Shown in pieces: positions 1-33,788 of a stretch of 33,788 nt of DNA. The notes under the pieces were generated by a model that worked only from the letters and a program-made list of their open reading frames with translations, was not told where the DNA came from and searched no databases. The stretch lies in NCBI GenBank assembly GCA_002713215.1, contig PAVO01000008.1:1-33788 (forward strand), in the 5' to 3' direction. The stretch's first letter is position 1. Each line of letters starts with the position of its first letter. Made by a program: the position numbers and the translations under genes. This stretch comes from Crocinitomicaceae bacterium (GTDB lineage: Bacteria > Bacteroidota > Bacteroidia > Flavobacteriales_G > Salibacteraceae).

Positions 1-71
1 CTTCATTATATAAATCAAATCCATAGCTCTTTATTTTTTGAGCTAAAGTCTGATTCAAAAACGTAATCTAT

Positions 72-230
72 TTACGGTTTGCCATATGCTAGGAAATTGA
101 GGGAAAACCCTCATTTTTTGAATTTTAGTGCAGTATTGTTACGGTACGGCTGGAATTGAATTGAAAATATTTTGTTTATCTTGCAAAAAAACAGGCCGAA
201 ATTATTGGAACAAAAACCGTAAGGTACCGT
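72..230. promoter_or_regulatory. Cluster of TTACGGT half-sites upstream of the response regulator
   Basis: The heptamer TTACGGT occurs at 72-78 and 139-145, and its reverse complement ACCGTAA at 216-222. ACGGTAC (141-147) is matched by GTACCGT at 224-230. Several inverted half-sites within 160 bases of a gene start look like an operator array for a dimeric regulator, possibly the downstream response regulator itself. This is inference from pattern only. Nothing else is seen in bases 1-287 apart from this cluster and the palindrome at 98-113. Confidence 0.4.
98..113. promoter_or_regulatory. GAGGG palindrome upstream of the response regulator (operator or short terminator)
   Basis: TGAGGG AAAA CCCTCA is a perfect inverted repeat with 6-base arms, followed by six T residues (114-119). 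It could be an intrinsic terminator for a transcript entering from the left, or an operator. A very similar sequence lies upstream of the eCIS operon (23770-23783). That shared occurrence favours a regulatory role, but the terminator reading is not excluded. Confidence 0.45.
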
Positions 231-287
231 TGTATTGGTGTTGGACAATTTTGGAATTGAATGGTTTAATCTTTAAGAGAAGAGGAA

Positions 288-941
288 ATGATTAAAATAA
301 GTTTAGTTGATGATGAACTTCTATTCCTAAACGGATTGAAAGAAATTTTGTCGAAGCAAGAAGATTTTAAAATTCATAGCAGTTATACCAATTCCATAAA
401 GTTTGTAGAAGACTGGAAGTCTAGCAAACGAAAGCCCGATGTGGTTTTGGTTGATATGAATGTTCCTGAAATCAATGGAATGCAATTGACCCAGTTTATT
501 ATTGATTCTAACCCTGAAGTTAAGGTTATAGGATTGAGCTCTCATTATACTAAAGTGCTGATTTATAATATGCTAAAACTTGGAGCCTCTTCTTACCTAC
601 CTAAAAATGTACCCATTGATCAACTATTGAAAACCATCCGAAGGGTTCATAATGAAGGAATATATTTCGACGATGTTCAACTGAAAAACCTGAATACAAG
701 TTATGATATTAAAGACCAACAAGAATTGTTGTATCATGGATTGTCCACCCGGGAAATTGATGTTTTGCTTCTAATTTGTGACCAATGCACTACCCAGGAA
801 ATAGCTGACAAGCTTTTTATTTCATACAAGACGGTGGAGAGGCACCGTACTAAATTGTTTGAAAAAACACAGGCCAAAAACGTAGTTGGTTTGGTGCTTT
901 TTGCCTTAAAACACAAGTTCGTGGAAAAAGTATTGGTTTAG
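288..941 (+). CDS. NarL/LuxR-family two-component response regulator
   Basis: This 217-residue protein has the standard layout of a receiver domain (about 1-120) followed by a LuxR-type helix-turn-helix (about 150-212). In the receiver, D8 and D9 form the acidic pocket, D56 in LVDMNVP is the expected phosphoacceptor, S84 fits the conserved Ser/Thr position and K106 the conserved lysine, so it should be phosphorylatable. The output domain carries the typical LSTREIDVL and TVERHR segments. No histidine kinase lies next to it in the window; its partner may be to the left or elsewhere. It converges on the eCIS operon with only 15 bases between the stop codons. The upstream palindrome and half-site cluster suggest autoregulation, and the shared palindrome makes it a candidate eCIS regulator (inference). 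An AGAGGAA run just before the ATG supports this start. Confidence 0.93.
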   Translation: MIKISLVDDELLFLNGLKEILSKQEDFKIHSSYTNSIKFVEDWKSSKRKPDVVLVDMNVPEINGMQLTQFIIDSNPEVKVIGLSSHYTKVLIYNMLKLGASSYLPKNVPIDQLLKTIRRVHNEGIYFDDVQLKNLNTSYDIKDQQELLYHGLSTREIDVLLLICDQCTTQEIADKLFISYKTVERHRTKLFEKTQAKNVVGLVLFALKHKFVEKVLV

Positions 942-956
942 TCTATACTTAAACTT

Positions 957-1346
957 TCAACTCACATTAACCGTAACCTGACCTGCTTGAGAAAATGAAA
1001 TAACTCCACCCCAGGTGCAGTTGAGTTTACAGGAATTATCAAGTGCCGGCATTTTGGCAATCATGGTTTTAGAAGCTCCAGGTGCCCATGGAGCAACTGT
1101 AACCGGAATGCATGGCATAGGAGTTAATACGCCAAAGGCTGCAGCCGTAGCCGCCGCAACCATCGGATTGGAGAGAGAGTTACACATGGCAAACGGTAAA
1201 ATATTTACCATGGGTTTATTATCCATTATGTTGGCATCAGGCATATTATTAGTCATAACCCGATTCAATGGGAGCACCATTAATGAACTTGGTGCAGTTC
1301 CAAATGTGCACGACATCATTGCACCCATACATACTTGTTGTGGCAT
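957..1346 (-). CDS. PAAR-like DUF4280 tip protein of the eCIS (Pvc10/Afp10-like)
   Basis: The 129-residue protein begins MPQQVCMGAMMSCTFG, contains a GVLTPMPC segment and ends in TWGGVISFSQAG. This is the pattern of DUF4280 PAAR-like proteins that cap the central spike of contractile injection systems. Cysteines at 6, 13, 55, 79, 106 and 110 could bind a metal or form disulfides at the tip. It is last in the operon, 2 bases after the AAA+ ATPase gene, rather than beside the spike gene as in the Afp numbering. It has no C-terminal extension, so no toxin is fused to the tip. Family assignment is from motif and context. Confidence 0.85.
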   Translation of the reverse strand: MPQQVCMGAMMSCTFGTAPSSLMVLPLNRVMTNNMPDANIMDNKPMVNILPFAMCNSLSNPMVAAATAAAFGVLTPMPCIPVTVAPWAPGASKTMIAKMPALDNSCKLNCTWGGVISFSQAGQVTVNVS

Positions 1347-1348
1347 AG

Positions 1349-2692
1349 TTAAATTGTTTTGTTCGACTTGCTATATTCTTTGCGAATGGCTCTGATAATA
1401 TCGTTTAATTGTACTGTTTTGTTCTGTCTTTTGGCTGCTTCTAAGGCACAATACCTTAGCACGTTAATCATTTCTCCTCCACTTAATTTATAGGTCCGAG
1501 CCAACTCATCAGTATCAATGTTGTTTTGAAGTCCAAAATTGCCGTGGAACAAATTTTTCCAAAGCCTTTTTCGTTCTTCATATCCTGGTTTAGGAAAATG
1601 GACCATACTCTGGAATCTTCTTGCAAAGGCTTCATCAATGTTGCTTTGAATATTGGTTGCCAGAATTACTAATCCGGTAAAGTTTTCGATACGCTGTAAC
1701 AAGTAGGCTACTTCCTGATTGGCATATCGATCGTTTGCTCCCTTTGTTTGAGTTCGTTTTCCAAATAAGGCATCTGCTTCATCAAAAAAGAGTATCCATT
1801 CCTTATTTTCAGCTTCATCGAATAATTGGCCCAGGTTTTTTTCGGTCTCTCCGATGTATTTTGATACAACAAGGGACAAATCAACCCTAAAAACAGGGCG
1901 CTCGGTAACCTTTCCGATTAAAGTTGCTGCAAGCGTTTTACCGGTACCTGGAGGTCCGTAGAATAAAACCCGAAAACCTGGTTTCAAGTTCTTTCGCAAC
2001 TTCCATTCGTCCAAAATGAGCGTACTGTAAATCAACCAATCTTTAACTTCGGTTAAATCATCCAATACGTTGGCATCTACTATCAGATCATTCCAGTCCA
2101 TTTGGGTCGATATTTCCTTAGCAGGAAACTTACTGCTGTATTGAGGGAGTTGTCGAACACCTGTAGTGAAATAACCCAGGTATTCATGGGATAACTGTAA
2201 GGTCTGTTGCAATCCAAACTCCTGTTCCGAATTAAAATCCAGAATTCCTTTTTTATAAAAAATGTGGTTTTTATTAAACTGTTGGAGAAAAATAAAGCGC
2301 TGATTCAAATCGTACCCTCCCAGAATAAAACATGCTGTTTCTATTGTGGGTATAAAACCCGGCTTCATCTGATCCCTATGTCCACCAAATTCGGAATAAG
2401 CAGCATCAATATTTTGATTTTTAATTAAAAAAACATCCAGGCATTGTGGTTTAATGTGTGGAATTATGGCGAGAATGAGAATGATTCTCTCCTCAAAACT
2501 TAGTTGTAAATCTTTTACAAGGCTTGCATAAGGAGAATCATCTTCCAGAAGGTCAGGAGGTGTGTGCTCATAAAATGATTGATATTTACTCTCGTTTTTA
2601 AAATAGATGGTGAGTCCGGTATCAACAACGGTTTCAAACCAGGCAATTTCTCGCTGAATGGTTGAAGCAATATTTATGGTTAGGGTCTCCAT
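1349..2692 (-). CDS. AAA+ ATPase of the eCIS (Pvc15/Afp15-like)
   Basis: The 447-residue protein has an N-terminal domain specific to CIS ATPases (about 1-190) and one C-terminal AAA+ module. Walker A is GPPGTGKT (246-253), Walker B is ILFFDEAD (300-307), and an ARR arginine-finger segment lies near 357-359. Family members act in CIS assembly or maturation, not in sheath recycling as ClpV does. I chose the ATG at 2692 because GGAGG sits a few bases upstream (2693-2701 on the minus strand). An in-frame ATG at 2719 would give 456 residues. Either way the gene overlaps the tape-measure gene (by 13 or 40 bases), which implies translational coupling. The PAAR-like gene follows after 2 bases. Confidence 0.93.
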   Translation of the reverse strand: METLTINIASTIQREIAWFETVVDTGLTIYFKNESKYQSFYEHTPPDLLEDDSPYASLVKDLQLSFEERIILILAIIPHIKPQCLDVFLIKNQNIDAAYSEFGGHRDQMKPGFIPTIETACFILGGYDLNQRFIFLQQFNKNHIFYKKGILDFNSEQEFGLQQTLQLSHEYLGYFTTGVRQLPQYSSKFPAKEISTQMDWNDLIVDANVLDDLTEVKDWLIYSTLILDEWKLRKNLKPGFRVLFYGPPGTGKTLAATLIGKVTERPVFRVDLSLVVSKYIGETEKNLGQLFDEAENKEWILFFDEADALFGKRTQTKGANDRYANQEVAYLLQRIENFTGLVILATNIQSNIDEAFARRFQSMVHFPKPGYEERKRLWKNLFHGNFGLQNNIDTDELARTYKLSGGEMINVLRYCALEAAKRQNKTVQLNDIIRAIRKEYSKSNKTI

Positions 2693-5600
2693 TCCACCTC
2701 CAGCAGTTTTTCCATCCAACTCAATTTAATTTTTTTGATGTTCCACGGAATTTGATCCAGGAGCATGTCATAGGGCTTTTGTTCAATAATCATGAAGAAC
2801 TGCTCGTCCTGTTCCTCTAATTTGGCATCGCGCTGAAGAAATGAGGACCTTAATCCATCGATAGAGGTTCCTTTTAATACGCTCCATTGCTGGGTGACAC
2901 TATACAACAAACTATCGATGGTTTGCTTCTCGCTGGAACTTAGTTTTATTTTTCGTTCTACCGGTGTACCAATTGGAATTCCGCAAAGCAACTTATTGAT
3001 AATCATTGCAGGTTCTTCATTTCCTGATTTTCCTGTTGCAGCATATTCTAAAATATGAGTGGCTTTGTGTTTACTTTCTTCGGTTATAAAGATTCCTCCA
3101 GTAGTAAGTCCGCATTTTTCAAATAACATACCTAGAAATGGAGCCAGTAGAATTAGTCCTGCGTTATTGGTAAACATTGGGTTAAGTAATTCACGATCTT
3201 CTTCTTCTCCTAATTTTTTATAGGGTTTGTCTTCTTCCAATTCCTGCTTTACATAAATTGGATCTATGGAAGTGACATCGTTGGATTGTTTTTTGGCTCT
3301 GGGAAATTTAGCTTCCTTCTTCATTCGTGCATGGATCGAATTTAGAATTTTTGTGGTCGGTTCATTAGGATCTTTATTACTTACAACTTGATGCTCATTC
3401 ATTTTAAGTGAAACATCAAGGGCCTTTTTTTGTCCCAGTGTATTTACCAAAATATGGTATAGTAATTCAGCCCAGTTTGTTTCATTCCAGAGTTCAATTC
3501 CCCCTGTTCCAATTTTAAGGAGAGTTAGTTTTAGAAACATTCCGTTGATTAAGTCAAATTCCTGAACAGATATAATTTTAATGCTCTCAATTAGTTTGAG
3601 GGATGCAGTAAACAACAGTTGTTGCTCACTATTTAGTTGATTTTTGACTAAACCAATCGTCTCTTTTGGTTTTAACTGGCTCAACAAAAGTTGCCTGAAT
3701 TCAGGTACGGCTAACCAGGAAATAAACTGTTCGGAAGCATGTTTTTGCAGGTATTCAAGTTGCAAGTGAATGGGATCACTTAGTATTTGCTTGTTTTTCG
3801 AGTGTTTCTCATAATAATTCGAAAGCCATTTCTCCAGGGATCCTGACTTACCTTCCTGTTTACGTTCTTCAACCAAAGTTGGAAAAAGCTCATTTCGCAG
3901 GTTTTCATATTCTTTTTTTAAGCCTGGCTTTTCAGAATTTTGTTCCAATTGAACCAAAAGGTTGTAAAATAAAATACTGGTTTTATCGGACATTGCTTCG
4001 CTCGTATTGCGAAGCCAGCTTTTTATCAACTCGAGCAGTTGTACGCCAGTGGTCTTTTTCTTTTGAATTAACAAATGAAATACCTGATCCTGAAGATTAC
4101 GGTATTCTTTTTCTTGAATTATTCCAACTGGAATCAACTGGCCTTCAATCAGTTTGTATATATCGAACACAATCGAATTCGATGTACTTGCTCCAAGTAA
4201 ATCGGCTAATTTTCCGTTAACAAACAAGGTTTTCCAAATAACCTTTTGATTGTCATGATTCAACCAATCCCCTGAAAACTCGCTTGACCTGATTTGATCC
4301 AACAACTTTTTTTTATTGGATTCCAGTTTCCATAACGAAGCAAAATCAGTGTTGAATTTTGCCTGGGAGTAGTTTTCAATCCACCAGGGATATACTCCTT
4401 TAAGAATTATAAAACTGACAATTTCATATTTGGATAATTGACTGTCTCGTAATTTTTTGTTGTGCTGGAAAGATTTGTAGTAGTAGGAAGATTTTAGGAT
4501 CTTCAATTTGGAGTGTGCTTCACGATCGAAAGGTTTAATAGCAGAGTATTCTAGCAATGAAGTAAAAAGCAACTCGAATTCCAGGTGATATTGCCTGCTC
4601 GTTTTTTGGATTAATTCCATAACCAGAACATTCCAGTTGGCAACGGTTGTCTGCTGACTCAAAATAGAAGAAACCTCTTTAAAAAGCTGTTTTAGGATGA
4701 GTGGATTTACGTTCTCCAGGGTTTTTCGGGAAACACCGTTTGCTGAAGGGGTATCGGTTTCTTCCGAATCTTTGAATTGCACTGATTCTAAAAACTCCAG
4801 CAGGCGCATTCCAGAAAAATCCTGATTTATTTGCTGCTTAACGATCGTAAGAAATTCTTCCATATTGGTATCGGTTTGAGTCAGCCAATCGGGTAGTTGC
4901 CGGCTTATCCAGTGATACCACATTTCTATTTCATTGTTCTTTGTAAACTTCAACAACTCATTGGAAATTTTGCTCCAATGATCAATTGATTCTTTCGGTT
5001 CATCGGTATCGATAATCTCATTTTTTCTAAGGTACTTTTCAATTCCTTTTTTATGAGAAGCAGGAATAAATTCTTTTACCGCTATTATAATTTGAGTGAT
5101 TAACTCCGCATCAAAATGAGCTATCAGGTACTTAATGAGTAACATGTTGTTATCGATACCCGAGTAAGACTTGCCCCGGTATGCGCTTAAAACCAGCCTT
5201 CCGCGGGATTCAAAAAAATGTTTCCAACTGCTTTTAAGTTTATTGTCGAGGTGATCCTTATAAATCTCAACAGCATCAAATAAACTCAAATTGTCGGTAA
5301 TAAAAGGAACATTGACAAACTCGGCCAGTTCATTAAGTGATTGGTCATTTAACAGGGAAATAAACCTCATCTTTTGGGATAGATGATTCATCCATTTCAG
5401 GATATAAATGCCTGTGCTGGCAGCATTTGTTCTCAGAATCCAAAGCAATTGATGATTAAAATCAGTCGATGAACCGGGAAGGTTCTCATGGGAGAAAGTT
5501 CCGTTTTCTAAATAGAAGTCAACTTGTTTTAAGAAGTCAATTACCGGAGGTTCGGATCTGGTACGGGAAGACTTTCTTTTTTTTGCATCGGCTTTTTCCT

Positions 5601-6468
5601 GGTCGGCAGTGAGGTCCCGAATCACTTTTCTAAATTCCAGGTCATTGGTCAGTTTTTCTTCGGATTCCACCCCCTGAGATATTAGGTTTAATAAGACTTT
5701 GTACGTTAAATTGTACTTTTCTGCAACTCGAGCAATGAGGTAATGCAAAAAGTTCTTTTTGCCGTAGTAACTGTTTGAGTCCACAAACAAATAGGCCAGA
5801 ATAACTTCCCAAATTGCGTTTCTAAAGGAAGTAAAACTTGTATTTACCGTACGCTCTTTTTGCTGCCTTTCCAGCATGTTCTTCTTATAGGTAACGATAT
5901 ATAAGGCATCGTTTTTAGCTACTGTATGTACAATGTTCTCCAGGGATTTTTCATCCAGCTGAAGAACCATTCTCTTTCTAACAATTTCCTTTTTACCGTA
6001 ACGATGTAGAACCTGAACCAATTCTTTGCTGTTTTCTTTTATCAATTCAGTTAGCAGGTTGGATGGAGATAAGGTAGGCTTTGAATCCCATTTGAAATAA
6101 CCGTGTTCCAGGAAATGGGCAAACTGCTCTAATTTATGGTCCCTTAGCAAGATTCGTTTGCCGGTTCTTAGGTTGCCATTTTCCTGAATTGCAAAAGCAA
6201 AAAAATTGTGTAATTCTTCTTCAATACGGTAGAGAACATTGTTTTCGAAATTTGATTTGGCCAATGTACCAAGGTCCAGCTCCACGTCATTGAATTGATA
6301 TATACTGTCCTTATCGTCGTAGTGGTCCATGACTTTTTCCAGCAATGAATTTACCTTGGATTCCTGGAGAAGACTTATGGTGGATTGCATAGAACGGGCT
6401 TCCTTCTCATCATCCAAAACGATCTGGTATTTGTAGCTTCTAATGATATGTCCGGTTTCTTCTTCCAA
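2680..6468 (-). CDS. CIS tape-measure protein (Pvc14/Afp14-like)
   Basis: This 1262-residue, charged and mostly helical-looking protein begins MEEETGHIIRSYKYQIVLDD and carries the conserved C-terminal stretch NNAGLILLAPFLGMLFEKCGL near residues 1099-1119. Both resemble the CIS tape-measure family found between the baseplate genes and the AAA+ ATPase. The role is to fix tube length during assembly. If fully helical at 1.5 angstrom per residue it could span at most about 190 nm; this is arithmetic, not a measured particle length. Its position (13 bases after the Pvc12-like gene, overlapping the ATPase gene) matches other eCIS loci. It has no signal peptide or obvious membrane segment. Confidence 0.85.
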   Translation of the reverse strand: MEEETGHIIRSYKYQIVLDDEKEARSMQSTISLLQESKVNSLLEKVMDHYDDKDSIYQFNDVELDLGTLAKSNFENNVLYRIEEELHNFFAFAIQENGNLRTGKRILLRDHKLEQFAHFLEHGYFKWDSKPTLSPSNLLTELIKENSKELVQVLHRYGKKEIVRKRMVLQLDEKSLENIVHTVAKNDALYIVTYKKNMLERQQKERTVNTSFTSFRNAIWEVILAYLFVDSNSYYGKKNFLHYLIARVAEKYNLTYKVLLNLISQGVESEEKLTNDLEFRKVIRDLTADQEKADAKKRKSSRTRSEPPVIDFLKQVDFYLENGTFSHENLPGSSTDFNHQLLWILRTNAASTGIYILKWMNHLSQKMRFISLLNDQSLNELAEFVNVPFITDNLSLFDAVEIYKDHLDNKLKSSWKHFFESRGRLVLSAYRGKSYSGIDNNMLLIKYLIAHFDAELITQIIIAVKEFIPASHKKGIEKYLRKNEIIDTDEPKESIDHWSKISNELLKFTKNNEIEMWYHWISRQLPDWLTQTDTNMEEFLTIVKQQINQDFSGMRLLEFLESVQFKDSEETDTPSANGVSRKTLENVNPLILKQLFKEVSSILSQQTTVANWNVLVMELIQKTSRQYHLEFELLFTSLLEYSAIKPFDREAHSKLKILKSSYYYKSFQHNKKLRDSQLSKYEIVSFIILKGVYPWWIENYSQAKFNTDFASLWKLESNKKKLLDQIRSSEFSGDWLNHDNQKVIWKTLFVNGKLADLLGASTSNSIVFDIYKLIEGQLIPVGIIQEKEYRNLQDQVFHLLIQKKKTTGVQLLELIKSWLRNTSEAMSDKTSILFYNLLVQLEQNSEKPGLKKEYENLRNELFPTLVEERKQEGKSGSLEKWLSNYYEKHSKNKQILSDPIHLQLEYLQKHASEQFISWLAVPEFRQLLLSQLKPKETIGLVKNQLNSEQQLLFTASLKLIESIKIISVQEFDLINGMFLKLTLLKIGTGGIELWNETNWAELLYHILVNTLGQKKALDVSLKMNEHQVVSNKDPNEPTTKILNSIHARMKKEAKFPRAKKQSNDVTSIDPIYVKQELEEDKPYKKLGEEEDRELLNPMFTNNAGLILLAPFLGMLFEKCGLTTGGIFITEESKHKATHILEYAATGKSGNEEPAMIINKLLCGIPIGTPVERKIKLSSSEKQTIDSLLYSVTQQWSVLKGTSIDGLRSSFLQRDAKLEEQDEQFFMIIEQKPYDMLLDQIPWNIKKIKLSWMEKLLEVEWRP

Positions 6469-6481
6469 TTATATTAAGAGT

Positions 6482-9400
6482 CTAAGATTGACTTCTATAC
6501 TGTAATATTTTTGAAATAATTTCAAAAGCAAAATTCATTTGCTCCTCAGCTAAATCGTTGTTGGTTACCAAACCAATCCAATTGTAAAAGATGTCCTCAA
6601 ATGCTTTCATTTCATCCAAATCAATCCAGAAAGATTCGAAGGCCAGGTGCGCTGGGGCCTGTTCATAAACTATATGATCGAATTTTGCTTTAAAGTTTGG
6701 GTTCTGAAACCGCGTGGGCCAGGAGGGGAGTACAAAGCTCATTTGATAGGAAAAAAAAGTTTCCTCGACTTTTTTGTCTTTACCGTAATGAGCATAGTAG
6801 TGCACATTTGAATTTACTTTTTCAAAATCGATACAAGTAAGTTGATCCACCAATACCTTAATATCATCATCAGCACTTTGCTTGTCGGAATAGATTTTTG
6901 TGCTTACCGCAAGTTGTTTACTTGAATCGGAGAAGATTTGAATGACAAACTTTTCGCCGATGGTTACCACCTTGAATTGATTTCTTTTAAATTGGGCTAA
7001 GTTTTTTAATAGAAAATGAACATCGGCATTTCTGTTTCCATTGGATTTAAGCTGTATTTGTTCAAATTCCAGGCCGGCATGATCTTCCAATGGAATAGAG
7101 AATGTGAACCCATAACTATTTGAATGATAGGGTGGAGTTAAAAGAATGTGTTCAATTAGGTAAACACCTTCACTTCTATCGCTTAAGTCGGTCAAGTAGT
7201 TAACTGCAACGTCGATGGCTTTATTTGCTTCCGATTTAGTGTCGACCACGTGAACCACGCTTGTGTTGTTGTTGTCTTTAGTAAGGAGTATGTAGAATTT
7301 GTTTTTTTTATTACTATCGGTTTGCTTAATGGTATAGTTTTCTTTAATTGCTCCGTTTCTTAAAACATCTTTTAAAATGTTGGAAGAGTTTCCTACGTAA
7401 TAATATGCATCCTGAAGGTTCTCAACCTTTTCATCTATTATTACAATGTCTTCTGCTGCAATAAGGTTTAACTCGTCCTTTCCAATGGTAATATCCAGTT
7501 TTTCACCAAGATCTTCCCACCCTCTTTTTTTGGTGTAAATCTTAATTCCTGAATTTGTGATTACTTTGGATAAGGACCTGATATTGTAATTGTTAATTCC
7601 CAGCAAAATGGCTGTTTTTTTAATAATACCAGGGATCAGGTTGCCGTTGCTGTCCTCTACTTCGGAGTCGTCATTTAAATTAACTACCTGCTTGTAGTCA
7701 AATGCTTTAGCCCGGTTGTAGCTCAGGTTGCCATAGTTTGAGATTAGCCGTCTTTTCCAACTCAACAAATTCTGATCGAAGAGTTCTTCCGTTTGGTTTG
7801 TCCCAAAACACTTCTCATTAATTTTTCGCAATGCGTAAGTTGGAAACTGTTCACTAAATCGTGCAAGCAGGTTATCAGCAACCTGGTTTAGCCGATCAAT
7901 AGCATCATTGTCAAATTGCCCATTCAACTTATTAAAAACCGATCTCCATTTCTGTTGGGCCGTTTTTTCTTCTTCCAGGTCGTTTTCCTTTATGAGTTGT
8001 ACCAAATCTGGTAAGTCTTCTAACTCCTGGTAGAAATAGGAATTCATTTCTTCATCACTCACATTATACAGCTTGTATATATTACTGAGCTGCGCCAGAA
8101 AATTGGTCATTACCTGATCAAATGGCATTAGATAGGCCTTAAGTTGATTGGCTTGGGCGTACCTTCTTTTTGGAAGTCCGGTCTGTAAACCGAATTTTCC
8201 GATTCCATAAATAAGAGGAAACTGTTCCCTTAAAGAGTAATAAGAATCAACATGCTGGGAATTCCCGGTTGGAATTTCGACAAGATTAAAGGATTGTGAA
8301 ACAGATTTAAAACTCCCATAATTCATCGCTTGTATATATGCCAGGCGTTTTTGAACCTTTCCTAAATCCGGTTGAAAGTTAACACCGGCGTTTTTGAAAA
8401 TGATTTTATCACTGGTTGTGGGAAAAACCAAAGAAGGAGAGCTTTTTTTGGGAATAGGAAACTGATCGACTTCAATGGATTCAAAGGCTTTCATGTCTTG
8501 ACTTTCATCCATGTAAGCGATTTCAAATTTGTCAACACTGACAACCCCTGGAACTTTGGCAATTATCTTGATTAAATCCGTTGGGACGATATAGACTAAA
8601 CTACCCTTTAGTTCACTATTTTTAATAAATCCGTTTTCCAGTCTTGGGCCGTTGAATATGGTATTGATGTTTTCGTCATCCTCCTGCCTTTCCCAAAGGG
8701 ATGTAAATCGTACTTCCGGCGTAAGGTGTTCGTTGATATTAAAAAAGAGATTGGCGTATACTTCTTCACCGTTAACATCCTTGTCTAGGGTTAAAGAAAG
8801 GGTTAGGTCCAGTAAAAACGGCTTATAAATCTGGATACTATAAAGGTCTTCGCAAAGATTCCGGTGTGCATGAAATAACTCAGCAATTTGTTTCTTGATT
8901 TTATTTTCCTCTGTGAGCCTGTCGACCGGATCAGATGCATAGCGATACATTTCTACAAAAACCCGATACAGTCCTTTTAAGTTGTTTTGATGTTTGGTGT
9001 TAGAGGCAGACTGGTTTGCACCTCCCTGGGGATGCAGCCATACGTTTTTCACATTGGAGATTTGGTCAATAAATAGTTTTCTAAAGTCTTCAATGCTAAT
9101 TGGGTTTGTGGTTAGAATATCAGAGGGAATAAAGAAACCATTATCACCGGATTTTAACTGCTTTTTTTTAGACTCGGTTAGTAGGTCAATAATTGGAATT
9201 TCAGTTTTGTTTGATAATTCGGTAAGTGTATAGGAGAGGTTTTCCAATATGGTAACCCCTGGATCATGCTCGTTGAAATCGGTCCACTGGGTGCTTGAAA
9301 GTTCCTGGAGCAATTCAATCCCCTCAAGGTAGAACTGCTGGTACTGTCCGGAGCCTTTTTCTTTTTTAGGTATAAATCCCTGATCAAATTCTTCGGGCAT
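6482..9400 (-). CDS. Large eCIS baseplate protein (Pvc12/Afp12-like)
   Basis: The 972-residue protein has the N-terminal segment QWTDFNEHDPGVTILENLSY (about 37-56), a recognisable signature of this family, and a C-terminal segment YEQAPAHLAFESFWID (about 926-941) typical of eCIS and phage gpI/gp6-type wedge proteins. It should form baseplate wedges with the J-like protein encoded at 10225-13869. The middle part (about 300-850) has no motif I can name and may hold expansion domains. In AlgoCIS of Algoriphagus, enlarged baseplate proteins form a cage around the spike, and the size here would fit that. The next gene, the fibre-like gene, ends 2 bases upstream of this start. Confidence 0.82.
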   Translation of the reverse strand: MPEEFDQGFIPKKEKGSGQYQQFYLEGIELLQELSSTQWTDFNEHDPGVTILENLSYTLTELSNKTEIPIIDLLTESKKKQLKSGDNGFFIPSDILTTNPISIEDFRKLFIDQISNVKNVWLHPQGGANQSASNTKHQNNLKGLYRVFVEMYRYASDPVDRLTEENKIKKQIAELFHAHRNLCEDLYSIQIYKPFLLDLTLSLTLDKDVNGEEVYANLFFNINEHLTPEVRFTSLWERQEDDENINTIFNGPRLENGFIKNSELKGSLVYIVPTDLIKIIAKVPGVVSVDKFEIAYMDESQDMKAFESIEVDQFPIPKKSSPSLVFPTTSDKIIFKNAGVNFQPDLGKVQKRLAYIQAMNYGSFKSVSQSFNLVEIPTGNSQHVDSYYSLREQFPLIYGIGKFGLQTGLPKRRYAQANQLKAYLMPFDQVMTNFLAQLSNIYKLYNVSDEEMNSYFYQELEDLPDLVQLIKENDLEEEKTAQQKWRSVFNKLNGQFDNDAIDRLNQVADNLLARFSEQFPTYALRKINEKCFGTNQTEELFDQNLLSWKRRLISNYGNLSYNRAKAFDYKQVVNLNDDSEVEDSNGNLIPGIIKKTAILLGINNYNIRSLSKVITNSGIKIYTKKRGWEDLGEKLDITIGKDELNLIAAEDIVIIDEKVENLQDAYYYVGNSSNILKDVLRNGAIKENYTIKQTDSNKKNKFYILLTKDNNNTSVVHVVDTKSEANKAIDVAVNYLTDLSDRSEGVYLIEHILLTPPYHSNSYGFTFSIPLEDHAGLEFEQIQLKSNGNRNADVHFLLKNLAQFKRNQFKVVTIGEKFVIQIFSDSSKQLAVSTKIYSDKQSADDDIKVLVDQLTCIDFEKVNSNVHYYAHYGKDKKVEETFFSYQMSFVLPSWPTRFQNPNFKAKFDHIVYEQAPAHLAFESFWIDLDEMKAFEDIFYNWIGLVTNNDLAEEQMNFAFEIISKILQYRSQS

Positions 9401-9402
9401 GA

Positions 9403-10218
9403 TTAACTTTTAAGTGTTTTATCTGTTTGTTCAGCGCTTGGTTGAGTATCCTGTGCTGATTCTGGTGAATCAAAAAGTTTCATTATGTCATTGTCCCAGA
9501 GTTTGGTAATGTGGAATTTTATTTGCTGATCCTTTCCGTAATTTGATCGGGTTCTGAGTTGCAATGCGTAGTCATAGGTACTTCCTATCCAACGAAGTGA
9601 GAGCTTATTCCACCACCAACCATAATGGGCCTGAGTTTTTCTTATTTTACTTCTTGATTTCCCAAATGTGCTTAAGGCATGCGCGTGAAGCAGGGCATAT
9701 TTACCTGCCTTTTTCTTACCCACCTGTGCCATAATTTCAAAGGCAGAACAACCATTTAAATTTGCAATTATGGTATGCCATTTTCCATCGGCGGGAATGG
9801 TCGATAATTTGGCCGTACCCACTCTGCTGTCCGTTCCAAGTATTCCGTTTACTTCGAAATTCGTTTTGGGGTCAGTCGTATTCACACCCACATTTCCATT
9901 CTTATTGAAAAACAGACGGGGCTTTGCTTTTTCGTTCGGCATGGGCTGCATGATTCCCAAACCCTGCAATTCTTCGTTAAGCAATTCAAAAGTCCATTGT
10001 GCTTCGCTGTCTCGAATTTTACGATAGAACGATAGCAATCGATCCGATTCACCACCTTCCGGAGACAAAATTAGACCGTCGCTTAAATTTTTGGAAATGC
10101 CATCATCAACCTTATTGACCATAGAATCAATAAGGCTTGCAAAATTGTCCGCATTGGGCCGGTTTCCATTTTTGAAAACCAACTTCAAACTTTCTCTGTT
10201 TACCGGTTTATCGTCCAT
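9403..10218 (-). CDS. Fibre-like protein between the two large baseplate genes
   Basis: This 271-residue protein begins with KNGNRPNADNFASLIDSMVNK (about 16-36), a segment resembling fibre or structural proteins that use a FKTGxxPTxxxFxxLIDS pattern. It then has NGNVGVNTTDPKTNFEVNGI (about 110-129), close to the GxVGIGTxxPxxxLxVxG repeat common in tail fibres. The C-terminal half (about 135-250) is a compact domain rich in aromatic and basic residues (AHYGWWWNKLSLRWIG). No Pvc13-type fibre with shaft repeats and no endosialidase chaperone domain is present, so this is the best candidate for the target-recognition protein. It lies 6 bases after the J-like gene and 2 bases before the Pvc12-like gene. 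Function is inferred from the fibre-like motif and position. Confidence 0.6.
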   Translation of the reverse strand: MDDKPVNRESLKLVFKNGNRPNADNFASLIDSMVNKVDDGISKNLSDGLILSPEGGESDRLLSFYRKIRDSEAQWTFELLNEELQGLGIMQPMPNEKAKPRLFFNKNGNVGVNTTDPKTNFEVNGILGTDSRVGTAKLSTIPADGKWHTIIANLNGCSAFEIMAQVGKKKAGKYALLHAHALSTFGKSRSKIRKTQAHYGWWWNKLSLRWIGSTYDYALQLRTRSNYGKDQQIKFHITKLWDNDIMKLFDSPESAQDTQPSAEQTDKTLKS

Positions 10219-10224
10219 AATGAT

Positions 10225-13200
10225 CTAATTTTTATGCTTGAAAACAAAAATTGAATTGTTGGCTGTATCTTGTGGTTCTGGTTTCGGATCAGGCTTTGTT
10301 TTGTCATCCGGGTTATCTCCTACAATCATATCCAAACCAATTTCCAGGTGGCCAATACCAAGGTCCAGTTTTGTGTTGTTCTCCTGATTTCCGACCACGC
10401 TGATAATGTTATGTTGACTCACAGGAGAAAGGATTGACCAAGGCGTTGTTGCTTTTATCTGGTTTCCCTGTTCAAATTTTCCCAAACTAAATTGGTTAAG
10501 GCCCTTTCGCACTATATGCTCAATCGATAGTTTTTTAATGGTCATGATATAGGGTAAGTTTTCTATAAAACTGACCATCATGGTTGGTACTACACTTCCC
10601 CCTATACCTCCAAGTCCGTTGTCACTTTCAGAAACTGGTGAGAGGAAATCCGAAATATCACTGTTGAGTTTATTCAGATAATAACCGCCATTATCCTCGG
10701 GCCTGAATTCAACCATACAATTTACCAGCAGGTATTCTACGCTTGGATTAACTACTTCAATATCGATTAAAGAGCTTGCGTGTTGTTGCAGGAATGTCCT
10801 CATTTGAAAAAGAACATTTTCGCTGAAATAGTGACGCTCATTCCCGCTCCACCTTTTACTTAATACAATAACTTTTACTCTCCCTGGTACCTGTTGAAAG
10901 TATTTGTTGAAATTGGTACACTTAACCACTTTTACCTGGTCAAAATTCTCGAGAATTAACCGCTCGTAATCCCAAATTGAAACTGCCCTTGCTTTGTGCC
11001 TCAATCGCTCACTAATTCTCGTATACATTTGATCTCCAGATTCTGCTAAAACACCATTTCCCGACTCAGTGGGTTGCAAGACTTTTTTAATGTCGGGGAA
11101 TTTGCCTACCAGTTTTGTGATTTTATCCTTAGGAACAACTTGTCCCACAACTTCGGAATCGGTACTGTTACAAACCACTTCAACTGCATTCATAAAGATT
11201 CCCTTGATTTTGGGGTAATTTTCAACACCTGAATTGGTCGAAATGCGAATCCAAAAAAGAGAATTATCTTCTTTACCAAGTCCGTCTAGTCTCGGTAAAA
11301 TAAGTTCCACAATTCCTGATTTGGAAAACCCTAGGGTGTCGTCTCGAATTATTTCTCCATCCGCAAAGGGAAGCCATCCATTAACCAGAAAGTATTCCCA
11401 CGTTAAACCGTCGCTCTCAACTTCTACCGATGTACTTGATCTTAAAAACTGAAAGTAAATGGATACTGCCGTATTTGAGCTGACACCACTCAGGCCCAGG
11501 AATAAATAACCTTCTGAATCGAAGTTGCAAAGCAAGGTGCTTTTCCTAATTATTCCTTTTGTAATGGCCGTCTGCAAACCGAAGGGGGTAATGTGAAACA
11601 TTTCTCCCAGGTTTTCAAATGGTGTTTTTGGTTTAGATTGTTCGTTGTTGAATATTAAACGATCCGAAGCTTTGTATGAGATGGTAACGCCGGATACCTT
11701 GGGAGCTATAGGTTTATTAGGTAACGGAATTTGTACTTTATTGGTTGCGTTAAAGGTGGCAATGTTGGTGTAGTCCTTAAAATAAAGATCTCCCCCAAAT
11801 CCATAGCTGGGCGATGTGAGTGTGATTTTAATAAACCCGTCTTGTGTTTCAGCTGAATAGGTTAGTGGTGATTTTAAATCAAAATTTCGTGAGGTTACCA
11901 GGTTACCAAAATCATCAAAGTTTATGGTACTTGAATCGACTAACTGAACACTGGAATATCCTTGTGGAGTAAGGCAGTCTTTTGTTTGAAACAGGGATAC
12001 GGTGGAAATATCATCTGAATTGGTTGGCAGCCAATAACTGCTTGAAAGTACACTTATAGCAACCTGAAAAGACTCGTTGGTTATGGGTTGTGAATATCCA
12101 TCGTAGTAGGTGTCAAATCCACCAAAATCAGTAGGCAATGATTCCCATTCAAGATTAATGTTTAGCCCTTCGATTTTCTTTTGAAACAATTCGGGATATC
12201 CCATCATAAGAAAAGATCCCTTTAACGGAACAGGGCCAAACGCTTCAAAGGATTTATCCAGGGGCATTTTACCAATGTTATTGTAGAGCGAAACATTTTT
12301 TATCCGGTTCACTTCCACGTTAATGTCTATGCTGTCGATTAATACCCCCTTAAAAAAGGAATAGGCATATACCGGGGCATACTCATTAAGCTCAACTTTG
12401 ATTGAAGGCCACGTGAGCTGTTCCGTAATTTTAGAACTGGCTTCCAGTGCAGGGTCGGTTTCGTGTAGAACTAATTGAATAATGAAATAATCCTGGTTAT
12501 CTACATAATTAACACTGTAGCCTAGAAATTGCGCCCAACCCTTTTTAGTGGTGTAGCTAATTTTTAAGCTGTTGTTAAATACCTGATAGAATACCGTGTC
12601 CATGGTTGTTTTTCGGTTGTCTCGTATCTGTTTCAACAACTTCCAAAAAACATCCTGACCAGTATTGCTGTCCAGGTTAACCTGAAGTTCAATGGTTCGC
12701 TGACCTTCGTTCAAGATTAAAACCGGTGAGCCAATAATGAAGCCAACATCACCTACTTTATCCGCTTCAATTTGTATGTTTTGTACCGATTGTTTGTTGG
12801 CTCCAAATGCAAACCATTCATCCCTGGAGGATGCCTCTTTGCCTTTTGCCAGTAGCTTTTTTTTTTGGACGGAAGAGATCAATGGTTCATCTGTCCCTAC
12901 CGAAATGTATTTACTCGAGTTGAACAAGAGTGTTTGCATTTCCGCCAGTTCAATTTGATATAAAACCAATGGCTTAACGGTCTCGAAAGTGATATCTTCC
13001 TTGCTATCAAAGAGCTTGCCTGCCGACAAGGTGGTGCCCTTTTTAAGTTGCGAGTATTTTACTGTAGGTTTAAGTTCGAATGCAACTATAGCATCGGTTG
13101 ATTTTCCGTTGTAGTTCTTCTGTTGCAGAACTTCTTTGTAATAAAAATCCAAATGGCTTCTGGAAAGGTTGTTGATCTTCTCCTGAATGGTTTTATAAAG

Positions 13201-13869
13201 CATTGTAAACGTAATGTACATTGCGTTATTTGGCATGTGATTGCTTCTGGAAAGAATTCGATGCTCCAAGTACTCTTTAGTAAACTCCTGAATATGGATT
13301 ATTATTCGAAGAAAGTTGTGTAGCACTTCTGTAAAATCAATTTCTATTGGAGGTGGTTTAGTGCTAGGGTCAATTTTTCTACCAGAAGCAGGTACGTATT
13401 GAAGCTCTTTTAAATATTCTCTGTAAGGGGTGAGGTTGCTTTTTTGTTGGTTTAGCACGTCGACAATAACATTATTGATTTTATGTGCTAGTTTGTCTTC
13501 ACCTAAATTGCGTAACTGCTCATGCCACTTCTTGATTTTGTTGTACCACGTTGCAAGTGCGTCAATTACCGTCTGATCGGTTTCAGGATTATTACGTTTG
13601 GCATTGGCCAGGCTCTTAATTATCACCTCCAGATCGGTTAGTGGTTCATTAATTATGATAACCATATATATGACTGAATCGGCTTCAAGCAGCTTTTTCC
13701 AATTGCCATCTATTTTATTGTCGACATTGTAATAGTTAACGGTTTCCAGGTACGAAGCGATATACCCCAGTATATCCCAAAATGATCGTTGATCTATTTT
13801 GAATGGACTTTCCAACAGGTTCTTATCAGACCTCTTGCTTCTTAAAGTACCATTTCTTCTTATTTCCAT
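10225..13869 (-). CDS. Baseplate J-like protein (Pvc11/Afp11-like)
   Basis: The protein has 1214 residues. The C-terminal third contains a recognisable baseplate-J stretch (about 930-1010) with GDQMYTRISERLRHKARAVS, then DYERLILENFDQV and GRVKVIVLSKR. The N-terminal half begins with a helical region (QRSFWDILGYIASYLE) and continues through a long beta-rich middle. The final 30 residues are Pro/Lys/Asp-rich and probably flexible. It should pair with the 972-residue protein to build baseplate wedges. Its start codon overlaps the stop of the gp25-like gene by one base (TAATG), indicating translational coupling. The large size suggests added domains, as in cage-forming AlgoCIS baseplates (inference). 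Confidence 0.88.
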   Translation of the reverse strand: MEIRRNGTLRSKRSDKNLLESPFKIDQRSFWDILGYIASYLETVNYYNVDNKIDGNWKKLLEADSVIYMVIIINEPLTDLEVIIKSLANAKRNNPETDQTVIDALATWYNKIKKWHEQLRNLGEDKLAHKINNVIVDVLNQQKSNLTPYREYLKELQYVPASGRKIDPSTKPPPIEIDFTEVLHNFLRIIIHIQEFTKEYLEHRILSRSNHMPNNAMYITFTMLYKTIQEKINNLSRSHLDFYYKEVLQQKNYNGKSTDAIVAFELKPTVKYSQLKKGTTLSAGKLFDSKEDITFETVKPLVLYQIELAEMQTLLFNSSKYISVGTDEPLISSVQKKKLLAKGKEASSRDEWFAFGANKQSVQNIQIEADKVGDVGFIIGSPVLILNEGQRTIELQVNLDSNTGQDVFWKLLKQIRDNRKTTMDTVFYQVFNNSLKISYTTKKGWAQFLGYSVNYVDNQDYFIIQLVLHETDPALEASSKITEQLTWPSIKVELNEYAPVYAYSFFKGVLIDSIDINVEVNRIKNVSLYNNIGKMPLDKSFEAFGPVPLKGSFLMMGYPELFQKKIEGLNINLEWESLPTDFGGFDTYYDGYSQPITNESFQVAISVLSSSYWLPTNSDDISTVSLFQTKDCLTPQGYSSVQLVDSSTINFDDFGNLVTSRNFDLKSPLTYSAETQDGFIKITLTSPSYGFGGDLYFKDYTNIATFNATNKVQIPLPNKPIAPKVSGVTISYKASDRLIFNNEQSKPKTPFENLGEMFHITPFGLQTAITKGIIRKSTLLCNFDSEGYLFLGLSGVSSNTAVSIYFQFLRSSTSVEVESDGLTWEYFLVNGWLPFADGEIIRDDTLGFSKSGIVELILPRLDGLGKEDNSLFWIRISTNSGVENYPKIKGIFMNAVEVVCNSTDSEVVGQVVPKDKITKLVGKFPDIKKVLQPTESGNGVLAESGDQMYTRISERLRHKARAVSIWDYERLILENFDQVKVVKCTNFNKYFQQVPGRVKVIVLSKRWSGNERHYFSENVLFQMRTFLQQHASSLIDIEVVNPSVEYLLVNCMVEFRPEDNGGYYLNKLNSDISDFLSPVSESDNGLGGIGGSVVPTMMVSFIENLPYIMTIKKLSIEHIVRKGLNQFSLGKFEQGNQIKATTPWSILSPVSQHNIISVVGNQENNTKLDLGIGHLEIGLDMIVGDNPDDKTKPDPKPEPQDTANNSIFVFKHKN

Positions 13870-14333
13870 TACTGGTCTCCTTTATTAAGACTTTGGGTTA
13901 CTTGCTTGTGGTAGAGTTGTGGAATATCGGTACCCTCTACTTTGTAGTATGGGAATACCAGGTTGAACCGGGTGTTGGTTGTTTGTATGGAATAATCCAG
14001 CCTGATGCTGATAATGCCATCCTGATATTGGGAATGGTCTATAACAACTTCGTTTAATATAATACGGGGTTCGTAATTGATAATAGCCGTTCTAATCAAC
14101 TCACTGAGGAAGTGAATTTTTGAATTGGAAATCGACTCGAACAAGTACCGTTGAAGGTCAGATCCGTATTGCGGTAGCATTATCCGTTCTCCCAGACTTG
14201 TTCCCATAAGAATTTCCAGGGATTGTTTAATGTCTTCCTCTGCCTCAACCATGTCAATTCCTCCGTTATCATCGTTGTAAAACGTAGGAGGAAATCCCCA
14301 GCCTCTGCCTAAAAAAGATTTGTCTTTATTCAT
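13869..14333 (-). CDS. gp25-like baseplate wedge protein (Pvc9/Afp9-like)
   Basis: The 154-residue protein matches the GPW/gp25 family. It has the GERIMLPQYGSDLQRYLFE segment (48-66) and the signature EPR motif at residues 88-90 (NYEPRI). Family members are inner baseplate wedge proteins that link the baseplate to the first sheath ring. Length is typical. The gene starts immediately after the spike gene stop (no intervening base) and ends in a one-base overlap with the J-like gene. No unusual features. Confidence 0.94.
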   Translation of the reverse strand: MNKDKSFLGRGWGFPPTFYNDDNGGIDMVEAEEDIKQSLEILMGTSLGERIMLPQYGSDLQRYLFESISNSKIHFLSELIRTAIINYEPRIILNEVVIDHSQYQDGIISIRLDYSIQTTNTRFNLVFPYYKVEGTDIPQLYHKQVTQSLNKGDQ

Positions 14334-16181
14334 CTAGTTAATGTTTACCATGGTTCCTTTTACATTCGTTTGACCACTGCTGGTCATTGTACATTCTGTG
14401 TTTCCTGTTATTGAAGTTGTTTGGTTGCCTGTTAAATTAAGGGTGCCACCGGTGGCCTTTACCGATTGGTCTCCTGTAGCTTCAATGGTTGCTCCTTGAA
14501 TTTTTACTCCCTGTGCGGCTTTTAGCGTCAGGTCCGATTTGCTTTCTACGACAATACCGCTATCGTTCATTTGTATTTGATTTCCATTCTGATCGGTTAG
14601 GGTAATTCCTTTATCGTTATCACTCAATACCATTTTATTACCCCCAGAGGTCTGAACCGTAATATTCTTGTCTTCATCACTAATAACCATGGTATTTTCG
14701 CCAGGGGTCAATACCGTTATAATCTTCTTGTCATCATCAAATTTCAACTGTAGTTTGCTTTGAGTAACTAGTGTTTTAATGGTGTTTTTTTCATCAATTT
14801 GCGGAACAGGTGGAGGGAAACTCTTGCTGCTGTAGAGGCATCCCATAATTACAATGTCGGTCGGATCGTCATTGACGAAGGCCAAAATCACTTCATCGTT
14901 AACCTCGGGCATAAAAAAAGCGCCGATCCCATTTCCTGCATAGAAGGTTGAAATTCTTGCCCACACGGGATCGCTGTCCTTGCCCCAGGCTGGTACCGAT
15001 ACCTGAATTCTAAATTTTTTATCGGGGTCCGAGTCAACTTTGGTTACAACTCCAATTTGCAGGCCGGCAACTGAAGGAATAATGCCCGATGAACTCGGAC
15101 TTGAACTCGCATTTTTTTCGGCAAATGATGTTGGTTCAATTCCAATATTGGCCTTTGTGATCCATTTACCTCCATCAATGGAGTGGGTGATCCCAGTAAT
15201 AAATGAATTGCCATTAAAACGATCACTCAGGCCCAGGAGTTTAATGGTTGAATTAACCTTGGCTTTGGCTGTTCCATTGAAAGTAACATTTCCCTTAAAT
15301 CGGGACAAACTCAACCGCTCGTATATTCCGGAGGCCCATATTTTAAGCTCATCTTCAGTTAAACCTGCTGAAGTAGTAAGTTCCATTTTTCCAGCGGACA
15401 ATACTTCTTCCAGATCTGACTCAGGGATATTACCCATGGAGCTAAGGGTTGGATCTTCAGCCGTTCCTTTAATCATATCCTGATCATCAGAACTCCAGGC
15501 ACTGCATTCTACTCCTTCATATTGATCACTGCCGTCTACCTCGGTATCGAAATCGATCATGTCATAGCCAAATTGAACTTGTAATTCAGGTTCATCAGTT
15601 GGATTAGGTTTGGCTATAATTACCTCATCAACGTTGGTAGATACCTGCATTCCGTAGAGTCCTGCCCGGGTATTAATAAAATCCCAGTCAGTGCTATTTA
15701 CTCGTGGCAATTGCGGATTTTCAAATGATGTTGCGGTCACTTTTGGAGTAAATCCAGCATCATTTATGATTTTTTCCATTATAGCACTATCGGTCATTTT
15801 GCTGTATATGGTTGATTTTTTGCCCTTGGTTAGTTCGGCAGCTTTGTCCTTGAGGGTAATTTGTAAACTGGATACACTACCGCTATCTACCCTGATGGAT
15901 TGTTTGGTGACAACTCCCTTAAAAATAGGGTCGTTATCCGATTTGTAGCCTAGTTTAATTTCAATTTCGGCTCCCGGCTTAAATACATCAGAATCCGAAA
16001 TTTCGAAAGATTGGCTTTCTGCGCTTCCATCGCGAAATGTTATTTCGGCAGAGCCTATAACACCCACTTGTTGGGTTATGCTCATACTCATCACTTCATA
16101 CGATCCGGGAATAGGTGTTCCTCCCGATGATATCGCATAAGAAAATGCATTTGTTTCTTCAACTAACGGAGAGCTGGGCAT
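14334..16181 (-). CDS. VgrG/gp5-like central spike protein (Pvc8/Afp8-like)
   Basis: The 615-residue protein has a gp27/gpD-like N-terminal part (about 1-350) and a gp5-type OB-fold (about 375-450, GVVTKVDSDPDKKFRIQVSV and MPEVNDEVILAFVNDDPTD). A beta-helix needle of short repeating strands follows (about 475-615), rich in Gly, Thr and Ser (for example SDLTLKAAQG, GGTLNLTGNQT). It should form the trimeric spike, tipped by the PAAR-like protein encoded at 957-1346. The needle ends at MVNIN without an added effector domain. It starts 4 bases after the LysM gene and abuts the gp25-like gene. Confidence 0.92.
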   Translation of the reverse strand: MPSSPLVEETNAFSYAISSGGTPIPGSYEVMSMSITQQVGVIGSAEITFRDGSAESQSFEISDSDVFKPGAEIEIKLGYKSDNDPIFKGVVTKQSIRVDSGSVSSLQITLKDKAAELTKGKKSTIYSKMTDSAIMEKIINDAGFTPKVTATSFENPQLPRVNSTDWDFINTRAGLYGMQVSTNVDEVIIAKPNPTDEPELQVQFGYDMIDFDTEVDGSDQYEGVECSAWSSDDQDMIKGTAEDPTLSSMGNIPESDLEEVLSAGKMELTTSAGLTEDELKIWASGIYERLSLSRFKGNVTFNGTAKAKVNSTIKLLGLSDRFNGNSFITGITHSIDGGKWITKANIGIEPTSFAEKNASSSPSSSGIIPSVAGLQIGVVTKVDSDPDKKFRIQVSVPAWGKDSDPVWARISTFYAGNGIGAFFMPEVNDEVILAFVNDDPTDIVIMGCLYSSKSFPPPVPQIDEKNTIKTLVTQSKLQLKFDDDKKIITVLTPGENTMVISDEDKNITVQTSGGNKMVLSDNDKGITLTDQNGNQIQMNDSGIVVESKSDLTLKAAQGVKIQGATIEATGDQSVKATGGTLNLTGNQTTSITGNTECTMTSSGQTNVKGTMVNIN

Positions 16182-16185
16182 ATCG

Positions 16186-16857
16186 TTATTTTATTGGCGG
16201 TAGGTAGAGCTTGGTTCCCGGAGCCAAATTTCTAAAATTGACAATCTTATTGTACCTGGCGACTTCCATATAGTAGCTCGGATCGCCATACACGTTGTTA
16301 CATATGAGTGGCAAGGAATCGCCTTGCCGTACTTCTATTAAATGCGTTAGGTCTGGGGATTTGTTATTTGCTTCTTTTGAAAGGGTGGAGGCATCAATGG
16401 CTTTTACAAAAGAACAGGAGGCTTTTGCACGAAGCGGAATCCCGTTTTGCTGAAAGAGGGTGTATTCGAGTTTAAGCGAAGTAAGTTTACATTTAAACAC
16501 CAGTGTACCCCAGTTGATCACCAAATAATTGGGCTCGTGGATGTCTCCATTGTAATCGAAACACACCTTTTTGAACAAGGTAATTTGTGCCCCAATCGGG
16601 AGCTTGCTTACAGGCAATAGAGTAGGAGCATCAATGGCTCCGGTTGCATCGAATATTACATCAAAGGAAATGGTTTCAGGAGGAATGCCTTTGAACATTA
16701 GTGGAGTTCCCGGAGCGCCAACGGGGACATCTTCGTTGTAGTCAACCTTATGTTCATGTGTATAGGAAGCAGGGTTAATAATAAACACCGTACTCCAAGC
16801 CAATGGAATAGAAAACTTGTTGTCTTTAAATGAAGCTATTTTTAATCGATCATGCAT
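16186..16857 (-). CDS. LysM-containing CIS tube/baseplate protein (Pvc7/Afp7-like)
   Basis: This 223-residue protein has an N-terminal CIS-tube-type domain (about 1-165, with LMFKGIPPETISFDVIFD) and a C-terminal LysM-like domain (about 172-221, HLIEVRQGDSLPLICNNVYG to LAPGTKLYLPP). It corresponds to the gp53/Pvc7-type protein that joins the tube and spike complex to the baseplate. The LysM fold here is usually structural rather than peptidoglycan-binding (family knowledge). The ATG directly follows the stop of the DUF5908 gene (TAAATG). There is no signal peptide. Confidence 0.9.
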   Translation of the reverse strand: MHDRLKIASFKDNKFSIPLAWSTVFIINPASYTHEHKVDYNEDVPVGAPGTPLMFKGIPPETISFDVIFDATGAIDAPTLLPVSKLPIGAQITLFKKVCFDYNGDIHEPNYLVINWGTLVFKCKLTSLKLEYTLFQQNGIPLRAKASCSFVKAIDASTLSKEANNKSPDLTHLIEVRQGDSLPLICNNVYGDPSYYMEVARYNKIVNFRNLAPGTKLYLPPIK

Positions 16858-17016
16858 TTATCGCTCATTCATTCGATTCAACTCTTTTTTTATCTCTCGC
16901 CGGCATTCCTTGAGAATGTCTTGTTTTATTTTTCTTACATCAATATTATCCGACTTGGACTTGGGCGAATCTTGAACCTTAACTCGTATTACTAATTCTC
17001 TAATTTCTATTGCCAT
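16858..17016 (-). CDS. Small DUF5908 protein of the eCIS
   Basis: This 52-residue reading frame starts MAIEIRELVIRVKVQ and ends in a basic, helical segment (ECRREIKKELNRMNER). That layout, a short beta-strand start and a charged helix, is characteristic of DUF5908 proteins found between tube and LysM genes in Bacteroidota eCIS loci, the position occupied by Pvc6/Afp6. It fills the only space between the second tube gene (11 bases upstream) and the LysM gene, and its stop is adjacent to the next start. The molecular role is unknown to me; context suggests a small baseplate or tube-initiation component. Confidence 0.85.
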   Translation of the reverse strand: MAIEIRELVIRVKVQDSPKSKSDNIDVRKIKQDILKECRREIKKELNRMNER

Positions 17017-17027
17017 AGCTTATAATT

Positions 17028-17492
17028 CTAGAGTACTTTGAAATAACTGTAAGCGAATTCCATAGATTCAATTGCAATTTCGTTATTCATGGAATTGAAG
17101 TCTGAAATGGACCACTTTACGGGCCACGCATTAGCAAAACTCCATGATTTAAGCGGTGTGCCCTGTTCGTTCAGCAGTTTAACAACGATGGTTTTTGTTG
17201 TCATAGTTTCCGTAAGTGAAATTGGCCCCAGGGATAATCCTCCTGTTGGATCCAGGCACCATTTTGCAACTGCTGAGTCTTTGGCAACCAGCCCTCTTTT
17301 TAACACAAGGTTGGTGTATTTTACCTGGGTGGGAACCCTATGAATATAGGGGTTCCCACCTTCAGTAATTTCCTCTATACCCCTTTCCAATGCAATTCCC
17401 GATACTTCTTTAAAAGACGCATCGGACTTACCGGTTACCCCGGAAAAGGATAACTGAAAATAAAACGCAACGGGGGGATATACTTCACTCAT
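17028..17492 (-). CDS. eCIS tube protein, second copy (Pvc5/Pvc1-like)
   Basis: The 154-residue protein belongs to the gp19-like tail-tube family. Features include FYFQLSFSGVTGKSDASFKEV near the N-terminus, the GNPYIHRVPTQVKYTNLVLKRG segment, and SWSFANAWPVKWSISDFNSM followed by IAIESMEFAYSYFKVL at the end. It is clearly related to its 152-residue neighbour but diverged. In AFP/PVC-type systems one such protein forms the bulk tube and another the first tube ring near the baseplate. By position next to the DUF5908 and LysM genes, this one is the likely initiator (inference). Confidence 0.92.
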   Translation of the reverse strand: MSEVYPPVAFYFQLSFSGVTGKSDASFKEVSGIALERGIEEITEGGNPYIHRVPTQVKYTNLVLKRGLVAKDSAVAKWCLDPTGGLSLGPISLTETMTTKTIVVKLLNEQGTPLKSWSFANAWPVKWSISDFNSMNNEIAIESMEFAYSYFKVL

Positions 17493-17494
17493 GG

Positions 17495-17953
17495 TTAGGC
17501 GTTTGCAATGGTTACACCTTCATGAGCCAACTCCATGGTTTCTACCGCAACTTCATTAGCATCAGATTTTAAATCCGGGCTGGAAATTTTAGTAGGCCAT
17601 GCATTGGTCAACGTCCATGTCATAGTAGGAGATCCCTTTTCATCCAGCAATTGAATGGTAACGGTTTCTCTTTTTATCGTATTCATCTTAATGGCGTCAT
17701 ACCATTTCCAGAAGTTGTTGTCCTTAACAAAAACTCCTTTTTTGAGTGTTACATTACCCGTTTTAGCAATTCCCGGCATTTTAATGGTCGAAAACTGCTT
17801 GCTATCGCCGTGGCGATATTCTATGGGTTGTGTTTCAGTATCCAATCCTGAGATTTCCTGAAATGATACTGTATTATCTTGTGAGCCTAGTTTTACAGTA
17901 AAATAAAACTTCGGTAATGGCCACACATTATCTTGTACTGAACCGTCTGACAT
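17495..17953 (-). CDS. eCIS tube protein, first copy (Pvc1-like)
   Basis: This 152-residue gp19-like tube protein has FYFTVKLGSQDNTVSFQEISG near the start, MPGIAKTGNVTLKKGVFVKD in the middle and MTWTLTNAWPTKISSPDLKS followed by VAVETMELAHEGVTI at the end. It should stack as hexameric rings to form the inner tube inside the sheath. It lies directly after the sheath gene, across the largest gap in the operon (36 AT-rich bases, 17954-17989), and 2 bases before the second tube gene. The next-to-sheath position suggests it is the major tube subunit (inference). Confidence 0.93.
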   Translation of the reverse strand: MSDGSVQDNVWPLPKFYFTVKLGSQDNTVSFQEISGLDTETQPIEYRHGDSKQFSTIKMPGIAKTGNVTLKKGVFVKDNNFWKWYDAIKMNTIKRETVTIQLLDEKGSPTMTWTLTNAWPTKISSPDLKSDANEVAVETMELAHEGVTIANA

Positions 17954-17989
17954 AATTCAAATTTTTAAATTTTTAATAATGATTAATTA

Positions 17990-19933
17990 CTACGCTTTTT
18001 GCATTTGTTGCTGGAACGTGATTTCTATAAATTCTGCTGGATGAGATACAGCCACTTTTACAGCAACACGCATAATTCCATTAAGAATATCATCTCCCGT
18101 CATGGTACTTCCCAGACCAACACTAACAGAATAAGCATCTGCAGGCTTTGGTCCTACCAGTCCACCTTGTTTCCACAGGCCAAATAAGAAATTACCAATC
18201 ATGCTTTTCACATTCACCCAGGTTCCTGCGTCATTGGGTGCAAATACATAGGCCTTGGATGCATCTTGAACAGATTGCTCGATGTAAATCAAGGTTCTTC
18301 TTACATTGATGTACCTCCAATCGTTTGAATTGCCATCCAATGTTCGGGCGCCCCATACCAGATTTCCTCGTCCTGTAAAAGCACGAATGGCACAAACCGA
18401 CTTACCGTTAATAGGCATGTTGAGATCTTCCTGTGCTGCGTGGTCAATATTGATGGACGGAGCAACGGTGCTTTGAACCGCAACATTTGCTGGAGCAATC
18501 CATACCCCTTCATTATTGTCTACCGTCGTGTATATACCAGCCATACCGGCACTTGGAGCAATCAAATTCATTTTTGACATAATGGTTGTCATAAGCAACT
18601 TGTATGATTTGCTCAAGTTTTGAAAGATTACATCAGCTTGTTTTAGTGCGTCTGTTGAGGCTCCTTGTTGGGCGTAAATGGCAAAGGCTTTAGCCATGTT
18701 TGCATTTAGTCCTTTGTCCGGATCGGTAAATTCAATCGTCAATAGTTGAGTTATTTGACCATAATTTGCAGGGTCAACGTTTTGGTAACTGATATCGCCC
18801 GTTTGATACACGGTGGTGTGTAACCAGGGATAATAGGCAGCCGCATAACTTGCAAATTTGGGAAGGGTAGGAGTAACACTGTCCCTAAACTGGTCAACAC
18901 TTGTTTTTCCTACTAAAGGCTCTGAATAACCTCCGGGGATATCCAGAACTGCAACCCGATTCATCATTTCGCCGCAATGATTTATCATTTCACCTTGTAA
19001 AGAATATGCACTTGCATATCTTTTTTCAAGGGTCGCTTGAGATGGATCCTGAATTTCTACCAAATCCGGAATAAGCAGCATAGTAGGCTCGGTCTCTTTC
19101 TTCAGCAAAGTGATCGCTCTTGAGAATCCGGAAGTATCTCCGATAGTGCTTTTGGAGTAATCATAGGTGCCAATGGTCATTATGTAGCAGTCGCCTCCAC
19201 CATTTTCGTAGAAGAATTTTAAACTGCTGTACATTCTGTAGTTAATGGTTTTAGCGGTTAGTGTGTAAGCATATCCACCTGTACAGAAATCGGCATCTTC
19301 CACCAAATTGGCTAAGGTCTGTTGCGCATCGGCAAGCGCCTTTTTTTGCGCGTCGGTTGCACTGTTGGGTGCAGCGGCATTTGCCGTGTCAACTGCTTTT
19401 TGAGCTGCGTTCAAGGCGGTTATATTCGGGTCAGCATTATATGCAGCAATGCTATCGGCAACCTGAAGACTGTTCAATAAGGCTTGTTGAGCAACCACTT
19501 CGGCTTTTAAAGCAGGATCATCTGGTTTTGCGTCCGAAGCAGATTGAGCAGCTTTTACAGCAGCCTCTGCGTCAGCAGTTTTGGTTGCTTTTACGGTAGT
19601 TGGATCACCGCCGGCCTTTGTTAACGCATCCTTGGCATTGGTTAATGCCGTTGCAGAAGAATCAGCTTCAGCCGTAAGTTCATCCAATCGCTCTTGTAGA
19701 ACATTCGAGCTAAGGGAGTATTGAACCTTTGGAGGCTCGCTACCGAAGATTAATAAGAATTCAGCCAAGGAGGTTACCTTAACTGCTTTGTTTAATAGAC
19801 TTTTTCCATTGAAAGAAGTCTTTCCTGTGTAGCCGATAAACGCCGGGACGGCGGTAGGTACCGGAACAACAGAGTTTCCAAAAGCATCCAGTTCCTGGAT
19901 GTAAACCCCTGGGGTTTTCATAGGTGCAGACAT
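17990..19933 (-). CDS. Contractile sheath protein with a large Ala-rich insertion
   Basis: This 647-residue phage-tail-sheath-family protein starts with the usual MKTPGVYIQELDAFGNSVVP and AFIGYT segments (5-36). The conserved core resumes at YRMYSSLKFFYENGGGDCYI (232-251), and the C-terminus (PAEFIEITFQQQMQ) is typical. Between residues about 75 and 215 lies a roughly 140-residue insertion (DNA 19289-19711), very rich in Ala, Asp, Lys and Gln, that reads as helical, coiled-coil-like repeats. It interrupts a region that is continuous in ordinary sheaths. Only one sheath gene is present, unlike PVC and AFP which have several. It may decorate the particle surface or affect contraction (inference). 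Confidence 0.93.
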   Translation of the reverse strand: MSAPMKTPGVYIQELDAFGNSVVPVPTAVPAFIGYTGKTSFNGKSLLNKAVKVTSLAEFLLIFGSEPPKVQYSLSSNVLQERLDELTAEADSSATALTNAKDALTKAGGDPTTVKATKTADAEAAVKAAQSASDAKPDDPALKAEVVAQQALLNSLQVADSIAAYNADPNITALNAAQKAVDTANAAAPNSATDAQKKALADAQQTLANLVEDADFCTGGYAYTLTAKTINYRMYSSLKFFYENGGGDCYIMTIGTYDYSKSTIGDTSGFSRAITLLKKETEPTMLLIPDLVEIQDPSQATLEKRYASAYSLQGEMINHCGEMMNRVAVLDIPGGYSEPLVGKTSVDQFRDSVTPTLPKFASYAAAYYPWLHTTVYQTGDISYQNVDPANYGQITQLLTIEFTDPDKGLNANMAKAFAIYAQQGASTDALKQADVIFQNLSKSYKLLMTTIMSKMNLIAPSAGMAGIYTTVDNNEGVWIAPANVAVQSTVAPSINIDHAAQEDLNMPINGKSVCAIRAFTGRGNLVWGARTLDGNSNDWRYINVRRTLIYIEQSVQDASKAYVFAPNDAGTWVNVKSMIGNFLFGLWKQGGLVGPKPADAYSVSVGLGSTMTGDDILNGIMRVAVKVAVSHPAEFIEITFQQQMQKA

Positions 19934-19948
19934 AGATATTTATTTAAA

Positions 19949-20980
19949 TTAGACATGTATAATCGTTGAAAGCAGGTACGAACCACTGCCCGTATTCGCT
20001 TTATATTTTCTTAATTCTTCGACGTTGGGATTTGGTAAGTCCCGGTTTAACTGTTTGTAGCGATTTGAAAAATCGTTTGCATAAGTCATCTTCAATTGGG
20101 GAGCTGTTGTAAGGTTAGCCTGTAACTTCAATGCATATTTCGAAGTAAATACCTGAGCTGTCTGTCCTCCAATAATCTGTTTCTCCTGCGGTCCACTATA
20201 CTCATTTCCATCGCTACCGAGAACAGTAAGGTTCTGGACTTCGATTTTTCGTTTTTTGGGTACCACAATTTGGTACTCCAGAAAGGCAGATCGGGCGTTG
20301 AAGTTTAATGTAAGCTGTGATTGAGCTGGGTTGTTAGCAAGTAGTTTTTGAACGTTCAGGCAAAATACACCAACGCAGTTTCCACTTAACTCTTGTAGGT
20401 TCAAGAAGAAAGTTTCACTTAGTGAACCATTAATCCATAGTTGATAAAGCCCTTCATCGAGAGAAGGCAATTTTAGAAGATAATTGGACACTCCACTAAT
20501 GGTTTCGGAATACATGGTTTCTCCGCTTTTGGTTTTCACCTCCAGAGTTGAACTCCCTTCAGGTAAAGTGACGTTAAAAGAGACAGATCGCCGGGTTACT
20601 ACATCGGCATTTGAAACATTATTGCCTTGCTGAACCAGGGAAGAATTAGTTGGATTTATGCCGTTCTCGAAATAGAATAACTCTGTGTCATTGAGGAATG
20701 GAACGTCAGTATAATTAAAGAATAGGGAATCGTTATTAATAACCTGAAAATAAAGATTACCCAAATTGGTAAGTTCGTTTTGTAGGTTCGTGTTTTGCGG
20801 ACTATCGGTTGCCACATAATAGGAAATGATATTTTCCTGTTGACTAACCATTATACCATAATTGGTAAGAGACCTGGAAGTATTATGAAATGGAAGCAAT
20901 GTCAAATACTTGAATCCACCATCATTGAAATAAGAGTTTACTATTTCCAAATCGATCCATTTATGGTAGGTAGAATTCAT
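19949..20980 (-). CDS. Unknown eCIS protein, possible cap adaptor
   Basis: I do not recognise a defined family in this 343-residue protein. It has no signal peptide. A beta-rich middle (about 130-200, with SVSFNVTLPEGSSTLEVKTK and GLYQLWINGSLSETFFLNL) resembles an immunoglobulin-like sandwich. The C-terminal part has ANDFSNRYKQLNRDLPNP. The gene sits between the DUF4255 cap gene (adjacent, no gap) and the sheath gene (15 bases). In AlgoCIS a second protein acts as a cap adaptor at the distal end. Size and position make this protein a candidate for that role, but sequence alone does not show it. Confidence 0.55.
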   Translation of the reverse strand: MNSTYHKWIDLEIVNSYFNDGGFKYLTLLPFHNTSRSLTNYGIMVSQQENIISYYVATDSPQNTNLQNELTNLGNLYFQVINNDSLFFNYTDVPFLNDTELFYFENGINPTNSSLVQQGNNVSNADVVTRRSVSFNVTLPEGSSTLEVKTKSGETMYSETISGVSNYLLKLPSLDEGLYQLWINGSLSETFFLNLQELSGNCVGVFCLNVQKLLANNPAQSQLTLNFNARSAFLEYQIVVPKKRKIEVQNLTVLGSDGNEYSGPQEKQIIGGQTAQVFTSKYALKLQANLTTAPQLKMTYANDFSNRYKQLNRDLPNPNVEELRKYKANTGSGSYLLSTIIHV

Positions 20981-21565
20981 TTAATTCGATTTTGAATTAG
21001 GGGTTCCCTGTAATCCTCCAACGCCAGTGACTTCTTTTGTAATCAGTCCTTCGCTAATGGCTATCATTCTCACTTTGTAGATTATTGAAGGGACATATTT
21101 GGCTCCAATCCCACTCCAGATATGGCTGAGTTCATTTATCGGGAGATTGAATATCTCGAAGGTTAATTTCTCAACGGGAGATTTCATCTCCGGGTTTTTT
21201 TGCTTGGTGAAATAAGAATTGGTTTGAAAAACTCCGATGACAGCAGAAAGCATTTTCAAAGCTTCCTGATAATTGCCGGAATCGTAATTGGCAGATATCA
21301 GCAGGTATAAATTCAAATAGACAGGAGGAGAAGATTTACCGAAGCTGTTTGAACCACCTGCCTGATATTGCCCGTTGGAGTTTATCGTTGTTTCGTGTTC
21401 AAGATTGATAACAGAAATAACAATCTTATTTTCTATGTTTTGGGTTACACTTCCATCGGGATTAATAAGGCTGCTTACAATTACCCGGTCGTCATCAATT
21501 CCAAATGTGGTTTTAATCTCTCGGTTTAAAAAGTCAGATACGAATGTGAGTGCATTTGAAATCAT
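20981..21565 (-). CDS. DUF4255 tube-terminating cap protein (Pvc16/Afp16-like)
   Basis: The 194-residue protein matches the DUF4255 N-terminal domain of Pvc16-type cap proteins. It has MISNALTFVSDFLNREIKTTFG at the start, NKIVISVINLEHETTIN, PPVYLNLYLLISANYDSGNYQEALKMLSAVIGVFQ and LPINELSHIWSGIGAKYVPSIIYKVRMI. Cap proteins bind the distal end of tube and sheath and stop elongation. The order DUF4255, unknown, sheath, tube is seen in Bacteroidota eCIS loci. It starts 3 bases after the small membrane-protein gene and abuts the next gene. Confidence 0.92.
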   Translation of the reverse strand: MISNALTFVSDFLNREIKTTFGIDDDRVIVSSLINPDGSVTQNIENKIVISVINLEHETTINSNGQYQAGGSNSFGKSSPPVYLNLYLLISANYDSGNYQEALKMLSAVIGVFQTNSYFTKQKNPEMKSPVEKLTFEIFNLPINELSHIWSGIGAKYVPSIIYKVRMIAISEGLITKEVTGVGGLQGTPNSKSN

Positions 21566-21568
21566 AGT

Positions 21569-21889
21569 TTATCCTTCTTCTTTTTTTACAAGTGTTTCTA
21601 TAGCTCCTACAACCGTTCTGGTAAAATAAATTCCAGCAATGCTGAAAGCATATGCGGCAATAAACAGTGAAGTACCCTTTAAATATCCAAGAATGTCATC
21701 CATAATGGGTTTGGGAGCGTATTTCTGAAGCAGGTAGGTGAATATGGTAGCCATTGGTAAAGCCAATAAAAGAATAGCCAAAACCCACAGGAATTCTTTG
21801 GCGAACAGTTTTTTAACTGCCGCTAAAAATTTCTTTAGTTTTCCCTGTCCTTTTGCCAGGGCTGCCTGTTCTTTAGCAAGTGTTGTCAT
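21569..21889 (-). CDS. Small two-helix membrane protein at the head of the eCIS operon
   Basis: This 106-residue protein has a basic, amphipathic N-terminus (1-32, rich in Lys and Ala) and two hydrophobic helices (about 33-55, LWVLAILLLALPMATIFTYLL; and about 73-95, SLFIAAYAFSIAGIYFT). It ends in a short charged tail and has no recognised domain. Its start overlaps the GH18 stop by 4 bases, so the two are probably translated together. Small size, two helices and coupling to a putative glycan hydrolase recall a holin/lysin arrangement for particle release. Alternatively the pair may form a membrane anchor for the CIS. Both are inference. Confidence 0.8.
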   Translation of the reverse strand: MTTLAKEQAALAKGQGKLKKFLAAVKKLFAKEFLWVLAILLLALPMATIFTYLLQKYAPKPIMDDILGYLKGTSLFIAAYAFSIAGIYFTRTVVGAIETLVKKEEG

Positions 21890-23637
21890 GGCTTATTATT
21901 GTTTTTACGATCAACTATTTTTTTGGCGAAGTAGAGGGCAACTGCACCTGCAATAAACCCAAGAATTAGAACGACTACTTTATCGTCAAAAACCTTTGTC
22001 CACCTTACTACAACTATTAGAAAGAGCAAGACGACGGAGGTGTAATAAATGGTATTGGCAGTACTTCCAAAGAAGAACATTCTGGTGTTGGGTTGAAACA
22101 TGGATATGAGAAGTCCAACTCCTCCGTAGAATACCACAAAGGACATGGTAGCCATAAGTACCGTTTTATAATCGCTAATTTGACGGAGTAGACTTTCCAC
22201 ATTAGCCAGTTGACTCCATATTCCAGATGCGGCCGTATCAACTGTGGTTGCATTGGAATCGGCAACAACCCCTACACCTGGTCTTATTATAGTGTCGCAC
22301 ATGTTTTTAGCAATTGCCTCCCACAAGTCGGGATAACCTTTATCATAGCCCAGGGCCCAGATTCCCATTCCCCTAAGGTTTTTCGATTTGATATAATTCA
22401 GTTTGACCGAAAGAGTTGAATCATCGTCGAACCAACATTGCCTGAAGTGAGTTTGGCCCGTATCCATTACATAGCTACACCAGGCAGTCTGACTAATTGA
22501 ATCGTATTGAACTGGAGCATTAATTTGGGATCGGATATAATCGTAGGTTCTTGCACCCACATATCCCTTGGCATAAGCTCCCTTGTTTTCAATAGTTGTA
22601 TTCCAAATGCCTCCATAAAAGGGGAGAGCAAGAATAAGCTTTGAAGGAGGGATTTGATTGGCCAGGTATTGGTCAACTGAAAGAGACAGGTTATAGGGTT
22701 CCCAGATTTTTCCGCTAAATAATCCGTCAATCGGGCCAGCCACTTTACTGGTAGATCCATAATAGCCATAACCCATTATTACAAATTGATCTATGGCGGG
22801 TATAAGTACCTGATAGTTTAAGCTTTTTGCCCAGTCTACACTGGGAACAGCGAGATAAACCAAATGCTCTTTATTGACCTTTTTTAGTTTTTCACTTAGG
22901 TTATTGATGAAATAGGAATATTCTTCTTTTTGTTCGTGCGCAACCCCTTCAAAGTCGATACATACTCCATGGGCTCCTCGCATTTTTATGAGATCAACAA
23001 CATTTTTGATCAGTGTGTTTTTTGAATCATCACTTTCAAGAAGTTGGCGGTTTTTTTCTTCACCAAAATTGCTTAGGGTTAGTAAAACCTTAACACCATT
23101 CTGATTGGCCGAGTCTATCAATGGGGTGGTTTCCCAATCGTAAGTAGTTATCGCTTCACCATTGGCAGGATTAACTTCATATGAAAAATAAGCAATGGTT
23201 GTAAGCAACGAATAGTTTAAGCTATTGTAGAGGTCGCTTTCCCAATGTGGATACCAACCAAAGACTTCATATTTAGGTTCAAAAGTCTGGCCGGGTTTGT
23301 ATGCCTCTACTTTAAGTCCGAGTTTCTCGTGGTCTACCACATAGGGAGATTTTTTGCCTTTTCGAACTTTGCTATGTTGTTCGTGAACAAAACGATGAGC
23401 GACTTCAACGGAATCTACATGGTGAAAGAAATTTTTGAATGAAAGTTTTTTTTCTATTTTTTTTAGGTCGGCCTTATACTTAGCTTCTTTCTTTTTAAAT
23501 CCGGCTAGATCGGATTTGAAGTTTTTACTTCCCTTGCTGGAGGTTGAATCTTTAGCGGCATAGGTTGTATTTATGCCCATTAATATATAAGCCAGAACTA
23601 AAGAAATAATACACTTTATGGAATGGCTCATTTTCAT
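21886..23637 (-). CDS. Signal-peptide GH18-like protein with three C-terminal membrane helices
   Basis: This 583-residue protein opens the eCIS operon. It has a signal peptide (1-27), a Lys-rich charged linker (28-115), a GH18 TIM-barrel-like domain (about 120-445) and three hydrophobic helices (about 491-512, 527-546 and 553-571). The GH18 catalytic DxxDxDxE motif reads HGVCIDFE at 223-230: D228 and the acid E230 are kept, but the first two Asp are His and Cys. Other GH18-like segments are FVIMGYGYYG and LALPFYGG. The protein should be exported and anchored in a membrane, with the barrel outside the cytosol. Bacterial GH18 enzymes cleave chitin-like or peptidoglycan glycans. A role in wall opening, release or anchoring of the CIS is inference from context. 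Confidence 0.85.
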   Translation of the reverse strand: MKMSHSIKCIISLVLAYILMGINTTYAAKDSTSSKGSKNFKSDLAGFKKKEAKYKADLKKIEKKLSFKNFFHHVDSVEVAHRFVHEQHSKVRKGKKSPYVVDHEKLGLKVEAYKPGQTFEPKYEVFGWYPHWESDLYNSLNYSLLTTIAYFSYEVNPANGEAITTYDWETTPLIDSANQNGVKVLLTLSNFGEEKNRQLLESDDSKNTLIKNVVDLIKMRGAHGVCIDFEGVAHEQKEEYSYFINNLSEKLKKVNKEHLVYLAVPSVDWAKSLNYQVLIPAIDQFVIMGYGYYGSTSKVAGPIDGLFSGKIWEPYNLSLSVDQYLANQIPPSKLILALPFYGGIWNTTIENKGAYAKGYVGARTYDYIRSQINAPVQYDSISQTAWCSYVMDTGQTHFRQCWFDDDSTLSVKLNYIKSKNLRGMGIWALGYDKGYPDLWEAIAKNMCDTIIRPGVGVVADSNATTVDTAASGIWSQLANVESLLRQISDYKTVLMATMSFVVFYGGVGLLISMFQPNTRMFFFGSTANTIYYTSVVLLFLIVVVRWTKVFDDKVVVLILGFIAGAVALYFAKKIVDRKNNNKP

Positions 23638-23734
23638 AGTATTAGTCCATTTTTAGTGTTTCCAATTCTGTGAAGAGAAAAGTAGTTTTAACAGATGAAT
23701 AGTTTGCGTGCATTAACTTTAAAAATTAGGGGAC

Positions 23735-23747
23735 CTCTAAATTAGAG
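23735..23747. promoter_or_regulatory. CTCTAA-A-TTAGAG palindrome upstream of the eCIS operon
   Basis: A perfect inverted repeat with 6-base arms and a single central base lies about 100 bases upstream of the GH18 start. It has the size and symmetry of a small operator, but a chance AT-rich palindrome is possible. Confidence 0.3.
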
Positions 23748-23769
23748 ACAGGTTTAAGGATCATGCAAT

Positions 23770-23783
23770 AGGGGGAAACCCTC
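23770..23783 (-). promoter_or_regulatory. GAGGG-type palindrome upstream of the eCIS operon
   Basis: On the minus strand this reads GAGGGTTTCCCCCT. It aligns without gaps with the minus-strand version of the site at 98-113 (TGAGGGTTTTCCCTCA), differing mainly in the second arm. It lies about 135 bases upstream of the operon start and is not followed by a T run in either direction, so a terminator is unlikely. It is a candidate operator shared by the response-regulator gene and the eCIS operon. Confidence 0.45.
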
Positions 23784-23807
23784 AAAATTGGAAAATTGGA
23801 AAATTGG
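23784..23807. repeat. Three perfect tandem copies of the octamer AAAATTGG
   Basis: AAAATTGG repeats at 23784-23791, 23792-23799 and 23800-23807 (CCAATTTT on the minus strand). The repeats lie directly upstream of the GAGGG palindrome in the eCIS transcription direction. They could be activator sites, a curved A-tract element or a simple-sequence expansion. Confidence 0.6.
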
Positions 23808-24146
23808 CTAATTAAAATTAATTTAGAAACATTGAAAACCTATACTGGTTAAGGGTTTGCTATCGTATTTAGTAGGTTTAATTAACCAGGAAGACGGGTA
23901 GATTCGTCCCTGATTTGTTGTCCAAATCCTTTATTTTTTGAAAAAGTGGAGGTCACGAAAAAGCGGAGTCGAGAGGTTGTGAAACAAAAGCCATAAACTG
24001 AAGTTGATTAAATCCTGAGTAAATTTGTTAGACTATTGTCACTCAAAATGGCAATGTTTAAATGGAAATAATGCAACAAATTGAGGCATAAAAAACATGG
24101 TGTTGTAGAATGATGAGTGTTAATAATACTACCATATAAAAAGACA

Positions 24147-24270
24147 CGTCATTCCTGCGTCCGCGTGTTGCTGAAGCTTTTGCGGAAGCATAAAGCAGGA
24201 ATCTAGATATAGAGACTAGATTAGTTTCACTGAGCTCCTTTGTCGGTTCCTTGTCAAGCAAGGAATGACG
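24147..24270. repeat. Inverted-repeat interspersed element (non-coding)
   Basis: The outer ends are perfect inverted repeats, CGTCATTCCT (24147-24156) and AGGAATGACG (24261-24270). A nested pair, ATTCCTGC (24151-24158) and GCAGGAAT (24195-24202), lies inside. The sequence type, CGTCATTCCTGCG with GCAGGAATCT, resembles short palindromic repeats scattered in intergenic DNA of many Bacteroidota. No transposase is present. An open frame across it (24058-24261, minus) is not considered a gene. Confidence 0.6.
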
Positions 24271-24301
24271 ACAATTCCCACACTATTCTAAAACACTGCG
24301 T

Positions 24302-24333
24302 AAAAAAAGCAGTATGGAATTCCATACTGCTTT
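24302..24333 (-). terminator. Intrinsic terminator of the type IX-secreted protein gene
   Basis: The palindrome centred on GGAATTCC spans 24306-24333 with perfect arms (AAAGCAGTATGGAA and its complement). On the minus strand it is followed by seven T residues (24302-24308). It begins about 25 bases after the stop of the gene ending at 24358, the expected place for a Rho-independent terminator. Confidence 0.85.
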
Positions 24334-24357
24334 CTAATTAATAAGGGTGTATATCAA

Positions 24358-26088
24358 CTATTCCTTCAGGATTCGTAAAACGTGAGACTCTCCTTCAGTT
24401 GAAGTTAATCGAATAAAATACATACCTGCGTTTAACTCATCGAGGTCAAATTTGGCTTCATTGGTAACCTGAAATTTTGAGTCAAGAGCTTTTCCTAATA
24501 CGTTCATAAGTACAACACTCTGAGCAGTGTTAAATCCAGTAATGGTTACTTCATTAGAAGTTGGGTTAGGGTAAGCTGTAATTGTTCCTGTGTTACTAAA
24601 ATACGGGCCAACCGAAGTGGTGTCAACCGGTTCTTTTGGTAACGGATAAGGATTGGTGGCAGAATCATTTACTGAAGCTCCCTGAACTGCATTGGTACCT
24701 CCATAAGTCCAGTTAGAGGCTACGAAGTTGTTGCCATCGGGTCCGGTTCCATCTTTACGCTTTCCCCAGCTGTTCAGGTATTCCCAAATCTCTCCGGTTC
24801 CATCTACATCAACCAATCCGTAACGATCAATTACTCTTCCGTTTTCGTATAATTCCATGGCGTCATCTCCGGTGAAGTTGGTGGCCGTAGTAGTACCACC
24901 TCCTGCAGCTGTATCTAAGAAGTCCGCATCGAAACCGAAAAAGGTTTTGAACTCAGCAGGTTGCCTGGTAACAAAATAGGTTTTGCCTTTTGTTGCCGCA
25001 ACTTTGGGAAATGTAAATTCAATTCCATCCGTTCCACCACCGTTATTGCCGCAACCAAGCGCGTAAATACTTAAGTCGGGAATGTCAGACAAAGCCATGA
25101 CTTCAACCAGGTTTGGATCTGGGTTTTGCCCACCTTTATTCATTATTCCAACTAATTTAAGTTGACGTGTAACGGGGTTATCGTTGTCATCTTTTCTTAT
25201 GGTAAGCATAACCGTATCGTTGGCAAAAACACCGTTGGTTGGATTTTGAAGGACGAATAAAATAGTCTCATCCGGTTCAACTATAGTATCATCAATCACG
25301 GTAAATGAGAAATCAAGTCTTTCATCCATTCCGCCAGCGAAACCAATGGATGTTGGAGAAGTAAAGGTGATGTCCTTGGTGATGTCTCCGGTAATTCCGA
25401 TTGCTTTTACCTCAGTCGAACTTGCCAGACCGTTGCTGTTTTCCAGATAGACGCCAATGTTAACCGTTCCCGCATTTTCATCAACGGAAAAAGTTCGGTA
25501 TCTCGCATGGATAATAGGCTTGTTTTGGCAACTGTTCAATTTGCCAGGTGAACCATACATCTTTCGTTGTCTATAGATTAATCCGCTAAAGGTGGTTGAC
25601 CGTTGCCAGTTAAACGCGAGCGAATTATCGGTGCCTGGGTCACATAACTCTATTGAGGACCCTTCGCCAGCAGCAGTAAGCGGCCAGGGAGCGGCGTTGT
25701 CGTAGGTAAGCGAATCCAATACCTTACCGGTACTGTCCTCAAGCCTTAATTCCAGCCCTCCGTTTAGGGCAAATCCCGCATAGTCAAAACAGGGAACCCC
25801 CCATAATTGAACAAATGCCGTGGAATCGTTACTTAACACAACCATGTCTCCAGGGCCTAAACTGAATTTAGGAAAAGTGAATCGGACGCCGTTTGGAGCA
25901 GTTCTTGGAATGTTCATACCTTCCATTTGAATGGTAGTCGCTCCATTGTTTAGAATTTCGATATACTCGGGGCCGTTATTTGGTGTAATGGGATTGTAGC
26001 TTATTTCGTTTATTACGAGATCCGATTGAGCAAACAGAGAAAACTGAGAAACCAAGCAGATTGTTAGAAGTGATAGAAGTTTTTTCAT
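24358..26088 (-). CDS. Secreted lamin-tail/Calx-beta protein with type IX sorting domain
   Basis: This 576-residue protein has a signal peptide (1-21, ending LFAQ) and a lamin-tail domain (about 22-140, starting LVINEISYNPITPNNGPEYI). A Calx-beta-like domain follows (about 198-300, FSVDENAGTVNIGVYLEN and EPDETILFVL), then a second lamin-tail-like region (about 310-480). A type IX secretion C-terminal sorting domain closes it (about 505-576, TAYPNPTSNEVTI to GMYFIRLTSTEGE). It should be exported and displayed on or released from the outer membrane; its ligand is unknown. A near-consensus promoter box on the minus strand, TACCTTTC (26112-26119), lies shortly upstream. It is transcribed toward the eCIS operon but is separated from it by a terminator and 720 bases. 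Confidence 0.9.
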   Translation of the reverse strand: MKKLLSLLTICLVSQFSLFAQSDLVINEISYNPITPNNGPEYIEILNNGATTIQMEGMNIPRTAPNGVRFTFPKFSLGPGDMVVLSNDSTAFVQLWGVPCFDYAGFALNGGLELRLEDSTGKVLDSLTYDNAAPWPLTAAGEGSSIELCDPGTDNSLAFNWQRSTTFSGLIYRQRKMYGSPGKLNSCQNKPIIHARYRTFSVDENAGTVNIGVYLENSNGLASSTEVKAIGITGDITKDITFTSPTSIGFAGGMDERLDFSFTVIDDTIVEPDETILFVLQNPTNGVFANDTVMLTIRKDDNDNPVTRQLKLVGIMNKGGQNPDPNLVEVMALSDIPDLSIYALGCGNNGGGTDGIEFTFPKVAATKGKTYFVTRQPAEFKTFFGFDADFLDTAAGGGTTTATNFTGDDAMELYENGRVIDRYGLVDVDGTGEIWEYLNSWGKRKDGTGPDGNNFVASNWTYGGTNAVQGASVNDSATNPYPLPKEPVDTTSVGPYFSNTGTITAYPNPTSNEVTITGFNTAQSVVLMNVLGKALDSKFQVTNEAKFDLDELNAGMYFIRLTSTEGESHVLRILKE

Positions 26089-26184
26089 GCTGAGTGTATT
26101 TTGAATTTTCCGAAAGGTATAAAATTTTTTAATTGATTGGTTATCTGCAATCTATATCATTGGGAATATACCTGTGGTTCGATT

Positions 26185-26192
26185 TATTTTTG
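26185..26192 (+). promoter_or_regulatory. Candidate Bacteroidota promoter box (TATTTTTG)
   Basis: TATTTTTG matches the TAnnTTTG -7 element, and a TTG lies at 26160-26162, 22 bases upstream, within the spacing accepted for the -33 element. Transcription would begin close to the ATG at 26198, giving an extremely short leader. Confidence 0.5.
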
Positions 26193-26197
26193 CCGCG

Positions 26198-27229
26198 ATG
26201 AGCAAGCCCCTAACATTATTATTCACTGTTGTACTAACCGTGTTGATGATCAACGCTGTTTTTGGTCAAAAAACGGATGAGTTATATATGATGAACGGCG
26301 ATCGGTTAACTGGGGAAATAAAAGCCCTTGAATATGGAAAGCTTAAATACAAAACAGACCATGCCGGAACCATTTATGTTGATTGGGAAGATATAGTTTC
26401 ATTAAAGTCGGCTCACCTTTTTGCAATTACACTTTCAACCGGGGAAAGATGGTTTGGTTCCATCGATTCGTCTTTGGATACGGGATATGTGATTATTGCA
26501 ATGCCACTGGCCTCACAGAAAATAAACCTAAATAACATTGTCCTAATTGACCCGATTAAAAAAACATTTTGGTCGAGGATTGATGGGAACATTGAGTTTG
26601 GAGGAAGTTATACCAAGGCAAGTGATGTTTTACAGCTAAACGGATCATTTAACGCCGAATATAAAGGAAGGAATTTCTTAACAGGGTATAGGTCAAGTAC
26701 CATTGTGACTACCCAACCCGGTAAGGATGACAATCGGAAATATGATGTCTCCGTATACGGGGTCAGAATGTATTCCGGTAATTGGTTTGCCCAGGTGAAC
26801 GTAAACGGGGAAAGTAATTCTGAGCTCGGATTGGATTGGAGGGTACTTTCAGGAGGTGCCGGAGGTCATGATTTTATTCGAACTGTATATTCCAGGTTCT
26901 CAGGAAGTATTGGGCTCTATTACAATGGTGAAAAAGGAGGAGATTCATCAAAAGTAACCAGTAGTATTGAGCCGGCATTTTCGCTTTCTTACAAGGTTAT
27001 AAAGTACGACGTCCCTAAAATTGACATATATACCGCTTTTAATGTTTTTCCGAGTTTTACGGAAACAGATAGGGTAAGGATGCAATATGATCTTCAAACC
27101 AAATTCGAAATCATTTCCGATTTGTATTTTTCATTGAGTTTTTATTATACCTTCGACAATAAACCAAGAACAGCTGGTGCAGCTAAGGAAGACTATGGTA
27201 TTATTGGCTCAATCGGTTATAAGTTTTAA
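26198..27229 (+). CDS. DUF481-family outer-membrane beta-barrel protein
   Basis: The 343-residue protein has a signal peptide ending near VFGQ. A small N-terminal module follows (about 20-105, starting LYMMNGDRLTGEIKALEYGK, with DWEDIVSLKS). The rest is a DUF481-type barrel of alternating beta-strands (WSRIDGNIEFGGSYTKASD, GSFNAEYKGRNFLTGYRSS) ending DYGIIGSIGYKF with a terminal Phe, as in outer-membrane proteins. Substrate or role is unknown. I prefer the ATG at 26198 over the in-frame ATG at 26174, because a promoter box lies between them and the signal peptide then begins properly (MSKPLTLLFTVV). It is divergent from the type IX-secreted gene across about 110 bases. Confidence 0.85.
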   Translation: MSKPLTLLFTVVLTVLMINAVFGQKTDELYMMNGDRLTGEIKALEYGKLKYKTDHAGTIYVDWEDIVSLKSAHLFAITLSTGERWFGSIDSSLDTGYVIIAMPLASQKINLNNIVLIDPIKKTFWSRIDGNIEFGGSYTKASDVLQLNGSFNAEYKGRNFLTGYRSSTIVTTQPGKDDNRKYDVSVYGVRMYSGNWFAQVNVNGESNSELGLDWRVLSGGAGGHDFIRTVYSRFSGSIGLYYNGEKGGDSSKVTSSIEPAFSLSYKVIKYDVPKIDIYTAFNVFPSFTETDRVRMQYDLQTKFEIISDLYFSLSFYYTFDNKPRTAGAAKEDYGIIGSIGYKF

Positions 27230-27356
27230 TCGTCTTATATACAATAAACCAACTTTAGTCATTTCCGATTAAAATTTTAATTCGCTTTTATTATTGCGTT
27301 AAGTTATTTACCATTTGACTTGTCCGTTCTAATTTAGTAGTTCAAATTAGGTAGAT

Positions 27357-27950
27357 ATGTACGAAAATGTTCAAGAGCTTTTACGCTTTATTGGCCAGCC
27401 CTGGCCTTGGTATGTAGGAGGGGGTATGATAGCGGTGGTGCTTTTTATTCTTTTATTTTTGGGAAAAGAATTTGGAATTTCGGCCAATTTTAGAACCATG
27501 TGCGCTGCAAATGGGGCAGGGGATATGGCCAGCTTCTTCAAGTTTGATTACCAATCGCAAGCCTGGAATTTAATGGTGGCATTGGGTGCAGTTTTTGGAG
27601 GTTACTTTGCTGCCCAGGCTCTTCATCCGGAAATGCTATCCAATATTTCTCCGGAAACCGTTGAAACGTTAAATTCATTGGGTTTGGAATATGAATATGG
27701 AAAGGTCCCCCTGGTTTTGAAAGAAGCATATAGCTGGGAGGGATTTTTTACACTTAGAGGTGCAATTATGGTACTGTTAAGTGGCTTTTTGGTTGGATTT
27801 GGTGCTCGCTATGCAGGTGGATGTACAAGTGGTCATGCAATAAGTGGTATCTCTAATCTGCAATGGCCATCCTTATTGGCAGTAGTAGGTTTCTTTACCG
27901 GTGGGTTAATCATGATCAATTTTATTTTTCCATATATCTTAAAACTTTAG
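27357..27950 (+). CDS. YeeE/YedE-family sulfur-compound transporter subunit, first half
   Basis: This 197-residue membrane protein has about four to five hydrophobic segments (WPWYVGGGMIAVVLFILLFLG, NLMVALGAVFGGYFAA, LRGAIMVLLSGFLVGFG and LLAVVGFFTGGLIMINFIF). It contains the family signature GGCTSGH with C156, plus C49 in RTMCAANG. The YeeE/YedE family moves thiosulfate or related sulfur species across the inner membrane through conserved cysteines. Here the transporter is split in two genes, as in PmpA/PmpB-like pairs, with the second half starting 5 bases downstream. No rhodanese or persulfide dioxygenase gene is adjacent. Confidence 0.9.
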   Translation: MYENVQELLRFIGQPWPWYVGGGMIAVVLFILLFLGKEFGISANFRTMCAANGAGDMASFFKFDYQSQAWNLMVALGAVFGGYFAAQALHPEMLSNISPETVETLNSLGLEYEYGKVPLVLKEAYSWEGFFTLRGAIMVLLSGFLVGFGARYAGGCTSGHAISGISNLQWPSLLAVVGFFTGGLIMINFIFPYILKL

Positions 27951-27955
27951 TCATC

Positions 27956-28372
27956 ATGTTCAATACATTTAAATATATACTGGTCGGTTTCATTTTTGGA
28001 ATAACCATGTATCAGAGTGAAGCAGTTAGTTGGTTTCGAATTTTTGAAATGTTTCATTTTCAGTCTTTCCACATGTATGGAATTATTGGAACTGCTGTGG
28101 TGCTTGGAATAATTATAGTTCAAGGTTTTAAGCGAGGAGTATTGAAGGACTTTCATCATCATGATGTTACTTTCCAGGACAAGAATAAAAGTATACCCCG
28201 TTACCTGATCGGTGGGATTATTTTTGGTTTGGGTTGGGCCCTGGGAGGTGCGTGCCCGGGTCCAATGTTTGTTCTTATTGGAGCGGGCTACCCGGTTTTT
28301 ATCCTGTTTTTATTTGCAGCAATGGCAGGAACCTTTGCTTATGGAATGATTAGAAGTAAATTACCCCACTAA
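27956..28372 (+). CDS. YeeE/YedE-family sulfur-compound transporter subunit, second half
   Basis: This 138-residue membrane protein has about four hydrophobic segments and the signature LGGACPGP with C100 in GLGWALGGACPGPMFVLIGAG, matching the second half of YeeE/YedE transporters. I chose the ATG at 27956 (MFNTFKYILVGFIFGITM), just after the stop of the first half. The longer frame opening at 27863 overlaps the first gene by 88 bases, and its extra N-terminus is out-of-frame translation of that gene. The two subunits probably work together. The gene ends 7 bases before the convergent DUF2130 gene stop. Confidence 0.9.
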   Translation: MFNTFKYILVGFIFGITMYQSEAVSWFRIFEMFHFQSFHMYGIIGTAVVLGIIIVQGFKRGVLKDFHHHDVTFQDKNKSIPRYLIGGIIFGLGWALGGACPGPMFVLIGAGYPVFILFLFAAMAGTFAYGMIRSKLPH

Positions 28373-28379
28373 GGACCAA

Positions 28380-29636
28380 TTATTCCAATTCTTCATTTCC
28401 TCCACCCAGTTCCAACGAGTCAATATTGCCAATGGCGTTGCCGGCAATGCCTTTTATTGAACCAAACATGTTGGTTGTGTTTGTGAGCACTTTTTCCAGC
28501 TGCTTATCCCGCGATTTCCAGATGCGCTGCATGGCCCGTTTTTCAGATTCAAGATCCATTTTCATGGAAGTAAACCCTTCAACAATACCTTCTACCTGAA
28601 GTCGAAATTCGTTGCTTGTAAGAAAATCATAAAGGATGCTCATTTTGTCACCCTTGTTTTCGGTTGTAGCCAAAGCGGAACTTACTCTAACCACTGATTC
28701 GCGGAGAACCATACTCAGGCTTTTAAATTCTTCGAAAGTGCAAATCCAGATTCCGTCTTTGTTGGTTAGTCGATCAATACCTTTAGGCAGTGCTTCAGTC
28801 ACCAGAACTCCAACATCGGCATTTTTTTCCCGCATGTCGGCTTTAAATTTTTCTATCCAGCTAGGTTGAAAATCCTTGGTCCGTTTGCTTTCATAATAAA
28901 TTTTGCCACAGTTCAAACGAGAACGGGTATTTACAATTTGGATGCAATCTGCACCACGAGCACCTTTTTTTATTTCTTCTATGGTGTCCAGTGGAAAGGA
29001 ACTTTCCAGGTAATCTTCAATGGCAAGTTCAAGCACTTCTCCCTGCATTTGCATGGAGCCTTGTTCCTGCTTGCGCTTCATTTCTTCTGTTAGCTTCTTT
29101 TGGTCGTCGAGTTTCATTTGAAGCTCCTTAAAGCGCAATTCGTTTTTCTCTTCTTCCGCTTTTTTTATTTTCTCCTTTTCAGCAAGCAGTTGTTCGTTCA
29201 ACTTTTTCTGTGCTTCAGCTTCAGCCGCTTCCTTCAGCTCCGATTTCTCTCTTTTTAGTTTTTCAATTTCTGCCTTGGTTCGGTTGAGTTCCTTTATTTG
29301 TTCCGACTTTTCGTTGAGCTCTTTTTGAAGCGTTTCGAACTGGTCGGCTTGCTCTTGCTTCATTTTTTCTTTGAGCCGTTCTTCCAGGTCCTTTTTGCTT
29401 TCACGAAGCTGCTTATCCAACCGGTCCTGAAAGAGTTGGTTCTCCTGGCGCTTTTTCTTCTCGAAGTCCTCCTTTTCCTGGCTTAACAGCTTTGCTTGTG
29501 AGTCAAACTTCTTTTTCTCCTCAAGCAGTTGCAACTGATATTTCTGTTTTATTTCCTCCTCGAGCTGATGAGAAATGATATCCTGAACATCGATTGAAGT
29601 TCCGCAATTGGGGCAGTTAATTTTTGAGGTACTCAC
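28380..29636 (-). CDS. DUF2130 coiled-coil protein with PD-(D/E)xK-like domain
   Basis: The 418-residue protein begins with a zinc-ribbon-like INCPNCGTSIDV (6-17). A long, strongly charged coiled coil follows (about 20-195, rich in Glu, Lys and Gln). The DUF2130 domain (about 196-330) comes next, with GARGADCIQIV, KIYYESKRTKDFQPSWIEKF and ADVGVLVTEALPKGI. D230 and E249-x-K251 fit a PD-(D/E)xK nuclease-like active site, so DNA binding or cleavage is plausible but unproven. A helical tail and a GGGNEELE end follow. It is cytosolic, with no signal peptide. It follows the small secreted-protein gene by 16 bases and may share its transcript. Confidence 0.88.
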   Translation of the reverse strand: MSTSKINCPNCGTSIDVQDIISHQLEEEIKQKYQLQLLEEKKKFDSQAKLLSQEKEDFEKKKRQENQLFQDRLDKQLRESKKDLEERLKEKMKQEQADQFETLQKELNEKSEQIKELNRTKAEIEKLKREKSELKEAAEAEAQKKLNEQLLAEKEKIKKAEEEKNELRFKELQMKLDDQKKLTEEMKRKQEQGSMQMQGEVLELAIEDYLESSFPLDTIEEIKKGARGADCIQIVNTRSRLNCGKIYYESKRTKDFQPSWIEKFKADMREKNADVGVLVTEALPKGIDRLTNKDGIWICTFEEFKSLSMVLRESVVRVSSALATTENKGDKMSILYDFLTSNEFRLQVEGIVEGFTSMKMDLESEKRAMQRIWKSRDKQLEKVLTNTTNMFGSIKGIAGNAIGNIDSLELGGGNEELE

Positions 29637-29652
29637 TAAAAATTAATTTGAA

Positions 29653-29952
29653 TTAGTTCTTTTTTCTTAACCAGATTGTCATGGAGGGGTAGTTAGCGGC
29701 ATCAATTTGTTGATTGTACATTTCCCATCCTTCAGCTTCTAATTCCTTAACTTTTACAAATAGGGGCTTAAAATCAATTTGATGTTCAGTTTTCACTTTT
29801 ACTATTTCAAATGGGGTACTGGTTCCACTAATATGCAATGCATTTTTAAATTGAATAACGGTCACGTATTCAGTGTCTTGAGCAAACGATACAATTGAAA
29901 ATGAAAAGCAGATAATGGCAGTTATAATGATGTTTTTTAAAGATTTTTTCAT
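29653..29952 (-). CDS. Small secreted protein of unknown function
   Basis: The 99-residue protein has a clear signal peptide (MKKSLKNIIITAIICFSFSI, cleaved near SFAQ). A mature domain of about 75 residues follows, with a pattern of YVTVIQFKN, FEIVKVKTE, ELEAEGWEMYNQ and MTIWLRKK. The EAEGWEM segment recalls DUF4177-like small proteins, but this is weak. I chose the ATG at 29952 because it starts the signal peptide; an upstream ATG at 29970 would add six residues before it. The minus-strand neighbours are the YciI-like gene (84 bases upstream) and the DUF2130 gene (16 bases downstream). Confidence 0.75.
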   Translation of the reverse strand: MKKSLKNIIITAIICFSFSIVSFAQDTEYVTVIQFKNALHISGTSTPFEIVKVKTEHQIDFKPLFVKVKELEAEGWEMYNQQIDAANYPSMTIWLRKKN

Positions 29953-30036
29953 GATAACAGATTTAGGCAAACAAATCTATGGATTCGATTTGGAATTGAA
30001 CCGAAACAATTGGGATGAAAGTATAAGGAATGAAGA

Positions 30037-30441
30037 TTAATCCAATTTACTTCCCTTTCCAGTCCACCAGGGGTAGATCTCGTATCGGAGTTGCCCTGCC
30101 TTAATCGCCGGGTCAGACTTCGCATATTTTTCAGCTTCTTCTTTGGTGTCCACATCATAAATGAATAAACCTCGTAGATCGCCGTTATGACCAAATGGAC
30201 CAGCTACTTTTATAATGCCTTCTTCGGCGAGTTTATTAATTCGTTGCAAGTGTTGCTCCTGAATTTTGGCGGAGGCAACACTATCCTCAGTTCTATTGTC
30301 GCCTTTGTACAAAAAACACATCCAGTACATTTTCATAACAAAAACCGTGTCTCCTTCGGGCATTTCAAACTCTCGTTTGCTTTGTCCAAAGGCTAACATG
30401 CTAAAAGCAAGAAACACAGTAATGAATTGAATTCGAATCAT
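30037..30441 (-). CDS. Secreted YciI-like protein
   Basis: The 134-residue protein has a signal peptide (MIRIQFITVFLAFSMLAFGQ) followed by a YCII-related alpha/beta domain. QEQHLQRINKLAEEGI carries the conserved His (H64), followed by VAGPFGHNGDLRGLFIYDVD and AEKYAKSDPAIKAGQL, close to the family's SDP motif. YciI-like proteins are small ferredoxin-like-fold proteins, most of uncertain role and usually cytosolic, so a secreted version is slightly unusual though familiar in Bacteroidota. I chose the ATG at 30441, where the signal peptide starts, over the upstream ATG at 30486. Confidence 0.85.
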   Translation of the reverse strand: MIRIQFITVFLAFSMLAFGQSKREFEMPEGDTVFVMKMYWMCFLYKGDNRTEDSVASAKIQEQHLQRINKLAEEGIIKVAGPFGHNGDLRGLFIYDVDTKEEAEKYAKSDPAIKAGQLRYEIYPWWTGKGSKLD

Positions 30442-30628
30442 TCTAATTCTAATAAGTTCTATGCGACAACAAAAATGATAAAACAATAAACAGGTCTATC
30501 ACTTTTTTAGAGCAGTTGGCAAAAAATGGCGTTTCGATCATTTTTAAACCTCTTATTCAAAGTTTTAGGTTTAATGATAAGCAACACATAATCAGTAATT
30601 TGCAGGATATTGAGGTTGCCTTTTATTA

Positions 30629-30660
30629 AAAAAACATAGCCATATATGGCTATGTTTTTT
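30629..30660. terminator. Perfect bidirectional hairpin (CATAGCCATA stem) with A/T flanks
   Basis: CATAGCCATA (30635-30644) is followed directly by its reverse complement (30645-30654), flanked by six A on the left and six T on the right. It forms a terminator-like hairpin on either strand. It lies between two divergent genes (starts at 30441 and 30863), where no annotated transcript is expected to end. It may terminate an unannotated short transcript or act as a leader structure. The rest of 30442-30862 holds a possible 21-codon frame (30526-30591) and the promoter box at 30676. Confidence 0.7.
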
Positions 30661-30675
30661 ATCAAAAATGTCACT

Positions 30676-30683
30676 TAGATTTG
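30676..30683 (+). promoter_or_regulatory. Candidate promoter box (TAGATTTG) of the TPR-kinase/regulator operon
   Basis: TAGATTTG is an exact match to TAnnTTTG, and it lies just after the hairpin at 30629-30660. No clear TTG -33 element lies at the expected distance. Transcription would start near 30690, giving a leader of about 170 bases to the preferred ATG at 30863. Confidence 0.45.
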
Positions 30684-30862
30684 TATAGTAAGTATTGTAT
30701 ATCCATGATTTTGAAGGAGTTTACTAAGGAATGTTCAGTTTAAATTTAAACAGTATAGGTGTTTTTATACCCCGTATAAAGAATACTGGTTTTTACTACA
30801 ACAAAGAGCGAATAAAACCCGTTGAACGCACTTTATTAACTTATTTAAATACAAATAGAATT

Positions 30863-31150
30863 ATGAGTGTATTATACAAGCCGGTTGTAGACCCAGACCC
30901 CATTGATCACGACAGTGGTAACCTATATACCCTTGCCGGGTACATTCCGGTAGATGACCAGGAAGAAATTCAATACGTTGGAAAAAACGAAAACGACGAG
31001 TTTCAGTTTAACATTACCAGTGGTACCGAACCGGCGGGAGACCGACCCTTTTCAGTTTTGGTAGAACGGGTAAACAACCAACCTTCGGGCGAGGTAGTGT
31101 CCTATAAAAATGATGAAGAAAAGGGAAAAACCATTTTTATTTTTGAATGA
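30863..31150 (+). CDS. Small unknown protein heading a signalling operon
   Basis: I do not recognise this 95-residue, acidic, probably cytosolic protein (MSVLYKPVVDPDPIDHDSGN at the start, GEVVSYKNDEEKGKTIFIFE at the end). It has no signal peptide or membrane segment. It overlaps the downstream TPR-kinase gene by 4 bases (ATGA), so co-translation is likely. A longer frame from ATG 30731 (139 residues) has an AAGGAG 11 bases upstream, but its extra 44 residues look less protein-like, so I favour 30863 and remain unsure. A role with the sensor pair downstream is inferred only from linkage. Confidence 0.65.
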   Translation: MSVLYKPVVDPDPIDHDSGNLYTLAGYIPVDDQEEIQYVGKNENDEFQFNITSGTEPAGDRPFSVLVERVNNQPSGEVVSYKNDEEKGKTIFIFE

Positions 31151-32604
31151 CAAGGTTGTTCTTAACCATATTGTCAATAGGTTTTACCAATTGGGCCGGT
31201 GCAACGGTGTACTGGCCCGAATGGGCTAGCTTGGCTAACCAATATTATCAATCCAACCAATTTGATAGTGCATATGCCTACTACTTCCGGGTTGTTCATG
31301 CCGAGCATGCACCCGATACGGTTAAAGCCGGTTGTTTTAAAAAACAGGGAATTATACTCTACCAGCAAGAACAATACGAAAAAAGCGTAGAACACTTTCA
31401 ACTAGCTGCTGACTATTTTGAAAAAGGAGGTGATGTAGAAAACCAACGGAAGTGTATTTCCAATATGGCCAACGTATATGTAAAACTTAAAAAATATAAA
31501 CTGGCCAAAAATATTTACGAAGAACGGCTTCAATATGCCGTTGAACACCGAAACCTAAACGCTCAGCTATCAACCTACATTAATATGGGTGGGTTTTATA
31601 ATATTACCAAACAATATGGCCTTTCAATTCAACATTATTCCAAAGCCAAAGAATTGGCTTCTTATCTTGCTGACACTTTCAAAATGAAAGTAGTTCTGCA
31701 TAACATAAGCAGTTTATATCTAAACCAACAACAGCCAGACAGTGCTCTACTTTATTTAAATAAAACATCAGCCTATAGTCATAATTTGGTCTTATCTGAA
31801 GCTACGCTTTGGAATATTCAGGAATTATACTACCAATTGGGTAATGCGGATAGTGCTTATAAATACCTGCTTCTTCACCAAGTGGTGGCCGATAGCTTAA
31901 AAAGTGAAAAAATTGCCCAAACCATAGAACAATTCGAAACCGAAGTGGAGCTGGAAAAATCGAAAACCCGACTGGCTACCGTTCTTAATTGGGCCCTGGG
32001 ACTGGGAGCGCTTTTGATTGTTGTGCTGCTGGTTTGGTTTATGGAAAAAAGGCACAACCGGAAGCGGCTTCAGGTATCGAAAAACCTAACCCATATGTTT
32101 ATTCACCAGATTAAAGCCTTTGAAAATGAAAAAACCGAAGTGGGTTCCCTGTTGCATTCCGATATATTGCCTACCCTAACCTCGGTGGCTCTATTTATTG
32201 ATTCGGGTAATGTGGAATTGGGAAGAAAGCACCTTGAAGAAGTAAAAAACAAACTGTTCGAAACCTACAACAACCAGTTTTATAGCCGTAGGTTTACCGA
32301 CAAAGATTGGCTTATATATACTCCCACCAATGTAAAACACAAGGGCAAATGGATTGAGGTAGAATGCGACCACAACCCCGGGATGTATTCCAATGAGTTT
32401 CAAATTGCGGTGCTTAGTATTTTAGAACAACTGCTGCAAGACGGAACGCAAAAGCTTCGGGTATTGCCCGATGAGTATGGTGTTGAGATAAACTTCGACA
32501 ACCCCATTTCGTTTTCTAAAAACACCCGGGCCCTGCTTCTTTTCTTCGATTGTAAAATACAAGCTACCAAACTTCACATTCCCTTATTCGAAAACCGAAC
32601 ATGA
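31147..32604 (+). CDS. TPR sensor protein with a degenerate histidine-kinase region
   Basis: The 485-residue protein has a weak signal peptide (1-20), then TPR-like helical repeats (about 25-245; for example AGCFKKQGIILYQQEQYEKS and ISNMANVYVKLKKYKLAKN). A membrane helix (about 279-298) and a cytosolic region follow. SLLHSDILPTLTSVALFID around H337 aligns with the HisKA_3 H-box (LHDEIGQSL pattern), so the phospho-histidine may be kept. The ATP-binding part lacks a recognisable N-box, DxGxG or GTGLGL and is shorter than usual, which suggests lost or unconventional kinase activity. It overlaps both the small upstream gene and the LuxR-type regulator by 4 bases. Confidence 0.8.
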   Translation: MTRLFLTILSIGFTNWAGATVYWPEWASLANQYYQSNQFDSAYAYYFRVVHAEHAPDTVKAGCFKKQGIILYQQEQYEKSVEHFQLAADYFEKGGDVENQRKCISNMANVYVKLKKYKLAKNIYEERLQYAVEHRNLNAQLSTYINMGGFYNITKQYGLSIQHYSKAKELASYLADTFKMKVVLHNISSLYLNQQQPDSALLYLNKTSAYSHNLVLSEATLWNIQELYYQLGNADSAYKYLLLHQVVADSLKSEKIAQTIEQFETEVELEKSKTRLATVLNWALGLGALLIVVLLVWFMEKRHNRKRLQVSKNLTHMFIHQIKAFENEKTEVGSLLHSDILPTLTSVALFIDSGNVELGRKHLEEVKNKLFETYNNQFYSRRFTDKDWLIYTPTNVKHKGKWIEVECDHNPGMYSNEFQIAVLSILEQLLQDGTQKLRVLPDEYGVEINFDNPISFSKNTRALLLFFDCKIQATKLHIPLFENRT

Positions 32605-33182
32605 AAATTATTATCATAGACGATCATATACTTTTGGGGCAGGCGCTATCATTGTCGCTGCGGATAACCTATGGTGATAATATTGCTACTTACATTCCCA
32701 ACGACTTTGACTATACGCTGCTACACGATTGCGACCTGTTGTTGCTCGATTTCGATTTTGGACCCTGGGGCAATGCCAATGATGTACTTCGTAACCTGGA
32801 TCGGCTAAAAATAGATCATTTAAAAATTGTTCTCTTTAGCTCACTTTGGAAAACACCAGTACTTATGACTTGCCGACATCCGTTAGTTCGGGGCTATGTA
32901 ACGAAGGAATGCAATTTATCGAACTTTGTTTCCGCAATAAATGCCGTAATGGAAGGAGGTACCTGGTATCAGCCTGAATATGTCGAAGAAATAAAACGGC
33001 TTATTGCTTTGCCCAAAGGAAGGGCATTAAGTCCCCGGGAAGAAGAAGTAGCGCATTTAATCGGACAAAGGTATTCCAGGGAGGAAATTGCTGCTAAATT
33101 GAACATTTCGATCAATACGGTAAGTAACCATCGTAAGAGCATTTTTAATAAGCTTAATGTTAAGTCGGAAAGAGAAATTTAA
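32601..33182 (+). CDS. LuxR-family response regulator paired with the TPR sensor
   Basis: The 193-residue protein has a receiver domain with D7 and D8, phosphoacceptor D50 in LLLLDFDFG, and K101 in YVTKECN. A LuxR-type helix-turn-helix follows (about 141-190, LSPREEEVAHLIGQRYSREEIAAKLN and NTVSNHRKSIFNKLNVKS). It is shorter than typical NarL-type proteins (about 205-220 residues). The end at KSEREI lacks the usual final helix that follows LNVKS, so the C-terminus may be truncated. The downstream DNA is repeat-like. The ATGA overlap with the TPR-sensor gene marks it as the cognate regulator. Confidence 0.85.
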   Translation: MKIIIIDDHILLGQALSLSLRITYGDNIATYIPNDFDYTLLHDCDLLLLDFDFGPWGNANDVLRNLDRLKIDHLKIVLFSSLWKTPVLMTCRHPLVRGYVTKECNLSNFVSAINAVMEGGTWYQPEYVEEIKRLIALPKGRALSPREEEVAHLIGQRYSREEIAAKLNISINTVSNHRKSIFNKLNVKSEREI

Positions 33183-33258
33183 GTGAGAAAAAAAAGGTAC
33201 TACAGTCAGATATTGTGGAATGGGAATTTAGCTTGTCGTTTCGATTGTTTTGTGATGC

Positions 33259-33322
33259 CGATAGCTATCGAGGAGAGCAAAATGTATCGAGAAATAGACA
33301 AAACTCGGTCATTCTCGATACA
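33259..33322. repeat. Palindromic repeat-like element (CGATAGCTATCG and GTATCGAGAA arms)
   Basis: CGATAGCTATCG (33259-33270) is a perfect palindrome. TGTATCGAGAA (33283-33293) is matched by TTCTCGATACA (33312-33322), a perfect 11-base inverted repeat with an 18-base loop. The arrangement resembles short palindromic repeats scattered through Bacteroidota intergenic DNA. Confidence 0.55.
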
Positions 33323-33520
33323 GCCGACGAAGGAGCTCAACGAAGTTAAATTTCTTCGAAATTCACTCAAAATGACAGATCCCACATTACCTGGCAGTAC
33401 AGTGAAAAAAATAGAAATAAAATGGTTTTGAATCAACCCTAAGAAATAAAACGCGTTGGATTAAGAGCAATGAAGAGCAATGAGAAATGTAAAATCTGCT
33501 ACACATGGCGTGGTCATTTA

Positions 33521-33540
33521 CACTGAGCGTAGCCGAAGTG
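33521..33540. repeat. CACTGAGCGTAGCCGAAGTG repeat unit abutting a start codon
   Basis: The unit has CACT/AGTG ends and matches the CACTGAGCGGAGTCGAAGTG type of short intergenic repeat that I recall from Bacteroidota genomes. A decayed relative, GCGGAGTCGAGAGG, occurs at about 23966-23980. It ends 2 bases before the ATG of the next gene, so it forms that gene's leader. Confidence 0.5.
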
Positions 33541-33542
33541 AA

Positions 33543-33788
33543 ATGAAATACACACTATCCATACTAAAAACATACTTGCTGCTGGTGGCGCTATGCCTTG
33601 GTGTGAACTCCCAGGCCCAAAACTGGGTGGCGGTAGACACTGCTTTTAATATATACGACGAAGCCAAATTTATGTATGTAGATACCGTGGAAGATCGTTT
33701 GTATTTAGGGGGAGAGTTTTATGATAATGGAGCACAGATAACGGGAGTACTTCAATATTATGATGGATACAACCTGTATAACCTGGAC
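33543..33788 (+). CDS. Start of a secreted protein, cut by the window end
   Basis: Eighty-two codons are visible. There is a signal peptide (MKYTLSILKTYLLLVALCLG, cleaved near NSQAQ) and a beginning mature part with VDTAFNIYDEAKFMYVDTVE, YLGGEFYDNGAQITGVLQYY and DGYNLYNLD. The YLGGEF and VLQYYDG pattern resembles the first blade of the beta-propeller-like repeats common in Bacteroidota secreted proteins that end in type IX sorting domains. The rest, and whether it has such a domain, lie outside the window. Confidence 0.75.
   Translation, partial: MKYTLSILKTYLLLVALCLGVNSQAQNWVAVDTAFNIYDEAKFMYVDTVEDRLYLGGEFYDNGAQITGVLQYYDGYNLYNLD

Follow-up and report, generated by a model that had tools for sequence, protein, structure and literature searches.

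Gene organisation of the locus

The window analysed is a stretch of 33,788 nucleotides from a Crocinitomicaceae bacterium (contig PAVO01000008.1), and all genes and features described here lie on its minus strand. Its CIS operon is opened by a gene for a 583-residue protein (21886..23637), which has CIS-linked relatives, scores well above the Pfam cut-off for Glyco_hydro_18 (PF00704; E=5.5e-36; 125.3 bits vs 29.6) and gives one match within its own genome; it is referred to as GH18-3TM. The N-terminus (residues 1-28, 23554..23637) is signal-peptide-like, the hydropathy scan displaying a hydrophobic segment at residues 4-22 followed by TYA-A, which we read as a putative cleavage site. The GH18 domain assigned by Pfam (residues 126-432, 22342..23262) is predicted to be periplasmic, and three C-terminal hydrophobic helices (residues 493-571, 21925..22161) are placed by a simple hydropathy scan at residues 493-511, 526-544 and 553-571. 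Among solved structures, the domain scores best against YaaH, ydhD and a cortical-lytic enzyme, presumably SleL; all of them are spore-type GH18 enzymes, which suggests peptidoglycan glycan as the likely ligand of GH18-3TM. Structure prediction of GH18-3TM with four close rows yielded a mean pLDDT of 44.2, too poor for use.

The second gene (21569..21889), termed 2TM, encodes 106 residues and shares the four bases ATGA (21886..21889) with GH18-3TM, an overlap found with the same length at nine further loci. One segment of 2TM (residues 36-54) is recognised at the strict hydropathy threshold and another (residues 76-94) at a looser threshold only, and charge counts suggest an N-in/C-in orientation; by hydropathy and charge count, the protein shares with holins a small size, two predicted membrane helices and this orientation. 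None of the ten two-helix proteins scanned matches a holin family of Pfam at E<=1, the window protein has no PHROG match at E<=0.05, and NCBIfam gives only weak transporter matches far under their cut-offs. A Pfam search of the pair at E<=0.1 revealed no T6SS membrane-complex family (TssJ/TssL/TssM).

A gap of three bases separates 2TM from the Pvc16/DUF4255 cap gene (20981..21565; PF14065; PDB matches 9r9n, 7adz, 7b5i and 9wt1). Next comes a gene for a 343-residue protein, and then the remaining CIS cluster (957..19933) with, in this order, sheath, tubes, LysM tube, spike, gp25, Afp11, the short fibre fib271, Afp12, a 1262-residue tape measure, an AAA ATPase and a DUF4280 PAAR-like protein. 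Assignments were made by Pfam, PDB and annotated Aureibacter counterparts; spike and gp25 were identified through those counterparts, and Afp12 through its position and relatives only. Cap, sheath, tube, LysM tube, spike, gp25, baseplate, tape measure and AAA ATPase being present, the cluster is by gene content of the extracellular type. The closest solved CIS are PDB 9r9h, 9r9n and 9rce, and a literature search under these entry codes found no paper. The sequence-only reading had described an exported GH18-like protein with three C-terminal helices and a small two-helix protein, coupled by a 4-base overlap, at the head of this operon; open reading frames, Pfam and hydropathy agree with it, and so does the gene order. 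As judged from their topology, both proteins probably lie outside the CIS particle.

Association of the pair and of a short fibre with CIS loci

A survey of related loci, which the sequence-only reading had proposed, detected GH18-3TM in 22 CIS-carrying genomes or plasmids. These are the window, L002, L003 (nearly identical to L002, both being counted), L005, G001, G006, G007, G010, G011, G013, G104, G128, G132, G198, G322, G435, G436, G439, G440, Aureibacter tunicatorum pAT3, Persicobacter psychrovividus pPP2 and Persicobacter sp. JZB09. The GH18 proteins at CIS loci are 23-55% identical to that of the window and the two-helix proteins 19-60%. A 2TM gene adjoins GH18-3TM in 17 of the 22 loci, 10 of them with the 4-base overlap, and in Aureibacter it stands before Pvc16 but apart from GH18-3TM. 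It was not recognised in G322, G132 and the Persicobacter plasmids pPP2 and JZB09, the GH18 surroundings alone being covered in JZB09. The order GH18, 2TM, Pvc16 recurs among relatives fetched by sequence and holds at most loci; both kinds of protein have relatives at CIS loci, and as these for the most part keep the gene order, the arrangement is not due to chance.

The profiles built for 2TM were of limited reach. Profile A2, run on the sample of 395 phylum genomes, gave strong matches in G000 and G128 only and missed G104 and G198, and is therefore unfit to measure the absence of 2TM. The broader profile A5 gave nothing convincing, with best E values of 0.03 (G322), 0.4 (G132) and 0.1 (the whole pPP2 plasmid).

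Among 42 genomes of the order, the tape-measure family occurs in 12, and GH18 matches reaching into the helix part were found in 11 of these 12 and in 0 of the 30 others (Fisher 2.8e-9, kinship uncorrected), so that the pair does not occur mostly away from CIS loci. The twelfth genome (G003) has a decayed locus with a tape-measure fragment of 172-180 residues and lacks the pair, and G002, which has no tape measure, shows a GH18 match without the helix part. In the phylum sample, drawn evenly, the tape-measure family occurs in 75 genomes. Of the 32 whose loci were inspected, six carry GH18-3TM at the CIS (G000, G128, G104, G198, G132 and G322), and it was not seen at the other 26 (25 loci and the remnant G364). 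The GH18 profile search of the phylum scored at most three candidates per genome, and the CIS-linked copy of G198 is absent among the matches listed, which renders its negatives weak.

A tree of 42 CIS loci, built from spike, ATPase, gp25 and Afp11 by a quick search with SH-aLRT support only and with PERS on a long branch, contains 16 loci with GH18-3TM and 26 without; in 12 of the 26, the stretch extends less than 1.2 kb beyond Pvc16 or Pvc16 is unrecognised. Presence of GH18-3TM requires 2 changes on this tree vs 13 in shuffles (0/500 as low). The positives fall in few groups, and the negatives form two sets: one branch of 21 loci, whose tape measures are short in nearly every case, and a five-locus clade (G214, G246, G329, G356 and G360). 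Common descent accounts for part of the association between GH18-3TM and CIS. In G011, the pair is retained about 250 kb away from the CIS core, and GH18-3TM stands behind the ATPase in G322 and G132 and behind the tube genes in Aureibacter. This persistence at altered positions argues for a function with the CIS, and supports the pair as a dedicated companion of CIS loci rather than a passer-by.

GH18 genes that lack the helix part are common in the phylum profile search, and no CIS gene was seen within the stretches of 2-4 kb around those of L010, L012 and L013; 30 plasmid records have a GH18 match, of which 3 were viewed at the locus. A carbohydrate-feeding role was considered and set aside, since the GH18-3TM subfamily behaves differently from these genes. 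A CIS cargo or effector was likewise considered, and the signal peptide and membrane helices would speak against it.

The short fibre-like gene fib271 (9403..10218, 271 residues) lies between the Afp11-like and Afp12-like genes and co-occurs with GH18-3TM. Its position, directly after the Afp11-like gene, is one at which eCIS fibres are reported in the accessible text of PMC12923769. Full-length matches to fib271 are found in 6 of the 395 phylum genomes, with partial matches in three more; the six are identical with those carrying GH18-3TM at their CIS. Within the order, it occurs in 10 of 42 genomes, all GH18-3TM-positive (the G011 copy being in two pieces), with weak partial matches in G004 and G031. 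The three plasmid records with fib271, among 72,556, are the same three that have a CIS-linked GH18. Altogether, fib271 and GH18-3TM occur together in 18 genomes or plasmids and neither was found in 26 CIS loci, the contigs of L002, L003, L005 and G440 ending too early for a judgement on fib271; longer related fibres are found in 4 of the 26 negative loci (G403, G294, G218 and G032).

A profile of the fib271 family (14 fibres) matches residues 1-39 to All3316/Cis13 (7b5h_AE; E=2.9e-5), so that the N-terminal, putatively baseplate-binding part of the fibre is Cis13-like. All3316 is the sole CIS match of this profile in PDB, and a better match, to the Bdellovibrio fibre bd2133, runs via the middle part. 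The window protein alone has no PDB match at E<=0.1, and its structure prediction (mean pLDDT 32.5) is too poor for use. Hydropathy detected no membrane helix, and hence no Cis13-type C-terminal helix, in the fibre rows scanned. In contrast to usual eCIS fibres, the C-terminal module of fib271 is conserved, and a constant tip suggests a constant partner. The membrane module is proposed as this partner; the conservation of fib271, taken alone, would fit an invariant external target just as well.

Catalytic residues, phage relatives and rival explanations

The GH18 family is marked by the motif DxxDxDxE. In the window protein, its end is kept as D228-F-E230 (DxE; 22948..22956), and the two earlier aspartates are replaced by H and C. 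E230, Tyr290 and Trp427 are conserved across the first ten alignment rows, and D228 nearly so. In an alignment of 21 CIS-linked GH18 proteins (JZB09 left out), DxE is intact in 16, Asn replaces its Asp in two (G007 and G439), and the catalytic Glu is lost in three. It is changed to Gln in G104 and G198, where the beta-8 Trp is changed too, and to Ile in Aureibacter, where the beta-6 Tyr is also lost. The active centre, which an endolysin would be expected to keep, is thus not kept family-wide, though it is intact in the window. Given the close kinship of G104 with G198 and the pairing of Aureibacter with the Glu-keeping G007, the catalytic Glu was likely lost at least twice. The fold, the helices and the CIS linkage outlast the catalytic residues in the Glu-less proteins. 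In G104 and G198, a gene for an M23 peptidase stands two genes further upstream; it might supply wall cutting in that lineage only.

Phage records were also searched. Only 4 of 50,697 match GH18-3TM, none over 80% of the query, and one viral contig (L155) carries the GH18 part only; a phage origin of GH18-3TM was consequently rejected, the matches covering the GH18 domain and none the full length. In both phage records examined, the GH18 gene is followed by a gene that is amidase-like as judged from a sequence motif, and one of the records has, on the same strand and some 550 bases upstream of GH18, a 146-residue ORF with a pair of hydrophobic segments.

The pair could serve as a lysis exit, in which 2TM forms a holin-like pore, the tethered GH18 cuts the wall and the cell bursts to free the particles. 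The spore-type relatives of the GH18 domain and the intact DxE in most of the proteins are consistent with wall cutting, and the overlap at 10 loci suggests coupled translation. Class II holins have two helices in an N-in/C-in orientation, and 2TM resembles them in both. The membrane part of the Persicobacter GH18 also shows a match to Phage_holin_5_2, which is weak and far sub-threshold (E=0.45, 11.2 bits vs a cut-off of 29.2), and an Afp system has an upstream lysis cassette, as described in the available part of PMC12961389. These points are opposed by the loss of the Glu in 3 of 21 proteins and the change of the Asp in two more, by the lack of a holin-family match in all ten small proteins scanned, by phage relatives that were found for the GH18 domain only, and by the 4 of 22 loci in which 2TM is unrecognised. 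Furthermore, the genes usually come first, beside the cap gene, and would therefore be made before the particle. The holin/lysin exit module that the sequence-only reading found attractive is weakened by these results and appears unlikely, and the envelope anchor it named as the alternative appears to fit the data better.

Two further explanations bear on the same observations. The module may act as a firing trigger that senses wall or membrane stress, upon which cytoplasmic particles fire into the envelope of the producer, as proposed for CisA in Streptomyces. A GH18 that binds glycan without cutting would suit a sensor, in line with the loss of catalytic residues in some lineages, and CisA is a membrane protein with an extracytoplasmic domain that is needed for firing, as given in the accessible part of PMC12237407. 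The same text describes CisA as single-pass with a solute-binding-like domain, however, the likeness being one of description only, and this role seems improbable. The other explanation is a glycan pairing, in which fibre tip and GH18 recognise the same glycan; GH18 would mask, trim or present this glycan in the producer and thereby keep released particles from sticking to kin. The distance correlation between the fib271 C-terminal module and the GH18 domain is the highest of 78 part pairs over 15 positive loci (0.88), and remains 0.85 after removal of four core proteins (0/2000 permutations as high). Part of this excess is due, however, to the three Glu-less loci, as evident from the lower values obtained without them (0.73 raw; 0.72 partial, 4/2000), several core pairs then being higher; in a thinned set of nine loci, the value is 0.79 and core pairs reach up to 0.92. 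Moreover, an inner-membrane enzyme does not reach the outer surface, and a role of this kind is very improbable. Before firing, the membrane is predicted to lie between the GH18 and fibre domains, which makes the covariation hard to explain via direct contact; it could reflect a ligand common to both, their joint exchange or a shift that the Glu-less lineages share.

Proposed docking at the producer envelope and known systems

Further envelope genes accompany the pair in several lineages. In G007, G435, G436 and G440, the gene directly ahead of GH18 specifies an exported protein of some 415 residues (the G007 and G435 copies are 26% identical), and is itself preceded by a gene for a DUF4407 membrane protein, the family having been assigned by Pfam on the G435 copy and the G007 copy being cut by the end of the stretch. 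An exported protein of 523 or 552 residues takes this place in G104 and G198. From such neighbours, the arrangement would resemble an envelope complex more than it does a lysis cassette of two genes.

The reading favoured here, though tentatively, is that the pair serves a T6SS-like CIS as a module for docking at the envelope or for egress. The pair travels with one branch of Bacteroidota CIS, which suggests dedicated docking at, or passage through, the producer envelope, and not a simple cell-bursting kit. The genes and domains, their co-occurrence, the loss of catalytic residues in some lineages and the Cis13-like N-terminus of the fibre are observed directly; the topology, the binding to peptidoglycan, the contact between fibre and membrane module and the mode of action are inferred as follows. 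The GH18 domain would be exported, tethered by the three helices on the outward side of the inner membrane and seated at the peptidoglycan. The two-helix protein would join it in the membrane, and together they would mark and prepare a site for docking or exit of the particle, which the baseplate may reach through fib271, the short Cis13-like fibre. In most lineages, GH18 may also cut glycan strands locally, as TagX acts on stem peptides for T6SS; where the active site is dead, its role would be reduced to binding. On this view, the particle would act membrane-attached, in a T6SS-like manner, instead of bursting the cell. Against docking stands the fact that fib271, being without a membrane helix, would need a partner. 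The predicted positions of GH18 and fibre across the membrane from each other, the loci with unrecognised 2TM (4/22), the co-occurrence that is partly due to descent, the lack of a T6SS membrane family in the pair and the weak holin match in Persicobacter are also counted against it.

A wider proposal, put forward as a doubtful one, is that an envelope port serves one branch of eCIS-type systems, being built from a wall-binding and often wall-cutting GH18-3TM and a minimal two-helix protein, with particles docking via the conserved short fibre. These would be anchored, contact-dependent weapons in which passage of the wall was solved independently of the T6SS membrane complex, and the GH18 would have turned from enzyme to scaffold at least 2 times. 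A compact module that follows a single branch through several groups of Bacteroidota, even where relocated, offers a handle on release, anchoring or self-firing of eCIS-type particles, and the pair could become a sequence marker by which the mode of action of a CIS is predicted from genomes.

The pair is not mentioned in the accessible text of the CIS literature searched, which excludes preprints and most subscription papers and is not proof; the only eCIS chitinase met there is a predicted effector of Dickeya. The AlgoCIS of Algoriphagus has related sheath, cap and baseplate, but is described in the available part of its paper as cytoplasmic in tomograms and never as membrane-anchored; chitinase, hydrolase and holin are absent from the main text of that paper. 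YaaH, ydhD and the cortical-lytic enzyme, which score best against the GH18 domain among solved proteins, are spore proteins with no CIS, and the match to them spans the GH18 domain and not the three-helix part. The Afp lysis cassette on pADAP likewise places wall-directed genes upstream of an eCIS cluster, but those named in the accessible text are an endopeptidase, a holin and a lysozyme, not a GH18 (PMC12961389).

A further known system is the thylakoid CIS of Anabaena, a CIS of the wider family, in which All3316 is Cis13, a fibre-like anchor; after removal of its membrane helix, 9 of 14 particles were floating free, according to the available text of PMC8894136. The fib271 profile matches this protein at its N-terminus. 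The membrane helix lies within Cis13, whereas the window fibre has none and the membrane genes are separate, and GH18 is not mentioned in the accessible part of PMC8894136. The haloarchaeal T6SS protein Hbor_38620, a putative membrane anchor, resembles the pair in lying upstream of the CIS core and tracking one clade, but it has six helices and a cytoplasmic domain, belongs to another domain of life and has no hydrolase described in the part available (PMC11566945). TagX of the Acinetobacter T6SS is, as given in the accessible text, also a wall hydrolase bound to the membrane, encoded alongside a contractile system and proposed to open the wall, but it is an L,D-endopeptidase of a different enzyme family and serves a classical T6SS (PMC5061870). 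Hbor_38620, TagX and Cis13 are taken together as precedents for the docking or egress of particles proposed here. Within the wider family of the window system, Aureispira has a CIS of T6SS mode. It is listed as a T6SS homologue in the available part of PMC11566945.

Envelope genes upstream of GH18-3TM

In one sub-branch, the genes lying directly upstream of GH18-3TM, the exported GH18 protein with three C-terminal membrane helices, encode a DUF4407 membrane protein and an exported protein of ∼415 residues (1703-4123 of the compared stretch L181), with relatives in the genomes G007, G436 and G440. Both proteins may belong to the proposed envelope complex as additional components. In G104 and G198, the GH18-3TM that has lost its catalytic Glu has a gene for an M23 (Csd3-like) peptidase two genes upstream, located at 10919-12358 of stretch L108 with a counterpart in G198.

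Neighbouring genes in the window

A protein that carries a Lamin-tail domain and a T9SS sorting domain is encoded 720 bases upstream of the CIS operon (window 24358-26088), on the same strand as the operon. The 343-aa gene between the cap and sheath genes (window 19949-20980) matched no Pfam family above the cut-off and gave no convincing PDB match; relatives of it occur in many CIS loci.

Loci elsewhere

The decayed CIS locus L164 (G003:C47) still has cap, sheath and tubes, and its tape measure is down to ∼172 residues. Afp11, Afp12 and gp25 had no match within the stretch read of this locus, from which the GH18-3TM/2TM pair is likewise missing. In G011, the short fibre-like gene fib271 is in two pieces (G011:C1:4700617-4701347), and the GH18 pair is displaced by ∼250 kb.

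In the records labelled as phage, L196 and L197 (MT835950.1 and MT837554.1), the GH18 genes are followed by amidase-like genes, and their surroundings resemble the spore-type gene neighbourhoods of bacteria more than the lysis genes of a phage, although in L197 an ORF of 146 aa that contains two hydrophobic segments lies ∼550 bases upstream.

The plasmid-borne CIS of Aureibacter tunicatorum (L180) has a gene annotated as a tape measure of 3843 residues (NZ_AP025308.1 172180-183711), a length that would predict a very long particle.
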